Shown here: positions 1-64,000 of the stretch, in pieces
Position numbering within the stretch: the stretch's first letter is position 1
Layout: each line of letters starts with the position of its first letter
Assembly (NCBI RefSeq): GCF_019969845.1
Contig: NZ_JAHXYR010000004.1
Span: 248,001 to 312,000, forward strand
DNA: 64,000 nt
Direction of reading: 5' to 3'
DNA from: Sphingobacterium sp. GVS05A
GTDB lineage: Bacteria > Bacteroidota > Bacteroidia > Sphingobacteriales > Sphingobacteriaceae
Notes under the pieces: model-generated
The model's database searches: none
The model's input: the letters and a program-made list of their open reading frames with translations, nothing else
What the model was told of the DNA's origin: nothing
Translations under genes and position numbers: made by a program

Positions 1-224
1 AGAATCTTGCTCTTGGCTATAATTTTTCAGAAAAGTCACTCGAAAAAATTCATTTAAAATATTTAAGAATATATGTCAGTGCACAAAATATATGGACATG
101 GACTAACTACACGGGTTTTGATCCTGAAGTAAGCTATCAGGATTCTAACCGAAATGTCGGATTAGATTACATGGGCTACCCCAATATTAAATCCTATACC
201 CTTGGCTTAAATATAAGGTTTTGA
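1..224 (+). CDS. SusC/RagA TonB-dependent outer-membrane receptor, C-terminal fragment
   Basis: The reading frame is open from the left edge and codes for about 73 residues up to the TGA at 222-224. It contains the SusC signature near the C-terminus: a strand with Y-x-S-A-Q-N-I-W-T-W-T-N-Y-T-G-F-D-P-E, then an alternating hydrophobic last strand ending in Asn-Ile-Arg-Phe. A terminal Phe is typical of outer-membrane beta-barrels that fold through the BAM machinery. The SusD gene starting about 115 bases downstream is its expected partner, so this is the end of the first SusCD pair of PUL 1. The start lies outside the window. The 110-base spacer contains a small inverted repeat (236-241 with 253-258) that could reduce read-through, but this is weak. 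Confidence 0.9.
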   Translation, partial: NLALGYNFSEKSLEKIHLKYLRIYVSAQNIWTWTNYTGFDPEVSYQDSNRNVGLDYMGYPNIKSYTLGLNIRF

Positions 225-340
225 CATTACTAAGAACCATCTGAGTACCATTGATGGTAGTTAAATGAAAAATAAATAATTTGGGTGCAGCAATTTTCAG
301 CTAGATGCTCGAAATAGGCACCTGTTAATAATTCATGCTC

Positions 341-1855
341 ATGAAAAAGATAACTATATATCGTATTATACTTACGACGCTGTGTTTTACCAGCTTGTTT
401 TCCTGTACCAAACTGAACGAGGAACCGGTAAGTATTTTGGATCCCAAGCAATATTTTAAGACCGAAGCGGATGCAGAAGCTTCAGTGATGGGGATTTACG
501 GGCTTCTAGCCAATGCAGATTTTTATGGACGGCGATTGACCATGGTACTGCAATTACTGGGTGATGACATTGATATTGCGGATATTGGTACGCAATCTAG
601 TCGGATTCAGTTGAACAGTTTTACACATGATGCGAGCAATCAGGATCTACTCGCGGTATGGAAAACCGCTTATCTGGGTATTGGCGCTGCAAATGCCGCA
701 ATAGATGGTATTCCAGCCGTCACAATGAATGAGGCTAAAAAATCCGCCCTCATTGCCGAAGCGAGGTTACTTCGGGCGCTATATTACTATCACTTGGTTC
801 AACTATTTGGGGATATTCCCTATATTGGGGAATTCGTCAGTGATCCAAGCAAGGTAATTGCTATCAGCAAAACTCCAACAGCAAAGGTTTATGAGAATAT
901 CATCGCAGATTGTGAATATGCAATAGTGAATTTGCCAGATACCTATGCCAATAACAACAAAGCAAGACCATCCAAAGGCGCCGCTCAGACTTTGTTGGCT
1001 TCGGTCTATATGGTCTTGAAAAAATGGGATGATGCCGCTAAGATGGCTGAGGCTGTAATCAATGATGCAAACAAATACCAGTATGCTCTGGTCAAAGATT
1101 ATAATAGTCTATGGGATGCTAATCTTGGTTTTCAGACCGAGCATGTTTGGGTAGTTGATTTTCTGGGGGGAATTACCGGAGAAAATGCATCCAACCAAGA
1201 TTATACGGCGCCGATGACTGGTGTGCGGGATGCCGATATGTTGGGATGGAGCGTTATTGTACCATCAAATGGCGTATATGGTAGCTTTTCTGATCAAGAT
1301 TACAGAAAGAAAATTAGCTTTCTGACCGAAACACCAATAAAAGGAGTGATGACACCCTATCAGAAATGGAAATGGCCTCGTATACATACAGCAAAATGGT
1401 GTTTGCATCCGGGCACTAATGCTGGAGCGGATGGCTCTGACTCCGATATCAAACATGTTATCTTTCGCTATGCTGAAGTTCTTTTAATGGCAGCTGAAGC
1501 ATTAAATGAAAGTAAAGGCGGACCAACGGAAAAGGCATATAGCTATATAAATGCTGTTCGGGCTAGAGCAAGGTATACGCCACAGGGAGTACAGAATTAT
1601 CCTGCAGACTTAGCAACGGGTATGTCGCAGACAGACTTTAGAAAGGCAGTGCAGGAAGAACGTCGTATTGAATTAGCTTTTGAATGGAAAAGGTGGTACG
1701 ATATCAAACGTTGGGGACAAGTAGTAGATGCATTTACTAGGCAGGGAGCCTATGAAAGCCAGCCAAAAGTAAAAGATTTTCATGCACTGATGCCTATTCC
1801 TCAGGATGAAATCGCACGTAATACAAATTTACTGCCCCAAAATCCAGGGTATTAG
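341..1855 (+). CDS. SusD/RagB-family glycan-binding lipoprotein (first pair)
   Basis: This is a surface lipoprotein that caps a SusC barrel and binds glycan for import. The N-terminus is a lipoprotein signal with lipobox L-F-S-C, followed by the usual SusD opening (KLNEEP...D-P-x-x-Y-F). A TPR-like region includes the A-E-A-R-x-L-R-A-L-Y-Y-Y-H-L-V motif common to RagB/SusD proteins. The C-terminal third has Y-A-E-V-L-L-M-A-A-E-A and R-R-I-E-L-A-F-E-W-K-R-W-Y-D-I-K-R-W-G, both diagnostic of the family, and the protein ends in N-P-G-Y. At about 504 residues the length is normal. Two in-frame ATGs lie at 335 and 341; I prefer 341 because it gives a clean MKK-type signal peptide. It pairs with the receptor fragment at the left edge. 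Confidence 0.93.
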   Translation: MKKITIYRIILTTLCFTSLFSCTKLNEEPVSILDPKQYFKTEADAEASVMGIYGLLANADFYGRRLTMVLQLLGDDIDIADIGTQSSRIQLNSFTHDASNQDLLAVWKTAYLGIGAANAAIDGIPAVTMNEAKKSALIAEARLLRALYYYHLVQLFGDIPYIGEFVSDPSKVIAISKTPTAKVYENIIADCEYAIVNLPDTYANNNKARPSKGAAQTLLASVYMVLKKWDDAAKMAEAVINDANKYQYALVKDYNSLWDANLGFQTEHVWVVDFLGGITGENASNQDYTAPMTGVRDADMLGWSVIVPSNGVYGSFSDQDYRKKISFLTETPIKGVMTPYQKWKWPRIHTAKWCLHPGTNAGADGSDSDIKHVIFRYAEVLLMAAEALNESKGGPTEKAYSYINAVRARARYTPQGVQNYPADLATGMSQTDFRKAVQEERRIELAFEWKRWYDIKRWGQVVDAFTRQGAYESQPKVKDFHALMPIPQDEIARNTNLLPQNPGY

Positions 1856-1888
1856 TACAGCAATATCGGATTTCTTTGGTGTTAAATG

Positions 1889-1930
1889 AAAGAAAATATC
1901 AACTTGTAAATAGGTTGATATTTTCTTTTT
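1889..1930 (+). terminator. Intrinsic terminator after the first SusD
   Basis: A perfect 15-bp inverted repeat (1889-1903 with 1914-1928) surrounds a 10-base loop, and the right arm runs into a T-rich end. It lies 33 bases after the susD stop. It separates the first SusCD pair from the next transcription unit. The remaining spacer to 2144 is AT-rich. It holds a TAnnTTTG-type element at 2085-2092, but without a well-spaced TTTG partner, so I do not call a promoter. Confidence 0.75.
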
Positions 1931-2144
1931 AAGGATAGATAATACCTTTTTTATATCATCGTCAAGAATGAAACAGCGATTGAAAATTTAATTTTCTTCA
2001 AAATCCGTTTAATTCTACTGGAAATCAAGAAAAAAGACATTTTTTCCACCTATTCGAACGAAAAATCTCCCTCTAGAGACCGACTATTTTTGATATTTGG
2101 TTTCATTTATTGAGTTCAAAATAACCACATAAACCAAGAGAACT

Positions 2145-5100
2145 ATGATAACACCGATAACCAAAACGGTAGGGAAGGGTTTGCTTTTATTTTCGCTGAT
2201 GAGTATGGCTGCACCAAACGTGTTTGCACAGTCTCAGCTAAAAATATCAGGAAAAGTAACCTCACCTGCAGGCGAACCACTTGCAGGGGTGACAGTACAG
2301 ATTAAAGGCGCAAAGAATGGAACCGTTACAGATGTATCCGGCAATTATCAGATTCTTGCCAAGGATATTGATGTATTGATTTTTTCACTGGTAGGTAGAG
2401 AAAAAACAGAAATCGCTATTGATAAAAAAGATCATATCAATCTAGTACTACAAGAGTCAAGTAGCCTAATGGACGAGGTCGTCGTTGTAGGTTACGGAAC
2501 ACAGAAAAAGAGCAATTTGACTGGAGCGGTTGCTGCAGTAGACGGAAAAGTACTGAATAAACGAATTGCGACTAATCCTACACAGTTACTTCAAGGGCGT
2601 ATGCCGGGACTTCGTGTGACACAAGGATCCGGAGAGGCAGGTAATGAAAATGTGAATTTACAAGTTAGGGGATTAGGTTCTTATGGTGCTTCTTCCGCAC
2701 CATTGGTCATTGTGGATGGGATTCCCGGTAGTTTGGAGAACCTGAATCCACAGGCGATTGAAAATATTACAGTATTAAAAGACGCCGCCTCAGCAGCAAT
2801 CTATGGAGCAAGAGCTGCAAACGGTGTGATCCTCGTGACAACCAAACAGGGGAAATCCGGAAAAGCACAACTGAGCTACGATTACAATGTTGGAATAACA
2901 AAGGCTTCAGCATTACCTGATTTGGTCTATAATTCGGTAGATTATATGACCCTATATAATCAAGCTGCTAAAAATTCTGGTATCACCAATGCGAATTCGC
3001 TGTTCAGCCAGGAAATGATTGATGCATATAAAAATGCGACAGACAAAACGCTTTATCCTGACTTTAACTGGTTGGATGCCGTGTTTAAAACTGTACCCGT
3101 ACAAACGCATAATTTAAGTTTAAGTGGTGGTGCTAATGGAACCAATTATAACGTCATCCTTGGTTATGTCGATCAGCCCGATATTATGATTGGTACTTCC
3201 TTTAAAAAGTATAATCTCCAATTGAACCTGAACTCGAAAATCAACGATAGAATAAGTTTTGGTTCGAGTATTACATTGAATTATCGTGATCGAAAATATC
3301 CGAGAAACGGAGCTGAAGATCAATTTCTGTCAACAATAAGCCAATCTCCGTTATATGGTCCTGTGCTTCCAGATGGAAGTGGCCGATATACTTCCCGAGC
3401 TTACCCATTTCAGTCACCCAATAAAAACCCCGTTGCGGTTGCAGACAACGCATTGACTAGGCTGAACAATTACTTTATGCAGGGCAATATCTTTGTGAAC
3501 ATAAAGCTATTGGAGGGTTTAGAATGGAAAACCAGCGGTGGTTTAACCTATAGTTTTAACAAAAACTATACAAACAAACCAGTGATCAATCAGTATATGT
3601 GGCAGGCAAAACCAGATGCACTGCCTGCACGCCAATTGGATGTCGGAGGACAAGGATTGGAGGTGACTGATGATAACAATGTATATCCTGTGGGGTATAC
3701 CCAACTGACTTACGACAAGTCATTTGGAGACCATAATTTGAAAGTATTAGCCGGCACACAAGCAGAATATAACAAGACGCAAAAATTATTCGGTAGCAGA
3801 TTGCAATTCCCTAATAAAGATCTGCTTGAATTGGATGGTGGTGGTGCCGGACAACAGTCAAATAGTGGCGTGACCGATGAATGGTCTTTAAGATCTTATT
3901 ACGGTCGGTTAAATTATGATTATAAAGGCAAATACCTGTTGGAGGGAAATGCCCGTTATGATGCTTCTTCACGTTTTCCCGAAAATAGAAAATGGGCCTT
4001 TTTCCCATCCGTATCAGCAGGATGGAAGATCTCAGATGAAGCTTTTTTTGGCGAACGGCTTAAAGAGACAGTCAATGAAGTCAAACTTAGAGCTTCCATC
4101 GGAACCCTCGGTAATCAGAATATCGGAAACTATCCCTATCAAACTGTTTACAGCTCTGCTTTTGCCTATCCATTTGAAGAAACCCTACAACAGGGAGCAC
4201 GTCAGGTTGCTATGGCAAATGAACGTATAAAGTGGGAAAGTACCAAAGTATTGGATTTTGGTATTGATCTCGGATTCTGGAATAATAAGTTGACAGCCTC
4301 TTTTGATTGGTACAATAAAGTGACCTCCGATATTCTGTCATCATCGACAGCATTCCCTTCCTATATCGGTCTTACTGCACCGACGGTAAATTATGGAACC
4401 TTGCGTAATAGGGGGATCGAACTCGGACTTCAATATCGTGAAAAAATTGGGGAGGTATCCTTAACATTAAATGGTAATATCCAGGCCAATAGCAATAAGG
4501 TTATAAAATATGGCGCTGAACGTATTTCAGGCAATACCATTATTCGGGAGGGGTTACCATATGGCAGTTTCTACTTACTGGAAAGTGTAGGAATATTTCG
4601 CTCGAAGGAAGAGATCGCAAGTGCGCCAAAACAACAAGTCCCAGCGCAACCTGGCTATTTGAAATTTGCGGATGTCGATGGTGATAACAAGGTGGACAAT
4701 AATGACCGCGTTGTAGTACCTGGGGCATTTCCAGATTTTGATTATTCATTTAATGCCACCGCAGTATGGAAAAACTTTGATTTTACGGCATTTTTCTTTG
4801 GATCTCAAGGCCAAAAAATATTTGTTAGCGAATGGGGAATCGTTCCTTTTAGACAAGGCGGGACTTTCACGCGAGAATGGATGGACGCTTGGACACCGGA
4901 AAATCCAAATGCATCGTTACCGATTGTAGGATTAGACAATTCACCAGCAGCAAATAATGTACGGACGGCCTCTACATTTTTCTTGAAAGATGGATCTTTC
5001 TTACGATTGAAAAATATTCAAATAGGTTACAGTATTCCACAGAATACATTATCAAAGGCAGGTATTTCGGGATTACGTGTTTATTTTGCCGCAGATAATC

Positions 5101-5234
5101 TGGTTACTTTTTCGAAGTTCCCAGGTTTAGATCCAGAACGCGGTGTATCGTCCAGCGGTGGAGCAACCTCAGGACGTTATGTAACCCATCCTCAAAATAA
5201 AGTTTTTGCATTTGGTGCAAATATCACCTTCTAA
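2145..5234 (+). CDS. SusC/RagA-family TonB-linked outer-membrane receptor (second pair)
   Basis: This 1029-residue outer-membrane transporter imports oligosaccharides with energy from TonB. In order it has a signal peptide ending near F-A-Q-S (about residue 29), a CarboxypepD_reg-like beta-sandwich (about 33-105; G-K-V-T...G-E-P-L-A-G-V-T-V), the TonB-interacting segment D-E-V-V-V-V-G-Y-G-T-Q-K-K-x-N-L-T-G-A-V at about 112-130, a plug domain (about 130-235, with the family motif L-K-D-A-A-S-A-A-I-Y-G-A-R-A-A-N-G-V-I-L-V-T-T), and a long beta-barrel ending in a terminal Phe. Full length, with no sign of decay. The SusD start lies 11 bases downstream. As the first gene of the enzyme-bearing PUL operon it would carry the main promoter, presumably controlled by the hybrid regulator downstream. 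Confidence 0.96.
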   Translation: MITPITKTVGKGLLLFSLMSMAAPNVFAQSQLKISGKVTSPAGEPLAGVTVQIKGAKNGTVTDVSGNYQILAKDIDVLIFSLVGREKTEIAIDKKDHINLVLQESSSLMDEVVVVGYGTQKKSNLTGAVAAVDGKVLNKRIATNPTQLLQGRMPGLRVTQGSGEAGNENVNLQVRGLGSYGASSAPLVIVDGIPGSLENLNPQAIENITVLKDAASAAIYGARAANGVILVTTKQGKSGKAQLSYDYNVGITKASALPDLVYNSVDYMTLYNQAAKNSGITNANSLFSQEMIDAYKNATDKTLYPDFNWLDAVFKTVPVQTHNLSLSGGANGTNYNVILGYVDQPDIMIGTSFKKYNLQLNLNSKINDRISFGSSITLNYRDRKYPRNGAEDQFLSTISQSPLYGPVLPDGSGRYTSRAYPFQSPNKNPVAVADNALTRLNNYFMQGNIFVNIKLLEGLEWKTSGGLTYSFNKNYTNKPVINQYMWQAKPDALPARQLDVGGQGLEVTDDNNVYPVGYTQLTYDKSFGDHNLKVLAGTQAEYNKTQKLFGSRLQFPNKDLLELDGGGAGQQSNSGVTDEWSLRSYYGRLNYDYKGKYLLEGNARYDASSRFPENRKWAFFPSVSAGWKISDEAFFGERLKETVNEVKLRASIGTLGNQNIGNYPYQTVYSSAFAYPFEETLQQGARQVAMANERIKWESTKVLDFGIDLGFWNNKLTASFDWYNKVTSDILSSSTAFPSYIGLTAPTVNYGTLRNRGIELGLQYREKIGEVSLTLNGNIQANSNKVIKYGAERISGNTIIREGLPYGSFYLLESVGIFRSKEEIASAPKQQVPAQPGYLKFADVDGDNKVDNNDRVVVPGAFPDFDYSFNATAVWKNFDFTAFFFGSQGQKIFVSEWGIVPFRQGGTFTREWMDAWTPENPNASLPIVGLDNSPAANNVRTASTFFLKDGSFLRLKNIQIGYSIPQNTLSKAGISGLRVYFAADNLVTFSKFPGLDPERGVSSSGGATSGRYVTHPQNKVFAFGANITF

Positions 5235-5245
5235 CTGATGAGATC

Positions 5246-6814
5246 ATGAAAATTAAACTAAAAAAGACATATCTATATTTTTGTTTGGCGGCTACCACAG
5301 CGCTGGGCAGTTGTGCTAAAGATTTCTTAGATAAAAACCCAACGGATAAAATACCTGAATCTACTTTTTGGAAAACTCAAGCGGATGCAGACCTTGCACT
5401 ATCGGGCGTGTATGAATTCTTATGTAGAGGATATAATTCTACATCTTCTTCCAATGCCCGGGGGGGCTGGGGTGGGGCAAGCATGTTCTGGGACGGCTTA
5501 TCCGATGATGCATTCATATCAAGCACATCCAATAATTTTAATACAATTTCTAGAGGTGGATTGACCTCAACGACAGGCGGTATGCAAGCGGAAGGTTATG
5601 AAATCTCCTATCAAGCAATCGCAGCCTGTAATAAATTGATTGCCAATATAGACCGTATCACCAGCATGAGCCAGCAGGATCGGGATCGCTATAAAGCCGA
5701 AACCCGTTTCATTCGTGCGCATTATTATTTTTTACTGACTAATCTTTATGGTGATGTGCCACTGACACTTGAGCCACTAGGTTTGGATGATGCCAGCGCT
5801 AGACTGGGAAGGACTGAAAAAAGCAAAGTTTTAGAGGCTGTTTTAGCAGATCTTGATTATGCCATTGAAAAGTTGCCAAACACCGCATATAAAGGACATG
5901 CTGTCAGGGGTGCCGCACTCGGATATAAAGCAAAAGTATTATTGACAAATAAAAAATGGGCTGAAGCTGCTGCAGTAGCAAAGATGGTGATGGATGAAAA
6001 CAAATTTTCGATCTATCAAGGTGGCTATAGGGATTTATTTAGAAAACCTGGTCAAAATAGTAATCCTGAAATTATGTTTTCAGCGCGTTTTCTACCACCT
6101 AATATGTATAGCCCTGCAGATATGATGTATTCCTATTTAATGACGGTACAGCCGCTGGGGTATCTGGTTGATTCCTATTATTGTATTGATGGCAAGGATA
6201 TCAGTACCTCTGCCAAATATGATGCGAAAAATCCCTATGAAAACCGTGATCCCCGATTGAAGGCATCTATTATCTATCAAGGGGTATGGCGTGGAACGAC
6301 AGCTTCTTCCGCCTTTGATCCTGTAGCAGCGGATGTTAAGGGGGGCTTCTTGCCCAGGAAATATATCAATGAAGCCAAATGGCCAACCAGCTACGCTACA
6401 CAAAGTGATCAAGATTGGGTATTTCTTCGTTACGCGGATATTTTGCTGATGTATGCAGAAGCAAAAAACGAAAGTGCTGGACCTGAGCAAACAGCCGTCG
6501 ATGCATTGAATCAGGTACGATCCCGTGCAGATGTGAAAATGCCTTTGCTGCAATTTAGTTCCGGATTGACAAAAGAAGAATTTCGCGATATTATCCGTCA
6601 CGAGCGACGTGTTGAATTGGCTCTGGAAGGACAGCGTTACTTTGATCTAAAACGTTGGGGACTTATAAAACAAGTCATGGACAAAACCAAAGATCCCGAT
6701 GGTGCAATGCGCTTATTTGCTGAGCGGGATACTTTATGGCCTGTGCCACAGTCCGAAGTAGATATTGCTAAAAGTTTGGGAAATGATAAATTTACGCAGA
6801 CAAAAGGTTTCTAA
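5246..6814 (+). CDS. SusD/RagB-family glycan-binding lipoprotein (second pair)
   Basis: This is a 522-residue lipoprotein with lipobox A-L-G-S-C at about residues 19-23 and the SusD start D-F-L-D-K-N-P-T-D...W-K-T-Q-A-D-A-D. It carries the R-F-I-R-A-H-Y-Y-F-L-L-T-N-L-Y-G-D-V-P-L TPR motif, the Y-A-D-I-L-L-M-Y-A-E-A-K-N-E motif, and the C-terminal R-R-V-E-L-A-L-E-G-Q-R-Y-F-D-L-K-R-W-G block. It follows its SusC by 11 bases and is certainly co-transcribed. Its role is to hold the target glycan at the cell surface and close over the SusC barrel. The ligand cannot be read from sequence, but the enzymes downstream suggest a fucose- and glucuronate-containing glycan. Confidence 0.95.
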   Translation: MKIKLKKTYLYFCLAATTALGSCAKDFLDKNPTDKIPESTFWKTQADADLALSGVYEFLCRGYNSTSSSNARGGWGGASMFWDGLSDDAFISSTSNNFNTISRGGLTSTTGGMQAEGYEISYQAIAACNKLIANIDRITSMSQQDRDRYKAETRFIRAHYYFLLTNLYGDVPLTLEPLGLDDASARLGRTEKSKVLEAVLADLDYAIEKLPNTAYKGHAVRGAALGYKAKVLLTNKKWAEAAAVAKMVMDENKFSIYQGGYRDLFRKPGQNSNPEIMFSARFLPPNMYSPADMMYSYLMTVQPLGYLVDSYYCIDGKDISTSAKYDAKNPYENRDPRLKASIIYQGVWRGTTASSAFDPVAADVKGGFLPRKYINEAKWPTSYATQSDQDWVFLRYADILLMYAEAKNESAGPEQTAVDALNQVRSRADVKMPLLQFSSGLTKEEFRDIIRHERRVELALEGQRYFDLKRWGLIKQVMDKTKDPDGAMRLFAERDTLWPVPQSEVDIAKSLGNDKFTQTKGF

Positions 6815-6832
6815 AATATAACCATTATAGGC

Positions 6833-8287
6833 ATGAAAACTAAACTCAAGATGTATAAAATACTATTCCTGATACTCTTGGTCTCAGGAATATCAAGTGG
6901 CGCATCAATGGCGCAAGAGAATAAGCTACCTGATAGTCTACGGATGAAATGGTGGGAGGAAGCCAGATTTGGTATGTTTATCCATTGGGGCGTATATGCA
7001 CAATTTTGCGGTGTCTATCGTGGTCATGAACAAGCTCGGGGTGGAGCGGAATGGATTATGAACCGTTCAAAAATTCCAGTTGACGAATATCAGGCAATGG
7101 CAGGCCAGTTTGATCCTATACAATATAATCCCGACGAATGGGTGCGAATGGCGAAAGATGCCGGCATGAAATACCTCATTATTACAGCCAAACATCACGA
7201 CGGTTTTGCGTTGTTCGAAACCAAAACCAGCAAATGGAATATGGTCGATGCGACTCCTTATGGTAAAGATTTGTTAAAGCCTTTGGCCGCCGCCTGTAAA
7301 AAGTATGGTGTCAAATTAGGTTTCTACTATTCACAAGCGCAAGATTGGAATAACCCTGGAGGTTCGGCAGCACGAAAGGTAATGCGAGAAGGCTGGCCCA
7401 ATCCGGACTCGGCTAAAATAGATGCCTATACCTTAGCGCATAAAGGCCATTGGGACCCAAAGCAAGAAACTGCGAGTTTTGATGACTATATCAAAAATGT
7501 ATCTGTACCACAGGTGAAAGAACTTTTGAGTAATTATGGTGATATTTCCGTCTTGTGGTGGGATACACCAACAAATATGACTGATGAAGCTGCGAGCATG
7601 CTACATGAACAACTGCGCCTGCAACCCAATATTATTACCAATGATCGTTTGAAAAGACCAAATTTTCCGGGGGACACAAAGACGCCAGAACAGAAAATTC
7701 CAGATTGGAGCGAGTTGGAAGGAAAGCATTGGGAAACTTGTATGACTATGAATGGAACCTGGGGATTTCGTACGTCTGACCATAAATGGAAGTCGGCAGA
7801 AACATTGATCCGTAATTTGGTTGATATCGCATCAAAAGGCGGGAATTATTTGCTCAATGTCGGCCCGAAACCAGATGGAAGCTTTCCACAGGAAAGCATA
7901 GACAGATTGGCGACGATAGGCAAGTGGATGAAAATCAACAGTGAAGCAATTTATGCAACCAAAAGCAGTCCTTTGCAACCCTTTGAGTGGGGAAGATGCA
8001 CCATGAAGGAACAGGGCGACAAGACCCTGCTTTACCTGACCATATTTGACTGGCCTCAAGATGGAACGGTCGTTCTTCCAGTAAAAAATAAAGTTTTAAA
8101 AGCTAGTTTTTTAGCGAATGGTAAGACGCTTAAAGTGAAATCTCAGTCTGATACGATCAAAATTGACGTTTCAAAACAGGCAATTGATCCTGTCGCAACT
8201 GTGATCAAAATTGAGTTGGCTGGAAAACTAGAAAGAGATAAGATTGCCACAGCAAAGAAAATGAAAACCGGAGCCTTGGATGAATAA
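6833..8287 (+). CDS. GH29 alpha-L-fucosidase, exported
   Basis: This enzyme hydrolyses terminal alpha-L-fucose with retention of configuration. The protein (484 residues) has a signal peptide ending near A-S-M-A-Q (about residue 28). The catalytic (beta/alpha)8 domain shows the GH29 hallmarks R-F-G-M-F-I-H-W-G-V-Y, Y-L-I-I-T-A-K-H-H-D-G-F (H121-H122-D123), and V-L-W-W-D, whose Asp (D244) is the expected nucleophile. The segment N-Y-L-L-N-V-G-P-K-P-D-G is also typical. A short beta-sandwich (about 380-470) follows. The acid/base residue in GH29 is poorly conserved and I do not assign it. It sits 18 bases after SusD, inside the operon. With the GH95 gene, it gives the locus two unrelated fucosidase families, usually meaning that more than one fucosyl linkage is cleaved. 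Confidence 0.93.
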   Translation: MKTKLKMYKILFLILLVSGISSGASMAQENKLPDSLRMKWWEEARFGMFIHWGVYAQFCGVYRGHEQARGGAEWIMNRSKIPVDEYQAMAGQFDPIQYNPDEWVRMAKDAGMKYLIITAKHHDGFALFETKTSKWNMVDATPYGKDLLKPLAAACKKYGVKLGFYYSQAQDWNNPGGSAARKVMREGWPNPDSAKIDAYTLAHKGHWDPKQETASFDDYIKNVSVPQVKELLSNYGDISVLWWDTPTNMTDEAASMLHEQLRLQPNIITNDRLKRPNFPGDTKTPEQKIPDWSELEGKHWETCMTMNGTWGFRTSDHKWKSAETLIRNLVDIASKGGNYLLNVGPKPDGSFPQESIDRLATIGKWMKINSEAIYATKSSPLQPFEWGRCTMKEQGDKTLLYLTIFDWPQDGTVVLPVKNKVLKASFLANGKTLKVKSQSDTIKIDVSKQAIDPVATVIKIELAGKLERDKIATAKKMKTGALDE

Positions 8288-8323
8288 GCTGAATCCAAAG
8301 ATTAAGAAAAGAAACCATATTTA

Positions 8324-10798
8324 ATGATAAAGGAAAATAAGTTTTATAAAATACTTGCATTGCTATTGGGATTTGGCGCTTTACAGCTCCAGGCTCAGGA
8401 ATCAAAGCGAATCGACAGGGAATGGGACTTTCTGAAGAGCGATCTTGGGGGGATTTGGGAAGCTGTACGGCCGGTTGGGGCGGGCAATCCTGAATCCGTT
8501 CCACTATGGCAAACCGTTAGTTTGCCTCATTGTTACAATGCCTTAGATGCTGTTGATCCAGCTGTCAATTATTATCAGGGCCCAGGTTGGTATAGAAAGA
8601 CATTAACCATTGAAAACCCCTATCCAAATGGTCGTACATTGCTTCATTTTGAAGGTGCAGGACAAAAGTCTACGGTTTATATCCATACGCAAAAGGTTGG
8701 GGAACATGTCGGCGGTTATGACGAATGGACAGTAGATATTACTGAGGCCGTCGAACAGTTTAAAAAAACCGAAGCCTATAAAACACAGTTTAAAGGGAAG
8801 ATACCGGTTTCAATTCGGGTAGATAACTCGCGTGACCTCGAAATGATTCCCTCAGACCTATCCGATTTTAACCTATATGGAGGTATCTATCGCCATCTGA
8901 ATTTGAAATATGTACCACAGACGGCTTTAGAAAAAGTCTTTGTTAGCCCTACAGTGGATGCAGATGGAAAACAGGGGGTATTGCAAATCCGTGGTCGCCT
9001 TTTAACACAATCCAACAGCTCAAATTTTGATGTCGAAACACAGCTTTATGACCCTTCGGGTAAATTGCTACTGAGTCAGACACCGGTTGTTCGTTCGGTG
9101 GAAGGATCTCTTGACTTTGGAAAATTAACGGTTAAAAAACCCGAATTGTGGAGCCCAGATCATCCCGCTTTGTATCGTTTGGTAACCATCGTCAAAAGCA
9201 ATGGACAGACATTTAAAGAAGAGAGTCTTTTTGGTTTCCGGCATGTAGAATTTAAAGATAATGGTCCCTTTTTATTAAATGGGAAAAGACTTTTGCTTCG
9301 GGGCACGCATCGTCATGAAGATCATGCTGCTGTAGGAGCGGCCATGACAGATGCACAGATTTTACAGGAAATGACGATGATGAAAGAGATGGGCGTCAAT
9401 TTCATTCGGCTGGGTCATTATCAACAAAGCCGCAGGGTACTCGAAGCCTGTGATAGTCTTGGTATTTTGGTTTGGGAGGAAATCCCTTGGTGTCGCGGTG
9501 GCTTGGGCGGTGAAATCTATCAGCAACAAGGGAAACGGATGTTGACAAATATGATTGAGCAGCACTATAATCACCCTTCGATCATTATTTGGGGGCTCGG
9601 TAATGAAAATGATTGGCCCGGCGATTTTCCCGAATTCGACAAAGAGAAAATCAGGACATTTATGCGTGAATTGCATTTACTTTCCCACCAATTGGATCCC
9701 AGTCGAAAGACGGCCATACGACGTTGTGACTTTTGTAAAGATATTGTTGATGTGTATTCACCCTCTATCTGGGCTGGTTGGTATCGTGGAGTGTATACAG
9801 ATTATAAAACGGCCTCGGCAGAGGAAATGAAAAAGGTCAAACATTTTCTTCATGTGGAATGGGGCGGAGATAGTCATGCTCGTCGCCATGCAGAGGATCC
9901 GGATCGGGCACTAGCCAAAATAGAAGGCGATGGTACCACCGATGAACGGGCTGGCGATGCATCCCTCGTGGGTGGCGCTGCAAGAGTTTCCAAGGATGGT
10001 GACTGGAGTGAAAGCTATATCTGTAATTTGATCGATTGGCACCTCAAGGAGCAAGAAACCATGCCTTGGCTTACGGGTACCGCATATTGGCCCTTTAAAG
10101 ATTTCTCAACACCTGTTCGTCCAGATAATCCGGTTCCCTATGTCAACCAGAAGGGTGTTGTCGAACGCGATTTTACGAAGAAGGAATCCTATTACGTATT
10201 TCAATCGTATTGGACTTCAAAACCCATGCTTCATATCTACGGACACTCTTGGCCTGTTCGTTGGGGCGGGGCGGATGAGGCAAAGATGATCAAAGTATAT
10301 TCCAATGCGAAAGAGGTCGAACTATTTGTCAATGGCGAAAGTCAGGGGATAAAGAAAAGAAATAGCCAAGATTTTCCCGCTGCCGGATTGCGTTGGATGG
10401 TGAAGTTACGTGAGGGAAAAAATCAAATCAAAGCTGTTACCAAAAATGGGAAGGAGCTTATGACAGATCAGATTGAACAAGTGTATCAGACACAGCGGTG
10501 GGGCAAACCTGCGAAATTACAGGTTGAAGAAATTGCACGGGAAGATGATATCATAACGGTGCAGGCCAAGTTACTGGATAAAGATGGTATTCCTTGTCTG
10601 GATGCTAAAAACTGGATCTATTTTGATGCTACAGGAGATGGTGAGCTGATCATTGATCAGGGAACATCGATAGGCGCGAGAAAAGTACAGGCATACAATG
10701 GAAGAGCCCTGATACGGCTTCGCTTATCCGCAGGAAAAGCAGTTGTGTCCGGACGGATGGACGAATCAAAAAGTACTTTGTTGACAATTGAAAAATAG
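8324..10798 (+). CDS. GH2-family glycosidase (beta-galactosidase-like), exported
   Basis: This 824-residue enzyme has the GH2 layout: signal peptide (ending near L-Q-A-Q, about residue 24), N-terminal jelly-roll (about 30-215, with G-W-Y-R-K and [11 protein letters not shown]), immunoglobulin-like domain (about 220-310), TIM barrel (about 310-600), and C-terminal beta domains. The acid/base glutamate is in [10 protein letters not shown] (E428), and the nucleophile in H-V-E-W-G-G-D (E512). The first barrel motif, [12 protein letters not shown], is family-typical. GH2 covers beta-galactosidase, beta-mannosidase, beta-glucuronidase and others. I favour beta-galactosidase from overall pattern, but the context (a glucuronate-containing glycan) leaves beta-glucuronidase possible. 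The stop lies 4 bases before the next gene's preferred ATG. Confidence 0.9.
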
Positions 10799-10802
10799 TG
10801 AG

Positions 10803-13373
10803 ATGATAAAATTAAACACTAATTTGAGCTTTTTTCTTTTGCTCGGGATAATGGCCACTGTTACCTGTGGTCATGCACAACATAAACAAAAGAAGCGCCA
10901 ACTGTGGTACGATAAACCTGCTGCATATTGGGAGGAGGCACTACCTTTGGGTAACGGTACGACAGGAGCAATGGTCTTTGGCGGGGTGAGCAGGGATCGT
11001 TTTCAGATTAATGATAATACCCTGTGGTCGGGCGAACCTGAGGCTGGAAACAACCCCAATGGTCCGCAAATTTTACCGTCAGTACGTGAAGCTATTTTAG
11101 CTGGGAAATATGAAGAGGCTGCTGTTCTCTGGAAGAAAATGCAAGGCCCTTATTCAGCACGTTATTTACCCATGGGTGATCTGTGGCTGGATTTTCATCA
11201 AGAGGAGAAAGAGGTAAAAGCTTACCGGAGAGATTTGGATTTGGAAGGGGCGGTAAGTACGGTAAGTTATACTTATCAAGGTGTTCAATATCAAAGAGAG
11301 AGCTTTGTCAGCTACCCCAACAAAGCATTGATCATTCGCTTAAAAGCAAATAAAGCTAAATCGATCACTTTGGATCTGTCCATGACCAGTAAACTGAAAA
11401 GTACCGTTTCAGCACTCGGCAACGATGTACTGACCCTTGTGGGTAAAGCCCCCAGTTTTGTAGCCAATCGGGATTACGAACCTAAACAGGTGGTTTACGA
11501 TAGCATTGAGGGAAAGGGGATGACTTTCGAAATGCGTGTTAAAGTACAGGCAAAAGGAGGGAAGGTACAGCAAGAAAAGGATAAGCTTCGTATCATTGGT
11601 GCTGATGAGGTACTATTATTACTGACAGAAGCGACCAGCTTTAATGGTTTCGACAAATCGCCGAGCCAAGCTGGAAAAGATGTAAAGGCGACAGTTAACC
11701 GTTTAATGAAACAGGTTGCAGTAAAAAACTTTACAACACTGCTTGCTGATCATCAGAAGGATTACAGATCGCTGTTTAACAGGGTAGATTTTGAACTGGC
11801 TGGAATTTCAACACATGCAAATTTACCGACCGATCAGCGGATTATGCAATTTTCAAAAGGTCCTACAGATCTGGATTTACTGACTTTGTATTATCATTTT
11901 GGACGTTACCTGCTGATCGCAAGTTCGAGACAAGGTGGAAGACCCGCCAATTTACAGGGGATTTGGAATGATCATGTACAGCCGCCTTGGGGAAGTAATT
12001 ACACCACGAATATCAATACCGAAATGAATTATTGGCTGGCAGAAAATACCAACTTGTCCGAATGCCATCAGCCACTATTTGATTTTATGGAGGAACTGGC
12101 GGTCAATGGAGCGCAAACTGCCGCTGTAAATTACAACATAAAGGAAGGCTGGGTAGTTCACCATAATTCGGACCTGTGGGCCAAGACCTCTCCTCCGGGA
12201 GGGTATGACTGGGACCCTAAAGGTATGCCACGATGGTCTGCATGGCCAATGGCCGCAGCTTGGTTCAGCACACATTTGTGGGAGCATTATCGCTTTACAG
12301 GAGATAAATCTTTTCTCCAAAATAAAGCTTATCCACTGATGAAGGGGGCGGCTCAGTTTATGTTACATTGGCTGATCGCTGATCCTGAAAATAAATATTT
12401 GATAACAAATCCTTCTACATCGCCTGAAAATACAATTAAAATAGCAGGAAAGGAATATCAATTGACCATGGCATCCACGATGGATATGGCAATTATCCGC
12501 GAGTTATTTACTGCGGTTATTCGCTCTTGCGATGTACTGCAGATCGACCCTGAGTTTAAATCGACATTGGAACAGGCGAGTGCAAAATTATATCCCTATC
12601 AGGTTGGACAATATGGTCAACTGCAAGAATGGTTTAAAGACTGGGATGATCCCAAAGATCAGCATAGACATATTTCGCATCTTTTTGGACTCTATCCTGG
12701 TAACCAGATTAGCGTTACAGAAAATAGTGAATTGGCCGCTGCGGCAAAAAAATCGCTGCTTTTGCGCGGTGATGTGAGTACAGGTTGGTCGATGGCATGG
12801 AAAACAAATTGGTGGGCAAGATTACAGGATGGAAACCACGCTTATAAAATTCTTAAGGATGCGCTGAACTTTATTGATCCCAAACTGGATCGCGCTCAGA
12901 TGAGCGGTGGTGGTGCTTATCCAAACTTATTTGATGCACATCCTCCTTTTCAGATCGACGGCAATTTTGGCGCAACGGCCGGAATGACTGAAATGCTTTT
13001 GCAAAGCCACGATGGTGCTATTCATCTATTGCCAGCGCTGCCCGATGAGTGGTCGACAGGGCATATTAAGGGAATTAAAGCCAGGGGAAACTTTACGGTA
13101 GACATCGATTGGAAGGATAATAAATTGCAACAGACGCGCATCGTTTCCAATATAGGTGGAATATGCAAGTTGCGGACCTCTATGCCAGTGAAAGTAATTG
13201 GAACGAATGGGAATAAAGTCAATGGGGCTGAAAATGAATTGCTATACAAACCAAGTTCATTGAAATACCATATCCTTGACCGCGAAAAATTATCGCCTTT
13301 ATCAACCAAAGAAACTTTTGAAATTGAATTTCAAACAGTCAAGGGCAAGGAGTACCGCATTATCCCGATATAG
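10803..13373 (+). CDS. GH95 alpha-L-fucosidase / alpha-L-galactosidase family enzyme, exported
   Basis: This inverting enzyme acts on alpha-1,2-linked L-fucose or, in some members, L-galactose. From the ATG at 10803 it has 856 residues, with a signal peptide ending near G-H-A-Q. A TTG at 10788 overlapping the previous gene is possible but less likely. Family motifs are A-L-P-L-G-N-G-x-x-G-A-M-V-F-G-G near the N-terminus, N-I-N-T-E-M-N-Y-W (N403 and N405), S-T-S-P-E-N-T (E542) and [17 protein letters not shown] (D719). These match the two Asn, general-acid Glu and Asp defined for the Bifidobacterium AfcA enzyme. The [12 protein letters not shown] motif is also present. Layout: N-terminal beta-super-sandwich, (alpha/alpha)6 barrel, C-terminal beta domain. 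I cannot decide fucose versus galactose from sequence alone. Confidence 0.93.
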
Positions 13374-13392
13374 CTCATAAAAATCTAAGGAA

Positions 13393-14580
13393 ATGAATTT
13401 AAAATCAATCTTCAGACTAGCGTGCACATTTATTGGGATTGTGCTGCTCCCCCTGTTTGCTGGGGCGAATGAACCCAATGGATCTTTCAAGAGTAAAATC
13501 GTAACGGTTTTGCGTCCTATTATAAAAAAGCAATCAAAATGGGCCATGAAGCAAAAGCCCCTGACCGTGACGGCTTACCCTGCAGCTCGAAGTAGCGGTG
13601 TTATTCATGACTTTTACTCGGAAGGCGACTATTGGTGGCCAGATCCAATGGATGCGAGTGCCCCCTATGTCCAAAGGGATGGTATGAGTAATCCAGCCAA
13701 CTTTGTTGCCCATCGAAAAGCCATGATCCGTTTTAGCCAAATTATCGGCGCCCTAGCTTCGGCCTACCGTTTGAATCCGGATAAAAAATATGTGCAGCAG
13801 GCGTTGGTTCATTTGCAAGCTTGGTTTGTCGACTCGGAGACGATGATGAATCCAAATCTGCTGTATGCCCAAGCTGTACAAGGGCGATTTACAGGTCGCG
13901 GTATAGGTATTATTGATACCATTCATTTAATGGAAGTGGCACAGGGCGTAAAAGTGCTCGAAAATGATCCAAACTTTCCACAGTCAACCAAGGATGCCAT
14001 CCATCGTTGGTTTGCAACATATCTGCGCTGGTTGACTGAACACCAATACGGTAAAGACGAAATGAATGCAGCAAACAATCATGGCTCCTGTTGGGTTATG
14101 CAGGTCGCATCCTTTGCCAGTCTAGTGCAGGATACAGCTTTGCTCAAGATGTGTGCTGAACGCTACCAGCAAATTTTATTACCCAGCCAGATGGAAAAAG
14201 ATGGTAGCTTTCCCCGAGAGCTCCAACGGACCAAGCCCTTTGGATATTCACTATTTAATCTAGATGCCATGACCATGATCTGCCATATCCTGTCTACAAC
14301 AAATGAACCGCTATGGCGATATACGTTACCCGATGGACGTACAATCAAAAAAGGGGTGGATTTTATGATACCTTATATCAGTGATAAGAACAAATGGCCT
14401 TATCAAAAAGACGTGATGTACTGGGAGCAATGGCCTATTGCTCAACCTGCTCTTATCTTTGCTGCAACCGCTTACCAAGACAGCAGCTATCTGAAACTTT
14501 GGGCTGAGCTGGATCATAATCCCAAGGAGGAAGAGGTCATTCGCAACTTGCCCATCCGTAATCCTTTAATATGGTTGTAA
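13393..14580 (+). CDS. Alginate-lyase-superfamily (alpha/alpha)6 polysaccharide lyase (PL5/PL38-like)
   Basis: This 395-residue secreted protein (signal peptide ending near F-A-G-A, about residue 25) belongs to the alginate_lyase fold. It has D-Y-W-W-P-D-P at about 77-83, the catalytic N-N-H-G motif (N228-N229-H230), and G-Y-S-L-F-N-L-D-A with Y285. The Asn-His-Tyr set is that used by PL5-type lyases for C5 proton abstraction and beta-elimination. The W-W-P-D-P start and its PUL setting resemble PL38 glucuronan-type lyases more than true alginate lyases, but that is my recollection of the family and not a computed result. Beta-elimination at a uronate leaves a 4,5-unsaturated uronyl end, exactly the substrate of the GH88 domain encoded next. 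No metal site or sulfatase is visible. Confidence 0.8.
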   Translation: MNLKSIFRLACTFIGIVLLPLFAGANEPNGSFKSKIVTVLRPIIKKQSKWAMKQKPLTVTAYPAARSSGVIHDFYSEGDYWWPDPMDASAPYVQRDGMSNPANFVAHRKAMIRFSQIIGALASAYRLNPDKKYVQQALVHLQAWFVDSETMMNPNLLYAQAVQGRFTGRGIGIIDTIHLMEVAQGVKVLENDPNFPQSTKDAIHRWFATYLRWLTEHQYGKDEMNAANNHGSCWVMQVASFASLVQDTALLKMCAERYQQILLPSQMEKDGSFPRELQRTKPFGYSLFNLDAMTMICHILSTTNEPLWRYTLPDGRTIKKGVDFMIPYISDKNKWPYQKDVMYWEQWPIAQPALIFAATAYQDSSYLKLWAELDHNPKEEEVIRNLPIRNPLIWL

Positions 14581-14653
14581 TGCTGGAAGACCATTTTTAT
14601 CCAGTTATAAATCTTACCAATTAACCTTTTACTTAAACAAACCTAAATGTAAT

Positions 14654-17359
14654 ATGATTTTCAATAAGAATATGCTGCTGTCAAAACATGGAGATGTTTC
14701 GAATCGTTTTATCCCAAAAAGACGATTTATTATTTCGATACTGAGCTTGACAACTATCTTTTGTGGCATTCAGGAAACAAAAGCGCAGAGCGCAAACCAA
14801 TTGAAAAAAGCCTGGGATCTTGCGGATCGACAGTCGCAATTGCTCTATAAAGAGCTACAGGTGCTAAAAAAAGCTGATTCTACATTAGCATCTCCACGTA
14901 CACTCTCCGAAAATAACGAGTTGGTGGCCGTTAAACGTGGCGATTGGACCAGTGGTTTTTATCCTGGGGTTTTATGGTATTTATACGAGAAATCCGGAAA
15001 ACATAAATGGAAAGAACTGGCGGGTGAATTGACCGGAGGTATAGAAGGCGAACAGTATAATGGGAAAACCCATGATATGGGCTTTAAGATTTTCTGTAGT
15101 GTTGGTAACGGTTATCGTCTTACAGCCAATGCACATTATCGGGATGTCATTATCCAATCCGCTAAAACTTTGGCAACACGCTTTAATCCTAAGGTCGGAT
15201 GCATCCGTTCTTGGGATCATAATAGCCATCGTTGGGATTTTCCGGTCATTATTGATAACATGCTCAATCTGGAATTGCTTTTTGAAGCAACAAAATTGAC
15301 CGGGGACTCTAGCTATTATCATATCGCTGTAAGTCATGCAAACACAACGATGAAGAATCATTTTAGATCGGACTATAGCACCTATCATGTAATTGACTAT
15401 AATCCTGCGACAGGTGAAGTACAGCACAAAAATACACATCAAGGATTTAGTGATGAGTCTACCTGGGCTCGGGGAGAAGCATGGGCACTCTATGGTTATA
15501 CCATGTGCTATCGTGAGACCGGTGATCCAAAATACCTGCAGCAAGCCGAAAAGGTCGCACACTGGCTTTTTGGCCATCCACGTATGCCTAAGGATTTAAT
15601 CCCCTATTGGGATTTCGATGCACCTCATATCCCGAATGAACCGAGGGATGTTTCAGCTGCCACCGTGATTGCGTCGGGACTATTGGAGTTGAGTACATTC
15701 AGCAATCAGGGAAAAGACTATTTGAGCAAAGCGCAGACAATAATGTCTAATCTGATTGACCACTATATGTCCCCTCCAAATAAAAATAAAGGGTTTATTT
15801 TACTGCATAGTACAGGATCAAAACCCTCCAATACCGAAGTAGATAAGCCATTAAGTTACGCAGATTACTATTTTTTAGAAGCCTTGCTTCGGGAGGAAAA
15901 CTTGCGTTCGGGACGGGCACAGTCTAGCCTGGTTCGAAAAGACCCCGAGGGTAAACTCATCTATTTTCCGGATGATAGGGGAAATATCATCCCTGATTTC
16001 AGTCGGGTTGGTTATCATCAAGGAAATCGACAGCTCCCCACTGTAGCCAGCGCTATTTCGTTACATCCTACAGCAGATGGAACTGATCAACAGATGATAC
16101 AACGTGCCATCGATGAAATCTCAAACAAACCCCTTGATAAAAACGGATATAGAGGGGCGATAACGCTGAAAAAAGGAATTTACAATATACCTGGAAGTCT
16201 ACTGATCAAATCGAGTGGTATTGTGTTGAGAGGAGAGGGGGATGCGGAAGGTGAAACCTTATTGCGTGCCACGGGAAAGCAACAACGTAGCTTATTGAAA
16301 ATTTCTGGTGACGGAAACTATGTCGAAGATCAGGCTAAAGCACAAATGCTTGAAGCAATATATATACCTGTCGGAAGTAAGTATGTCGTTGTCGACGATA
16401 GTCGTGATTTTCAGAAAGGGGCATCAGTACTCCTTTCTTATGAACTCAATGCGGCGTGGATTAAAGCGGTCAAAATGGATCAAATAATAGCAAGGGAAGG
16501 AACAAAACAATGGACAACTAAGGAATATAAACTAAAATTTGAACGTGTTATTTCTTCCATTAGTGGAGACACGCTGTTTTTAGATAATCCAGTTGTCATG
16601 GCTATAGATCCGCAGTTTGGTAAAGTCTCTGTCGTTCCATTTAAGTTTGCGGGACGTATTCAGGAAGTGGGGATTGAAAATCTACGTTTTGAATCCGAAT
16701 TTGCCAACGAAACAGACGAAAACCATGCTTGGATAGCTATTGAGTTTGATAAAATTGAGAATGCATGGGTACGCAACATTACGGCACGCTATTTTGGTTA
16801 TGCGGCAGTAAGCTTGGGTGCCTTCGCAAAACAAACATCCGTTATCAATTCGAAATGCCTGGATCCCAAATCTCAAATTACCGGGGGACGTAGGTATTCA
16901 TTCAATAACAATGGTCAACTCAATTTATTTAGACAATTATATACCACAGAAGGGCGGCATGACTATGTCACGGGAGCAAGAACTTTGGGGCCAAATGTTT
17001 TTAGCATGTCCACTGCAACGAATACCCATGCGGATATTGGACCACATCATCGTTGGGCAGTAGGCACCCTGTACGATCAGATTACAACCGATGGCGAGAT
17101 TAATGTTCAGGATCGCGGTAACTGGGGGAGTGGACACGGTTGGGCCGGCGTAACACAGGTATTGTGGAATTGCAAAGTCAAAAGTGCGGCCGTACAACAA
17201 CCTTGGGCTTCGGGGCAAAATTTTGCAATAGGGGTGAATGGCAAAAACAATCATGGTCGGTTTAAAGACAGGACTGCCGGTTTTTGGGAAAATCAAAATA
17301 AAAAATTGCTCTTAGAGTCACTTTATGAGCAACAATTGAACGATAGATTAAATAAATAA
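14654..17359 (+). CDS. GH88 unsaturated glucuronyl hydrolase fused to a parallel beta-helix domain
   Basis: This 901-residue protein joins two enzymes. Residues about 50-425 are a GH88 (alpha/alpha)6 unsaturated glucuronyl hydrolase: G-D-W-T-S-G-F-Y-P-G-V-L-W-Y, T-H-D-M-G-F (D141) and F-P-V-I-I-D-N-M-L-N-L (D201) match the two catalytic Asp residues of Bacillus UGL, with near-identical spacing. D-E-S-T-W-A-R-G-E-A-W-A is also typical. Residues about 440-890 read as a right-handed beta-helix of the pectate-lyase superfamily: D-G-T-D-Q-Q-M-I-Q-R-A-I-D-E-I, then G-S-L-L-I-K-S-S-G-I-V-L-R-G-E-G-D, then repeated short strands to the end. A Sec-type hydrophobic segment (about 25-45) follows an unusually long N-terminus; an ATG at 14672 is an alternative start. 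The beta-helix function is unknown; it may be a lyase or a binding module. Confidence 0.85.
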   Translation: MIFNKNMLLSKHGDVSNRFIPKRRFIISILSLTTIFCGIQETKAQSANQLKKAWDLADRQSQLLYKELQVLKKADSTLASPRTLSENNELVAVKRGDWTSGFYPGVLWYLYEKSGKHKWKELAGELTGGIEGEQYNGKTHDMGFKIFCSVGNGYRLTANAHYRDVIIQSAKTLATRFNPKVGCIRSWDHNSHRWDFPVIIDNMLNLELLFEATKLTGDSSYYHIAVSHANTTMKNHFRSDYSTYHVIDYNPATGEVQHKNTHQGFSDESTWARGEAWALYGYTMCYRETGDPKYLQQAEKVAHWLFGHPRMPKDLIPYWDFDAPHIPNEPRDVSAATVIASGLLELSTFSNQGKDYLSKAQTIMSNLIDHYMSPPNKNKGFILLHSTGSKPSNTEVDKPLSYADYYFLEALLREENLRSGRAQSSLVRKDPEGKLIYFPDDRGNIIPDFSRVGYHQGNRQLPTVASAISLHPTADGTDQQMIQRAIDEISNKPLDKNGYRGAITLKKGIYNIPGSLLIKSSGIVLRGEGDAEGETLLRATGKQQRSLLKISGDGNYVEDQAKAQMLEAIYIPVGSKYVVVDDSRDFQKGASVLLSYELNAAWIKAVKMDQIIAREGTKQWTTKEYKLKFERVISSISGDTLFLDNPVVMAIDPQFGKVSVVPFKFAGRIQEVGIENLRFESEFANETDENHAWIAIEFDKIENAWVRNITARYFGYAAVSLGAFAKQTSVINSKCLDPKSQITGGRRYSFNNNGQLNLFRQLYTTEGRHDYVTGARTLGPNVFSMSTATNTHADIGPHHRWAVGTLYDQITTDGEINVQDRGNWGSGHGWAGVTQVLWNCKVKSAAVQQPWASGQNFAIGVNGKNNHGRFKDRTAGFWENQNKKLLLESLYEQQLNDRLNK

Positions 17360-17421
17360 CTATTGGTGTTTATAGAATGGAATGATTATTTTTATCGTAT
17401 CCAATTTCAATTATATTCCTC

Positions 17422-20400
17422 ATGATGCCATTACGTATTTGTATACTTTGGGTTTTTAGTACGTTGTTTGCCCTTTCTATTTCTAATGCACAGGAGAAGA
17501 ACTATCGTTTTTTACATCTTGATGTAAACGAAGGTTTATCACAAGGGAGTGTTTTTGCTATCGAACAAGATCACCTGGGCTTTATGTGGATTGGTACCCG
17601 TGATGGCCTGAATAAATATGATGCACATAAGTTTACAATTTATAGAAGCAATCCGCAGGATAGCCTTTCCCTGGAACATAATTTTATACAAGCAATTACC
17701 CAGGACAAGAAACAGCGACTTTGGGTAGGGACAACAGGCGGCCTTAATTTATACAATAGGAATGCAGATAATTTTACGCGTATTCCTTTGCCAGTCGTTG
17801 AGAACACAAGTGGGAAAATAGAAGTGAATGTGCATCAAATTTTCCAAGATTCAAATGGTGTAATTTGGATTGCTACAAATGTTGGATTATATCGGATAAA
17901 AGAAGGTGCTGATTTGGAGGCGGAGCTTGTTTTCAATGAAATTACGGTTGAGGGAAGCAATGGCCGCTCGTATTTTCGAAATTTTAGAACGATATACGAG
18001 GACGGGAAGAAAAGATTGTGGTTTTGCACCGATGATGCAATTGTGCTGATGCAGTCAGCTTCCAAGGATGGTAATAGATTAAAAGTGTTGCGGACCTATT
18101 TCAATCAGAAAGGATTGGTTAATAAAGTAAATCAACGATTTCAGGCCGTTCTGGAATTTGCTCCCGGTGTTTTTTGGGTAGGAACAAAATACAACGGAAT
18201 AAAAATAATCAATGAAAATACAGGAGAAGTATCTTCTTTGAATACTGATGACAGTCCTGCTGCAAATTTGGCAAACCAGGATGTACGCTCTTTGAAGAAG
18301 GCTGACGATGGGAGCATCTGGATTGGAACATTCAATGGCCTTTATTTATACCGAAACGGGAAAATATTATTTATACAGGCCGATGATAACAATCCCAATA
18401 GTTTGAGTAACAACTCTATTCGGCCAATATTTCAGGATAAAAGAGGGTCTATCTGGATCGGTACTTATTTTGGCGGGATTAATATATACGATAAAGATAT
18501 CCCCAATTTCCAAAATTTCACCCATCAATCTCGACGAAATAGCTTGAGCTACAATGTTGTCAGTGCTTTTTTAGAGCATCCAAATGGCGAGCTAGTCATT
18601 GGGACAGAGGGTGGTGGATTAAATTATTTCAACCGACATACGAGTTCATTTTTTAATGAACGGCATGATAAGAGTAATGTGGGTAGCCTAAGCCATAATA
18701 ATGTAAAGTCTATCTGCCGTGATCGGGAGGGTAATTTATGGGTCGGCACTTATGATGGTGGATTAAATTTAAGACGTAAAGGACAACAGGTTTACGAGCA
18801 TTTTCGTTTTGATCCAAATGTGGCAAATGGGCTTGCTAATAATAACGTGTATGCTTTGTTGGAGGATCGTCAGGGTGATATTTGGATCGGAACATTTGGT
18901 GGCGGTTTGCAGGTACAGCGGAAAAATAAAAAACCAGGTTATTTCCAGACCTTCAACGTTGCGGGTAAACAGTTGAGCTCTAATATGGTCAGAGCACTCA
19001 TGGAGGATTCCAGAGGTAATTTATGGATCGGCACTTCTAATGGACTAAATCTTAAAATAGCAGGTACCGATAAGTTCATATCGTTTTTGAATCACAAAAA
19101 AGACTCGCTGTCGATCAGTGGTAACGATATTATTAGTATTCACGAAGATAGAAAAGGACAAATCTGGATTGGAACCTATATGGGAGGTTTAAATCGCTAT
19201 CTGCCCGAAAAGAAAGCCTTTAAACGTTTCAATGAACAAAATGGCCTTCCAGTCAATAATGTTTTTGGTATTCTGAGTGATCTAAAGAACAAATTGTGGC
19301 TAAGCACAAACACAGGGATTACCTGTTTCGATCCGCAAGCAGGAAGTGTTAGAAGTTATACAAAAGTGGATGGTTTGCCTGGTAATGAATATATTCAAAA
19401 TGCAGCCACCATACTGCGGGACGGAAAATTTGCTTTTGGTAGCTTTTCTGGTTTTACCCTATTCAATCCAGACAGTCTTAGCGTCAATAGCTATGTTCCA
19501 CCGATACAGTTTACGGATCTTAAATTGTTTAATCGTACTGTTAGACCCGGAATAGATGGTGTAATCCCCAAGGACATATCCATGATGGATGAATTGGTAT
19601 TAGATCACAATCAGAATGTATTCAGTCTTGAATTCAGTGTGTTGAATTATGTTCATCCTGAAAAAAATAACTATGCCTATTATTTAAAAGGTTTTGATCA
19701 GGAATGGAATTATGTAACCAATCCAGTCGCTACCTATACGAACTTGGATCCGGGGAATTATGAACTCTGGATAAAAGGGTCAAATAATGACGGCATCTGG
19801 AATGAAAAGGCGCGGGTTTTAAAAATAAGAATTCTCCCAGCACCTTGGAAAACATGGTGGGCTTATACAGGTTATTTCTTGATTTTGGGTTTTATTGTGT
19901 TCTTAATTATCCGTTTTTTTCATGGTAGAAATAAACTAAAACGTGACCTTTTGATCCGAAAGATTGCTTCCGAGAAGCAGGAGGAACTGCATGAAGCCAA
20001 ACTGAATTTCTTTACAAATATTTCGCATGAATTCCGTACACCCCTGTCTTTGATTATAGGACCATTGAATCAATTGAAAACGGATCATTCGCTATCTGAC
20101 TATGCACAGGAACATCTGGGCTACGCCACACGAAATGCTGATCGCTTGATGAATTTGGTCAATCAACTACTTGATTTTCGAAAACATGAAGGCGGAAAAA
20201 TGGAACTGCACAGTCAGAAAGTTCTTGTATCCGAATATCTTAAAAACGTTTTATTAAACTTCCATTTTATAGCAGAGAAGAATAATATCCAGTTTTTTCT
20301 CGAGAATAATATTTCCACCGATTACCAGGCATATTTTGACCCTGAGCAGTTTGAGAAAGTGCTTGTCAATCTGATTTACAATGCCTTTAAATTTACCGAT

Positions 20401-21597
20401 AAGGGGGGACGGATAAAAGTACAAGTAGAACTTGAGGGCAATGACGATACGGCTAAATTACTTGTTTCGGTCTGGGATTCCGGTAGAGGCATCCCCGCAA
20501 AAGATATACCCTTTGTATTTGAACAATTCTATCAGGCAAACACCGAGGGTTTTGTCGCTACAAGTAGCGGTATAGGACTTGCATTGTCAAGGTCCATTAT
20601 CCATTTACATGGAGGATTGTTAACTGTTGAAAGTAATATGGCCGCAGAACCTTTAGCCTATAATACGGTCTTCCGGATCAGTCTGCCGCAACAGAATGTA
20701 CATATAGATACTTCATTTACAACCGATATGTTAAGTAGAATTGAAGAAACGAATGTCTCTGAACAGTCTGCTCAATTGGTCGACGATCAAGGGTTTGTGG
20801 AAGTTGAAAATGACCGGACAGCAGATGAGAAGCCGATTATTCTTGTTGCCGAAGATAATGTCGAGCTGAGATGTTTTCTTTGCGAAAACTTACGCAAGAA
20901 ATATGTGGTTTTAGAAGCAAACGATGGAAACGAGGCCCTGGCATTGGTCCACGCCAGACAACCGGATATTATTATTTCAGATGTGACGATGCCAAACTGT
21001 GATGGTATAACACTGTTGCAACAAATAAAGAATGATAATAGCACGAATCACATTCCGGTTATTTTATTGACGGCGCGAACCGCAGACCCATATATCACCG
21101 AGGCTTTTGAAGTGGGAACTGATGATTATATTACCAAACCGTTCAGTATGCCACATTTGATTCAGAAAATATCAAACATTATACAGACGAGAAAACGTTT
21201 GGAGGAAAAATTTGTTCAAAATTATCTTTTGGGAGGACAGGGGATAGAGACTACCGAAAGAACACGCTTTTTGGATCAGGTATTGCGTATTGTGGAGGAA
21301 AACCTAGGCTGCGAGGATTTCGGTGTGCAGGAGCTGACGAAGGCAATAGGCGTGAGCCGATCAGTTTTATACCGTAAGATAAAACAGCAAACTGGTTTGA
21401 ACCTGGTTGAATTTATCAATATGGTACGTTTGAAAAAAGCCGCACAAATACTGTTGAATAATAGTGGATTGAGTATTAGCGAAGTTGCTTATCAAGTAGG
21501 CTTCAATGATCCAAAATATTTTAGTAAAACCTTTAAGAAATTCTATAAAGAAAGTCCACGTACCTATATCGAGAAATTTAGTGTTAAAAATAATTAA
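17422..21597 (+). CDS. Hybrid two-component system sensor-regulator (HTCS)
   Basis: This 1391-residue inner-membrane protein senses periplasmic oligosaccharides and activates PUL transcription. In order: signal peptide (about 1-24); two seven-bladed Reg_prop propellers (about 30-730, repeats of the form I-W-I-G-T...G-G-L-N); a Y_Y_Y domain (about 740-805); one transmembrane helix (about 812-835); HisKA with the phospho-acceptor His in N-I-S-H-E-F-R-T-P-L-S (H869); HATPase_c with N, G1 and G2 boxes (about 965-1080); a receiver domain with phospho-acceptor D1187 in I-I-S-D-V-T-M-P-N; and a C-terminal AraC-type double HTH (about 1275-1388). All catalytic residues are present. It follows the GH88 gene by 62 bases and is the obvious activator of PUL 1. 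Ligand is not predictable. Confidence 0.95.
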   Translation: MMPLRICILWVFSTLFALSISNAQEKNYRFLHLDVNEGLSQGSVFAIEQDHLGFMWIGTRDGLNKYDAHKFTIYRSNPQDSLSLEHNFIQAITQDKKQRLWVGTTGGLNLYNRNADNFTRIPLPVVENTSGKIEVNVHQIFQDSNGVIWIATNVGLYRIKEGADLEAELVFNEITVEGSNGRSYFRNFRTIYEDGKKRLWFCTDDAIVLMQSASKDGNRLKVLRTYFNQKGLVNKVNQRFQAVLEFAPGVFWVGTKYNGIKIINENTGEVSSLNTDDSPAANLANQDVRSLKKADDGSIWIGTFNGLYLYRNGKILFIQADDNNPNSLSNNSIRPIFQDKRGSIWIGTYFGGINIYDKDIPNFQNFTHQSRRNSLSYNVVSAFLEHPNGELVIGTEGGGLNYFNRHTSSFFNERHDKSNVGSLSHNNVKSICRDREGNLWVGTYDGGLNLRRKGQQVYEHFRFDPNVANGLANNNVYALLEDRQGDIWIGTFGGGLQVQRKNKKPGYFQTFNVAGKQLSSNMVRALMEDSRGNLWIGTSNGLNLKIAGTDKFISFLNHKKDSLSISGNDIISIHEDRKGQIWIGTYMGGLNRYLPEKKAFKRFNEQNGLPVNNVFGILSDLKNKLWLSTNTGITCFDPQAGSVRSYTKVDGLPGNEYIQNAATILRDGKFAFGSFSGFTLFNPDSLSVNSYVPPIQFTDLKLFNRTVRPGIDGVIPKDISMMDELVLDHNQNVFSLEFSVLNYVHPEKNNYAYYLKGFDQEWNYVTNPVATYTNLDPGNYELWIKGSNNDGIWNEKARVLKIRILPAPWKTWWAYTGYFLILGFIVFLIIRFFHGRNKLKRDLLIRKIASEKQEELHEAKLNFFTNISHEFRTPLSLIIGPLNQLKTDHSLSDYAQEHLGYATRNADRLMNLVNQLLDFRKHEGGKMELHSQKVLVSEYLKNVLLNFHFIAEKNNIQFFLENNISTDYQAYFDPEQFEKVLVNLIYNAFKFTDKGGRIKVQVELEGNDDTAKLLVSVWDSGRGIPAKDIPFVFEQFYQANTEGFVATSSGIGLALSRSIIHLHGGLLTVESNMAAEPLAYNTVFRISLPQQNVHIDTSFTTDMLSRIEETNVSEQSAQLVDDQGFVEVENDRTADEKPIILVAEDNVELRCFLCENLRKKYVVLEANDGNEALALVHARQPDIIISDVTMPNCDGITLLQQIKNDNSTNHIPVILLTARTADPYITEAFEVGTDDYITKPFSMPHLIQKISNIIQTRKRLEEKFVQNYLLGGQGIETTERTRFLDQVLRIVEENLGCEDFGVQELTKAIGVSRSVLYRKIKQQTGLNLVEFINMVRLKKAAQILLNNSGLSISEVAYQVGFNDPKYFSKTFKKFYKESPRTYIEKFSVKNN

Positions 21598-21670
21598 GGG
21601 CTCACAAGCACCAACAGTCATGAAAATCAATTGAAGGTTCTTTCTGGCCAATAGAAAACAGACAATTCAG

Positions 21671-21707
21671 AAAAAAAAGGTTTTCAAACGGGGAGAATGA
21701 AAACCTT
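21671..21707 (-). terminator. Intrinsic terminator, minus strand
   Basis: Read on the minus strand, a perfect 10-bp stem (21698-21707 with 21677-21686, 11-base loop) is followed directly by a run of eight T. It lies 129 bases beyond the stop of the MFS transporter gene and points the right way for it. The same hairpin read on the plus strand lacks a T-run, so it is not a good terminator for the HTCS gene. Confidence 0.75.
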
Positions 21708-21835
21708 CAATAACCAATTATAAACCTAAATTATGATAGTACAAATATAGCTGTTTTAAACTTCACCTGAAAATAAATTAGCAATCTTATTGGATTGTGT
21801 AGCTTAAAATCGACAAAGTCTTTTATGTGTTTTAG

Positions 21836-23035
21836 CTATAGCCTATTCGTTTTAGCTAGCTTACTGATGAAAAAAAGTGTGAGCAAACCTAAAACTGCAA
21901 ATACGGCGTAACCCAATCCGATTTCAAGTTGAGAAGAGGGATTGATTAAACTGACTGTGCCGTAGCTCAGAGAGGACGTTAACAGGTAAGTAATTCCACC
22001 GACCAATCCGCCGGCTATTCCTGCTGACAATGGGAATCGACCCAAACAATAACTGAAATAATTATTGAATATAAATCCGGCTGAGCAATGTACCGCAAAT
22101 GCGAAGAATGTCAATGTATATAAATTTGTCTGATAAGGGGATACCACAATCATCAATAATACCAGGATAATCTGGATAAAATTAGCAATTCGCAGCTTCG
22201 GTATTAAGGCTCTTTTGATCAGCGCTTTTCCAATAAAACCACCGCACATCCAAGCTAATCCCATGATAAGTGAGGTGTAGCCTGTCGTGATTGCTCCGTA
22301 ACCCAATTGATGCTCGATAAAAAATGGGCCACTAAGGTTATAAAACATGACTAATCCGTAAGATATTCCGCACATCAACACGCCAAAAGTAAAATCGTTT
22401 GTCTTTAACATCATTTTAAATTCGCCGATAAGATAGTTGACGTGTAACGGTTTTCTTTGTTTAATTGTCTCGCCAGAGAAGATAAATTCCAGGACAAAAA
22501 GTACCGCACTATAAACTGCGAGGACCATAAAATTTGAACGCCATCCAAACTGCGTTTGTAAGTATCCACCAATAAAGGGGGCGACAATAGGTCCAATAGA
22601 CCAGACGATGGTCATGATACTGAGATAGTGCTTGCGTTGCTCGCCCTCGTACACATCGACAAAGTAAGCCCGTTTGGAAATGACGACGAATGCTGAAAGA
22701 ATACCCTGCAAAATACGCATGCAGTAAATTGTCCAGATATCATTTGTGGTGGCGGTGATCCAAAAACTAAGGATAAAAAGGAACAACGAAATTAGATTGA
22801 TCCGGTATCTACCCCATGCGTCAACGAGCGCACCAGTAAAGAATTGAGCTACACCGTAGCTGATTAGAAACAATGATAGTGTTAACTGGATATGGCTTTC
22901 ACTGAGACCAAAGTCCAAGGCCATTTGAGGCATCGAAGGAAGATAGATATCAGTAGCAAGACCTGTAATTGGAACAAGTGCAAAAGCCAGTATCGTTGGA
23001 ACAAAAGATTGTCTGGGTTTAGTGTTTTTTTCCAT
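21836..23035 (-). CDS. MFS transporter, DHA1 (Bcr/CflA-like) drug-efflux type
   Basis: This 399-residue inner-membrane protein has about 12 hydrophobic helices. The family pattern is Y-L-P-S-M-P-Q-M-A-L-D-F in the first helix region (the Bcr/CflA subgroup of proton-driven drug exporters), followed by Q-F-F-T-G-A-L-V-D-A-W-G-R-Y-R, the MFS motif A between helices 2 and 3, with its G-x-L-x-D and a terminal R. I place the start at the ATG at 23035 because the 21 extra residues possible upstream are rich in Cys, Phe and Trp and look non-coding. It is transcribed alone, downstream of an inverted repeat that probably ends the preceding operon. Substrate unknown; a link to either carbohydrate locus is not evident. 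Confidence 0.88.
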   Translation of the reverse strand: MEKNTKPRQSFVPTILAFALVPITGLATDIYLPSMPQMALDFGLSESHIQLTLSLFLISYGVAQFFTGALVDAWGRYRINLISLFLFILSFWITATTNDIWTIYCMRILQGILSAFVVISKRAYFVDVYEGEQRKHYLSIMTIVWSIGPIVAPFIGGYLQTQFGWRSNFMVLAVYSAVLFVLEFIFSGETIKQRKPLHVNYLIGEFKMMLKTNDFTFGVLMCGISYGLVMFYNLSGPFFIEHQLGYGAITTGYTSLIMGLAWMCGGFIGKALIKRALIPKLRIANFIQIILVLLMIVVSPYQTNLYTLTFFAFAVHCSAGFIFNNYFSYCLGRFPLSAGIAGGLVGGITYLLTSSLSYGTVSLINPSSQLEIGLGYAVFAVLGLLTLFFISKLAKTNRL

Positions 23036-23140
23036 CGTGATAATTTGTCGACAAAAATAATTCCATTGATGGATACAAAATATATAGAATTCAAACAAAT
23101 TATTGTGAAAATCAAACAGCCTGTGCTCAGGACGTCAATA

Positions 23141-23178
23141 ACAACAATGTTGACCCTAAAATGACTCAACATTGTTGT
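23141..23178 (-). repeat. Perfect 13-bp inverted repeat between DapA-like gene and MFS gene
   Basis: Bases 23141-23153 and 23166-23178 are exact reverse complements (core CAACAATGTTGA) around a 12-base spacer. It lies 56 bases after the stop of the four-gene minus-strand operon and 106 bases before the MFS start. It may be a weak terminator (only a short T-rich stretch follows) or an operator for the MFS gene. Confidence 0.5.
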
Positions 23179-23233
23179 AGAAATACTGCTGGACCAAGAT
23201 TCTGAAAATATTTTTGGACTGCAGTTGTCGGTA

Positions 23234-24292
23234 TTATCTGGAATTTAGGAAGCACTGTACAAAAGCATCATCGTTTAGTTCAGGATAATCGCTGTACACA
23301 CGGTCAATTTCTTCTTTTTGACCAGAGGATAGTTGTTCTTTTGGATTGATACACCAAGTACCCTTCATCAAGCCCTGGCGTGTGAGGACTTCATGGAGCC
23401 CGGGGATACAGCCATGAAAAGCGTTTGCCGGATCAAAAAAAGCAGCATTACTGTCTGTTATTTCAATGGCTTTGCTTAAAAGGTGGCTTGCTGTCTGATT
23501 ATCAGGATGGCGCTTGTAATGCTTAATTTCATCTAGAAGTGTAACCGCTTTTTTCGTCCAAACAGCCCAATGCCCTAGTAAGCCCCCTTTAAAATCTATA
23601 GCAACCGTCTTCCCGTTCACTGGAAATTGATAGGTAGTCATTAGATCATTGACGATATTGTCATCATTGCCTGTATACATGGCGATTTGATCGCTACGAT
23701 TTGAATTTGCGAGCGCACGCATGACATCCAGGGTTTGGTAACGATTGAAAGAAGCACATTTGATGGCAACAACATTCTCTATCTCAACAAACTCCTGCCA
23801 GAAGGAATAGGAAAAAATACGACCGCCTACCGAAGGTTGAAGATAAAACCCAAATACTGGAATGATGGCAGCGACTGCACGAACCCGATCAAGTATAGCC
23901 TTTTCTGTCCAGTCGTTGAGTCCTCCCATGCTCAATAAACCGATATCATAACCATATTTTAGTGCCGTCCTTGCTTCCTGTACAGCTTGTTCGGTAGGCC
24001 CACAGATACCTGCAATTTTAAGGAAGGGGCGTTGAAGCTCTGCATTGTCCACCTCTTCGCTGGCCCATTTTAAAACAGTTTCGAACAAGTTGATTTTCGG
24101 ATCACGAATTTCGAACTGGGTAGAATGTACAGCGACGGCAATTCCTCCGGCACCACTTGCGATATAATATTTTGTCAGAAGACGTTGAGACTCCTCATCT
24201 ATACTACGGTCCTCGTGAAGAGCCAGGGGATGAGCGGGGATGACGGTTCCAGCCCAGAGATGTTGTTGTAAATTAGCGTCTAATTTTTTCAT
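23234..24292 (-). CDS. Dihydrodipicolinate synthase-family aldolase/dehydratase
   Basis: This 352-residue TIM-barrel protein belongs to the DapA/NanA/KdgA-type class I aldolase superfamily. The Schiff-base lysine is K178 in V-V-A-I-K-C-A-S, and the partner tyrosine is Y150 in F-G-F-Y-L-Q-P. Their spacing of 28 residues equals that of K161 and Y133 in E. coli DapA. The N-terminus (W-A-G-T-V-I-P-A-H-P-L-A-L) and G-A-G-G-I-A-V-A-V-H replace the usual G-T-T-G-E block, so it is not biosynthetic DapA. It is about 50 residues longer than DapA at the C-terminus. It is the last gene of a minus-strand operon with a sugar dehydrogenase and an Nramp-like carrier. I infer cleavage or dehydration of a 2-keto-3-deoxy sugar acid, unproven. 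Confidence 0.8.
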   Translation of the reverse strand: MKKLDANLQQHLWAGTVIPAHPLALHEDRSIDEESQRLLTKYYIASGAGGIAVAVHSTQFEIRDPKINLFETVLKWASEEVDNAELQRPFLKIAGICGPTEQAVQEARTALKYGYDIGLLSMGGLNDWTEKAILDRVRAVAAIIPVFGFYLQPSVGGRIFSYSFWQEFVEIENVVAIKCASFNRYQTLDVMRALANSNRSDQIAMYTGNDDNIVNDLMTTYQFPVNGKTVAIDFKGGLLGHWAVWTKKAVTLLDEIKHYKRHPDNQTASHLLSKAIEITDSNAAFFDPANAFHGCIPGLHEVLTRQGLMKGTWCINPKEQLSSGQKEEIDRVYSDYPELNDDAFVQCFLNSR

Positions 24293-24310
24293 TAGAATAA
24301 TTGTTTTTCC

Positions 24311-25333
24311 TTAAAATTTTCCCTTTCTTTCTTGAAAATGGGTGTCTTTGTTCCAAAGCTCACCGCCATTCATTAACCAGTGTGCGGTAATATCAATGGC
24401 TTCCCGGATGGTCGTTTTTGGATAGCCAAATAGACGGTGACATTCAGAGGCATTATTGAGTAAAGCGGTTCCTGCAGCTTGGTTTACAAATACCGGTGTG
24501 GTATTAAAATGTTCCGCAAAGCGCTCGGCGATCCAACGGATAGATAGGATCTCAGGACCAGTTACATTCAATATTTTGGCTGGTGTCTGGCAATGCAGTA
24601 GAGATCTTAATGCAATTTCATTGGCGTCTCCTTGCCAGATTACATTGACATTTTCGGTTGTTAGGTCTATGGGTAATTGCTCTTTGACCGCTTTTGCTAT
24701 TTCAACCAATACACCATAGCGAAAATCAACAGCATAGTTTAGACGATAGATGAGCGTTGGCGTATGATTTTTCTTGGCGAAATATTCGAAAATACGTTCT
24801 CGTCCCAAACAAGACTGTGCGTATTCACCCACAGGTTCTGGTGTGGTTTCTTCGGATACACCCGCTCGATTGATGGAGACAAAAGGAAGTACATTTCCTG
24901 ACGAAAAGGCCACAATATTGGATTTTTCAAAATGTGAGGCAACCATTCCGGGGAGGTAGGTATTCATCGCCCAGGTGAAGTCTTCATTTCCCGTTGTGCC
25001 AAATTTATGACCAGCCAGATAGATGACATTGGGAACCTGTGGAAGCTGTTTGAGCTGTTTGGGATCCAATAGATCACAGGCAATAGTCGAGATGCCGGTT
25101 TCTTCTAATTCTTGCTGGAGCTCTTTTGTTGAAAAGCGCGATACGCCAATAACCTTTTTTTCAATGCCAGCGGCCTTAATCGCCCGAATAGCCAATTTAG
25201 CCATACTTGGCCCCATTTTTCCGCCGATTCCTAAGAACAGGATATCTCCCTGGATTTTTTTTATGTCTTCAATGAGCTCCGCCGATGGTGCGAGTATCTG
25301 CCGCTCTAAAGCTGCTAAAGTGTTGTTATCCAT
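24311..25333 (-). CDS. NAD(P)-dependent epimerase/dehydratase-like protein with altered active site
   Basis: This 340-residue protein has an extended-SDR Rossmann fold. The dinucleotide motif G-I-G-G-K-M-G-P occurs at about 36-43 after a hydrophobic strand, with C-D-L-L-D-P at about 86-91 and V-I-Y-L-A-G-H-K-F at about 103-111. A-F-S-S-G-N-V occupies the Ser position. The expected Y-x-x-x-K is Y-A-Q-S-C (about residues 171-175), so the lysine is replaced by Cys in the plainest alignment. The C-terminal half has N-V-T-G-P-E and R-W-I-A-E-R-F as in epimerase-type proteins. It lies 18 bases from the DapA-like gene and 7 from the Nramp-like gene, in one operon. The exact reaction is unknown; the missing Lys may mean an unusual mechanism or non-redox role. 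Confidence 0.75.
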   Translation of the reverse strand: MDNNTLAALERQILAPSAELIEDIKKIQGDILFLGIGGKMGPSMAKLAIRAIKAAGIEKKVIGVSRFSTKELQQELEETGISTIACDLLDPKQLKQLPQVPNVIYLAGHKFGTTGNEDFTWAMNTYLPGMVASHFEKSNIVAFSSGNVLPFVSINRAGVSEETTPEPVGEYAQSCLGRERIFEYFAKKNHTPTLIYRLNYAVDFRYGVLVEIAKAVKEQLPIDLTTENVNVIWQGDANEIALRSLLHCQTPAKILNVTGPEILSIRWIAERFAEHFNTTPVFVNQAAGTALLNNASECHRLFGYPKTTIREAIDITAHWLMNGGELWNKDTHFQERKGKF

Positions 25334-25340
25334 AGCTGGT

Positions 25341-26570
25341 TTATGTGATTAAATTGTAAAAATTACTGATAGCGAGGGCGACGAGCAATACGAGTCCTAA
25401 AATCGCCCACAATTTCGTCAATGGTTTGTTTTGGAGATCACCCATGATCTCCTTATCATTAGCGACAAGAAATAAGACAATACCAATAAATGGGACAAGG
25501 AAAATGGTGATGCTTTGCGCGAAAACAATAAGTTCTAGGGGTAGATTCCCGAAGATAAGTGCAATGACAGAACCAAAAATCATCACTAGGGATATGAACA
25601 GTTTGACTTTTGGGTGGTTTAGGTTATTGCCATATCCAAAAGTATCACCGAGTAACGAACCCCCAAGGACGGCATTTCCAATTAAGGAAGAAAAAGAAGC
25701 ACCAAAGAGACCAATGAAAAAGAGGTGCGAAGCGTAGGTTCCCAAAAGTGGCTCCAGCGCACGGCCCATTTCGGCTGCCGAACTCAGTTTAATGCCTTGT
25801 GGATGCAGTGTGTTCGCTGCACAAACCATCACCGCCGCACTCATGATACCAAGAATAATAATGCCAATCCGGCTTCCCATAAGCTGCCTTTGAGTCGTCT
25901 GCTGATCGTTGGATAATTTGCGTCTGGATTGCACCAGATAACTCTGATAGAAGGCGCCCACGATCGAAAAACAAGAAGCTGTAAAAGCGATGATCAGACC
26001 TACCGAGCTTGGTGGAATACTGGGTACAAATCCTTTGAAAAAGTCAGCTATAGGAGTCTCAATCATAATCGCTGTTGAAAGAAAGGCAAAGAGCATAAGA
26101 ATAATCAGTGCCAGCATTAATTTTTCCAGCAACGCATAAAATGATTTAAAGAAAAGCAGCAGGATACCGATCACGTTAAACACAATAATCCATATTTGGG
26201 GATTTGTCCCTGTTGCTTCTGAGATGGAGATTGATACCCCCGTCGCATTGCCCGATTGGAAACAGGTAGCGACAAGAAAAATACCGATACCAATAATGAT
26301 GGCTGTTGTTTTTCCAAACTTATTACGAATCAAAGCGAGCAGGGATTCGTCACGGGCAATACCGATACGTGCCGCCATATTGGTGAAGACTGTCATAAAA
26401 CAGATGGCAACAACCACAACCCAAAGGAGTGAAAAGCCGTAATCAGCACCCATTTTTGACGTAATAGTCATTTTGCTTGGGCCAAAAACCAAAGCCGCGG
26501 TAATGATTCCTGGCCCTAGGATGGATAGCCAGTTTTTGAATAAGGAGCGTTTAGGAGCTTGTTGTTCCAT
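25341..26570 (-). CDS. Nramp-superfamily membrane transporter lacking the metal-binding motifs
   Basis: This 409-residue inner-membrane protein has about 11 hydrophobic helices. The first helix, L-G-P-G-I-I-T-A-A-L-V-F-G-P-S-K, aligns with the Nramp TM1 pattern G-P-G-F...D-P-G-N, but the metal-binding Asp and Asn are replaced (G30-P31-S32-K33). The helix 6 segment F-S-I-V-G-A-F-Y-Q-S-Y-L-V-Q-S-R-R aligns with M-P-H-N-x-Y-L-H-S-x-x-V-Q-T-R, and the M-P-H metal site is S-I-V. It is therefore an Nramp-like fold without the known Mn/Fe site. It sits in a catabolic operon, between the sugar dehydrogenase and the epimerase-like gene. I infer that it moves the organic substrate or product of this operon, not a transition metal. 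Confidence 0.82.
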   Translation of the reverse strand: MEQQAPKRSLFKNWLSILGPGIITAALVFGPSKMTITSKMGADYGFSLLWVVVVAICFMTVFTNMAARIGIARDESLLALIRNKFGKTTAIIIGIGIFLVATCFQSGNATGVSISISEATGTNPQIWIIVFNVIGILLLFFKSFYALLEKLMLALIILMLFAFLSTAIMIETPIADFFKGFVPSIPPSSVGLIIAFTASCFSIVGAFYQSYLVQSRRKLSNDQQTTQRQLMGSRIGIIILGIMSAAVMVCAANTLHPQGIKLSSAAEMGRALEPLLGTYASHLFFIGLFGASFSSLIGNAVLGGSLLGDTFGYGNNLNHPKVKLFISLVMIFGSVIALIFGNLPLELIVFAQSITIFLVPFIGIVLFLVANDKEIMGDLQNKPLTKLWAILGLVLLVALAISNFYNLIT

Positions 26571-26574
26571 AAAT

Positions 26575-28098
26575 TTAGCGTAATGAGGTTAAGTTTTGTT
26601 GGTTGATTTTAGTCGCATTATTCCCAAAATGAGTTCGAATATAATTTGCAACCGCGATGACTTCCTCGTCTTTGAGAAACGAAAATGCCGGCATTGCGCC
26701 CTCATATTTGACTCCATTGATCGATTGACCGTTCAGCCCATGCAAGAGCAGTTTTAGAAGTGCTTTTGGTTCACCATTGACCATCGTTGACTGTGCTAAT
26801 GGCGGAAACGTATTTGTGAGTCCCTTGCCATCAGATTTGTGGCAGGAAGTGCAGTAAGAATCGTATAATGTTTGTCCGTTTTTTACACCGGGCACGATAC
26901 TGTTGGCCGTTTGTGGCTTGAGGATAGGGGACACGGCTTTATCTGAAAGCCGTAGCCGGTAAATTACATCATCATCTGGTTTCGGAAATCCTTTTTGTGG
27001 ATTCCAGTCCCTGTTGCTGGAACAGAAGTAAATATCACCATTGGGTAAAACCAGCACCGAACGCAGGCGGCCAAGTTGATCTTTAAATAGAACTTTTTCA
27101 TCGGTTATCTTTTTGCCATCGGCTGATAATTTCAAAATCCGTAAGGACTGATTTTTTAGCGTTGCTAAAATCAAACTGTTCTGCCATTCCGGAATAGTAG
27201 CGATACCATAATAAGCCATTCCGGAGGGGGCAACAACTGGTGTCCACGATTTAATGGGTTCAGTTCGAGGGCTTAGCTTGGCTATGGCTTTCTCCTTTTC
27301 GGTATCAATCATACCTTCAATTTGCGGCCAGCCATAATTTTTAAGGGGCTGGATAAGATTAATCTCATCCTCAATGGCATCCCCGTGTTCGGAGGTGTAG
27401 ATCGTTCCTTTGTCGTCATGGGTAAGTCCCTGCATATTACGGAAACCCCAGGCATAAACATAACTGTTTGCTATCGGATTATCCGAAGGAATTGTACCAT
27501 CCAGGTTTAACCGCAAGATCTTTCCATTTAACGAACTGCTATCCTGTGCAAAGGTATCGCTTGCAGCGTCGCCTGTCGCCCAATAGACTTTTTTGTCAGA
27601 AGATACAATGACACGTGAACCGTTGTGTCCCGTATTGCCCGGTATCTGTAATAGGCGCTTTGGGTTGGACAGTCTGCCATCGGCACTGTAATCGTAGCGA
27701 TATAAATTTGAAAAAATAAGACTGTCTCTTTTACTGGTATACGAAAGATAGAGATAGGCCTGCTCGTGTTCGGGCTGATACAAAGACATGCCTAACAGTC
27801 CGAGCGTACGCTGATGGTAGACATCTTTTAAGCTATCGACTAAACTGACCCTTTTTGTCCGTATATCCAGTCTACGGATACTTCCACCAATTTCCGAAAA
27901 TAAGATAGCCTGATTTACATGATCGTATTGTAAGTCCCATGGAACCTGTAGGCCAGTGGCCTCTTTGGATAAAGAAAGTATGCTGTTCTCCAATTGGATG
28001 CTATTGATTATCACTGTCTCCTTTTCGTCCCCGAGAGAACAGGAAGATAGAAAGGACGTCAATAGCAATAGCCAAATACAGTTTATTTGTTGTTTCAT
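26575..28098 (-). CDS. PQQ-type soluble sugar dehydrogenase fused to cytochrome c, lipoprotein
   Basis: This 507-residue lipoprotein (lipobox L-S-S-C at about 17-20) has two domains. Residues about 40-385 form a six-bladed propeller of the soluble glucose/sorbosone dehydrogenase family: G-L-Q-V-P-W-D-L-Q-Y, G-H-N-G-S-R, Y-A-W-G-F-R-N-M-Q-G-L and E-H-G-D-A-I-E-D-E-I-N are typical. Residues about 400-495 are a class I cytochrome c with C-T-S-C-H-K-S-D-G-K-G for haem attachment and A-M-P-A-F for the distal Met ligand. The product should sit in the periplasm or envelope, oxidise a sugar to its lactone, and pass electrons to the respiratory chain. It is the first gene of the minus-strand operon; the next start is 4 bases past its stop. 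PQQ dependence is inferred from family. Confidence 0.88.
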   Translation of the reverse strand: MKQQINCIWLLLLTSFLSSCSLGDEKETVIINSIQLENSILSLSKEATGLQVPWDLQYDHVNQAILFSEIGGSIRRLDIRTKRVSLVDSLKDVYHQRTLGLLGMSLYQPEHEQAYLYLSYTSKRDSLIFSNLYRYDYSADGRLSNPKRLLQIPGNTGHNGSRVIVSSDKKVYWATGDAASDTFAQDSSSLNGKILRLNLDGTIPSDNPIANSYVYAWGFRNMQGLTHDDKGTIYTSEHGDAIEDEINLIQPLKNYGWPQIEGMIDTEKEKAIAKLSPRTEPIKSWTPVVAPSGMAYYGIATIPEWQNSLILATLKNQSLRILKLSADGKKITDEKVLFKDQLGRLRSVLVLPNGDIYFCSSNRDWNPQKGFPKPDDDVIYRLRLSDKAVSPILKPQTANSIVPGVKNGQTLYDSYCTSCHKSDGKGLTNTFPPLAQSTMVNGEPKALLKLLLHGLNGQSINGVKYEGAMPAFSFLKDEEVIAVANYIRTHFGNNATKINQQNLTSLR

Positions 28099-28138
28099 TG
28101 TCGGTCAATGGTTATTCTTTTGATTTATCTGGTTATGT

Positions 28139-28170
28139 CAAAATTAGTTTATTAAAAATAAATATACAAA
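28139..28170 (-). promoter_or_regulatory. Bacteroidota-type promoter of the sugar-dehydrogenase operon
   Basis: Read on the minus strand, TTTG at 28170-28167 and TAATTTTG (matching TAnnTTTG) at 28146-28139 are separated by 20 bp, the spacing known for Bacteroidota promoters. The predicted start of transcription is about 35 bases before the ATG at 28098. A perfect TTTGTATACAAA palindrome lies 11 bp upstream of the -33 element. Confidence 0.6.
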
Positions 28171-28181
28171 AAATAATGTAA

Positions 28182-28193
28182 TTTGTATACAAA
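28182..28193. promoter_or_regulatory. Putative GntR/FCD operator, site 1
   Basis: A perfect 12-bp palindrome, TTTGTATACAAA, in the 375-base divergent spacer between the sugar-dehydrogenase operon and the susC operon. The same core recurs at 28320, 36056 and 37570. Binding by the GntR protein encoded at 36068 is inferred from this recurrence. Confidence 0.65.
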
Positions 28194-28319
28194 ATAACAG
28201 AAAATACATTGCTAAATTCGATTTAGTGTTCTCGTTAATTAATTCTATAGATGATTTTATTAGGTTAATCTGTATTTGTTGTGAATACTGTTTTGTAAAA
28301 AAGTAAAAAAAATACTTAA

Positions 28320-28329
28320 TTGTATACAA
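28320..28329. promoter_or_regulatory. Putative GntR/FCD operator, site 2
   Basis: A perfect 10-bp palindrome, TTGTATACAA, 144 bases before the susC start and 138 bases from site 1. A degenerate copy (TTGTATTCAC) follows at 28343-28352. The rest of the spacer is very AT-rich; I found no confident plus-strand promoter in it. Confidence 0.65.
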
Positions 28330-28473
28330 AAATTATATATTATTGTATTCACTATGATGAAGTATGGGAGCGGAGTTATTATAAATTATAAAGACAAAAC
28401 GCCGCTTCTTTAAAATACCAATAAACTGAAGAGCTTATAAATCATTTATTTAACCACTTTAACCTGAGTATTC

Positions 28474-31400
28474 ATGATACTAAAACAGATTAAAATCCGG
28501 GATGTGATAAACAGGAACTGCCTTTTGGTCGGACTACCTTTTATTTCAATGGGTGCATTTGCCACTGTTCCGTCTTTTCCTCGTTTGGAAAAGATTCCCA
28601 TTCAACGCGTTCTTACTTCGGCCGGGGGCGCAGTAAATTTTCAACAGCAGATTGTTGGGCAGGTGCTCGATGCGAAAGGTCAGCCTTTGGCTGGGGTAGA
28701 GGTGCGCAATCTTAAAAACTCATCTGTTACGGTGACAGATCAGGAGGGACGGTTTAAAGTGAATGGGTCTTCTTCGGATCAGATTCAGTTTCGCCTGATC
28801 GGTTTTAGTACAAAGGTAGCCCCGGCTAGGGATGTGCAGGCTTTGGTGCTTGAAACGAATGAAAGTGCCCTGGATGAAGTTGTTGTGGTTGGTTATGGGA
28901 AGCAGAAGAAAGAGAATCTAACGGGGTCTGTTTCCAGTGTCAGGTTTGATGAGTCAACGGTGAGCCGGCCAAATATGAATTTGGCTTCCGCTTTGGTCGG
29001 TAAAGCTTCAGGACTTAATATCGCGCAGACCTCCGGTAGTCCGGGTGCGGAAGGGTTTGATCTGTTGATTCGTGGCAAGGGGACAATGAATGATGCTTCT
29101 CCTCTGGTTGTCATTGATGGGGTACCCGGTGCGCTGAATGATGTCAATCCCAATGATGTGGAAAGCATATCCGTGTTGAAGGATGCGTCATCGGCTGCAA
29201 TATATGGTTCCCGGGCTGCGAATGGCGTTATATTGGTAACCACCAAGCGCGGGAAGGGAGAAGATTTTACAGTAACCTATAATGGGTACTTCGGGCGTCA
29301 GCAGGCGGCTAAAAATATCGGTTTTATAACCGATATGGCAACCCATATGGAGCTTGTTAATGAGTCGGAGGGGCGAGAAAAATATAGTGCTGAATTAATT
29401 GATACCTGGAGAAAGGAGTCGGCGGTCGGTAATCCGCTGTATCCAAATACAGATTGGTACAAGGAAATGCTGAATACTTCACCGTTAACCGAACATATGC
29501 TCTCTGTTCGTGGCGGTGGTAAAAAAGGAAACTTTGCCATGTCCTTGGGTTTTCTGGATAATAAAGGGGTCGTGGATAATTCTGGTTATAAAAAATATGA
29601 TTTTCGGATCAATGCCGATACGAAGATCAAGAATATATTGACATTGGGCGGAAATGTTTTTGGTACCTGGTCAAACCGGCAACCCTTGGATGTAAATAGC
29701 TTTTTTGGAGCGATCCGTAATACGACGCCGGGAGTTGTGCCGCAGTATGAGGACGGGCGTTATGGCGGGGAGATGTTCCCGGGGCTCCCTCAGGGGGCTA
29801 ATCCAAGAGCTTATGTTGATAATATCCGGGGAGATTACGAAAGGCAAAAGCTTGGATTTAAGTTTTTTAGTATAGTGAATTTCATGGAGAATCTGGAGTG
29901 GGAGAGCAGTTTTGGTTTTAATTACAATAATAACAGGAATTGGGAATATGTGCGTCCTTATTCATTGTGGAACTTACAGACTGGATTGGAATATCAAAAA
30001 AAGCCAAGTGTAAGTAGTTTGTTCAATGGCAGTATCCGCAATTATACAACGGTGCTGAATACCTTGTTGCGGTACCGCGAAACAATTGCAGAAAATCATC
30101 ATTTGGCAGTCTTGCTGGGTTTTGATCAGCAGTATAACCGTATGGACAAATTTGATGCAAAAAAGAATGATATATTGGGGGATGATGCGATCTATATTCT
30201 GGATGCGGGGGCAAACCTCGAAGCGATCAATGGTTCCGGGACAGATGATGCCCTCCAGTCTTATTTTGGTCGTCTGAATTATGATTTCAAAGGAAAGTAT
30301 CTATTTGAAGCAAATGCGCGCTATGACGGTTCTTCCCGATTTGCAAAGCAGAATAGATGGGGTTTCTTTCCATCCTTTTCAGCTGGCTGGCGTGTAACAG
30401 AGGAGGAGTTTGCTCAGCCTTTGAAAACAGTATTTGATGAAATTAAAATTCGTGGTTCATGGGGTCGGTTGGGGAATAATAGAATCGGGGATTACACCTA
30501 TCAGGTGGTATACGGTTCTTATTTGTACCCATTCGGTGGTCAGTTGAAGCAGGGGGTGGCGCCAAAGGAAATCGCGAACAGTAAAATAAAGTGGGAAACG
30601 ACAACGATTGCTAATATCGGTTTAGATCTTGCTCTATTGAAGAATAGGTTGACTTTTAGTGCCGAATATTTTGATCGCAATACATCTGATATCCTGACGA
30701 GGATCCCTATTCCGATGGTGATGGGTAACTTTTCACCGCCTTGGCAAAATGTTGCCGAGATGCGTAACAGAGGGGTTGATCTTCAGCTTGGATATTTTGG
30801 GAAAGTGGGTGCAGATTGGTCCTATAGTCTGAATGGGAACTTATCCTTCCTGAATAATAAAGTGATTAAGTTTAATGGCAACAGATCAATCAATGAAAGT
30901 TATATTACTATGGAAGGAAAGCCTTTCAATAGTTTCTTTATGCTCGAGTTTGATCGGATTATACAGGATCAAAGTGAAATTGATCAATTGAAGGCAGATG
31001 GTTATACTTTTGGGACGTATGTGGGCGGAGAGCCTAAGCCCGGGGATCTATTGTACAAAGATGTGAACGGTGATAAGGTGTTTAATGAGGAGGATCGGGT
31101 TGTCAAGAATTATTCGGCATTGCCAAAAGTTACTTATGGACTGAGTCTGAGTGCAGGTTATAAAGGTTTTGATCTGAATGTTGTGGCACAGGGTGTTAGT
31201 GGTGTGAAGCAATATTGGGGAAACGACGGTTTTAATACATTTAATATCAATGAAGGCTTCCTGCAGAATGCGGAGATTTTAAATCGCTGGACGCCTGAAA
31301 ACCATTCTACTGAATATCCACGATTGCGTACTTCTGGAAGTGCTTTAAATACTGTGTATAGTGATTATTGGTTGCAGAATACGTCGTTTTTAAGAATAAA

Positions 31401-31590
31401 ATCGCTACAGCTGGGTTATGCTTTACCAAAAGATGCTTCGGCAAAATTTAAAGTGGATAGGTTACGTGTATTCGCTAATCTGGAAAATTACTTCACATTC
31501 ACAAAGTTCAAAGGTTATAATCCGGAGAATGCCAGTGTCTCTTATCCCTTAATGAAACAATGGGTAGTTGGTTTAAATGTAACATTTTAA
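28474..31590 (+). CDS. SusC/RagA-family TonB-linked outer-membrane receptor (locus 2)
   Basis: This is a 1038-residue outer-membrane importer. After a rather long N-terminal region (signal sequence about 10-30; F-I-S-M-G-A-F-A) come a CarboxypepD_reg-like domain (about 60-125; G-Q-V-L-D-A-K-G-Q-P-L-A-G-V-E-V), the D-E-V-V-V-V-G-Y-G-K-Q-K-K-E-N-L-T-G-S-V segment (about 134-153), the plug (about 155-260, with L-K-D-A-S-S-A-A-I-Y-G-S-R-A-A-N-G), and a barrel ending in L-N-V-T-F. The paired SusD gene starts 11 bases downstream. It is controlled from the divergent spacer that holds two TTGTATACAA palindromes, so a GntR repressor, not an HTCS or ECF sigma system, probably governs this pair. The codons look more G-rich than in PUL 1, by eye only. 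Confidence 0.96.
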   Translation: MILKQIKIRDVINRNCLLVGLPFISMGAFATVPSFPRLEKIPIQRVLTSAGGAVNFQQQIVGQVLDAKGQPLAGVEVRNLKNSSVTVTDQEGRFKVNGSSSDQIQFRLIGFSTKVAPARDVQALVLETNESALDEVVVVGYGKQKKENLTGSVSSVRFDESTVSRPNMNLASALVGKASGLNIAQTSGSPGAEGFDLLIRGKGTMNDASPLVVIDGVPGALNDVNPNDVESISVLKDASSAAIYGSRAANGVILVTTKRGKGEDFTVTYNGYFGRQQAAKNIGFITDMATHMELVNESEGREKYSAELIDTWRKESAVGNPLYPNTDWYKEMLNTSPLTEHMLSVRGGGKKGNFAMSLGFLDNKGVVDNSGYKKYDFRINADTKIKNILTLGGNVFGTWSNRQPLDVNSFFGAIRNTTPGVVPQYEDGRYGGEMFPGLPQGANPRAYVDNIRGDYERQKLGFKFFSIVNFMENLEWESSFGFNYNNNRNWEYVRPYSLWNLQTGLEYQKKPSVSSLFNGSIRNYTTVLNTLLRYRETIAENHHLAVLLGFDQQYNRMDKFDAKKNDILGDDAIYILDAGANLEAINGSGTDDALQSYFGRLNYDFKGKYLFEANARYDGSSRFAKQNRWGFFPSFSAGWRVTEEEFAQPLKTVFDEIKIRGSWGRLGNNRIGDYTYQVVYGSYLYPFGGQLKQGVAPKEIANSKIKWETTTIANIGLDLALLKNRLTFSAEYFDRNTSDILTRIPIPMVMGNFSPPWQNVAEMRNRGVDLQLGYFGKVGADWSYSLNGNLSFLNNKVIKFNGNRSINESYITMEGKPFNSFFMLEFDRIIQDQSEIDQLKADGYTFGTYVGGEPKPGDLLYKDVNGDKVFNEEDRVVKNYSALPKVTYGLSLSAGYKGFDLNVVAQGVSGVKQYWGNDGFNTFNINEGFLQNAEILNRWTPENHSTEYPRLRTSGSALNTVYSDYWLQNTSFLRIKSLQLGYALPKDASAKFKVDRLRVFANLENYFTFTKFKGYNPENASVSYPLMKQWVVGLNVTF

Positions 31591-31601
31591 GACGAAAAGC
31601 C

Positions 31602-33218
31602 ATGATTAAGAAATTTAACAAAATAATAATTGCATCACTTGCATTGGCGCTACTAAGCTCTTGTAGTGATTTTTTGGATCGAAACTCATTGGTCGGTCTA
31701 TCGGAGGAGAGTTTTTGGAAGTCTGAGCAAGATGCTGTCATGGGGGTGAACACCCTTTACCATGCCAATCGGGAATTTACCAATAGTATCGTGATTTATG
31801 GGATGATGGATGATTTTACTGATATATCCTATCAGTCTTTTGCAACAGGATTGACAACGGGTGTTTTTCCTGCCAATGCAGGTTTTTACCTAACCTCCTG
31901 GGGGATCTTTTTTAAAGGAGTGTATCGTGCAAATACGGCCTTAAAGAATATTCCTGCTATCGCAATGAGTGAAGCGATAAAAAAACGGAGTATTGGTGAA
32001 GCCAAGTTTTTCCGGGGGTATTTTTATTTTAAATTATGGGATTATTTCGGTGGAGTTCCTTTATATGACAGTCCCATCAATGTGGATGAATCTTATGAGC
32101 CCCGGAATACGGAGAAAGAGGTGTATGAGTTTATTGTCAAAGATATGACCGAAGCTTATGAGACATTGCCAGATACTTATGATGCTTCAAATAGGGGGCG
32201 TGTAACCAAATGGGCGGCTCTTGCCATGCGGGGCAAAGCGCATCTTTGGGCGAAGGAATATGCAAAAGCCGCTGCTGATTTTAAGGAGCTGATGGATAAA
32301 AGTGACCGCAAATTGCTTGCTGATTTTCATACTTTGTTTCGGGTTGCTGGCAATAACAATAGCGAAGTGATCTTTGATGTGCAATATATTGCTGAGCAGG
32401 GGCACGGTATAGCGACCGATCGTAATTACGGAAATGCACGGGGTGCGACGACAGGATCCCAAAGGACAAGGCCAACACCTCAGCTTGTCAATGCTTTTGA
32501 TATGGAGGATGGAACAGCTTTTAATTTTGCAAATTATACCAATGCAAAAGGGCTGCCTTTTAACCCTAATAGTGCGGAGGATTGGAAAGATGAGGCTTCG
32601 GTGCGTAAGCTTTTTGAAAAACGGGATCCGCGTCTGCAGCAGTCTATTGTTGTGCCATGGTCGACTTTTGTGGGGCGCGGAGGTGTGACTTATCTGTATA
32701 AGTTTCCGGTGGCGAGCACCGATCCGAATGCTTATGTACCTGTGTGGACAAATGGCAGTTATGCATGGCGCAAATTTGTGGAGACGGGCTCTGTTTATAC
32801 GCTTCAGGATAATATGCCGCAAAACTTTCCATTGATTCGCCTGGCGGATGTACTGCTGATGTATGCTGAAGCAAAGAATGAGACCTTGGGTGCGCCTGAC
32901 CAAACGGTTTATGATGCAGTGAATGCGGTTCGTAAAAGAGTTAAAATGCCTGATCTGCCTTCTGGAATGAACAAAGAGCTCATGCGTGAAAAAATACGCC
33001 ATGAACGTATGGTGGAGCTGGCTGGTGAGGGGCAGCGGTATTCGGATATCCGACGATGGAAGATCGCTAAAGATGTCGTGGATAAAGTTTGGATGACAGA
33101 TTTTAACGGGACTCAGATCAGACAGCGGGGTTTTCCGGACCATTATTATCTGTGGCCTATTCCGCAGGCGGAAAGGGATGTGAATCCAAAGTTGACACAA
33201 AATCCGGGCTGGGAGTAG
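31602..33218 (+). CDS. SusD/RagB-family glycan-binding lipoprotein (locus 2)
   Basis: This 538-residue lipoprotein has its lipobox in L-L-S-S-C (about residues 16-20) followed by S-D-F-L-D-R-N. Family motifs include R-G-Y-F-Y-F-K-L-W-D-Y-F-G-G-V-P-L-Y, L-A-D-V-L-L-M-Y-A-E-A-K-N-E and R-H-E-R-M-V-E-L-A-G-E-G-Q-R-Y-S-D-I-R-R-W. The C-terminus ends in N-P-G-W-E. I chose the ATG at 31602, 11 bases after the SusC stop; an upstream in-frame ATG at 31560 lies within susC and would place 14 residues before the signal peptide. It forms the surface binding partner of the SusC above and precedes the lyase gene, with which it is probably co-transcribed. Confidence 0.94.
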   Translation: MIKKFNKIIIASLALALLSSCSDFLDRNSLVGLSEESFWKSEQDAVMGVNTLYHANREFTNSIVIYGMMDDFTDISYQSFATGLTTGVFPANAGFYLTSWGIFFKGVYRANTALKNIPAIAMSEAIKKRSIGEAKFFRGYFYFKLWDYFGGVPLYDSPINVDESYEPRNTEKEVYEFIVKDMTEAYETLPDTYDASNRGRVTKWAALAMRGKAHLWAKEYAKAAADFKELMDKSDRKLLADFHTLFRVAGNNNSEVIFDVQYIAEQGHGIATDRNYGNARGATTGSQRTRPTPQLVNAFDMEDGTAFNFANYTNAKGLPFNPNSAEDWKDEASVRKLFEKRDPRLQQSIVVPWSTFVGRGGVTYLYKFPVASTDPNAYVPVWTNGSYAWRKFVETGSVYTLQDNMPQNFPLIRLADVLLMYAEAKNETLGAPDQTVYDAVNAVRKRVKMPDLPSGMNKELMREKIRHERMVELAGEGQRYSDIRRWKIAKDVVDKVWMTDFNGTQIRQRGFPDHYYLWPIPQAERDVNPKLTQNPGWE

Positions 33219-33273
33219 AAATACTTCCACCGGTTGGCTAAATAGTTGTATTGTATCATTGGTAATGAGTTTG

Positions 33274-35997
33274 ATGAAAACATATTTTTCGTTGTTTTTG
33301 GTGTTGGTATTAACGCCAGTTTCCTACGCGCAGCAAAAAGAGATTCTGGTTGACTTGAGTCGGGGTGACTTAAATAAAAAGACCGTCGTTTATGAAAAAC
33401 CAAAGGGAGGAAGTGGGCAGGGGCTGGTGTTGAAAAACGTTCCCCTTGCCGGTTACCCTGATCGTTTGGCAGATATTGAAGTTACGGTTAAGGTGCCACA
33501 GGCTGGGTGGTATGTGCTGGAGTCAGATGCCCGGCCTCAGGATCTGGAGCGGTTAAAACAGGAAGATGAAACAGGTCTAATGACAAAAGTCGCCTATTTT
33601 CAACTGGGTAGACAGCGGGTGACAAAACGTATAGTGTATGATAATCTGAAAGGTGGGCATCAGGAGCTTGGGAAATTTGAGTTGCTGAATGCAGCGGAAA
33701 AATTGAAAATCTGGCTACCTGCAAATTTAATGTTGCAGAGTTTGCGCCTCAGGCCTTATGTTCCACCTGTGGCACCTTTAGCGGCTGTACATTATCAGCC
33801 TAAAATTACGCCAGCGCAAGAAAGGCCAAGGTTGTGGGTGAATAAAGAAAGTTTGCCTGTTGTCAGGGAACGGCTTTTGTCTGAAGAGAATGGTTCGGCA
33901 TGGGCTAAAGTGAAAGCCTCGGCTTTAATGCCCTATACCTTTCCGACCAATGAACATCAGGAAATGTTTTACAATGAAGGGCTGGAGCATGTTATTGAGC
34001 AGAAAGCTTTTTACTACCTCATGACGCAGGATGAGCGGATTGGCCGGGAAGCTGTGGATCTTGCTTCGCGTTATTTGTCGGTTCTGGAATTTGGGAATGT
34101 AACACATGGTGATATTACCCGTGAATTGGGACGGGCGATCTATACAGGGGCGCTGGTCTATGATTGGTGTTATCCACTGATGGATGCCGTTGTTAAAAGT
34201 CAGATGCGGAAAGACTTTAAGCGGTTGGTCATGGATATGGAGGTGGGGTGGCCGCCATTTTACGGACTGGAAAGTATTATAAACGGCCATGGTAATGAAG
34301 CGCAGATCTGCCGGGATATGCTGTCCTGGAGTTTGGCTGTATATGATGAAGATCCTGAGCCCTATAAATATGTTGCTTATAGCGTGCTGGAGCAGCTTGT
34401 GCCGATGCGTAAGTTTGAATATCAGTCTCCACGGCACAACCAGGGGGTTGACTATGGTGGTTATCGTTTTGGCTGGGAGATGCATGCTGCCTGGTTGTAT
34501 TATCGTATGCTGGGTTATCCCGTATTTGATGATAACATCAAGAATATGCCCTATTATTGGTTGTACATGCGTACACCCGACGGGAAAATGCTGCGTGATG
34601 GCGATATGTTTAATGTGAAATATAATTCCAGTGATGATTTTTATTGGAAGAACCCTCAGACAATGCTTCTTTGTTACGCTTATTCGGGAAATGCAATGAT
34701 CAAGGCCGAATTTTTGAAACAGGGTGGTTTGCCTGATAATCCCGTGCTATTTCTGTTGTTAAATGATCCGAAGCTCAAAGCGGATTTCGATCGCTCAAAG
34801 CTGCCGCTGACCAAAGATTTTGGGCCTGTTTTGGGGGCTATGGTTGCCCGGACAGGATGGAGTGAGGAGAAGACAAGTAAGGATGTCGTTGCGGAGATAA
34901 AAGGTGGTGGTTATCATTTTGGAAATCATCAACATGCGGATGCCGGTGCCTTACAGATTTATCATCATGGTATTCAGGTGGGTGATCTGGGTTTATATCT
35001 TTCTTATGGATCACCTTATGACTTTAATTTTAATAAGCGCTCCGCGGCGCACAGTATGCTATTGGTTCGCGATCCTGCCGAGCCGCTCTTGTTCCGGACC
35101 AAAACTAATGATGGTGGGACGCGCTTTAGTCAGCGCTTTCCGCGTACCGTAGCGGAGGTGCTCGGTGACTCCTGGTACCACACCGGAGAAATTAGGGCTT
35201 CGGCATTTGGTCCGGATCCTATCCAGCCGGCTTACAGTTACTTTAATGCGGACCTGACTGCGGCCTATTCGTCCAAAGTGAAATCGTATGCAAAGAGTTT
35301 TCTGTTTTTGAATCTGAAACGAAAAGATGTGCCTGCTGCTATTGTGTTATTGGATGAATTGAAAACCAATAATAGCGAATTTCAGCCCTACTGGCAGATT
35401 AATACGCTGAATAAACCGGTCATTAATGGAGCAGGGTTTGTTTTGAATAATCAGTTTAAAGCTGTGGGCGGGACGACCTATGTCGATATGTTTAAGCCTG
35501 CGGTATTCGATAGGGAGGTGAACGTTTATGCTGGTGATTCCACGGCTTTTGTATTTGGGGACCTGTATCAGGTGAAATCGCCTTGGCCTGAGGCGCGGGG
35601 TGCGCGGGTTTTGGTTAGCCCAAAAGCCAAAAGTACGCAGGTGAGCTATGCGACGGTTTTTCAGATGGCGGAAAGTGCCGAAGCAAAATTACCGGTGAGT
35701 TATGAAGAAAAGGAAGATTATTACCTGATCCGGATTGCAGATCGCGTGCTCGTTATTGCGAAACCCGATCGGTATCTCGATAAAGCGGTTGAAATCGCTG
35801 TTCCTGCTGGCCAGGAATACGAAGTGATTGTTGTGGGCTTGAAAGATGGTTTCTGGAATGTGAAAAATCCATCGAAAAATAGTAGCTTTAATATAAATAT
35901 CCTCAAAGGGAATCATACGACCAGTTGGAAATCTAAGGCAGAACTATTCTATTTGTCACCGGGGAGACAGTATGGTGCCCGTGAAGGGGCGTTTTAG
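33274..35997 (+). CDS. Heparinase II/III-family polysaccharide lyase, exported
   Basis: This 907-residue protein has a signal peptide (K-T-Y-F-S-L-F-L-V-L-V-L-T, cleavage near S-Y-A-Q), an N-terminal beta region (about 20-170), an (alpha/alpha) toroid domain (about 180-480, including I-I-N-G-H-G-N-E-A-Q), and a C-terminal antiparallel beta-sandwich domain of the Hepar_II_III type. The latter carries G-G-Y-H-F-G-N-H-Q-H-A-D-A-G (H552, H554, D556), the conserved block of the family. Members cleave uronate-containing glycans by beta-elimination (heparin, heparan, alginate, or other uronans). The exact PL family is not decided here. In-frame ATGs at 33259 and 33265 are alternatives; 33274 gives the best signal peptide. 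It is the only secreted depolymerase in locus 2, so it should define the polymer attacked. Confidence 0.85.
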   Translation: MKTYFSLFLVLVLTPVSYAQQKEILVDLSRGDLNKKTVVYEKPKGGSGQGLVLKNVPLAGYPDRLADIEVTVKVPQAGWYVLESDARPQDLERLKQEDETGLMTKVAYFQLGRQRVTKRIVYDNLKGGHQELGKFELLNAAEKLKIWLPANLMLQSLRLRPYVPPVAPLAAVHYQPKITPAQERPRLWVNKESLPVVRERLLSEENGSAWAKVKASALMPYTFPTNEHQEMFYNEGLEHVIEQKAFYYLMTQDERIGREAVDLASRYLSVLEFGNVTHGDITRELGRAIYTGALVYDWCYPLMDAVVKSQMRKDFKRLVMDMEVGWPPFYGLESIINGHGNEAQICRDMLSWSLAVYDEDPEPYKYVAYSVLEQLVPMRKFEYQSPRHNQGVDYGGYRFGWEMHAAWLYYRMLGYPVFDDNIKNMPYYWLYMRTPDGKMLRDGDMFNVKYNSSDDFYWKNPQTMLLCYAYSGNAMIKAEFLKQGGLPDNPVLFLLLNDPKLKADFDRSKLPLTKDFGPVLGAMVARTGWSEEKTSKDVVAEIKGGGYHFGNHQHADAGALQIYHHGIQVGDLGLYLSYGSPYDFNFNKRSAAHSMLLVRDPAEPLLFRTKTNDGGTRFSQRFPRTVAEVLGDSWYHTGEIRASAFGPDPIQPAYSYFNADLTAAYSSKVKSYAKSFLFLNLKRKDVPAAIVLLDELKTNNSEFQPYWQINTLNKPVINGAGFVLNNQFKAVGGTTYVDMFKPAVFDREVNVYAGDSTAFVFGDLYQVKSPWPEARGARVLVSPKAKSTQVSYATVFQMAESAEAKLPVSYEEKEDYYLIRIADRVLVIAKPDRYLDKAVEIAVPAGQEYEVIVVGLKDGFWNVKNPSKNSSFNINILKGNHTTSWKSKAELFYLSPGRQYGAREGAF

Positions 35998-36041
35998 TAA
36001 AGGAATATATTGTTTAAATTTTTTAAATGATTTTGTATTCT

Positions 36042-36067
36042 TATTTTTGTATAAAATTGTATACAAT
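36042..36067 (+). promoter_or_regulatory. -7 element and putative autoregulatory operator of the gntR gene
   Basis: TATTTTTG at 36042-36049 matches TAnnTTTG; no well-spaced TTTG is visible upstream. A perfect 12-bp palindrome, ATTGTATACAAT, at 36056-36067 ends on the base before the ATG at 36068. A regulator bound there would block its own transcription or translation start. Confidence 0.65.
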
Positions 36068-36706
36068 ATGAAAGAGGATTCACTTGCCAATAGAGTTTAT
36101 TTAGAAGTCCGCAAGAAGATTTTATCAAGTCAGCTCGCCGGTGGGGCGCGGTTGGTTGAAAGTGCCTGGGCTGATAAGTTGGCTGTAAGCAGGGTAGCTG
36201 TTCGCGAAGCCTTTATGCGTTTGGCGGGAGAGAGTCTGGTGGAGTTTGGTGAAAAAGGAGGTTGTTTTGTGAAAAAGATGACCGTCGAGGATGTGCGGGA
36301 TATCCGTGAGCTGCGTGAATTGCTTGAAGTCGGTGCTTTAAAGATTTTGTTTTCAAAAAAGAATAAGGAACTGATTGATGATTTGGAATTGATCTGCAAT
36401 GACTTTTCGGATATGGTGAGCAAAGGGTACTATGGTGGAGCCTGTGAGGCTGATGTGCGCTTTCATGAACGTATTATCGAAGGTACTTGCAATTCCAGAT
36501 TAATTGCTATTTATAAAAATAGCAATATTCCTTTATTTCACATGAAATTAGGTGCCATTCTGGGGCAGATGGAGGATTATCTGGATACCGAACAAGAGCA
36601 TCGTGCAATTGTGGATGCATTAAAAGCGAATGATTGGAACAAGGCTTATGAGACGTTGGTGCATCACCTCGATCGAGGTGAGCAGGAAGCTTTGGAGCTT
36701 GTGTAA
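36068..36706 (+). CDS. GntR-family transcriptional regulator, FCD (FadR-type) subfamily
   Basis: This 212-residue DNA-binding regulator has an N-terminal winged helix (about 1-70: L-A-N-R-V-Y-L-E-V-R-K-K-I-L, then D-K-L-A-V-S-R-V-A-V-R-E-A-F-M-R-L). The C-terminal all-helical FCD ligand-binding domain (about 77-205) shows the metal-binding set D119, H123, H168 and H190 (A-D-V-R-F-H, E-H-R-A-I, V-H-H-L). I set the start at ATG 36068: the frame is open upstream to 35972, but that stretch overlaps the lyase gene and covers the promoter and operator. FCD regulators commonly respond to sugar acids or other carboxylates, which suits the neighbouring enzymes. It lies centrally in locus 2, and its likely operators occur at four promoter regions. 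Confidence 0.92.
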   Translation: MKEDSLANRVYLEVRKKILSSQLAGGARLVESAWADKLAVSRVAVREAFMRLAGESLVEFGEKGGCFVKKMTVEDVRDIRELRELLEVGALKILFSKKNKELIDDLELICNDFSDMVSKGYYGGACEADVRFHERIIEGTCNSRLIAIYKNSNIPLFHMKLGAILGQMEDYLDTEQEHRAIVDALKANDWNKAYETLVHHLDRGEQEALELV

Positions 36707-36731
36707 AGTCTCGCTGGAATATACAAAAGAC

Positions 36732-36763
36732 AAGGGGATATATATTATAATATCCCCTTTTTT
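36732..36763. terminator. Terminator between convergent gntR and SMP-30 genes
   Basis: A perfect 10-bp stem (AAGGGGATAT, 36732-36741, with 36750-36759) and 8-base loop is followed by a T-run on the plus strand, ending gntR transcription. The stop codon of the minus-strand SMP-30 gene (36745-36747) falls inside the loop. On the minus strand only a weak T-rich end follows. Confidence 0.8.
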
Positions 36764-37542
36764 GTGTGATTCAGTTGGAGTAATTGACCCTTTTCTGCTT
36801 CTGTAATAATCAGTCCCATCGTTCCGCATGGGTCTAAAGCGCAGTTGGTAGGGTTTTGTCCTGCTGTTTGAATTTTTTCAGTGGCTATGCCGCTTTGATC
36901 CAGTGCGAGGATGTGCCCTGAGCCATATATGGCAACAAATAAATTGCCTTCCTCATCAAATGCGAGCCCATCGGGTCCGATCTGTCCACCTGCAAGTGCA
37001 AATTTTTCAATGGAATCCATTTGACATGATAAGGCATTCCAGTTCATTTTCCAGATCCATTTACTGCCTGTTTCGGCAATATATAATTGGCTGCTGTTGG
37101 GGGCAAAGGCTAGTCCGTTCGGATAGTACATGTTCTGATGGACGACATGCGCCATGCCATTGGTCCTTAGGCAGCAGATATAGCCTGTTCCATCTGTCAA
37201 TTCGCTCCCCGGACAGGTAAATAACAGATTTCCGTTGCTGTCAAAACATAAGTCATTGGGCATTTTTAATGCTTTGTTGTCGAGTTCATTCAGGAGTGTA
37301 TCGCAGCTGTTGTTGGTGGGATTATACCTGCGGATGCTGTGTTGTAATGCATCGCAGAACCAGATTGTTCCGTCTGGCGCAACGGCAATTCCGTTGGGAT
37401 GCCCGTCAACCTGTATGCGATCGTACTTGTTGTCCCTGTAGCGGATTAGGTTGCCGGCTTCTTTTTCTACCAGCCATATCGTGCCTTGCTGATCAAAGGC
37501 GGGGCCTTCCGGAAAGTGTAGACCGTCAATAAGTATATTCAT
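36745..37542 (-). CDS. SMP-30/gluconolactonase-family lactonase
   Basis: This 265-residue protein is a six-bladed propeller of the SMP-30/Gluconolactonase/LRE family. Motifs are F-P-E-G-P-A-F (E of the metal site), P-N-G-I-A-V-A-P-D-G, M-P-N-D-L-C-F-D (N and D), Y-Y-P-N-G-L-A-F-A-P and G-P-D-G-L-A-F-D-E-E-G-N. It has no signal peptide and so should work in the cytoplasm, hydrolysing aldono- or uronolactones to the open acids. I use the ATG at 37542 because the 12 upstream residues (to 37578) are K/I/F-rich and overlap the operator region. It diverges from the aminotransferase operon and shares with it two palindromic sites. Together with the sugar dehydrogenase and dehydratase, it fits a lactone-to-acid step. 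Confidence 0.88.
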   Translation of the reverse strand: MNILIDGLHFPEGPAFDQQGTIWLVEKEAGNLIRYRDNKYDRIQVDGHPNGIAVAPDGTIWFCDALQHSIRRYNPTNNSCDTLLNELDNKALKMPNDLCFDSNGNLLFTCPGSELTDGTGYICCLRTNGMAHVVHQNMYYPNGLAFAPNSSQLYIAETGSKWIWKMNWNALSCQMDSIEKFALAGGQIGPDGLAFDEEGNLFVAIYGSGHILALDQSGIATEKIQTAGQNPTNCALDPCGTMGLIITEAEKGQLLQLNHTKKGIL

Positions 37543-37568
37543 CTGAATTATTTTAAAATTTATTTTAA

Positions 37569-37600
37569 ATGTATACAAAAATATTGTAATTTGGTATACA
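37569..37600. promoter_or_regulatory. Paired GntR operator-like sites between SMP-30 and aminotransferase genes
   Basis: Two GTATAC cores lie at 37571-37576 (within ATGTATACAA) and 37594-37599 (within TTGGTATACA), 23 bp apart, close to two helical turns. The first overlaps a minus-strand TATTTTTG element (37583-37576) suited to the SMP-30 promoter. They match the TTGTATACAA sites seen at 28182, 28320 and 36056 with one mismatch or so. Confidence 0.6.
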
Positions 37601-37701
37601 TAAAATAGTGTGTATTTAAATGCAAGATTGCTGTATCGCGCATTTGATACAAAGCAGTCATCCCAATTATAAAAATAATAAAAGCAAAACTTTTAATAGG
37701 C

Positions 37702-39024
37702 ATGCAAGAAAACGAAAGATCAGCCGCAATACTGCGCGAGAATGCAAAATGGATACCAGGAGGTGTGGTATCGTTGAATAGGAAGTCGGACCCCAATATC
37801 TGCTTTGTTAAGGGAAGAGGTAGCCATGTGGAGGATATCGACGGAAATAGTTATATCGATTATCAGGCTGGATTTGCAGCTTCCTTTCTTGGTCATAATG
37901 ATCCCGATGTCAATGCTGCGGTATTGAAGACGCTTCAGGAGCAGCAGCTGCTGATGGGAGCGGGGCCTACTTTATTGGAAGGGGAGTTTGCGGAACTATT
38001 TTGTGCATCAGTTCCCAATGCCGAGAGTGTGCAGATTACGACAACGGGATCCGAGGCTACTTATCATGCGATCCGGATCGCCCGTGCGGTGACGGGACGC
38101 GATCATATCATCGTCATGCAGGGCGGATACAATGGTTGGCATAATGATGTGGCCTGCAATGTGATCAGCCAAAAAGCGGATATCGGATCTTATCAAAGTC
38201 CCGGTGAATACCCCTTTGACTCACTGAGCGCCGGGGTTCCCAAAAACCACAGTGATCTGGTGCATGTTATCAATTACAATGATTTGGATAGTGTTCGTTA
38301 TGTACTGCAGAAGTATTCAGTAGCCTGCATCTTATTGGAGCCTATTTTACAGAATATAGGTATCGTTAAGCCGCAAGCGGGATATCTGGAAGGACTTCGT
38401 AAGCTTGCAGATGAGCAGGGTTTCTTATTGATCTTTGACGAGGTAAAAACTGGATTTAGACATGCTTTAGGCGGTTATCAATCCATTTGTGGTGTTCAGC
38501 CAGATCTTTCCACCTTTGGCAAAGCGGTAGCGAATGGTTATCCTTTGGGAGTAATTGCAGGAAAGAAAAAGTACATGGATTATTTTGTTGATCCGGATAA
38601 AACCAAGCGGGTCATGATTGCGGGAACATTCAATGCTTTTCCGCTGACAACAGCTGCGGCAATTGCAACATTGAAAAAACTTTCTAGTCCTGAGCACCAG
38701 GTCTATAAGCATGTTGAACATCTGGGTGCACGCTTGGAACAGGGATATCAGGAAATATTTCCTAAATTAGGTGTACCATTTTATGTCGCTCGTCAAGGCT
38801 CGGCTTTCTGTACTTACTTTATGGATCATGCGCCACTTAATTTTCACGATATTCTGGATAATCATGATTTCGAATTGGATATCCGCTACCGCAAAAATCT
38901 CATAAAAGAAGGAATCTTTAATTTCCCGGCTGCAATTAAGCAGGGAAGTATTTCCTTTGCGCATACAGAAGATGATATTGACCGGACCTTAGAAGCGACA
39001 GCACGTGTAATAAAAACTTTGTAA
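37702..39024 (+). CDS. Class III PLP-dependent aminotransferase / glutamate-1-semialdehyde aminomutase-like
   Basis: This 440-residue fold-type I PLP enzyme has the class III motifs: [10 protein letters not shown] near the N-terminus, [15 protein letters not shown] (phosphate-binding region), [12 protein letters not shown] (PLP ring Asp), and [15 protein letters not shown] with the Schiff-base lysine K274. It resembles glutamate-1-semialdehyde aminomutases (HemL), but its place in a catabolic operon makes a haem role unlikely. It is the first gene of the plus-strand operon, with operator-like sites 100-130 bases upstream. It implies that the degraded compound carries, or receives, an amino group. 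Substrate unknown. Confidence 0.85.
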
Positions 39025-39032
39025 CCCTGACT

Positions 39033-40211
39033 ATGAAAATAACCGCTATCGAAACCTTTGTATGCCATGCGCGCATGCGAAATTGGATTTTTGTTAAAGT
39101 TGTAACCGATCAGCCCGGACTTTGGGGCTGGGGTGAGGCGACGTTGGAGTGGCATACACAAAGTGTCGTTGGTGCAATTAAAGATATTTCTCAGCTGTTG
39201 GTCGGCGAGGATCCACGCCGCATTGAGTATCTGTGGCAGATGATGTACCGCCAGCATTTTTGGCATGGGAACGGAATTGTCCGCGGAACGGCAATCAGTG
39301 GTATTGATATTGCCCTATGGGATATTTTAGGTAAAATTCATAATGTGCCCTGTCATGAATTATGGGGTGGTCGAGTACGGGATTATATCCGTCTCTATTG
39401 TCATTTGGGTGGTGGCCGAATGGAAGATTTTTACGAAACTGCACCTGACGACGCGAAACGTTTTGGCGATCTTGCCTTAAAGGCCGTTGATGAAGGTTTT
39501 ACGGCTTTTAAATCCATGGCTGTTCCGGAAACGATGTCCCTGGAAGGGCTTCGCCCGATTAAATATGCTGAAGCCTGTGTAAAGGCAATGCGCGATGCCG
39601 TGGGTGATGATATTGATATTATGGTAGATTGCCATGCACGTCCTAGTCCGCGCATGGGTATGCAATTTGCCAAGGCGCTAGAACCTTATGGTCTGTACTT
39701 TTTTGAGGAGCCATGCTGGCCCGAATCCATGGAGGATATTGCCCTGATCCAACGGGCAGTAGCGACACCTATCGCTTCCGGCGAACGCCTGATCGGTGTG
39801 CATGCTTTTCGGGATATGCTTGAAAAACGTGCGGTAAGTGTTATTCAGCCTGATATTACACATTGTGGTGGATTATCTGAAGCCCGCAAAATAGCTGCTT
39901 TGGCGGATGCTTATCGTGTGTCTATGGCGCCTCATAATCCACAGGGACCTGTAAGTACAGCTGCCTCTATTGAGTTGGGCTTCGCAACACCTTCGTACAT
40001 TATCTGTGAGAGTGTTCACAAAGATGTTGAATGGCGACAAGATGTCGTCAGTGAAGGATTTACGGTGCAAGAAAAAGGCCGTATTGTCTTCCCCAATACA
40101 AGAGCTGGTCTGGGTATTGAAATCAATGAAGAGGAGGTGAAAAAGCATCCGTTCCAACAAGAAATTTTACAGCGTACATTTTACAGAGATGGCAGTGTTG
40201 GGGACTGGTAG
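39033..40211 (+). CDS. Enolase-superfamily sugar acid dehydratase, D-galactonate dehydratase-like
   Basis: This 392-residue mandelate racemase/muconate-lactonizing family protein has metal ligands D199 (M-V-D-C-H-A-R), E225 (F-F-E-E-P) and E251 (A-S-G-E-R-L), with H201 and H301 (M-A-P-H-N-P-Q-G-P) as acid/base residues. All five are offset by exactly 16 from E. coli DgoD (D183, E209, E235, H185, H285), so it belongs to the galactonate/mannonate-dehydratase type subgroup. The expected reaction is dehydration of an aldonate to a 2-keto-3-deoxyaldonate. Its product would be a proper substrate for the DapA-type aldolase of the same regulon. The stereochemistry of the true substrate cannot be read, and fucose- or amino-sugar-derived acids remain possible. 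It starts 8 bases after the aminotransferase stop. Confidence 0.9.
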
Positions 40212-40223
40212 ATTTAAATAGAT

Positions 40224-40994
40224 ATGAGAGCAGAATATAAAAACAAAGTGGTTTTGATCAGTGGTGGACTTGGTGATATTGGCAGGGCAATAGCCGAGGC
40301 TTTCCTGACGGCGGAGGCAATTGTCTGTATTGCGGATCGTTTTGCACCAGCACTTGCGAAAGAGCGGTGGCCTTCGCTCGATGAATCTCAGACCAATCTA
40401 TTTTACGATCAGGTTGATGTTACGGATGCTGATCAGGTGGAGTTTTGGGTTGATCGTATAGAGCGGGAGTTTGGGGCAATAGCGATCTGTATTGCTAATG
40501 CGGCCTGTGTCACGATTCAAAACTTTCGGGAGCTCAGCAATGCAGCCTGGAAAAACGAAATGGCAGTCAATCTGGACGGTGCTTTTTTTCTGGCCAATGC
40601 CTGTGCTAAATCATTTGTAGCGACTGGTGTCCGGGGGAATATTGTCTTTTTGGGCAGTTGGGCAGGGCATGCTGTGCACCAGAACCTGCCGGCATACAGC
40701 GTTTCCAAAGCTGGCTTACGGATGCTTTGTCAAACCATGGCGCTTGAATATGCTATTGATGGAATCCGTGTCAACGAAATTGCACCCGGTTATGTCAACG
40801 CGGGCTTGAGTAAAGTGGTTTGGTCCAATGATGCCGCACTCCAAAAAAAGGCCGCTGCAGTAGTACCACTGGGAGATATCCTCGAAGCGGAGGAAATAGC
40901 CAAACAGGTGCTTTGGATATGCTCCGACAATTGCCGACAGATGACGGGGGTAAGTATCGTACTGGATGGCGGCCTCTCATTAATTAGACCTTAG
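40224..40994 (+). CDS. Classical short-chain dehydrogenase/reductase
   Basis: This 256-residue cytoplasmic SDR has the nucleotide motif G-G-L-G-D-I-G (about 14-20), an acidic residue at the end of the second strand (I-A-D-R) that favours NAD over NADP, I-A-N-A-A in place of N-N-A-G, S-W-A-G at the catalytic Ser position, and Y158-S-V-S-K162. The C-terminus has the usual D-G-G. The 3-base gap to the next gene and 12-base gap from the previous one show a tight operon. It likely oxidises or reduces a sugar or sugar acid intermediate of the pathway; the substrate is not defined by sequence. Confidence 0.88.
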   Translation: MRAEYKNKVVLISGGLGDIGRAIAEAFLTAEAIVCIADRFAPALAKERWPSLDESQTNLFYDQVDVTDADQVEFWVDRIEREFGAIAICIANAACVTIQNFRELSNAAWKNEMAVNLDGAFFLANACAKSFVATGVRGNIVFLGSWAGHAVHQNLPAYSVSKAGLRMLCQTMALEYAIDGIRVNEIAPGYVNAGLSKVVWSNDAALQKKAAAVVPLGDILEAEEIAKQVLWICSDNCRQMTGVSIVLDGGLSLIRP

Positions 40995-40997
40995 ATC

Positions 40998-42389
40998 ATG
41001 GAACAAAAGGATCCAAGAAAAGAAACAACAGGTGGTTTACTGGCTAAAATTGGACTTGGCCAATGTAATATCACGCCTAGCTTAGGGATCTATTCGCGCA
41101 ATTGGGGGGCAGCTACTTTTGACCAAGCTGTTGCTGTGCACCAGCCCTTGCTTATGCATTGCCTTTATATGGCGCCTGTCGATTCCCCGCCTGCCATTAT
41201 ATTGACAGCCGATCTGGGTTGGTGGAAAAATGCAGAAGACGAACGGGTATTGCGTTCTGCATTGCTCGATCATTTCAATCTGACAGCATCACAGCTGGTC
41301 TTTACACTTTCACATACACATGCTGGCCCCAGTATCTGTTCTACGGATATACACCAGCCCGGAGGTGAGTTGATTCCACCGTATCTGGAATTCTTAAAAG
41401 CGCAGGCGATCAGCTGTGTCCAGCAGGCGAAGGATGGATTATTCGAAGGGAGTTTACATTGGAGTTATGGGGTATGCGATCTGGCCTGTAATCGGGATCT
41501 GGAAATTAATGGCGAATATCTCATCGGCTTTAACCCTTTAAAAGAAGCGGATCATACCTTATTGCTTGGGCGTGTTTACGATAACACCGAAAAATTAAAG
41601 GCGGTGATCTGCAATTATGCCTGTCATCCGACGAGTTTTGCCCACGAAAACGAACTGCTTTCTCCGGATTTTGTTGGTGAAATGCGGCATACGGTGGAAG
41701 CGGTCTTGAAAGTTCCCTGTTTGTTTCTGCAGGGCGCATCGGGGGATCTTGCTCCCAAACGTCAATACGTCAAAGATCCGGCTTTGGTAGAAGCAAATGG
41801 TCGGCAGTTGGGCTATGCGGTGCTTGCAACCTTGGTCCAGGAGGATCATGCAGCTCAGCGTTGGGCGTTTGACAAAGCCTTAATTTCAGGAGCACCTTTG
41901 GCTTGCTGGAGCTTTCAGAAACAGGTATTATCGACTGAATTCAAGCAGCTTGTGCATACTGTAAAAGTGCCATACAAAAACTTGCCGAGCCTTGAGGCTA
42001 TTTTTAAGGAGTATGAAAGCTGTTCGGATCGGGTTATGAAAGATCGCCTTTGGCGGAAATACAATACCCGCAAGACCATTGCTGATCAGCGGGAAGCAAC
42101 CATTCCGGTATGGCTGTGGAAAATGGGAGATGCTATTTTGGTGGCCCAGGCCAATGAAGCATACTCTTGTTACCAGTCGATTATACGGGCTGAATATCCC
42201 AACCATACCATTGTCTTTATCAATATAGCCAACGGTTATGTAGGCTACCTTGCGCCAGCGGAATGCTATGATAAAGATATCTATGCCGTATGGCAGAGTC
42301 CCTACGAACGGGGTAGTCTCGAGATACTTATTGAACAAACGAAATTAGGAATTCAAACATTACTGACCGATGAAATTAGATTGGATTGA
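40998..42389 (+). CDS. Neutral-ceramidase-superfamily amidohydrolase, cytoplasmic
   Basis: This 463-residue protein matches the N-terminal catalytic domain of neutral/alkaline ceramidases. It has G-x-G-x-x-x-I-T-P near the start, L-S-H-T-H-A-G-P (H106 and H108, zinc ligands), N-Y-A-C-H-P-T-S-F, S-P-D-F-V-G-E-M and F-L-Q-G-A-S-G-D-L-A-P. It lacks a signal peptide and the C-terminal immunoglobulin-like domain of secreted ceramidases, and a sphingolipid substrate makes little sense inside a carbohydrate operon. I infer a zinc amidase acting on an N-acylated intermediate. Its last 20 bases overlap the symporter gene, so the two are translationally coupled. Another amidase (M20 family) is encoded two genes on. 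Confidence 0.78.
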   Translation: MEQKDPRKETTGGLLAKIGLGQCNITPSLGIYSRNWGAATFDQAVAVHQPLLMHCLYMAPVDSPPAIILTADLGWWKNAEDERVLRSALLDHFNLTASQLVFTLSHTHAGPSICSTDIHQPGGELIPPYLEFLKAQAISCVQQAKDGLFEGSLHWSYGVCDLACNRDLEINGEYLIGFNPLKEADHTLLLGRVYDNTEKLKAVICNYACHPTSFAHENELLSPDFVGEMRHTVEAVLKVPCLFLQGASGDLAPKRQYVKDPALVEANGRQLGYAVLATLVQEDHAAQRWAFDKALISGAPLACWSFQKQVLSTEFKQLVHTVKVPYKNLPSLEAIFKEYESCSDRVMKDRLWRKYNTRKTIADQREATIPVWLWKMGDAILVAQANEAYSCYQSIIRAEYPNHTIVFINIANGYVGYLAPAECYDKDIYAVWQSPYERGSLEILIEQTKLGIQTLLTDEIRLD

Positions 42390-43935
42390 TATCATTATTT
42401 TTGCGGTATACATAGTCGGTATCGTCGTATTGGGATTATATGCCTCGAAGAAAAGTTCCTCGTCCAAACGGGACTATTTTTTGGCAGGAGATAAGTTGCC
42501 CTGGTGGATGATCGGCGGGAGTATTATTGCCGCAAATATCAGTAGCCATCATCTTGTCGGCGCCATGGGGGCAGCCTATAGCCGTGGGTTTGTGGCCATC
42601 ACCTTGGAATGGGGTGCTATATTGATCGGTTTTAATGCACTGCTTTGGATATTTCTGCCTTTCTACATACGCAATGGCTTTTATACAATTCCCGAATATC
42701 TTGAAAAAAGATATGGAAATGCCACTCGCGTGCTCTATGCGATCTTGATCCTATTTACCTACGTTTTTGTAGAAATCGGTGCAGTGCTCTATCTGGGCGG
42801 ACTCTCATTACATGCTTTATTTGGTATTCCCATTCTGTATAGTATTTTTGGAATGGCGATTTTGACGGGCTTGTACACCGTGTTAGGAGGGCTGAAAGCC
42901 GTTATCTGGACCGAAATGGTTCAACTGGTTATCCTGGTGCTCGGCGGTGTCGTCCTGACCTTTGCAACCATAAATGCGGCAGGCGGATTTCAGTCCGTCG
43001 TGGAATCATCCAAAGACTGGAAGATGTTCTATCCGGCTTCCGATCCCGACTTTCCCTGGACAATGTATCTAGGCGGTTTGCTTTGTATCAGTGTATTCTA
43101 CTGTGCGACCAATCAATTTATTGTTCAGCGCGTATTGGCAGCAAAAAATGAATGGCATGGCCGTATGGGCGTTATTTTCGGTGATTACCTTAAATTTTTG
43201 GTCCCGCTGATCATAACGATTCCGGCTCTGGTAGCGCCTAAATTTTTACCGCATTTAGATCAACCGGATCTGTTATTTGCGACGCTCGTAGAAACGCTGT
43301 TGCCCAAAGGTCTGATCGGTCTGGTCATGGCTGGTCTCATCTCTGCGATTATGTCCCATATTTCTGGCGCTATAAATTCCTGTACAACCATACTCACAGT
43401 AGATATTTACAGTCAATACATCAATAAAAATGCCTCTGATGATCAAGCGATACGTTTTGGTAAACGTGCTGGAGTCGTCATTATTGTGCTTGGTATTATG
43501 AGCGCTGTGGTATTGATTAGTTATTCAGACAAACCGGTATTCCTTTACCTGATGAATCTGTATGGTTTATTTACACCGGGTATAGCTACGATGTTTCTGA
43601 TGGGTGTGTTTTGGAAGCGGACGACGGCACAGGGAGCGTTGACGGCTGGCTTATTGACCATTCCACTTTCGTTGCTCTTGGAATATGTACTTCCAGATAT
43701 GCCATTTTTTAATAGAACGGGCATTGTGTTCTGGACCTGCATGATCGCCTGTGTATTGGTCAGTTTATGTACACCGGCCGTTCCGGAAGCGCGGCTGAAA
43801 AACCTGATATTGACACGCGATTCGCTTCAGATGCCCGAAGGGGATCAAGCCTCTTATCGTGGCTTTCGGAATCCAACCCTCTGGTGGATAATTATTACAG
43901 TGATGGTGCTGTATTTTTATGTGCGCTATTTTTAA
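42370..43935 (+). CDS. Sodium:solute symporter (SSS family)
   Basis: This 521-residue inner-membrane protein has about 14 predicted helices and is of the vSGLT/SglT type. Landmarks are R-D-Y-F-L-A-G-D-K-L-P-W-W in the first loop, I-I-A-A-N-I-S-S-H-H (sodium-site region of TM1 in the LeuT-like core), Y-T-I-P-E-Y-L-E-K-R-Y and G-G-L-K-A-V-I-W-T-E. It overlaps the ceramidase-like gene by 20 bases. Its job is probably to bring the SusCD- and lyase-derived mono- or disaccharide into the cytoplasm. The sequence gives no specificity, but the family handles sugars, sialic acid and carboxylates. Confidence 0.92.
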   Translation: MKLDWIDIIIFAVYIVGIVVLGLYASKKSSSSKRDYFLAGDKLPWWMIGGSIIAANISSHHLVGAMGAAYSRGFVAITLEWGAILIGFNALLWIFLPFYIRNGFYTIPEYLEKRYGNATRVLYAILILFTYVFVEIGAVLYLGGLSLHALFGIPILYSIFGMAILTGLYTVLGGLKAVIWTEMVQLVILVLGGVVLTFATINAAGGFQSVVESSKDWKMFYPASDPDFPWTMYLGGLLCISVFYCATNQFIVQRVLAAKNEWHGRMGVIFGDYLKFLVPLIITIPALVAPKFLPHLDQPDLLFATLVETLLPKGLIGLVMAGLISAIMSHISGAINSCTTILTVDIYSQYINKNASDDQAIRFGKRAGVVIIVLGIMSAVVLISYSDKPVFLYLMNLYGLFTPGIATMFLMGVFWKRTTAQGALTAGLLTIPLSLLLEYVLPDMPFFNRTGIVFWTCMIACVLVSLCTPAVPEARLKNLILTRDSLQMPEGDQASYRGFRNPTLWWIIITVMVLYFYVRYF

Positions 43936-43980
43936 CCTAACTTGTTGGACGATTCCTTATGAAAGTATCGTAACTGAAAT

Positions 43981-45213
43981 ATGTTTTTTATCAATACATC
44001 GACGATGAATGCTATGTTGAAAGAACTAGACACCGAAATTGAAGCTATTTTCCCGGAGATTGTTGCGATCCGCCGGCATATTCATCAGCACCCTGAGCTG
44101 TCTTTTCAGGAATATAAGACGAGTGCCTATATCCAGGAGCGGTTAACCCTGCTCGATATTCCATTTAAAGTTGTTGCCAATACAGGCGTAGTTGCGGTGC
44201 TTGAGGGCGAAAAGCCCTCAAGTGACGATATCGTGGTTTTGCGTGCCGACATTGATGCATTACCTATTCACGAGCAGAATGATGTGTTGTATAAGTCCAC
44301 AAATGAGGGTGTTATGCATGCTTGTGGTCACGATTTTCATACAGCAAATCTATTGGGTGTCGCTACAGTCTTAAAGGGATATAAAGCCGAGTTTTCAGGG
44401 AAAATTGTGCTCTTGTTCCAGCCTGCGGAAGAAAAGATTCCCGGTGGTGCGATCCAGATCCTGGAGTCCGGTATCCTGGAGTCTTTCGGTGGAAAGATTA
44501 AAGCGGTTTTGGGTTTGCACGTCAGTCCGCGTGTACCTTTAGGGAAAATAGGTTTACGTCCGGGGCGGTTTATGGCTTCAAGCGATGAGTTTTATTTTAC
44601 CATTAAAGGACGTGGCGGTCATGCGGCGGAGCCGCATCGTGGCGTTGATCCGATTATGATTGCCGCTCAGTTGCTGACCACTTTACAGCAGCTGGTCAGC
44701 CGTAAAGCAAACCCAGATATCCCTTCTGTATTGACTTTTGGTCGTTTTATCGGAGACGGTGCCGCGAATGTCATTCCCGACGAGGTGAAGTTGGCTGGTA
44801 CCTTTCGTACCATGGATGAAACCTGGCGCAAGGAGGCATTGGAGACAGTAGCAACAATTGCACGGACATTGCCCGAGGCCTTGGGAGCGACAGTAGATGT
44901 GGAAGTGCGTCATGGTTATCCTGCATTGAATAATGATCCCAAATTGACCCAGCAAGTAAAAAATATCCTACAAAGGAGCATGGGAAACGAAGTCGTGCAA
45001 GATCTGGAAATCTGGATGGCAGCAGAAGATTTTGCTTATTACTCCTATCGGTACCCATCTTTATTTATGTTGGTGGGCACGAATAATGACCAGATCAATA
45101 CCCAATATGGGCTTCATAATCCGCAGTTCAATCTTGATGAAAAAGCATTTAAGACGGCGATTTCGGCTTTGGTGAATAGTGCTGTTTCTTTGTTGAATGA
45201 GTCCAATGGATAG
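43981..45213 (+). CDS. M20D-family metallo-amidohydrolase
   Basis: This 410-residue zinc or manganese amidohydrolase belongs to the IAA-amino-acid hydrolase / hippurate hydrolase type. Motifs are R-R-H-I-H-Q-H-P-E-L-S-F-Q-E near the N-terminus, R-A-D-I-D-A-L-P-I, M-H-A-C-G-H-D-F-H-T-A-N-L (metal Cys/His), P-A-E-E-K-I-P-G-G-A (general base Glu and metal Glu), and the H-A-A-E-P-H-R-G-V-D-P dimerisation-domain block. It has no signal peptide. ATGs at 44005 and 44014 are alternative starts; the family usually begins close to the latter. In this operon it likely removes an acyl or aminoacyl group from the imported compound. Its end overlaps the next gene by 8 bases. Confidence 0.87.
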   Translation: MFFINTSTMNAMLKELDTEIEAIFPEIVAIRRHIHQHPELSFQEYKTSAYIQERLTLLDIPFKVVANTGVVAVLEGEKPSSDDIVVLRADIDALPIHEQNDVLYKSTNEGVMHACGHDFHTANLLGVATVLKGYKAEFSGKIVLLFQPAEEKIPGGAIQILESGILESFGGKIKAVLGLHVSPRVPLGKIGLRPGRFMASSDEFYFTIKGRGGHAAEPHRGVDPIMIAAQLLTTLQQLVSRKANPDIPSVLTFGRFIGDGAANVIPDEVKLAGTFRTMDETWRKEALETVATIARTLPEALGATVDVEVRHGYPALNNDPKLTQQVKNILQRSMGNEVVQDLEIWMAAEDFAYYSYRYPSLFMLVGTNNDQINTQYGLHNPQFNLDEKAFKTAISALVNSAVSLLNESNG

Positions 45214-46198
45214 AAAGCATTTCTTACTTTCGTTATTGCCGTTGGGGCTTTCTTTTCACACAAGAGCCGATTTTTCGGAGGAAAGACTCAACCTGATATT
45301 AACAAAGCCGAAGAAGAAAAAAATCGGTATTATCGGTTTGGACAGTACACATGCCATTGCTTTTACAAAAGCGATCAATACGGCCAGTGCCGATAGTTTA
45401 TATAGGCAATTTTCGGTTGTTGCGGCCTATCCTTACGGCAGTAAAACAATCGCGCTTAGCGCGGGGCGTATTCCCAAGATTACGGCCGAAATTCAGCAAT
45501 ATGGCGTCTCGGTCGTTTCCAGTATTGCTCAGCTGCTCAAACAAGTGGATTATGTGTTTTTGGAGACGAATGATGGCAACCTGCATTTACAACAGGCTCT
45601 TGAAGTTCTTAGGGCTCGAAAACCATTGTTTATCGACAAGCCTATAGCCAATTCGTATACCGATGCGCTAAAAATATTTGAAGCAGCCCGGAAGTACGGG
45701 TGTCCTGTATTTTCCTCCAGTTCATTACGTTACATTGTCGGCCTGCAGGAGCTTGATAAGAGTAAAGTTGTTGGAGCCGATGTCTATAGTCCCGCTGTCA
45801 CGGATCCGTCGCACAAGGATTTGTATTGGTATGGAATTCATGCGGTGGAAATGTTGTTTGCCTTAATGGGGCCGGGCTGTATAACGGTGCGAACGGTACA
45901 GGAAAGGGGGACTTCCATGTACATTGGTCAATGGGATGATGGCCGAATTGCCTCGGTTCGCGGTATCCGGGAAGGGACGGATGATTTTGGTGGCACAGTC
46001 TTTTTGAAAGATCAGATTGTTCATCTGGGGCAATTTATGGGTTATGGCCCCTTGTTGGATCGTATACTTCCTTTTTTTCAAACTGGGCAAAGTCCGGTGG
46101 ATGAGCGGGAAACCTTAGCAATTTGTGCTTTTATTGACGCTGCGGAACAGAGTAAATTGAATGGGGGCACACCCGTTAAATTGCAAAAACTAGACTAG
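45206..46198 (+). CDS. Gfo/Idh/MocA-like oxidoreductase
   Basis: This protein of about 330 residues has an N-terminal hydrophobic stretch (F-L-L-S-L-L-P-L-G-L-S) that could be a signal or anchor, then K-K-I-G-I-I-G-L-D-S-T-H-A. This is a Rossmann-type strand-turn, although the usual G-x-G-x-x-G is G-L-D-S-T-H. D-Y-V-F-L-E-T-N-D-G-N-L-H and K-P-L-F-I-D-K-P-I-A (the E-K-P-like catalytic Lys motif) follow, as in Gfo/Idh proteins. The loss of the third glycine suggests altered or absent cofactor binding. I chose the ATG at 45206, whose codon overlaps the previous stop; another at 45197 is possible. It is the last gene of the operon. No terminator is visible in the 28-base gap to the convergent gene. 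Confidence 0.72.
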   Translation: MDRKHFLLSLLPLGLSFHTRADFSEERLNLILTKPKKKKIGIIGLDSTHAIAFTKAINTASADSLYRQFSVVAAYPYGSKTIALSAGRIPKITAEIQQYGVSVVSSIAQLLKQVDYVFLETNDGNLHLQQALEVLRARKPLFIDKPIANSYTDALKIFEAARKYGCPVFSSSSLRYIVGLQELDKSKVVGADVYSPAVTDPSHKDLYWYGIHAVEMLFALMGPGCITVRTVQERGTSMYIGQWDDGRIASVRGIREGTDDFGGTVFLKDQIVHLGQFMGYGPLLDRILPFFQTGQSPVDERETLAICAFIDAAEQSKLNGGTPVKLQKLD

Positions 46199-46226
46199 CT
46201 TGGCGGCTGATATCGTGTAAGGCTGT

Positions 46227-46904
46227 TTAGTTGCTCGCTACCGTTGTCAAAAGCTCACTATTGAAAATAGATGCCGGTGAAATTACTGTTTCCTCCAAAG
46301 GGATCTGATTGCCGTAACGTTCTTTGAGTTTGCTTTTGACCTCGGCGCTACTGAGGTCAAAATCTTTGAGTTTTTCCAGTTTGCCTACTTCGATTCCGGC
46401 ACCGCGCTGATAGATTTTCCAGATCAATTCCGAACAATAAATTCTGCTGTCCGACCATTCGAATGTGGCATCGTAGTTTTTACCCAAAAACCCCTCACCG
46501 ATTCCCTTCATTTTAGCTAAAATTTCTTCCGATAGTACTTTGTCTGCTTCTTTAAGCCTTTTGATGACATAATGTTTGTTTTTTCCTCGAGCGATCCAAT
46601 CTGTCAAGGTGGTGACTGTGACGGGTTGAACAGCCTCCAGCACGTAAGGTTTTCCATCCTCATGAAAAATAAGACCACAATGAGAGTAAGGAGAACCCGT
46701 GGCTAGTTGCACAGCTTTACACTGTGGCGAGATGGATGACTGAAAGATCATATCTCCATCTTTTAACAGGGGGAGCATCGCGCTACTTTTAACTTTTTTA
46801 TCTAAAGATCCATTTTGAGCTTTCGTTGCATTAATCCGGAAATAAGATCGCCCGATCAGCAGCGTGGAAATGATTATCAGGACAAATACAGCTATTTTTT
46901 TCAT
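46227..46904 (-). CDS. YiiX-like permuted papain-fold amidase (C92 family)
   Basis: This 225-residue protein has an N-terminal signal or anchor helix (about 4-18) and a permuted NlpC/P60-like core. The motifs are L-L-K-D-G-D-M-I-F-Q (about 46-55), S-P-Y-S-H-C-G-L-I-F with H75, a Glu at position 90 (Y-V-L-E), and R-I-Y-C-S-E-L-I-W with the nucleophile C157. The order His before Cys is the hallmark of the permuted YaeF/YiiX group. It probably acts in the periplasm on an amide or lipid bond; peptidoglycan is possible, not shown. It is convergent with the locus 2 operon and stands alone. Confidence 0.82.
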   Translation of the reverse strand: MKKIAVFVLIIISTLLIGRSYFRINATKAQNGSLDKKVKSSAMLPLLKDGDMIFQSSISPQCKAVQLATGSPYSHCGLIFHEDGKPYVLEAVQPVTVTTLTDWIARGKNKHYVIKRLKEADKVLSEEILAKMKGIGEGFLGKNYDATFEWSDSRIYCSELIWKIYQRGAGIEVGKLEKLKDFDLSSAEVKSKLKERYGNQIPLEETVISPASIFNSELLTTVASN

Positions 46905-47238
46905 CGGTGTAATTTTTTTAATAGGATCATATTATCTGCTATCATCTTTTATTCCAGTAAGATACGAATCGTATCGGCATAATTTATAGATTTATCTGTA
47001 TCACCTTATTTTGGTAACGTTATTTTAGCTGTTGTTAGTATGCGCTGATTATGAATTGATTTTTCAATCTTGTTATTCACTTAAATAGTTATGCTGTTAT
47101 TCAATCCCTATACTGCCAGAATTAGTGTATATCATAAGTTGTTATCCTTATCTTATAGCTATGAATTGTTTTTAAGTTTAGAGTTATTAGATTGATAGAT
47201 AATTTGATGTGTGATAAGTGTTGTTTTATTTAAAAAGA
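46905..47238. other. AT-rich spacer with a 15-base near-palindrome
   Basis: This 334-base gap holds no plausible gene. The one clear structure is GATACGAATCGTATC at 46961-46975 (7-bp arms, single central base), 57 bases before the YiiX-like start, a possible operator. The rest is A/T-rich without convincing stems or T-runs. Confidence 0.55.
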
Positions 47239-48177
47239 TCAGATAGCTTTCTTGCTTTCACCTGCTCTGCGAATTGCATTAAGTACTTCTGTTTCATCTT
47301 TGTATGCCTTTTCTGTTGAAGCACCATGATCCAAAAGATAGCGTGCGATAACCTTGTTTTTTTGTTGTATTGCTTTACCAAGCAAGGTGTATTGTGTAAA
47401 ACTGTAGTCGAATTTGACCTCATCTATACCCCAGATGTTTAAACTGTTTAAGGATGTTTTTTTGATAAAATCCAAGTCGTCCTGTTCAATCGCCATTTTA
47501 AGTAATTCAAAGTCATTGAAATTCTTATTCTTTGTCAGAAATGAGTTGTAAAAAAACTTTGCCACAGCGTAGTTTTTATTGGCTAACATATTGTGAATTG
47601 CATTGTAACCAAATTCTGCTGTGTTGGAGAAATCGTTCAATTGGCTTAGAAACAAGAGTATATTTTCTTTAGGTATGGTCCCCCAGTTGAGTCGCTTTAA
47701 TTGCTCTAAATCGTTTGCCGCAAATAGTGCTGTCAGCTCTTCAATGAAGCTCAAGGAAAACAAATGGTTGTTTAATGTAAGTTTTGAGGGCCAGTTTTTG
47801 GTCGTCAATAACTTGATTTTGTTATCGATAATCTGATAGCTGGCGGAAACAGAAACTCCCTGATAACTACTGATTTTAAGTTCTGAGTCAGTTAATTCAT
47901 ACTGTTTCAGCCTAAGATTCTCGACGTTTGTACCAGGGAATAGGGTATGCAGATTCAGTGCTATAGCAAGATAGCTGCTATCATTTACCTGTAGATTATA
48001 GTGTAAATAGCCATCGTCATTGATTGAATAGGGACTGAACGATTGCTGTTGGAGTTGATCAGGCAAAACCGCCCAAGTCTCCTGCGGCAATAAGAGTGTG
48101 CTTAGACTAACGAATAAACAGCATATATACGTTGATGCTCGCAAGAGCAATGCTCGAATGAAATACATCTTATTCAT
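47239..48177 (-). CDS. Exported protein of unknown function with ankyrin-like C-terminus
   Basis: This protein of about 312 residues has an export signal (R-A-L-L-L-R-A-S-T-Y-I-C-C-L-F-V-S-L, cleavage perhaps near T-W-A-V). A beta-rich middle region of unknown family follows (about 45-150), and a helical C-terminus ends in Y-T-L-L-G-K-A-I-Q-Q-K-N-K-V-I-A-R-Y-L-L-D-H-G-A-S, one clear ankyrin-type repeat, with degenerate ones before it (N-A-I-H-N-M-L-A-N-K-N-Y-A-V-A-K-F-F). The start at 48177 overlaps the stop of the upstream gene by 8 bases; 48183 is an alternative. The tight coupling suggests that the two proteins work together. I do not recognise the family. Confidence 0.6.
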   Translation of the reverse strand: MNKMYFIRALLLRASTYICCLFVSLSTLLLPQETWAVLPDQLQQQSFSPYSINDDGYLHYNLQVNDSSYLAIALNLHTLFPGTNVENLRLKQYELTDSELKISSYQGVSVSASYQIIDNKIKLLTTKNWPSKLTLNNHLFSLSFIEELTALFAANDLEQLKRLNWGTIPKENILLFLSQLNDFSNTAEFGYNAIHNMLANKNYAVAKFFYNSFLTKNKNFNDFELLKMAIEQDDLDFIKKTSLNSLNIWGIDEVKFDYSFTQYTLLGKAIQQKNKVIARYLLDHGASTEKAYKDETEVLNAIRRAGESKKAI

Positions 48178-48664
48178 CAACATATTGTATTAAAATTGCT
48201 TCGATCTCATCTATAAGTTTGTAGGAGTCTGATTCCAGTAGATCTATTTCTGCTTGAATGGCCGGAGTAATGGGCAACTGCATCAGTTTTCGATATACTT
48301 GAATGTCCAGATCAATACTCTTGAGTTTGAGTTGAAGTAAATATTGCCCTTGCTCGGTTTGTAAGCATAGTTGGCTGAACGCCTGTTTCAACCTTTCCAG
48401 TTCGGCAATTGTTCTATTGTGGTCATTTTCTGCCGCTAAACCGTAATTTGGGTATTTTTCACCCAATTGATTGAACGCATCAAGATATTCCTGTTCCGAT
48501 AAGGAATGTATATTCATGTAAAGCAGGTTATAGGCGTATAAGGCTTCCTGATTTTCCTCACTGACCGGAACGTCCTGATAATCTTCGACCAACTGCGTGA
48601 TGTCTTGATATTCAGTTTGTAAAATAGTTTCAATATCCTTATTGATTAAATTTGCTTTGTTCAT
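48170..48664 (-). CDS. Small helical protein of unknown function
   Basis: This 164-residue, Gln/Glu/Leu-rich protein is probably all-helical, with no signal peptide or membrane segment (E-T-I-L-Q-T-E-Y-Q-D-I-T-Q-L-V-E-D-Y, later L-L-E-S-D-S-Y-K-L-I-D-E-I-E-A-I-L). It is cytoplasmic and acidic. It precedes the exported ankyrin-tailed protein, overlapping it by 8 bases. No family recognised. Pairs of this kind may be a regulator/effector or immunity/effector pair, but nothing here proves it. Confidence 0.6.
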   Translation of the reverse strand: MNKANLINKDIETILQTEYQDITQLVEDYQDVPVSEENQEALYAYNLLYMNIHSLSEQEYLDAFNQLGEKYPNYGLAAENDHNRTIAELERLKQAFSQLCLQTEQGQYLLQLKLKSIDLDIQVYRKLMQLPITPAIQAEIDLLESDSYKLIDEIEAILIQYVDE

Positions 48665-48958
48665 GCGAATATTTTGTTCTTTTGGCAGTCAACGGTTGTG
48701 ATCAATTCGTTTGACTGTTTGTCTTAAAGACAAAGATCTGGTTTTCAGCGAAAGATACTATCCCTGTATTCAGCTAATTTTATACGGCCTCCTGGTCGTT
48801 TTGTGTTTCTCATTTTCAAGCGAATTTTAGCGTTTGTATGCTTATGTTTAGATGCACAGAAGGTAAAACTGTGATTTTTTACTAAGCGTCATTAATAAAT
48901 AAGATGGTTTTAATAAAAGTTATTTAACTGTAAATTAGGTGTTTGTGTGTTTATTTTG

Positions 48959-48987
48959 ATTTATTGAGTAAAAAGTACTCAATAAAT
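48959..48987. promoter_or_regulatory. Palindromic operator 1 of the NAD operon (putative NrtR site)
   Basis: Twelve-base arms, ATTTATTGAGTA and TACTCAATAAAT, flank an AAAAG spacer. It ends directly against the TTTG -33 element at 48988. The inner 7-bp arms and spacer recur exactly at 49019-49037. The rest of the 397-base gap before the operon (48665-48958) is AT-rich with nothing I can name. Confidence 0.72.
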
Positions 48988-49018
48988 TTTGTCAAGGTGA
49001 AAATAATACGCATATTTG
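48988..49018 (+). promoter_or_regulatory. Bacteroidota-type promoter of the NAD operon
   Basis: TTTG at 48988-48991 and CATATTTG at 49011-49018 (one mismatch to TAnnTTTG) are spaced by 19 bp. The two palindromes sit immediately upstream of the -33 element and over the -7/start region, a layout suited to repression. Predicted transcript start is near 49024, about 38 bases before the first ATG. Confidence 0.65.
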
Positions 49019-49038
49019 TTGAGTAAAAAGTACTCAAC
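49018..49038. promoter_or_regulatory. Palindromic operator 2 of the NAD operon (putative NrtR site)
   Basis: Eight-base arms, GTTGAGTA and TACTCAAC, flank the same AAAAG spacer as operator 1. Centre-to-centre distance to operator 1 is 55 bp. It overlaps the last base of the -7 element and the predicted transcription start. Confidence 0.72.
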
Positions 49039-49061
49039 TAGAGTGGTTGTAAAAAAGAAAA

Positions 49062-49871
49062 ATGATTATATTAAATAAACATCAGCTCATCACCGAACAG
49101 TTTCCGAATGGTGAAACGAAAGTGAAGGATTTCGATCAGTGGATCAAAGCGGATAATCTACTAGAATTTACCTATCAAGAAGATGGCGATTTGATCCGTT
49201 TGTTTTTTGTCAAGAAGCGACTTGAAGAAGCAGGAGCGAGTTGTAAATTATGGATTCGTTATATGCCCTATAGTCGTATGGACCGCAAAATTGAGGGCGA
49301 CCTGTTTACCCTAAAATATGTCGCTGCATTTATCAATAGTTTGCAGTTTGATAAAGTTTATGTTATTGAGCCACATTCCGAAACAACCCTCACATTACTG
49401 GAAAATAGTGTAGCGATCTATCCTGCGCTAGATTGGTTGCCGAAACTAATGGAAAAACTCGAATTTTCAGATAATGACCGAATTGTATTTCCGGATAAAG
49501 GGGCAGCAGCACGCTATCTAAATAGTGGCTACGAAGATGCCTGTGTCTTTGAAAAGCAACGCAACCCACAAACGGGACGTATTGAAGCGATGAAATTAAA
49601 AACAGGTAACATTGTAAAAGGTGCCAAATGCATAATTGTCGATGATTTATGTTCTGCAGGTGGAACATTTCTCTGGGCGGGAAAAATTCTAAAGGAGATG
49701 GGGGCAAGTGAAATCTACCTGTTGGTGACTCATTGTGAGTCAAGGATTTTCAAAGGTACTTTGTTGGAGGAAGATTCACCGATCGACCTTGTTTTCACCA
49801 CAGATTCTATGATGAACACTACGCATCCGAAATTAAATTATATCAACTTAACAACTGAAAGCAATGTTTAG
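49062..49871 (+). CDS. Ribose-phosphate pyrophosphokinase-like protein
   Basis: This 269-residue protein is related to PRPP synthetases: F-P-N-G-E-T-K-V (the F-P-D-G-E motif), Y-M-P-Y-S-R-M-D-R-K (the R-Q-D-R-K ATP-loop equivalent), a P-H-S-E-T-T segment where the family has D-L-H, and the PRPP loop V-D-D-L-C-S-A-G-G-T. It is about 40 residues shorter than housekeeping Prs (about 310) and diverges at the D-L-H site. It probably provides PRPP for the next gene product, the NadV phosphoribosyltransferase. Prs-like/NadV gene pairs are known in bacteria and in some phages. It is the first gene of the operon, next to tandem palindromic operators. Confidence 0.83.
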   Translation: MIILNKHQLITEQFPNGETKVKDFDQWIKADNLLEFTYQEDGDLIRLFFVKKRLEEAGASCKLWIRYMPYSRMDRKIEGDLFTLKYVAAFINSLQFDKVYVIEPHSETTLTLLENSVAIYPALDWLPKLMEKLEFSDNDRIVFPDKGAAARYLNSGYEDACVFEKQRNPQTGRIEAMKLKTGNIVKGAKCIIVDDLCSAGGTFLWAGKILKEMGASEIYLLVTHCESRIFKGTLLEEDSPIDLVFTTDSMMNTTHPKLNYINLTTESNV

Positions 49872-49875
49872 AGCA

Positions 49876-51372
49876 ATGATCAAAAATCCGATTCTCTGGA
49901 CGGACGGTTACAAATTGTGTCACAAGGATCAATATCCAGCACATACAGAATGGGTATACGAAACCTGGACTCCCCGGATGTCCCGGATCGTAGGAATAAG
50001 CCATGTTGCCTTCTTTGGATTGCAGGGGGCTTTGGCGGAGATCAGTAATTCTTTCGATGAATATTTTTTCGCCCAACCTGAGGAAGCAGTTGTCGCGCAG
50101 TATGAAGAAGCCATTCGTGAAGTGTTCGCGATGACCAATAGCAATTTTGCGAGTACACATCAGTCACAACATATACGTGCTTTACATCGTTTGGGTTATC
50201 TTCCTATTAAGGTGAAAGCCTTGAAAGAGGGGAGTCTCGTACCGATAGGCGTGCCGATGTTTACGATCGAGAATACCCATCCAGATTTCTTCTGGTTGCC
50301 AGGTTATCTTGAAACGCAACTCTCCGCTTATATCTGGTCACCAATGACCGCTGCGACTATCGCTGATCAATACAAGCGATTGTTGACAGGTTTTGCTGAA
50401 AAAACAGGTGATGTCAATAAAGTATTCACCCAAGCTGGAGACTTCTCTATGCGCGGTATGGGATCGCCCGAAACGGCTTATCGCACTGCAGGTGGGCATT
50501 TACTAAGCTTCGGTGTTTCCGCAACACTCTCCGTTCGGGAATACCTCAAAACCTATTACGGTGCCACAAGTGATGTCATGATGTACACGCCTTCAACAGA
50601 GCATAGTGTGATGTGTTCTTACGGTGAACAGGAGGTTGAAGCCTTCCGGCATTTGATTACGGAGGTTTATCCCAGCGGAAACATTTCTATTGTGTCCGAC
50701 ACCTATGACCTATGGTATGTTGTGGATCATGTATTGCCACAATTGAAAGATCTGATCATGGGACGGGAAGGCAAGTTTGTCATTCGACCAGACAGTGGCG
50801 ATCCTGTTAAAATTATTTGTGGTGATCCGAAGGCTGACAACGAAACAGTTCAAAAAGGGATTGTCGAACGTTTATTTGAACTCTTTGGCGGGACGGTCAA
50901 TGCGAAAGGCTTCAAAGAACTTGATCCACATATTGGTGTTGTATATGGCGACTCCATCACCGTGGAACGGGCAACTAAGATCTGTGAAGGTTTGATGGCG
51001 AAAGGTTTTGCCTCGACCAACACAATACTTGGAATAGGATCCTATACCTATCAGTATGTCACAAGAGATACCTTTGGCTTCGCTTTAAAGGGAACGGCCG
51101 AAATTGTTGACGGTCAGTTTAAAGCTATTCAAAAAAGACCGGCCACAGACACTGGTAATTTTAAGAAATCCCAAAAAGGTATGGTTGCCGTTGTATTTGA
51201 AAATAATGATTTTCACTTGATAGACGATCTCAATCCAACGACCATCGAACAATTGAATGATAGCAACCTGCTCAAAGAATGTTTTGTGGATGGGGCCTTT
51301 GTCAGCACGACTAGTTTTAAGGAAATAAGAAATAGATTACAAACAGAATCAATAAGAGTATATGGAAAATAA
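49876..51372 (+). CDS. nadV: Nicotinamide phosphoribosyltransferase
   Basis: This protein of about 498 residues makes NMN from nicotinamide and PRPP. The family start N-P-I-L-W-T-D-G-Y-K-L-C-H-K-D-Q-Y-P is clear, and it places the start at ATG 49876; an ATG at 49864 overlapping the previous stop is possible. Active-site motifs are P-S-T-E-H-S-V-M (the His phosphorylated in NAMPT), I-V-S-D-T-Y-D-L-W and V-I-R-P-D-S-G-D-P (PRPP and ribose binding), plus F-A-L-K-G-T-A near the end. Length matches NAMPT/NadV. It overlaps nadE by 11 bases, showing strong coupling. It gives the cell a two-step, deamidation-free route to NAD, given an NMN adenylyltransferase encoded elsewhere. Confidence 0.95.
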   Translation: MIKNPILWTDGYKLCHKDQYPAHTEWVYETWTPRMSRIVGISHVAFFGLQGALAEISNSFDEYFFAQPEEAVVAQYEEAIREVFAMTNSNFASTHQSQHIRALHRLGYLPIKVKALKEGSLVPIGVPMFTIENTHPDFFWLPGYLETQLSAYIWSPMTAATIADQYKRLLTGFAEKTGDVNKVFTQAGDFSMRGMGSPETAYRTAGGHLLSFGVSATLSVREYLKTYYGATSDVMMYTPSTEHSVMCSYGEQEVEAFRHLITEVYPSGNISIVSDTYDLWYVVDHVLPQLKDLIMGREGKFVIRPDSGDPVKIICGDPKADNETVQKGIVERLFELFGGTVNAKGFKELDPHIGVVYGDSITVERATKICEGLMAKGFASTNTILGIGSYTYQYVTRDTFGFALKGTAEIVDGQFKAIQKRPATDTGNFKKSQKGMVAVVFENNDFHLIDDLNPTTIEQLNDSNLLKECFVDGAFVSTTSFKEIRNRLQTESIRVYGK

Positions 51373-52144
51373 CCTAAGAAAACCGTTTTTCATCAATGAT
51401 GAAAACGTTGAACAGTATGCACAACAAATGGCATCATGGATTGCGGGACAAGTGAATGCGGCAAACCGTCAGGGTTTGGTACTGGGCATGAGCGGCGGGA
51501 TTGACTGTAGTGTGGTTGCTTGCCTATGTCGCTTGGCGAAGGTGGATGTCCATTTGGTCATGATGCCCTATGGTAGCGACATGAACAATAGCAAGAGTCA
51601 TGCACATGGGATGGAGCTTATTGACAAATTTGATTTCCCGTACCATATCTTTGATATCAAACCAGCGGTCGATGCGCTGACCATCAATAACGAAGCCTAT
51701 ATTGCAGCTTCAAGCGAATCCAACCGTGTCTTGAGCTTAGCCAATATCCGGCCACGGGTCCGCATGACTTACCTGTATCAATTTGCTCAATTGGGAAGCC
51801 GTTTTGTGATCGGTACCGGCAATATGGCCGAAGCGACCGTAGGTTACTTTACCAAATGGGGAGATGGCGCTTATGATCTTAATCCCTTGGCCATGGTGAC
51901 CAAGCAAGAAGTATATACACTGGCAAAATACCTAGGTGTCCCCGAATCCATTCAATGTAAGAGTCCTTCAGCAGGTCTATGGGAAGGACAGACAGATGAA
52001 GAAGAATTGGGCATGAGCTATGCACAGATTGACGGATTTATTCTGACTGGCACATCCGGTGACCCGACGATAGATGAACTGATCCGTAGACGTCAACAAC
52101 AGTCTGCTCATAAGTTTGCTGCGATTCCAACTTTCAAAGGCTAG
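51362..52144 (+). CDS. nadE: NAD synthetase, ammonia-dependent type
   Basis: This 260-residue ATP-pyrophosphatase amidates nicotinic acid adenine dinucleotide to NAD. The P-loop is L-G-M-S-G-G-I-D-C-S-V, and R-P-R-V-R-M-T-Y-L-Y and G-T-G-N-M-A-E-A-T-V-G-Y-F-T-K-W-G-D-G are the typical NadE blocks for NaAD binding. P-S-A-G-L-W-E-G-Q-T-D-E-E-E-L-G-M also fits. There is no N-terminal glutaminase domain, so it should use ammonia. It shares 11 bases with nadV. Because NadV makes the amidated NMN directly, NadE serves the other branch, through nicotinic acid, for which a nicotinamidase-like enzyme is encoded next. Confidence 0.93.
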   Translation: MENNLRKPFFINDENVEQYAQQMASWIAGQVNAANRQGLVLGMSGGIDCSVVACLCRLAKVDVHLVMMPYGSDMNNSKSHAHGMELIDKFDFPYHIFDIKPAVDALTINNEAYIAASSESNRVLSLANIRPRVRMTYLYQFAQLGSRFVIGTGNMAEATVGYFTKWGDGAYDLNPLAMVTKQEVYTLAKYLGVPESIQCKSPSAGLWEGQTDEEELGMSYAQIDGFILTGTSGDPTIDELIRRRQQQSAHKFAAIPTFKG

Positions 52145-52208
52145 TAAAAAGTAGAGCTGATAGGAAAAAATTAGGTTTAGGACACATACAATACATACAT
52201 TATTGAAG

Positions 52209-53123
52209 ATGAAAACAAGATATGAACAGATTGTTGATGTAAGAGAGATCGCATCCGAAAAAAGGGATCATATTCCGTCCATATTGTCATTGGCTGGGCA
52301 GGAGCAAATCCTGCCTGCTGCATCGGATAAAAAGCGTACACTGCTTTTGGCGATTGATGTACAAAACGATTTTATGGAATCCATTGGCAGTCTACCGGTA
52401 GTTGGTTCGCGTGCTGATGTACAACGGCTGACCCAATGGATGTACAACAATATGGCTTCTCTGACACAGGTCATGTGCAGCCTTGACTGTCATTCACTGC
52501 TGCAGATTTTCCATGCAGACTGGTGGGTGGATACGCAAGGAAATCAGCCCAAACCTTTTACGGTCATCCGTCACAAGGATCTTATCGATGGAACATGGAC
52601 TGTCGCCAATGCGGACACAGCCGAACAATCTCTAGCGTATCTTAAAAATTTAGAAACCGAAGGGAAAAAGGAGCTTTGCATCTGGCCCTATCATTGTTTA
52701 GAGGGCAGCTCGGGGGCGCAATTGGAAAGTCAATTTACCAATATGCTCTATTTTCACAGCGCTGTACGTCAAGTCAAACCCCTATTGGTCTATAAAGGAC
52801 AGGATCCCTACACTGAAATGTACGGTATCATCAAAGCCGAATACGATGACAATAAATTTGTCAATCATGCCGTGCTCGAGGCTATCGAGGCCTACGATGC
52901 CATTTATCTTGCTGGACAGGCATCAAGTCATTGTGTATTGGCATCTGCAATGCAGGTATTGGAATATTTTGGAGAGGATAAAGCGATTACGTCCCGCATT
53001 ACCCTACTGATAGACTGTATGTCACCCATTGCTGGTTTCGAAGAGTCTACACTGCAGGCTTTTGACTCACTGCGTGAAAAATACGGCATACAGATCAAAA
53101 AGTCCACAGACGTAATTTTATAA
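52209..53123 (+). CDS. Nicotinamidase-like cysteine hydrolase (isochorismatase superfamily)
   Basis: This 304-residue protein is of the PncA/isochorismatase fold. The catalytic Asp is D50 (L-A-I-D-V-Q-N-D-F), the metal set D93, H95 and H102 (S-L-D-C-H...F-H), and a W-P-Y-H-C-L-E-G-S-S-G-A block follows, as in nicotinamidases. K206 (V-Y-K-G) is the likely catalytic lysine and C242 (A-S-S-H-C-V-L-A-S) the nucleophile. It is about 90 residues longer than PncA, with an N-terminal extension of about 40 residues. I use the ATG at 52209; a TTG at 52203 is possible. Context makes nicotinamide to nicotinic acid the likely reaction. The gap of about 64 bases after nadE is the longest in the operon. Confidence 0.82.
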   Translation: MKTRYEQIVDVREIASEKRDHIPSILSLAGQEQILPAASDKKRTLLLAIDVQNDFMESIGSLPVVGSRADVQRLTQWMYNNMASLTQVMCSLDCHSLLQIFHADWWVDTQGNQPKPFTVIRHKDLIDGTWTVANADTAEQSLAYLKNLETEGKKELCIWPYHCLEGSSGAQLESQFTNMLYFHSAVRQVKPLLVYKGQDPYTEMYGIIKAEYDDNKFVNHAVLEAIEAYDAIYLAGQASSHCVLASAMQVLEYFGEDKAITSRITLLIDCMSPIAGFEESTLQAFDSLREKYGIQIKKSTDVIL

Positions 53124-53127
53124 CAAG

Positions 53128-53832
53128 ATGGTCAGTACTCCAAAAACATATAACTACGAATACTCCAGACCTGCAGTTACAGTCGATTGTGTGATCTTTG
53201 GTTTTGAAAAAAATCAACTTAAACTGTTATTAACCAAACGGGCGATAGAACCTTACTTAGGGAAATGGGCATTTCCCGGTGGCTTTATTCAGGAGGATGA
53301 AACTGCGGATGAATGTGCGCTACGTAAATTGTCCGAAGAAGCTGGGCTCAGCAATATCTTTCTTGAGCAGCTCTATACCTTTTCGGATTTAAACCGTGAT
53401 CCCCGGGGGCGGGTCATCAGTATTGCCTATTATGCTTTAGTTAAACCTAACGAATATATCCTGGAGGCCGGACTTGATATCGATGCGGTGCAATGGTTTA
53501 GTTTGGAGGAGGTCGCTGATTTGGCTTTCGATCATCAGCAGATCCTATCTGTTGCGGTCGAACGCCTCAAAGGTAAAATCCGTTACCAGCCCATCGGATT
53601 TGAACTGCTGCCGGTACAATTTACCTTACCTGACCTGCACAAATTGTATGAAACAATTCTGCAGCGTTCGATAGATCGCGGTAATTTTCGCAAAAAGATA
53701 CTGAGCATGGATCTGTTGATCGACCATAGCGACATGCAAAAGGATAGACATGCCAGAGCGGCAAAAATCTATAGTTTTGATAAAGAAAAATACGAAGAAC
53801 TCAAAGAAACAGGATTTTACTTCGAAATCTAA
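53128..53832 (+). CDS. nrtR: NrtR-type Nudix-related transcriptional regulator
   Basis: This 234-residue protein has an N-terminal Nudix-like domain (about 12-145) and a C-terminal winged helix (about 155-230: P-D-L-H-K-L-Y-E-T-I-L, then N-F-R-K-K-I-L). The Nudix box runs from G52 to L74, but the catalytic R-E pair is R66-K67, so hydrolysis is probably lost, as in known NrtR regulators, which sense ADP-ribose-type ligands. It is 4 bases after the hydrolase gene and closes the NAD operon. I infer autoregulation through the two TTGAGTA-N5-TACTCAA palindromes upstream of the operon. Confidence 0.9.
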   Translation: MVSTPKTYNYEYSRPAVTVDCVIFGFEKNQLKLLLTKRAIEPYLGKWAFPGGFIQEDETADECALRKLSEEAGLSNIFLEQLYTFSDLNRDPRGRVISIAYYALVKPNEYILEAGLDIDAVQWFSLEEVADLAFDHQQILSVAVERLKGKIRYQPIGFELLPVQFTLPDLHKLYETILQRSIDRGNFRKKILSMDLLIDHSDMQKDRHARAAKIYSFDKEKYEELKETGFYFEI

Positions 53833-53850
53833 AAATTTACCTTATCCATC

Positions 53851-53878
53851 AGGCTCATGAAACAACATGGGCCTTTAT
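53851..53878 (+). terminator. Possible terminator of the NAD operon
   Basis: AGGCTCATG at 53851-53859 pairs with CATGGGCCT at 53866-53874 (one T-G wobble) across a 6-base loop; a short T-rich stretch follows. It begins 18 bases after the nrtR stop. Confidence 0.45.
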
Positions 53879-54194
53879 CCATTTCAATATTTGGAGTTTA
53901 CAAGCCGAATATCGATTGTCACAGCGCTTAAATTGACTTACCTTTCCTATTATGTGATTGAAATACGATATTAGATTGAAATATCTTAATGGTGAATTAT
54001 CTGTTAATATGAAACCATCATGATTTATTCAATCGCACTGGGGAATGAATAACCGAGCAAAGCGAGCTCATGAATGCCGCTTAAAACATACACTCGATGA
54101 ATAAATCTGATCGCTTCATCACAATTGAAACCGCCGAAGGCAGCATGAATGCCTTAAAGGGAAAATTGATTAATGAATAAACAAATTTATACAG
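53879..54194. other. Non-coding spacer with imperfect inverted repeats
   Basis: No gene is supportable here. Bases 54022-54035 (GATTTATTCAATCG) and 54095-54107 (CGATGAATAAATC) are near-exact reverse complements with one bulge. AAGGCA/TGCCTT at 54137-54142 and 54150-54155 can form a small stem. The word AATGAATAA occurs twice (54044 and 54172 regions), with a close variant (GATGAATAA) between them. It could be a structured RNA leader or a small mobile remnant; the evidence is thin. Confidence 0.35.
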
Positions 54195-55007
54195 ATGAAA
54201 AAAGTACTTTATTGCGCTGGTATTGTTTTGTCGCTATGTATGGCATGTCAACAAAACAAGGTAAAAAATCCTGTTTCTCCTCCAATAAAGGAGGCTATTG
54301 TAAGTGAAAAGCCAGCGGTCGATTCGCTTGTCTTTCAGGATAAAATGATCAAAATTTATAAGATAGATTCCATCAGCTTTTTTAAGGAACAGCAAAAGGC
54401 CGATTATAAGAGAGATACCATCGCTTCGATCAGCGATGTAAAAGTCGCGAAAAAGCTATTGCAAGGCCGTGTCGTATTTGGAGACTATACTCCAGGTAAG
54501 GTCATGGAAATTGATACATTGGTGGAGGGGAATGTAATTGCTCAGGTACGGCTTAATGATGGTCGCTTACTAACGGCCGGAAAAACAGAAGGTACCATTG
54601 ATCTGTTGGAGAATATGTTTGTGAAATATTTTCCATCGGAAGAGATTTTGTTGTTGGAGGGAGGACATACAACAGATCAGGCACTTGATTTGCGTCGGGG
54701 GAAATGGGATATTGAAGAAATCGGTAATTTAGACTATGTTTATTTCTCTAAGCATAAGAAATATAGATTGAATGGCATGTTTAACGGGCAGGAATGCTCC
54801 AGTTACTTTTTGCAAAAAAAGGAAAATGAGGTCTATCTGACCTATGCGCAGATTCCCCTGGACTGGAATGATAACTTTGAGTTTTGCACTTTAAAAGATA
54901 TTTTTTGGAATGGAGATCAGCAGGTATACTTTCGGAATTTTTTCTATGGAGCACCGCATGATAAGCGAGCGGGTTTCTATAGACTGGATATTATTTCCGA
55001 AAATTGA
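54195..55007 (+). CDS. Lipoprotein of unknown function
   Basis: This 270-residue protein has a lipobox L-C-M-A-C (about 14-18) followed by a low-complexity, proline- and lysine-rich linker (about 19-45), so it is anchored in the envelope. The body (about 50-268) is a mixed alpha/beta region with many aromatic residues (E-C-S-S-Y-F-L-Q-K-K-E-N-E-V-Y-L-T-Y-A-Q-I-P) and no motif I recognise. It precedes the two WG/Sel1-type proteins by about 210 bases, on the same strand. That gap contains nothing convincing. Confidence 0.7.
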   Translation: MKKVLYCAGIVLSLCMACQQNKVKNPVSPPIKEAIVSEKPAVDSLVFQDKMIKIYKIDSISFFKEQQKADYKRDTIASISDVKVAKKLLQGRVVFGDYTPGKVMEIDTLVEGNVIAQVRLNDGRLLTAGKTEGTIDLLENMFVKYFPSEEILLLEGGHTTDQALDLRRGKWDIEEIGNLDYVYFSKHKKYRLNGMFNGQECSSYFLQKKENEVYLTYAQIPLDWNDNFEFCTLKDIFWNGDQQVYFRNFFYGAPHDKRAGFYRLDIISEN

Positions 55008-55217
55008 TGTCATCAATAGGAATGCATTGAATCTCAAATTGCTTTTCCTGGCAAACTGCCCTTGCAAGTAAGAATTAGCAAAAGGAAAAATCCCTGTTTT
55101 CCGCTAAGCAGAATATTTAATAATAGCTGTATTTTTACTGCATCAGGTACAGTGCTTGCCGTTTTCATCGTATTGAGGTAAGCACGATCTATTTTAAGAC
55201 TATCGAGCAATAAGGTT

Positions 55218-57695
55218 ATGGCGCATCGCATTTATATATATAACGTAAATCCTAAAACAAAAGAAACATTTGAAGCACATCTGGCCGAATGGAATTATGA
55301 AATTCCAGCCCTGATGTTCCCGCTATTTTCTTCGGGTATCCGTTCCCAAGGAACACAGCTCTATGCTAATAAGGAAGATGGTATTGCAAGGTTACGCTAT
55401 TTTTATGCGCTGCTTGCTGATGTTTATCAATTGCATTACAAAAAGAAGTATGCTGAACCGGTTAACAAGATGTTTGAATTTTTGGAAAGCTTACCATTCG
55501 ACACCTTTCAAATCGATGGACGGGATGTCTTCAATATGAATGTAGAGAAACATACAGAACAGGCAAGTGACTGGGTTGATGAGATTAGGACGACGGGAGC
55601 TTTATACACACAGGCCTTTGAGCAGCAGAGTTTGGATCCTCTTCAGAAGATCTTGCAATTATCAGGCTATGATACTTTTCTGGAAATGCTCGAGACAGAC
55701 TGGATTAACTATGGTTTGGGCTTGTGGGAAGAACATGCTTTTCAGCAGGAGGGAACCGAAGTCTTTGAAGAAAATGGAAAACAAGGATTAAAGGATGCTC
55801 TTGGAAATATCCTGGTAGCTCCGAAATATGATGAGCTATTTGAGTTCAATGAAGCAGGGATTGCTGTGGTTGAACTGGATCATCTATTTGGTTACATCAA
55901 TGAGCGGGGAGAGGAGATCGTATCCTGTCAGTACGTTGAGGCATTTGACGCGCATGTTATTGATGGGGTTAATTATGCTGAGGTTGAAATCGAAGGGAAA
56001 CGTGGTATATTGAATATTGATAGCAAACAACTTTCATTACCTGCTGCCTATGATGATCTGGACTGGTTTGCCCGTGGTTTTTTGAATGCAAAGCAAGGTG
56101 ATCACTATTTTCTTTTTGCTGCTGATGGAACACAGGTTATTACCGAATCGGCGGATGAACCTTTTGGATACGATTACAGTAAGCTTTTTTATAAGCGGCA
56201 AAAAGGTACCATGAAGCGGAAATACTTTCGTATGGATGGTCACTATTTGGGCAGTTTTCTGGAAGATAGCCTACAGGCTCTTCCCAATGCCTATTTCTGG
56301 ATCAAACCCAATAAGTTGCAGCGCAAGATTTCAATCATCAAACCTGATGGCACTGTGCTGGATGAAGAGATTGATCGTATCATCGTCCTGGATGATTATC
56401 GTAGCATCGCATACCTGAAAAATAAACAATGGCAGATTTACGCACTCACGCATGATCTATTCCGCTTAGTCGATCGATCTATTGATAAAATCTTGGTCGA
56501 TAGCATTAAAAACTTTCGAAAAGATGTCTTTGTTGTCGCCTGTGCTGAAGGGCAAGGAATATATGAAGCCTATCTTGATCAATGGCTGCTCGAACCTGAT
56601 CCGGCTTATCTAAAAATCGAATATTGCTATATGGACTTTATGCGTATCCAGCAATCCGAAGGAATGCGCTATTTTGATACAAAAGTGAATTTCTGTAGCG
56701 AACTTTACGATTATGTCAGTGCGCCGATTCATGATCCACATCCGGAACGAAGCGAAGGTGAATTCTTACTCTTATTTAAAGGAGAAAGGCTGTTTTATGT
56801 AGATCTAAAACGAAATGTTGTTGAATTTCCTGAAACAGCATTTAGCCGTTTGTATGCCGAAAAATATAATTTGCAGGGAGCAGACCAGAGCTACTTTGTA
56901 CAATTTTATCAAGCATGGACAAAACGGAAAGGAGCGGGGTACGAATCTTATCTTGATAACGAGACGTTATACGAAAAAGCGCGGAAACTAAATTGGGCCG
57001 GTAAGATAGCTGAGGCTATACCTTTGTTGACTATCGGTGCCTCCCGAGGTAGCGCCGACTGTCAATACCTTCTTGGCAATATCTATTGCGATACAGATCA
57101 TGAAGATTTTCTGGATATTCCTAAAGCGATCGGCTTCTACAAGCAGGCTATAGCACAGGATCATGCACAAGCTTGGACGAACTTAGGGTTCATCTATGCT
57201 ACGGGCCTCGGCCTTCCGCTTGATATTCCCAAAGCCTTAGAGGCTTACCGAAAAGCTGCAGCACTTGGGGAAACGCAAGCAATGAGCAATCTTGGCAACT
57301 GGTATTATGAAGGGGAACATCTGGAACAGGATTATGTGCAGGCCTTACACTACTTTAAGCAGGCTGAAAAAGATGGCATCACTAACGATGCGCAGGTAGC
57401 CGAAATTTATTACCAACAGAAAGATTACGCCAATTTATTACCTTATCTGAAAAAGGATAAAGACGGACAGTATGCTGCGATTTATTATGGTATTTTGTAT
57501 GAAGAAGGTTGGGGCGTAAAACAGAGTATGGTGAAGGCTCTGCGTTACTATGAACAAGCAAACGAAAACGCTGCCTATGCTTATGCCGTCAATCGTCTCT
57601 TGTATTACTATAAAAATGGAACGTTTGCAGATGCAGCTAAATACAACTTTTGGTTGGATTTTGCTAAAAACAATGACGTTGATATTGAAGAATAA
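55218..57695 (+). CDS. Large WG-repeat / Sel1-repeat protein, paralogue A
   Basis: This 825-residue protein has no signal peptide and is probably cytoplasmic. It has an N-terminal domain of unknown family (about 1-175, starting M-A-H-R-I-Y-I-Y-N), WG-type beta-repeats (about 180-420: K-Q-G-L-K-D-A-L-G-N-I-L-V-A-P-K-Y-D-E-L and F-G-Y-I-N-E-R-G-E-E-I-V), and C-terminal Sel1-like TPR repeats (about 590-810: L-G-N-I-Y...A-I-G-F-Y-K-Q-A, A-W-T-N-L-G-F-I-Y-A-T-G-L-G-L, A-M-S-N-L-G-N-W-Y-Y-E-G). Such repeats bind proteins. A close paralogue starts 10 bases after its stop, so the two are co-transcribed. No catalytic motif is visible. Function unknown. Confidence 0.75.
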   Translation: MAHRIYIYNVNPKTKETFEAHLAEWNYEIPALMFPLFSSGIRSQGTQLYANKEDGIARLRYFYALLADVYQLHYKKKYAEPVNKMFEFLESLPFDTFQIDGRDVFNMNVEKHTEQASDWVDEIRTTGALYTQAFEQQSLDPLQKILQLSGYDTFLEMLETDWINYGLGLWEEHAFQQEGTEVFEENGKQGLKDALGNILVAPKYDELFEFNEAGIAVVELDHLFGYINERGEEIVSCQYVEAFDAHVIDGVNYAEVEIEGKRGILNIDSKQLSLPAAYDDLDWFARGFLNAKQGDHYFLFAADGTQVITESADEPFGYDYSKLFYKRQKGTMKRKYFRMDGHYLGSFLEDSLQALPNAYFWIKPNKLQRKISIIKPDGTVLDEEIDRIIVLDDYRSIAYLKNKQWQIYALTHDLFRLVDRSIDKILVDSIKNFRKDVFVVACAEGQGIYEAYLDQWLLEPDPAYLKIEYCYMDFMRIQQSEGMRYFDTKVNFCSELYDYVSAPIHDPHPERSEGEFLLLFKGERLFYVDLKRNVVEFPETAFSRLYAEKYNLQGADQSYFVQFYQAWTKRKGAGYESYLDNETLYEKARKLNWAGKIAEAIPLLTIGASRGSADCQYLLGNIYCDTDHEDFLDIPKAIGFYKQAIAQDHAQAWTNLGFIYATGLGLPLDIPKALEAYRKAAALGETQAMSNLGNWYYEGEHLEQDYVQALHYFKQAEKDGITNDAQVAEIYYQQKDYANLLPYLKKDKDGQYAAIYYGILYEEGWGVKQSMVKALRYYEQANENAAYAYAVNRLLYYYKNGTFADAAKYNFWLDFAKNNDVDIEE

Positions 57696-57704
57696 AAAAA
57701 GAAT

Positions 57705-60278
57705 ATGGCACATCGAATTTATATTTATAACACAGATAAAAAAGATCAGGAGTATTTCCATGCTTATTTGGGTGAATGGAACTATGTCATTCCAGATTTG
57801 TTGCTGCCCCTGTTTGCGGCAAATCCAAAATCAAAAGGTACCTTGGTATATGCTGAAAAAGAAGCGGGTGTTTTAAAATTAAGGAGATTCTACGATCTGC
57901 TTATTCAGGAGTATAACTTGATATCCAATGCTGCTGTCCTGCTGACCATCGAAAAAATGTTCGATTTTCTGCATGGACTTCCATTTGAATGCTTCCAGAT
58001 CAATGCGCGTGATGTTTTTAATATGTCTGAGGTTAAACATAGTCAACAAGCAAAGGATTTTGCATTTGAAATTCATGAGAAGAACCTGTATTACGAAAAA
58101 GCAATAGAGAAGCAGTCGTTATCAGAGCTTTATCCTATTTTGAATCGCTCAGGTTATGATTCCTTTTTAGCGATGTTAGAGGCTGAGTGGAGCAACTATG
58201 GATTAGGCTGGTGGAATACGGAAGCGATTGATAGCCTTGATAACCAGTTTTTTGAAGAAAACGGACGTTGGGGAATCCGGAATGCGAAGGCTGAGGTGAA
58301 AGTTGAACCCCGCTATGAAGAGATCGGAGACTTTGATTACAATGGCTTTGCAGTTGTTGCGAAAGAAGGTTTGTTTGGCTATTTAAATAGAAAGGGCGAA
58401 GAGACCATCCCTTGTATGTACGCCTCTGCAGAGCCTGTACAGAGCGGCCGTGGTACGATAGTAGGAAAAGTGAGTTTAGCGGGCAAATATGGCTTGGTGG
58501 ACGTGGAGACTGGCGCTACAATTATTCCCTTGAACTATGATGTTTTGGACGATTTTGCTTATGGATTCTATCAGGGAAAGCGGGACGAAAAATATGATAT
58601 TATCGATGCCGAAGGTAAGGGCTTCCATACGACAGGTTCTGATGAGCCTTTTGAAATAGACTACGAGGGCTTTATTTATCAACCGATAGCGAACAGCAAA
58701 CTACGTAAATATTATTCCAATCAGGGTGTTCTATTGGGCGAGTATCCTGAAGGGGTTTTGAACGAATTGTTGTTTGATTTTTACGCGGTCAATTTAAACA
58801 ATAAAAAAAAGAAATCAGTCCATGCAGCAGACGGCTCCCTTTTGGTAAAAGATGTGGTTGTGCTAAATGCCATGAATGGGCTCAGTGCATTATATTACCT
58901 TTCAGAAGGCAAATATTTTCTGTATGACCTCGCTAACAAGGGTTTTCTTCTGCAAGATCTGACGATTAAATCTATACAGGGAGGTGCAGATTTTGGTAAT
59001 GGTGCCTATAATTGTTATATCATCGAAACCGAATCGGAAAGAGGGATCTATCACACAGAGACTAAAAGCTGGCTGATTCCATTGTCAGCACATTATGCTA
59101 CAATCAGCTATGCGCTGATGGACTATTTTATCCTGCAAGATCAGGTGGGCGGGTATTATTACTACGATACTGATAGCAAAGAACTGAGTGAATCCTTCGA
59201 TTTCATCTGTGGTAGTGTACGGCATTATCAAGATCTAATGATGTTGCGCGACCGCAAACTGTTCAATAAAGGATATGAGGGATTGGAAGAGGTGCCCCAA
59301 GATCAGTATGGATATTATATCAAGGCATTGGACAAGCTGGAAGGAAAGGAACTTGAGGTTTTTGACCATTTTTTCACTCAGTGGAAATCGAATCGGGGTG
59401 TAGATTTCGAATCTGCTTATGATAGTTATACCTTGTATCACATGGCCATGGATTGCTGCAGAAATGGAGACGTCGAAAATGCTATCCGTTACTTTACATT
59501 TTCAGCTGATCAGGACAATGAAAGCAGCATGTATGAACTTGGTAATATCTATACGGATACCGATAATGAAAATAAACGTTTTCTGGACCTGAAAAAAGGA
59601 ATTGCATACTATGAGCGTTCTGCCGGAAAGGGGTATGCAGCTTCTTGGAATAGCATCGGTTATCTTTACCAGCATGGAATAGGCTATACGTCGGATCTAA
59701 AAAAAGCTTTTGAGGCCTATAACAAAGGGGCTGATCTTGGGAATGGCTATGCATTATCCAATCTGGGTTATTTCTATTTTAGTGGGACCTATGTAGAGGA
59801 AGATCTTGAAAAAGCATTGGATTACTACAAAAAAGCGGAGTTGAAACTGGTTGAAAATAATCGCAATATTGCTTCGATTTATTATAGTTTAGATGACTAT
59901 GACCGTCTACTTGTTTATCTGAAGAAAGATAAAGCGGATAGTTATTCCAATATTTATTACGGTTTGATGTATGATGCGGGGTTAAAATTTAAAAAGGACA
60001 GTAAAAAAGCCATTCATTATTTTGAGCGGGCAAATCATTATAGTGTCTATGAGTCTGCTACAGAAAGCTTATTGGGTTATTATAAAAATGATCCCGACTT
60101 TATGGATCAGGAAAAACATGCCTACTGGTCGGACTTTGCCCGACAACACGAATTGGATATTGAACCCGAATTGTTAATTTGGGCGAATGAGAAAATTGGG
60201 GGAGTAGAAGCAAAGGACGAACCTACAGAAAATAGTAGTTCATCCTTTTTTAGTAAACTGTTTAAAAAGAAAAAATAA
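57705..60278 (+). CDS. Large WG-repeat / Sel1-repeat protein, paralogue B
   Basis: This 857-residue tandem duplicate of the preceding gene has the same start (M-A-H-R-I-Y-I-Y-N-T) and the same domain order: unknown N-domain (about 1-170), WG-type repeats (about 175-430: R-W-G-I-R-N-A-K-A-E-V-K-V-E-P-R-Y-E-E-I, then F-G-Y-L-N-R-K-G-E-E-T-I-P-C), and Sel1-like repeats (about 590-800). A C-terminal acidic/Ser-rich tail ending in F-S-K-L-F-K-K-K-K is not found in paralogue A. The two sequences have drifted well apart but remain alignable over most of their length, so the duplication is old. The neighbouring small membrane protein begins 8 bases after the stop. Function unknown. Confidence 0.75.
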   Translation: MAHRIYIYNTDKKDQEYFHAYLGEWNYVIPDLLLPLFAANPKSKGTLVYAEKEAGVLKLRRFYDLLIQEYNLISNAAVLLTIEKMFDFLHGLPFECFQINARDVFNMSEVKHSQQAKDFAFEIHEKNLYYEKAIEKQSLSELYPILNRSGYDSFLAMLEAEWSNYGLGWWNTEAIDSLDNQFFEENGRWGIRNAKAEVKVEPRYEEIGDFDYNGFAVVAKEGLFGYLNRKGEETIPCMYASAEPVQSGRGTIVGKVSLAGKYGLVDVETGATIIPLNYDVLDDFAYGFYQGKRDEKYDIIDAEGKGFHTTGSDEPFEIDYEGFIYQPIANSKLRKYYSNQGVLLGEYPEGVLNELLFDFYAVNLNNKKKKSVHAADGSLLVKDVVVLNAMNGLSALYYLSEGKYFLYDLANKGFLLQDLTIKSIQGGADFGNGAYNCYIIETESERGIYHTETKSWLIPLSAHYATISYALMDYFILQDQVGGYYYYDTDSKELSESFDFICGSVRHYQDLMMLRDRKLFNKGYEGLEEVPQDQYGYYIKALDKLEGKELEVFDHFFTQWKSNRGVDFESAYDSYTLYHMAMDCCRNGDVENAIRYFTFSADQDNESSMYELGNIYTDTDNENKRFLDLKKGIAYYERSAGKGYAASWNSIGYLYQHGIGYTSDLKKAFEAYNKGADLGNGYALSNLGYFYFSGTYVEEDLEKALDYYKKAELKLVENNRNIASIYYSLDDYDRLLVYLKKDKADSYSNIYYGLMYDAGLKFKKDSKKAIHYFERANHYSVYESATESLLGYYKNDPDFMDQEKHAYWSDFARQHELDIEPELLIWANEKIGGVEAKDEPTENSSSSFFSKLFKKKK

Positions 60279-60286
60279 CCTGCACG

Positions 60287-60517
60287 ATGTTATCTTCTGC
60301 GAATTTAGATTTCACAGGTATGCTGATCGACCTAGCCTTTATGCTATTTTTTGGCGCAGGTGCAGGTTATTCCCTGATAGTGGGGATTATCCATATCATC
60401 CAGAAAAAGACCAAAACGTTTGGCTATTATCTGCGGACATTTTTGATCGCCGGTATCGTAGGCCTTGCTTTGGGAGCCTTTGGTGCCTTTATTATCACGC
60501 TGTCGCTGATGGCCTAG
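60287..60517 (+). CDS. Small membrane protein, two helices
   Basis: This 76-residue protein has two hydrophobic segments (about 10-33 and 49-74), separated by a short basic loop (Q-K-K-T-K-T), which implies the loop is cytoplasmic. The gap of 8 bases from paralogue B suggests it is in the same operon. No homology recognised. It may anchor or partner the WG/Sel1 proteins, but this is guesswork. Confidence 0.6.
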   Translation: MLSSANLDFTGMLIDLAFMLFFGAGAGYSLIVGIIHIIQKKTKTFGYYLRTFLIAGIVGLALGAFGAFIITLSLMA

Positions 60518-60583
60518 GAATACGTGATTCTCAAGGGGTCGCATTGACTTTTTTGGCAGCTACCTGAAAATAAGACTTTATCG

Positions 60584-61120
60584 TTAGACCGATCTATTTT
60601 TTGCGTTGACGATATGCATCAAATGGTGATTACAATGCCAGGCATAGAGACCTATATTTACTTTAAGGGAAATATACCGTTTTGTAACCGGATGAATAAA
60701 GGCTCGTTCAAGTTGCTCATCACTCAGGCTCTTAAGCAAGATTTCCCAACGTTGGTGTAAGCCTTCTAATAATTTAAGGGAGCTTTCAATTGGATTGTGT
60801 TTTGCATCCGGAAGTTCGGCCCACAGGTTTTCTTCATAGAGTTTTATCGTAGGGTCATCTTCTGTCAGCGCTAACTTAAAACGGACAAAGCTATTCATGT
60901 GGCTATCAGCGCAGTGATGCACCACCTGTCTGATGGTCCAACCGTCTGGGCGATATCGTTTCTCTAAAGCGATATCTGGCAGGTCGCTGACTTCGGATTT
61001 GAGTCGTGCGGGGAAATCTGCGATTGTTTTTATCCAATCATTCAGTAGTTGCTTGTCAATATGATCTGGTACGGCAAAGCGGCCTATGGGATACCGAAGT
61101 TTTTCTAATTCATGTTGCAT
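60584..61120 (-). CDS. YfiT/DinB-family metal-dependent hydrolase or bacillithiol-transferase-like protein
   Basis: This 178-residue four-helix-bundle protein begins L-R-Y-P-I-G-R-F, and the DinB-superfamily metal-site histidines are seen in R-Q-V-V-H-H-C-A-D-S-H (H68/H69) and L-Y-A-W-H-C-N-H-H-L-M-H-I (H162 and H166). The Bacillus YfiT set is H67, H160 and H164, so spacing agrees. YfiT-like proteins were described as metal hydrolases and later linked to thiol transfer. The physiological substrate here is unknown. Convergent with the small membrane-protein gene; no strong terminator between them. Confidence 0.85.
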   Translation of the reverse strand: MQHELEKLRYPIGRFAVPDHIDKQLLNDWIKTIADFPARLKSEVSDLPDIALEKRYRPDGWTIRQVVHHCADSHMNSFVRFKLALTEDDPTIKLYEENLWAELPDAKHNPIESSLKLLEGLHQRWEILLKSLSDEQLERAFIHPVTKRYISLKVNIGLYAWHCNHHLMHIVNAKNRSV

Positions 61121-61344
61121 GGTTTAAATTTAACGAAAATTGCTTCAAGGTTCCTATATTTTGTGCGTAAAGTAACGGTTAAATCCTGTTTTGGACTTTA
61201 GTTAATGAACTTATGTGATTTGGATGACAGGAAGAATTGTGGTAATTTCGGCAATTCAAGATGCGTCGCTTTATTCTTCTTTCTACGGCAGATGAGGTCG
61301 TAAGGGAAGTAAGTATGGTTTGTTTTGAATATAAAAGACAAGGA

Positions 61345-62010
61345 ATGAAGAGTCTAAATGAGTTGATTAATCCGACAGATTCAGGATGGGGTCTGGTCGA
61401 AGAATGGATGAAGGGAGCAAGTAATTTTTATGAGGTACTGCCCAGAAATCCAAAACGTGCAGATGAAGAGTTATTACGAGCTCAGATTACCACAAAATCA
61501 CCTATGGGTGCTATTATTCATCAAACCGGTGGAATACTCATCGATGGTGGATGGCTACGGATCCTAGGCTCTGGTTCGGCTAAATTGAATCGAGGTATCA
61601 TGGAGTGGAACAAAGGGAAAAGCTTTGACAAAGAAGGGGAGAAAGGTGGTTTTTTGTTAATTGCCGATGATGTTTTGGGAGGATATTTTGCGATTAATGC
61701 TGGAGCTTTGGGCGAGGACATAGGACAGGTCTATTATTTTGCACAGGACACCTTGCAATGGGAAAGTTTGGAGTGCGGCTATTTTGATTTTATTTATTGG
61801 ACATTGAAGGGTAACATCCGTCAATTTTATGAAACATTTAAATGGAAGGAATGGGCTGAAGATGTACAAAAATTGGATGGAAATCAGGTGTTTTCATTTT
61901 ATCCTTTTCTATGGACAGAAGAAGCGCGTGATCTGCGCAAGGTTGATAGAAAAGTAGTGCCTATTGACGAAAACTATCATTTCACGATGGAGTTTGCCGG
62001 TGGAAGATAA
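61345..62010 (+). CDS. DUF2625 family protein
   Basis: This 221-residue cytoplasmic protein opens with M-K-S-L-N-E-L-I-N-P-T-D-S-G-W-G-L-V-E-E-W, the usual DUF2625 N-terminus. G-A-I-I-H-Q-T-G-G-I-L-I-D-G-G-W-L-R-I-L-G-S-G also fits. I set the start at ATG 61345, where an AGGA precedes the ATG, and not at 61261. The extra upstream residues do not look family-like. No known function. Its stop lies 5 bases from that of the convergent lipoprotein gene. Confidence 0.78.
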   Translation: MKSLNELINPTDSGWGLVEEWMKGASNFYEVLPRNPKRADEELLRAQITTKSPMGAIIHQTGGILIDGGWLRILGSGSAKLNRGIMEWNKGKSFDKEGEKGGFLLIADDVLGGYFAINAGALGEDIGQVYYFAQDTLQWESLECGYFDFIYWTLKGNIRQFYETFKWKEWAEDVQKLDGNQVFSFYPFLWTEEARDLRKVDRKVVPIDENYHFTMEFAGGR

Positions 62011-62015
62011 ACCTG

Positions 62016-62861
62016 TTACCAATTGGTGATCAACAGGTTCTTTGCCGCACGGAGACTACATTTCTGATATTTGGAATAGGCTTTTGCTGCTCTTTCCTGA
62101 ATTTGTTCGTTGCTTTCTCCGTTTATATACCCTGTTAGCGCATCATGGAGACTGTAGGCTTCTGGACACATCAAATGGCTTGTCCAGAGAATGGGGTTTA
62201 CAGTTTCCTTATCGATATGAGGTGCAAAATACTTTTTACTGTAACAAGCGAGGATAATCGCATTCCGCTTTTGGTGGTCGGTGTTTTTGAAACGCTGGTC
62301 TAGTTGGAAATCCATAAGGCCATCATGTCCGATATAAGCATTGAGCTTTGCATTGCCTGCTATTCCGATAATCTTGTTGTCTACCTGCAGTGTATCTTTT
62401 AGCTGGCCATGCAGGCCTCGGAGAAAATCAACTGTACACAGCTTAATCTCTTTGCCATCATAGGCATCTGCAACAAGGTAATAGTTTTCAGACCTGTGTT
62501 TATAGACCAAACGTTCGAGGATTGCACCTTTTGCTTTATACTTTTTTAAAAGTTTCCAATCTTTACTGCGATTGAAATAAGTTTTTATACCATATTCGCA
62601 GCCCCAATAGAGATTGTTGGCCGGATCCTGACCGTTACCGATTGCTTTGGGAACAGGTACGATTCCCTGATAGGTATTATCACATAATGCGACAAGTACA
62701 TGAATTGTACGCGTTGTGGAATCATAAGGCAGAACGTCCGTGTGGTTATTTTCACTAGTCGACGGTTGCGCTGAATCTGCGGCGCTACGCTGCCCACATG
62801 CGAGAAATACGAGGGTACTGCTTAGTACCCATATATAGTTGAAAACCTTTTTTATCTCCAT
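62016..62861 (-). CDS. Lipoprotein of unknown function
   Basis: This protein of about 281 residues has a lipobox F-L-A-C (about 18-21) and a Ser/Asp/Thr-rich linker. The body (about 50-280) contains V-L-V-A-L-C-D-N-T-Y-Q-G-I-V-P-V-P-K-A-I-G-N-G-Q-D-P-A-N-N-L-Y-W-G-C-E-Y-G-I-K-T-Y-F, a pattern I recall in uncharacterised Bacteroidota proteins but cannot assign a role to. I use ATG 62861; an ATG at 62873 is possible. Tail-to-tail with DUF2625 gene. Confidence 0.7.
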   Translation of the reverse strand: MEIKKVFNYIWVLSSTLVFLACGQRSAADSAQPSTSENNHTDVLPYDSTTRTIHVLVALCDNTYQGIVPVPKAIGNGQDPANNLYWGCEYGIKTYFNRSKDWKLLKKYKAKGAILERLVYKHRSENYYLVADAYDGKEIKLCTVDFLRGLHGQLKDTLQVDNKIIGIAGNAKLNAYIGHDGLMDFQLDQRFKNTDHQKRNAIILACYSKKYFAPHIDKETVNPILWTSHLMCPEAYSLHDALTGYINGESNEQIQERAAKAYSKYQKCSLRAAKNLLITNW

Positions 62862-63102
62862 TGTATTAAACAAGAATGAATGATCTCATTTGTCGGTACA
62901 TCAGATCCGACATTTAGTCCGCCTTGGATTTTTTATCAGGGTCATCATCCTTAAATAATGTCCAAGGTCAGTCTGAATATAAACAAATATAGCTGGAAAA
63001 TAGTGATGATATACTCCTTGTTTTCAGGGAATTTTAATCTGCTGCCGGATCAGACGATGCTGATACGATAGATACATGAGCTCGCACATAGTCTTGTATC
63101 AT

Positions 63103-63159
63103 TTGAAGTACTGATCGATCAACTACATTGGGTTCAATCAGTACTTCAAGTGTTTTTTT
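63103..63159 (+). terminator. Strong hairpin and T-run on the plus strand with no upstream plus gene
   Basis: Perfect 13-bp arms (63103-63115 and 63137-63149; core TTGAAGTACTGAT), a 21-base loop and a seven-T run (63153-63159). Both flanking genes are on the minus strand, so either it ends an unannotated plus-strand RNA lying in 62874-63102 or it acts on the minus strand despite lacking a T-run there. Nothing else stands out in this 318-base gap. Confidence 0.55.
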
Positions 63160-63179
63160 CAGTCCATCCGGCGCTAAAA

Positions 63180-64000
63180 TTAGCGGGATTGATTTTGGAG
63201 TGTATAGGTATGCTCGTTGAGTTTCGTAATTTCTAGCTGGATACCTTCCGCTAGTCCAAGTTGGGTTGCGGCCTCTTTTCCTAGTTTAAGGACATGGAAT
63301 CCACGGCCACGGTACGTGAAATTGCATTCATACTCATTGGAATCAATAACGATCCGGAGCTTTTGTGATTTCGTTGGAAATAGAGGCTTAAAATCTTTCG
63401 TAATTCTGATTTGCGCTTTTTTTGTATCATCCGCTGTAATTTTATTTCCTGCTGCTGGAAATAACATATGATTGGGAGAATCATTTTGAGCGATATTTTC
63501 TACTGCTTGTTGTTCCTCCTTCTGTTGAACTGCTGCAAGCTCTTTCGGTGGATTTTCAGTTACTGCTGTCTCCTGAGGTTTTTTATTTTGGCGACCTTTT
63601 TTTCGTGCATTTTGATTGGTAGGTTTTGCCGTAACTTCCTGTGCTTTTACATCAGTGGTTGCTACTGTTTTTTTGTCTTCAGCTTTTGGTGAGGGAGCGA
63701 CGGCAGATAAAGGTCGTTTGATAATATTTCGAATGTAATAATGTTTTATTCTCGATTTATCCGTGTTACGTTCTTCAATTTCAAAATCCTCCGTATAGGC
63801 TTTAAAAAGGTGGGACATCTTATCGTAACCATAATTTCGCGCATCAAAATCTGGTTTTCTTTTATTGAAAAGACTACCAATTTCCCCTAAAAATGCCCAT
63901 CCATTTTCATCTGCGGTGTCATCAACGGTGTCTTTTAATAATTCCAGTGTCTCTTCGTCAAGCACTGCTATGCTGGTTGGATTGTCTACAGGTGCCGGTT
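63180..64000 (-). CDS. OST-HTH/LOTUS-domain protein (probably NYN-domain), C-terminal part
   Basis: The frame is open to the right edge; the GTG at 63965 need not be the start. The visible part (about 273 residues) carries a complete LOTUS/OST-HTH domain: V-D-D-T-A-D-E-N-G-W-A-F-L-G-E-I-G-S-L-F, D-F-D-A-R-N-Y-G-Y-D-K-M-S-H-L-F and I-K-H-Y-Y-I-R-N-I, as found C-terminal to NYN ribonuclease domains in bacteria. A Lys/Ala/Gln-rich linker follows, then a C-terminal beta-rich domain with Y-R-G-R-G-F-H-V-L. The NYN domain, if present, would lie beyond 64000. Such proteins are thought to bind or cut RNA; LOTUS domains bind RNA or G-quadruplexes. Confidence 0.82.
   Translation of the reverse strand, partial: PAPVDNPTSIAVLDEETLELLKDTVDDTADENGWAFLGEIGSLFNKRKPDFDARNYGYDKMSHLFKAYTEDFEIEERNTDKSRIKHYYIRNIIKRPLSAVAPSPKAEDKKTVATTDVKAQEVTAKPTNQNARKKGRQNKKPQETAVTENPPKELAAVQQKEEQQAVENIAQNDSPNHMLFPAAGNKITADDTKKAQIRITKDFKPLFPTKSQKLRIVIDSNEYECNFTYRGRGFHVLKLGKEAATQLGLAEGIQLEITKLNEHTYTLQNQSR

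Follow-up and report, generated by a model that had tools for sequence, protein, structure and literature searches.

The window, that is the whole 64,000-nucleotide stretch of Sphingobacterium sp. GVS05A DNA that was analysed, carries the gene of a 212-residue GntR/FCD regulator (36068..36706, plus strand) amid a sugar-acid locus whose other genes are its predicted targets. Gene calls come from a simple script that takes the longest ORFs. On the minus strand, Pfam identified a GSDH/cytochrome c protein (26575..28098) as the first gene of the left operon, and behind it the ORFs and Pfam gave an Nramp-type transporter, an ORF with no Pfam hit and a DHDPS-like protein (23234..26570). The next operon, on the plus strand (28474..35997), encodes SusC and SusD, both named by reading of the ORFs, and a heparinase-like protein that scored 410.7 bits against HepB, below the cut-off of 600. 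Downstream of the regulator lie an SMP-30/gluconolactonase-like (SGL) gene assigned by Pfam (36745..37542, minus strand) and a plus-strand operon (37702..46198) for a class-III aminotransferase, a galactonate-dehydratase-like protein, an SDR protein, a ceramidase-like protein (24.1 bits, below the Pfam cut-off of 32.1), an SSS symporter and two further ORFs.

The regulator start at 36068 was chosen since 11 orthologs align from the same start. The longest-ORF listing opens this frame at 35972, in which case the palindrome described below would fall inside the frame. The protein matches Pfam GntR (9.4e-12, 44.9 bits, cut-off 27), with a winged helix from residue 6, and Pfam FCD in its C-terminal part (3.8e-19, 69.8 bits, cut-off 24.3). 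A six-helix effector domain distinguishes the VanR-type FCD subgroup, and six helices follow residue 72 in our monomer model (mean pLDDT 86.9). The best fold matches of this model were McbR (Z 21.5, rmsd 3.0, 209 aligned) and AlkR/VanR (Z 21.1, rmsd 3.0, 203 aligned); as modelled, the regulator resembles VanR-type proteins. D129, H133, H178 and H200 occupy what we take to be the Asp/His metal-site ligand positions of the subgroup, and these putative ligands are widely kept, the first three in 81/81 sequences and H200 in 78/81, with Q in the other three. Scores stayed below the curated cut-offs for the PhnR equivalog TIGR03338 (110.7 against 271.5 bits), NanR NF003011 (50 against 260) and UxuR NF007588 (33.7 against 442).

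Palindromes in the promoter gaps and their pairing

A word scan of the window found the decamer TTGTATACAA perfect at 28183-28192, 28320-28329 and 36057-36066, which agrees with the palindromes that the sequence-only reading had placed at 28182, 28320 and 36056, including its 12-mers at the first and last of these. Its two near copies, given as 37570 and 37594, were recovered as ATGTATACAA at 37569 with one mismatch and TGGTATACAT at 37592 with two. As that reading had also proposed, all sites lie in promoter gaps on the ORF map, namely the GSDH/SusC gap, the gap 5' of the regulator and the SGL/aminotransferase gap, while the other GTATAC words within two mismatches of the decamer (1378, 9791, 17439, 23671 and 27735) all fall within ORFs. 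The 6.29-Mb genome holds 15 perfect copies, against 5 of a reversed-word control. Three belong to this locus and 10 of the remaining 12 are inside ORFs; from these 12, 0.015 copies would be expected per 7.9 kb, where three were seen. Equal abundance between genes elsewhere, which was to count against an operator, was therefore not found, the only other intergenic copies being two (L002 and L013) against three here. When up to two mismatches were allowed, enrichment over the whole window was mild (58 copies against 43.8 expected), so that what stands out is the perfect core together with its position and pairing.

Pairing was the feature that the earlier description lacked. At the structural promoters the 8-mer core TGTATACA has a partner 23 bp away: AATATACA-N15-TGTATACA on the GSDH side (28161..28191, two mismatches), TGTATACA-N15-TGTATTCA on the SusC side (28321..28351, one mismatch) and TGTATACA-N15-GGTATACA in the SGL/aminotransferase gap (37570..37600, one mismatch), the members starting at 28161/28184, 28321/28344 and 37570/37593. 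The same three pairs occur in relatives. The claim of a specific operator for this regulator thus gained support from sequence comparison but was incomplete in its description, as the usual unit comprises two palindromes 23 bp apart. In the genome as a whole, two pairs were found with at most one mismatch, both in this locus, and four with two mismatches, one here and three within ORFs; with up to three mismatches there were 46 matches (40 of them with three) against 25 for the reversed control. A wider double-site regulon is unsupported at the level tested, since pairs with at most one mismatch occur only here and the other two-mismatch pairs are inside ORFs. Single-palindrome targets elsewhere may exist, with L002 and L013 lying between genes.

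The predicted autoregulatory site is less regular. Its palindrome ATTGTATACAAT (36056..36067) ends one base before the ATG at 36068, so the earlier observation that one copy abuts the regulator start holds. Its weak partner TGTATTCT (36034..36041) lies 24 instead of 23 bp upstream of the core, and between them stands a candidate -7 box of the regulator promoter, TATTTTTG (36042..36049, plus strand), which fits TAnnTTTG. This site is an unclean pair, which counts against our best explanation. In the 34 orthologous loci with a Cys66 regulator, position -10 is occupied by the 8-mer TGTATACA in 19, by TGTATGCA in six and by TGAATACA in three; the other words found in the remaining 6/34 likewise count against that explanation.

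Conservation, central bases and promoter position

In order to compare orthologous loci, 80 of 101 relatives were kept by a scan, and 18 and 20 representative loci were hand-picked from the 80 to thin near-duplicates; the set of 18 comprises 16 Cys66 loci and two Tyr66 loci (L098 and L113), and the set of 20 is all Tyr/Phe66. Between the genes of the 18 loci, TGTATACA ranked first among the 256 palindromic 8-mers (55 copies against 0.5 expected). The palindrome is conserved at orthologous promoters across several genera, and pairs were found in Sphingobacterium, Pedobacter, Olivibacter, Niabella, Allomuricauda, Chitinophaga, Runella, Dyadobacter and Larkinella.

We scanned distances of 9-60 bp for partners with at least 6/8 letters, both members counting as anchors where both are perfect. 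In all 34 Cys66 loci, 82 of 108 intergenic copies had a partner at 23 bp, the runner-up distance, 47 bp, having 19 and no other more; 32 of the 34 loci contained a 23-bp pair. The 18 representatives gave 42 of 55 anchors. Across the 80 loci, exact TGTNNACA pairs numbered 38 with a 15-nt spacer and none with nine other spacers. These totals over all 34 and all 80 loci include near-duplicates, and the loci are related, so the counts are not independent events. Of the exact pairs, 34 belong to the second, Tyr/Phe66 group and only four to Cys66 loci, and pairing in the window's own group accordingly rests on imperfect partners. The distance between the two pairs before SusC varies from 106 to 163 bp among representatives having both, so there is no fixed helical phase between them, and the data neither favour nor rule out a loop joining these two pairs in the GSDH/SusC gap.

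Presence of the pair also followed presence of the regulator. A pair match was defined here as a TGTATACA pair with at most one mismatch. Two matches occurred in 7 of 151 family genomes, all seven with the regulator; in these, and in G057 with one match, the regulator lies on the same contig, no more than 18 kb away. Eight genomes without the regulator had one match each, six of the eight inside ORFs, and no pair was found in two genomes that have the aminotransferase and lack the regulator. The exact TGTTTACA-N15-TGTAAACA was present in 1 of 300 genomes, adjoining a regulator ortholog. Against our best explanation, 4 of the family's 12 regulator genomes lack a pair at this threshold.

The central bases of the palindrome differ with regulator residue 66, which lies in the wing. 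Intergenic words are 108 AT-centred against three TT/AA-centred in the 34 Cys66 loci, and 18 against 92 in the 46 Tyr/Phe66 loci. A strict residue-66 code is contradicted by L107, L108, L113 and L118, which have Tyr66 and yet AT sites; since the independent changes are also few, we regard such a code as hypothetical. In the second group, 17 structural tandem pairs read TT then AA in ten cases, AA/AA in three, AT/AT in three and TT/AT in one. This frequent mirroring suggests one symmetric complex.

We further compared the sites with the -7 box TAnnTTTG, a consensus from flavobacteria (PMC9723704). At tandem promoters, the downstream palindrome overlapped a perfect box in 17 of 30 cases, against 2, 3 and 2 of 30 in controls. 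The contrast became smaller when one mismatch was allowed (26 of 30 against 12, 15 and 6). At divergent promoters, overlap toward the nearer gene was unconvincing, with perfect boxes in 0/18 and 3/20, and the other direction was about equal (2/18 and 0/20); the 23-bp spacing is nevertheless kept at divergent promoters with poor boxes.

Proposed operator and alternative explanations

Taken together, the comparative evidence supports a tie between palindrome and regulator, with binding being predicted. We consider it highly probable that the 36068-36706 regulator, a VanR-type GntR/FCD protein, uses the palindrome as its operator and represses both its own gene and the surrounding sugar-acid locus. 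The unit at structural promoters would consist of two TGT-AT-ACA palindromes whose centres are exactly 23 bp apart, and it would most likely be occupied by either two dimers or a single tetramer. Where promoters are in tandem, with start points deduced from the flavobacterial consensus, the downstream palindrome would cover the -7 box together with the predicted start point and its upstream partner would lie in the stretch 5' of the box, so bound protein would exclude RNA polymerase. We infer that repression would be released by a carboxylate pathway intermediate bound in the FCD pocket. A more specific version, which we advance tentatively and at less than even confidence, is that one FCD tetramer reads a mirror-symmetric 23-bp double operator, merged with the -7 box at tandem promoters, and that this grammar was kept over many genera while the centre changed from AT to TT/AA as wing residue 66 changed from Cys to Tyr/Phe.

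Alternatively, each palindrome may be bound by an independent dimer, the fixed 23 bp being promoter geometry only. Such an arrangement is unlikely, though it deserves weight: at tandem promoters the position of the downstream palindrome is linked to the -7 box and Atu1419, the VanR-type FCD repressor of Agrobacterium fabrum (PMC7797058), binds single palindromes, whereas promoter geometry would not account for 23 bp at divergent promoters with poor boxes or for the mirrored centres in 10 of 17 second-group pairs. We find it improbable that the regulator is an activator whose double site helps to recruit polymerase. The position of a site alone does not fix the sign of regulation, and the divergent promoters lack a convincing -7 overlap; however, overlap of the box on the gene strand at tandem promoters favours polymerase exclusion, and Atu1419, a relative, represses from a palindrome lying over the -10 box (PMC7797058). 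Still less probable is control of the locus by another regulator, FCD or of another family, that owns the palindrome. The genome does have two more FCD genes, and TKGT/ACMA half-sites are common in the FadR subfamily (PMC4494728), but TGTATACA was absent from the intergenic DNA of the 20-kb stretches surrounding the two paralogs, one of which bears TGT-N3-ACA words instead; two pair matches accompany solely this ortholog group in the 151 genomes, and the word abuts its own regulator's start in 19 of 34 Cys66 loci. That the word reflects promoter sequence or base composition in AT-rich intergenic DNA, and is no operator, is most improbable. Although the TTTG-preceded form shares letters with the -7 box and two-mismatch copies in the window are mildly above chance, none of the other palindromes among the 256 approaches the excess of TGTATACA, and in the 151 genomes two matches always came with the regulator, against at most one without it.

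Relation to known regulators and significance

The core word is also that of Atu1419 (TGTATACA, within ATGTATACAT; PDB 6z74, 6za0, 6za3, 6za7), where the palindrome lies over the -10 box and one divergent region has two sites (PMC7797058). Comparison ties the proposed operator to this regulator, but its core word is not new for the family. Atu1419 serves another pathway, and the sites of its pairs are separated by 190 and 109 bp, with a tetramer seen looping the 190-bp pair (PMC7797058), in contrast to the fixed 23 bp here. NanR of Escherichia coli, also an FCD protein, is comparable in that several of its dimers bind one operator cooperatively; it differs by the (GGTATA)3 repeats of that operator and by an N-terminal extension of 32 residues that acts cooperatively (PMC8012715), where our winged helix begins at residue 6. 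AusR of Zobellia galactanivorans (Dudek et al. 2020), which belongs to the GntR family and represses alginate use, is alike by description as a flavobacterial regulator of a polysaccharide locus whose operator is bound in one, two or three copies (PMC7874173).

The sites here, TTGT-AT-ACAA, agree with the FadR-subfamily consensus of TKGT/ACMA boxes around a 2- or 3-nt centre, the 2-nt form occurring in some groups of the survey by Suvorova et al. (2015; PMC4494728). Among the operators of that survey, double sites held at a constant distance form one class, to which ours are likened by description; the extra half-sites reported there, at 7-12 nt, are a difference. Literature searches on the palindrome word and on this regulator gave, judged by title and start of abstract, no GntR-operator paper and no paper on the regulator, respectively, among the matches listed. 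The 634 FadR-subfamily regulators of the 2015 survey include no Bacteroidetes, which gives the present finding its relevance (PMC4494728). Word, spacing and promoter position, recurring over dozens of genomes, provide a rule by which the regulons of this regulator can be predicted; the double operator offers a direct way to test for binding by two dimers or a tetramer, and for the two natural operator classes there is a candidate specificity residue, located in the wing.

At the level of the protein, the Atu1419 fold also matched our model (Z 16.9, rmsd 5.9, 206 aligned). E31, R42 and R46, invariant in 81/81 sequences each, align with the Atu1419 DNA-contact residues E34, R45 and R49 (PMC7797058), and in the same alignment Val43 corresponds to Thr46 of Atu1419.

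Conservation and pairing of the palindrome

By our prediction, the palindrome TTGTATACAA is very probably the operator of an autoregulated GntR/FCD repressor, arranged as a double-operator unit that controls the surrounding sugar-acid locus. When the sequence was re-scanned, the palindromes were found to exist at the positions where the sequence-only reading had placed them. Genome-wide (6.29 Mb), TTGTATACAA occurs 15 times, as compared with 5 for the reversed word. Three copies fall inside a 7.9-kb part of the window, each of them intergenic; two of the remaining 12 (stretches L002 and L013) are also intergenic, and the other ten lie within ORFs (70 aa or longer). Judged from the N-terminus, the copy in stretch L010 may lie upstream of the true start of its ORF.

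We then compared ortholog loci, taken as the best 80 of 101 relatives from a scan of named genomes, with flanks of up to 10 kb per side, some shortened by contig ends. In the 34 loci encoding a regulator with Cys as wing residue 66, as in the window (C66 loci), the 8-mer from -10 to -3 of the regulator ATG was TGTATACA, the AT-centred core, in 19, TGTATGCA in 6, TGAATACA in 3, and another word in 6, two of which (L052, L054) carry TTGTATACAA farther upstream in the same gap. In intergenic DNA of 18 representative loci, TGTATACA had the top excess among the 256 palindromic 8-mers, with 55 copies observed and 0.5 expected under a first-order model; coding DNA, about 17 times as much, held 13. 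The same count in 20 representatives of the second group, with Tyr or Phe at residue 66, gave 37 copies of TGTTTACA/TGTAAACA against 1.9 expected, and 9 of TGTATACA against 0.4.

Of the 55 TGTATACA anchors, 42 had a partner, defined as a second copy matching at least 6 of 8 letters, exactly 23 bp away; at 20, 21, 22, 24, 25, 26, 13 and 33 bp the counts were 0, 0, 0, 5, 4, 0, 1 and 0. In the Tyr/Phe66 group 29 of 37 anchors had a 23-bp partner, with 0-2 at the same control distances. Across all 34 C66 loci the figure was 82 of 108 anchors, spread over 32 loci, and the runner-up distances within 9-60 bp were 47 bp (19) and 24 bp (13). The exact pair TGTNNACA-N15-TGTNNACA occurred 38 times in the 80 loci (best 80 of 101), where no such pair with a spacer of 11-14 or 16-20 was found. 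C66 loci accounted for 4 of the 38 and Tyr/Phe66 loci for 34, so pairs in the window's own group usually have one imperfect member. The genome pair scan placed the window pairs at 28161/28184, 28321/28344 and 37570/37593; at the regulator's own promoter the partner is weak and lies 24 bp upstream.

Among 17 structural tandem pairs of the Tyr/Phe66 group, each half matching at least 7 of 8, the centres were TT on the left and AA on the right in 10, which makes the whole unit mirror-symmetric; AA/AA and AT/AT were each found in 3, and TT/AT in 1. A variant pair, TGTTGACA-N15-TGTTAACA, also at 23 bp, was observed in seven Dyadobacter loci (L099, L102, L103, L105, L106, L109, L122), whose regulators have Phe66.

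Co-occurrence of pair and regulator

Allowing at most one mismatch, the TGTATACA pair was present in 16 of 151 family genomes, as compared with 7 for the reversed control. Seven genomes had two matches, and all seven contained the regulator; G057 had one match, beside its regulator. In these seven genomes and G057, every match lay at most 18 kb from the regulator gene. The other eight genomes had a single match each and no regulator, with 6 of the 8 matches within ORFs. Four regulator genomes (G019, G078, G099, G128) had no TGTATACA pair at this threshold, three of them with Tyr66 (loci L098, L100, L096). The exact pair TGTTTACA-N15-TGTAAACA was found in one of 300 genomes, G078, 158 bp from the regulator gene, and was absent from G057, a regulator genome among the 300. 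G026 and G074 contain the aminotransferase, and neither the regulator nor a TGTATACA pair.

No intergenic TGTATACA was found in the 20-kb stretches surrounding the source genome's other two FCD genes. One of these, in stretch L043 (G000:C2), adjoins apparent SusC/SusD-type genes and has four intergenic TGT-N3-ACA words around it (locus positions 9820, 10565, 15321 and 15414), candidates for an operator of this paralog, with 3 bases at the centre.

Promoter position and predicted mode of action

The sigma-A -7 box of one flavobacterium is given as TAnnTTTG at -12 to -5 (PMC9723704), and we scored boxes ending on the G of the palindrome against this consensus. At the downstream palindrome of 30 tandem pairs, 17 boxes were perfect, and 26 matched when one mismatch was allowed. 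The controls, namely the upstream palindrome and both palindromes on the other strand, gave 2, 3 and 2 perfect boxes; allowing one mismatch raised these counts to 12, 15 and 6. At divergent promoters the overlap was not clearly shown: 18 pairs nearer the right gene had 0 perfect boxes and 11 with one mismatch toward it (2 and 3 in the opposite direction), and 20 pairs nearer the left gene had 3 and 6 toward it (0 and 14 in the opposite direction). At the regulator's own promoter, transcription from the candidate -7 box TATTTTTG (36042-36049) would begin near 36054, and the palindrome would then span roughly +3 to +14.

The double operator would most likely be occupied by two dimers or by a tetramer like that of Atu1419, and the bound protein would most likely exclude polymerase; the regulator would also limit its own synthesis. 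Conserved Asp/His residues suggest that the effector is a metal-held carboxylate, and a sugar acid from the pathway is the probable candidate. We propose more tentatively, as something short of probable, that one FCD tetramer reads the mirror-symmetric 23-bp unit, which at tandem promoters merges with the -7 box, and that the AT centre switches to TT/AA together with Cys66 to Tyr/Phe. Independent dimers, one per palindrome, are possible, and the finding of mirror symmetry in just 10 of the 17 pairs made the tetramer, and also repression, slightly less probable. That the regulator activates instead of represses is very unlikely, although the lack of support for -7 overlap at divergent promoters raises this probability slightly and lowers those of repression and the tetramer to a similarly slight extent.

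The core word and FCD proteins are already described. A palindrome over the -10 box and a tetramer are described for Atu1419 (PMC7797058), cooperative multi-dimer operators for NanR (PMC8012715), and a flavobacterial GntR repressor with multi-copy operators, AusR, through a citing paper (PMC7874173). Our searches of open-licence papers yielded no account of this regulator or its 23-bp double palindrome, and its operator grammar is unusually clear.

The regulator and its relatives

Encoded at 36068-36706 (+), the regulator combines a GntR winged helix with an FCD domain. Its AlphaFold model, built on an alignment of 11 sequences, predicts six helices C-terminal to the winged domain (mean pLDDT 86.9). 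The nearest solved fold to this model was McbR (Z 21.5, rmsd 3.0, 209 aligned), followed by AlkR/VanR (Z 21.1, rmsd 3.0, 203 aligned), and Atu1419 matched at Z 16.9 (rmsd 5.9, 206 aligned). By sequence, a query with the protein alone gave 7u5q and Atu1419 as the top solved relatives, and a profile gave PmiR (7xp0), 7u5q, TM0439 and Atu1419. Against each of the 11 NCBIfam models listed for it, the regulator scored under the curated cut-off (PhnR, for example, 110.7 against 271.5). Atu1419 is reported to contact DNA through Glu34 and Arg45, with Arg49 touching the backbone (PMC7797058); in the profile alignment these correspond to E31, R42 and R46, which are invariant in 81 of 81 regulator sequences.

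Orthologs (E at most 1e-20) were present in 12 of 151 family genomes, the weakest at 1.6e-63. A recurrent cassette, located at 37702-43935 in the window, comprises a HemL-like aminotransferase, a galactonate-dehydratase-like enzyme (332.8 bits, cut-off 311), an SDR, a ceramidase-like protein scoring under its cut-off, and a sodium symporter. In the best 80 of 101 relatives, the loci contained the aminotransferase in 55, the galactonate-dehydratase-like enzyme in 49, the ceramidase-like protein in 47, SDR in 45, the symporter in 37, a heparinase-like protein in 36, SGL in 31 and GSDH in 29; SusC-type genes were found in 74 and SusD-type genes in 57, often of another subfamily than the window's. 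Five Flavobacteriaceae loci (L064, L070-L072, L074), including Allomuricauda and Flagellimonas, have a gene order close to the window's and regulators of 70-75% identity, and may thus reflect transfer between families. Two genes of the regulator group are present per locus in Dyadobacter jiangsuensis (L107) and D. fermentans (L108), where TGTATACA abuts the ATG of the matched regulator despite Tyr as its wing residue.
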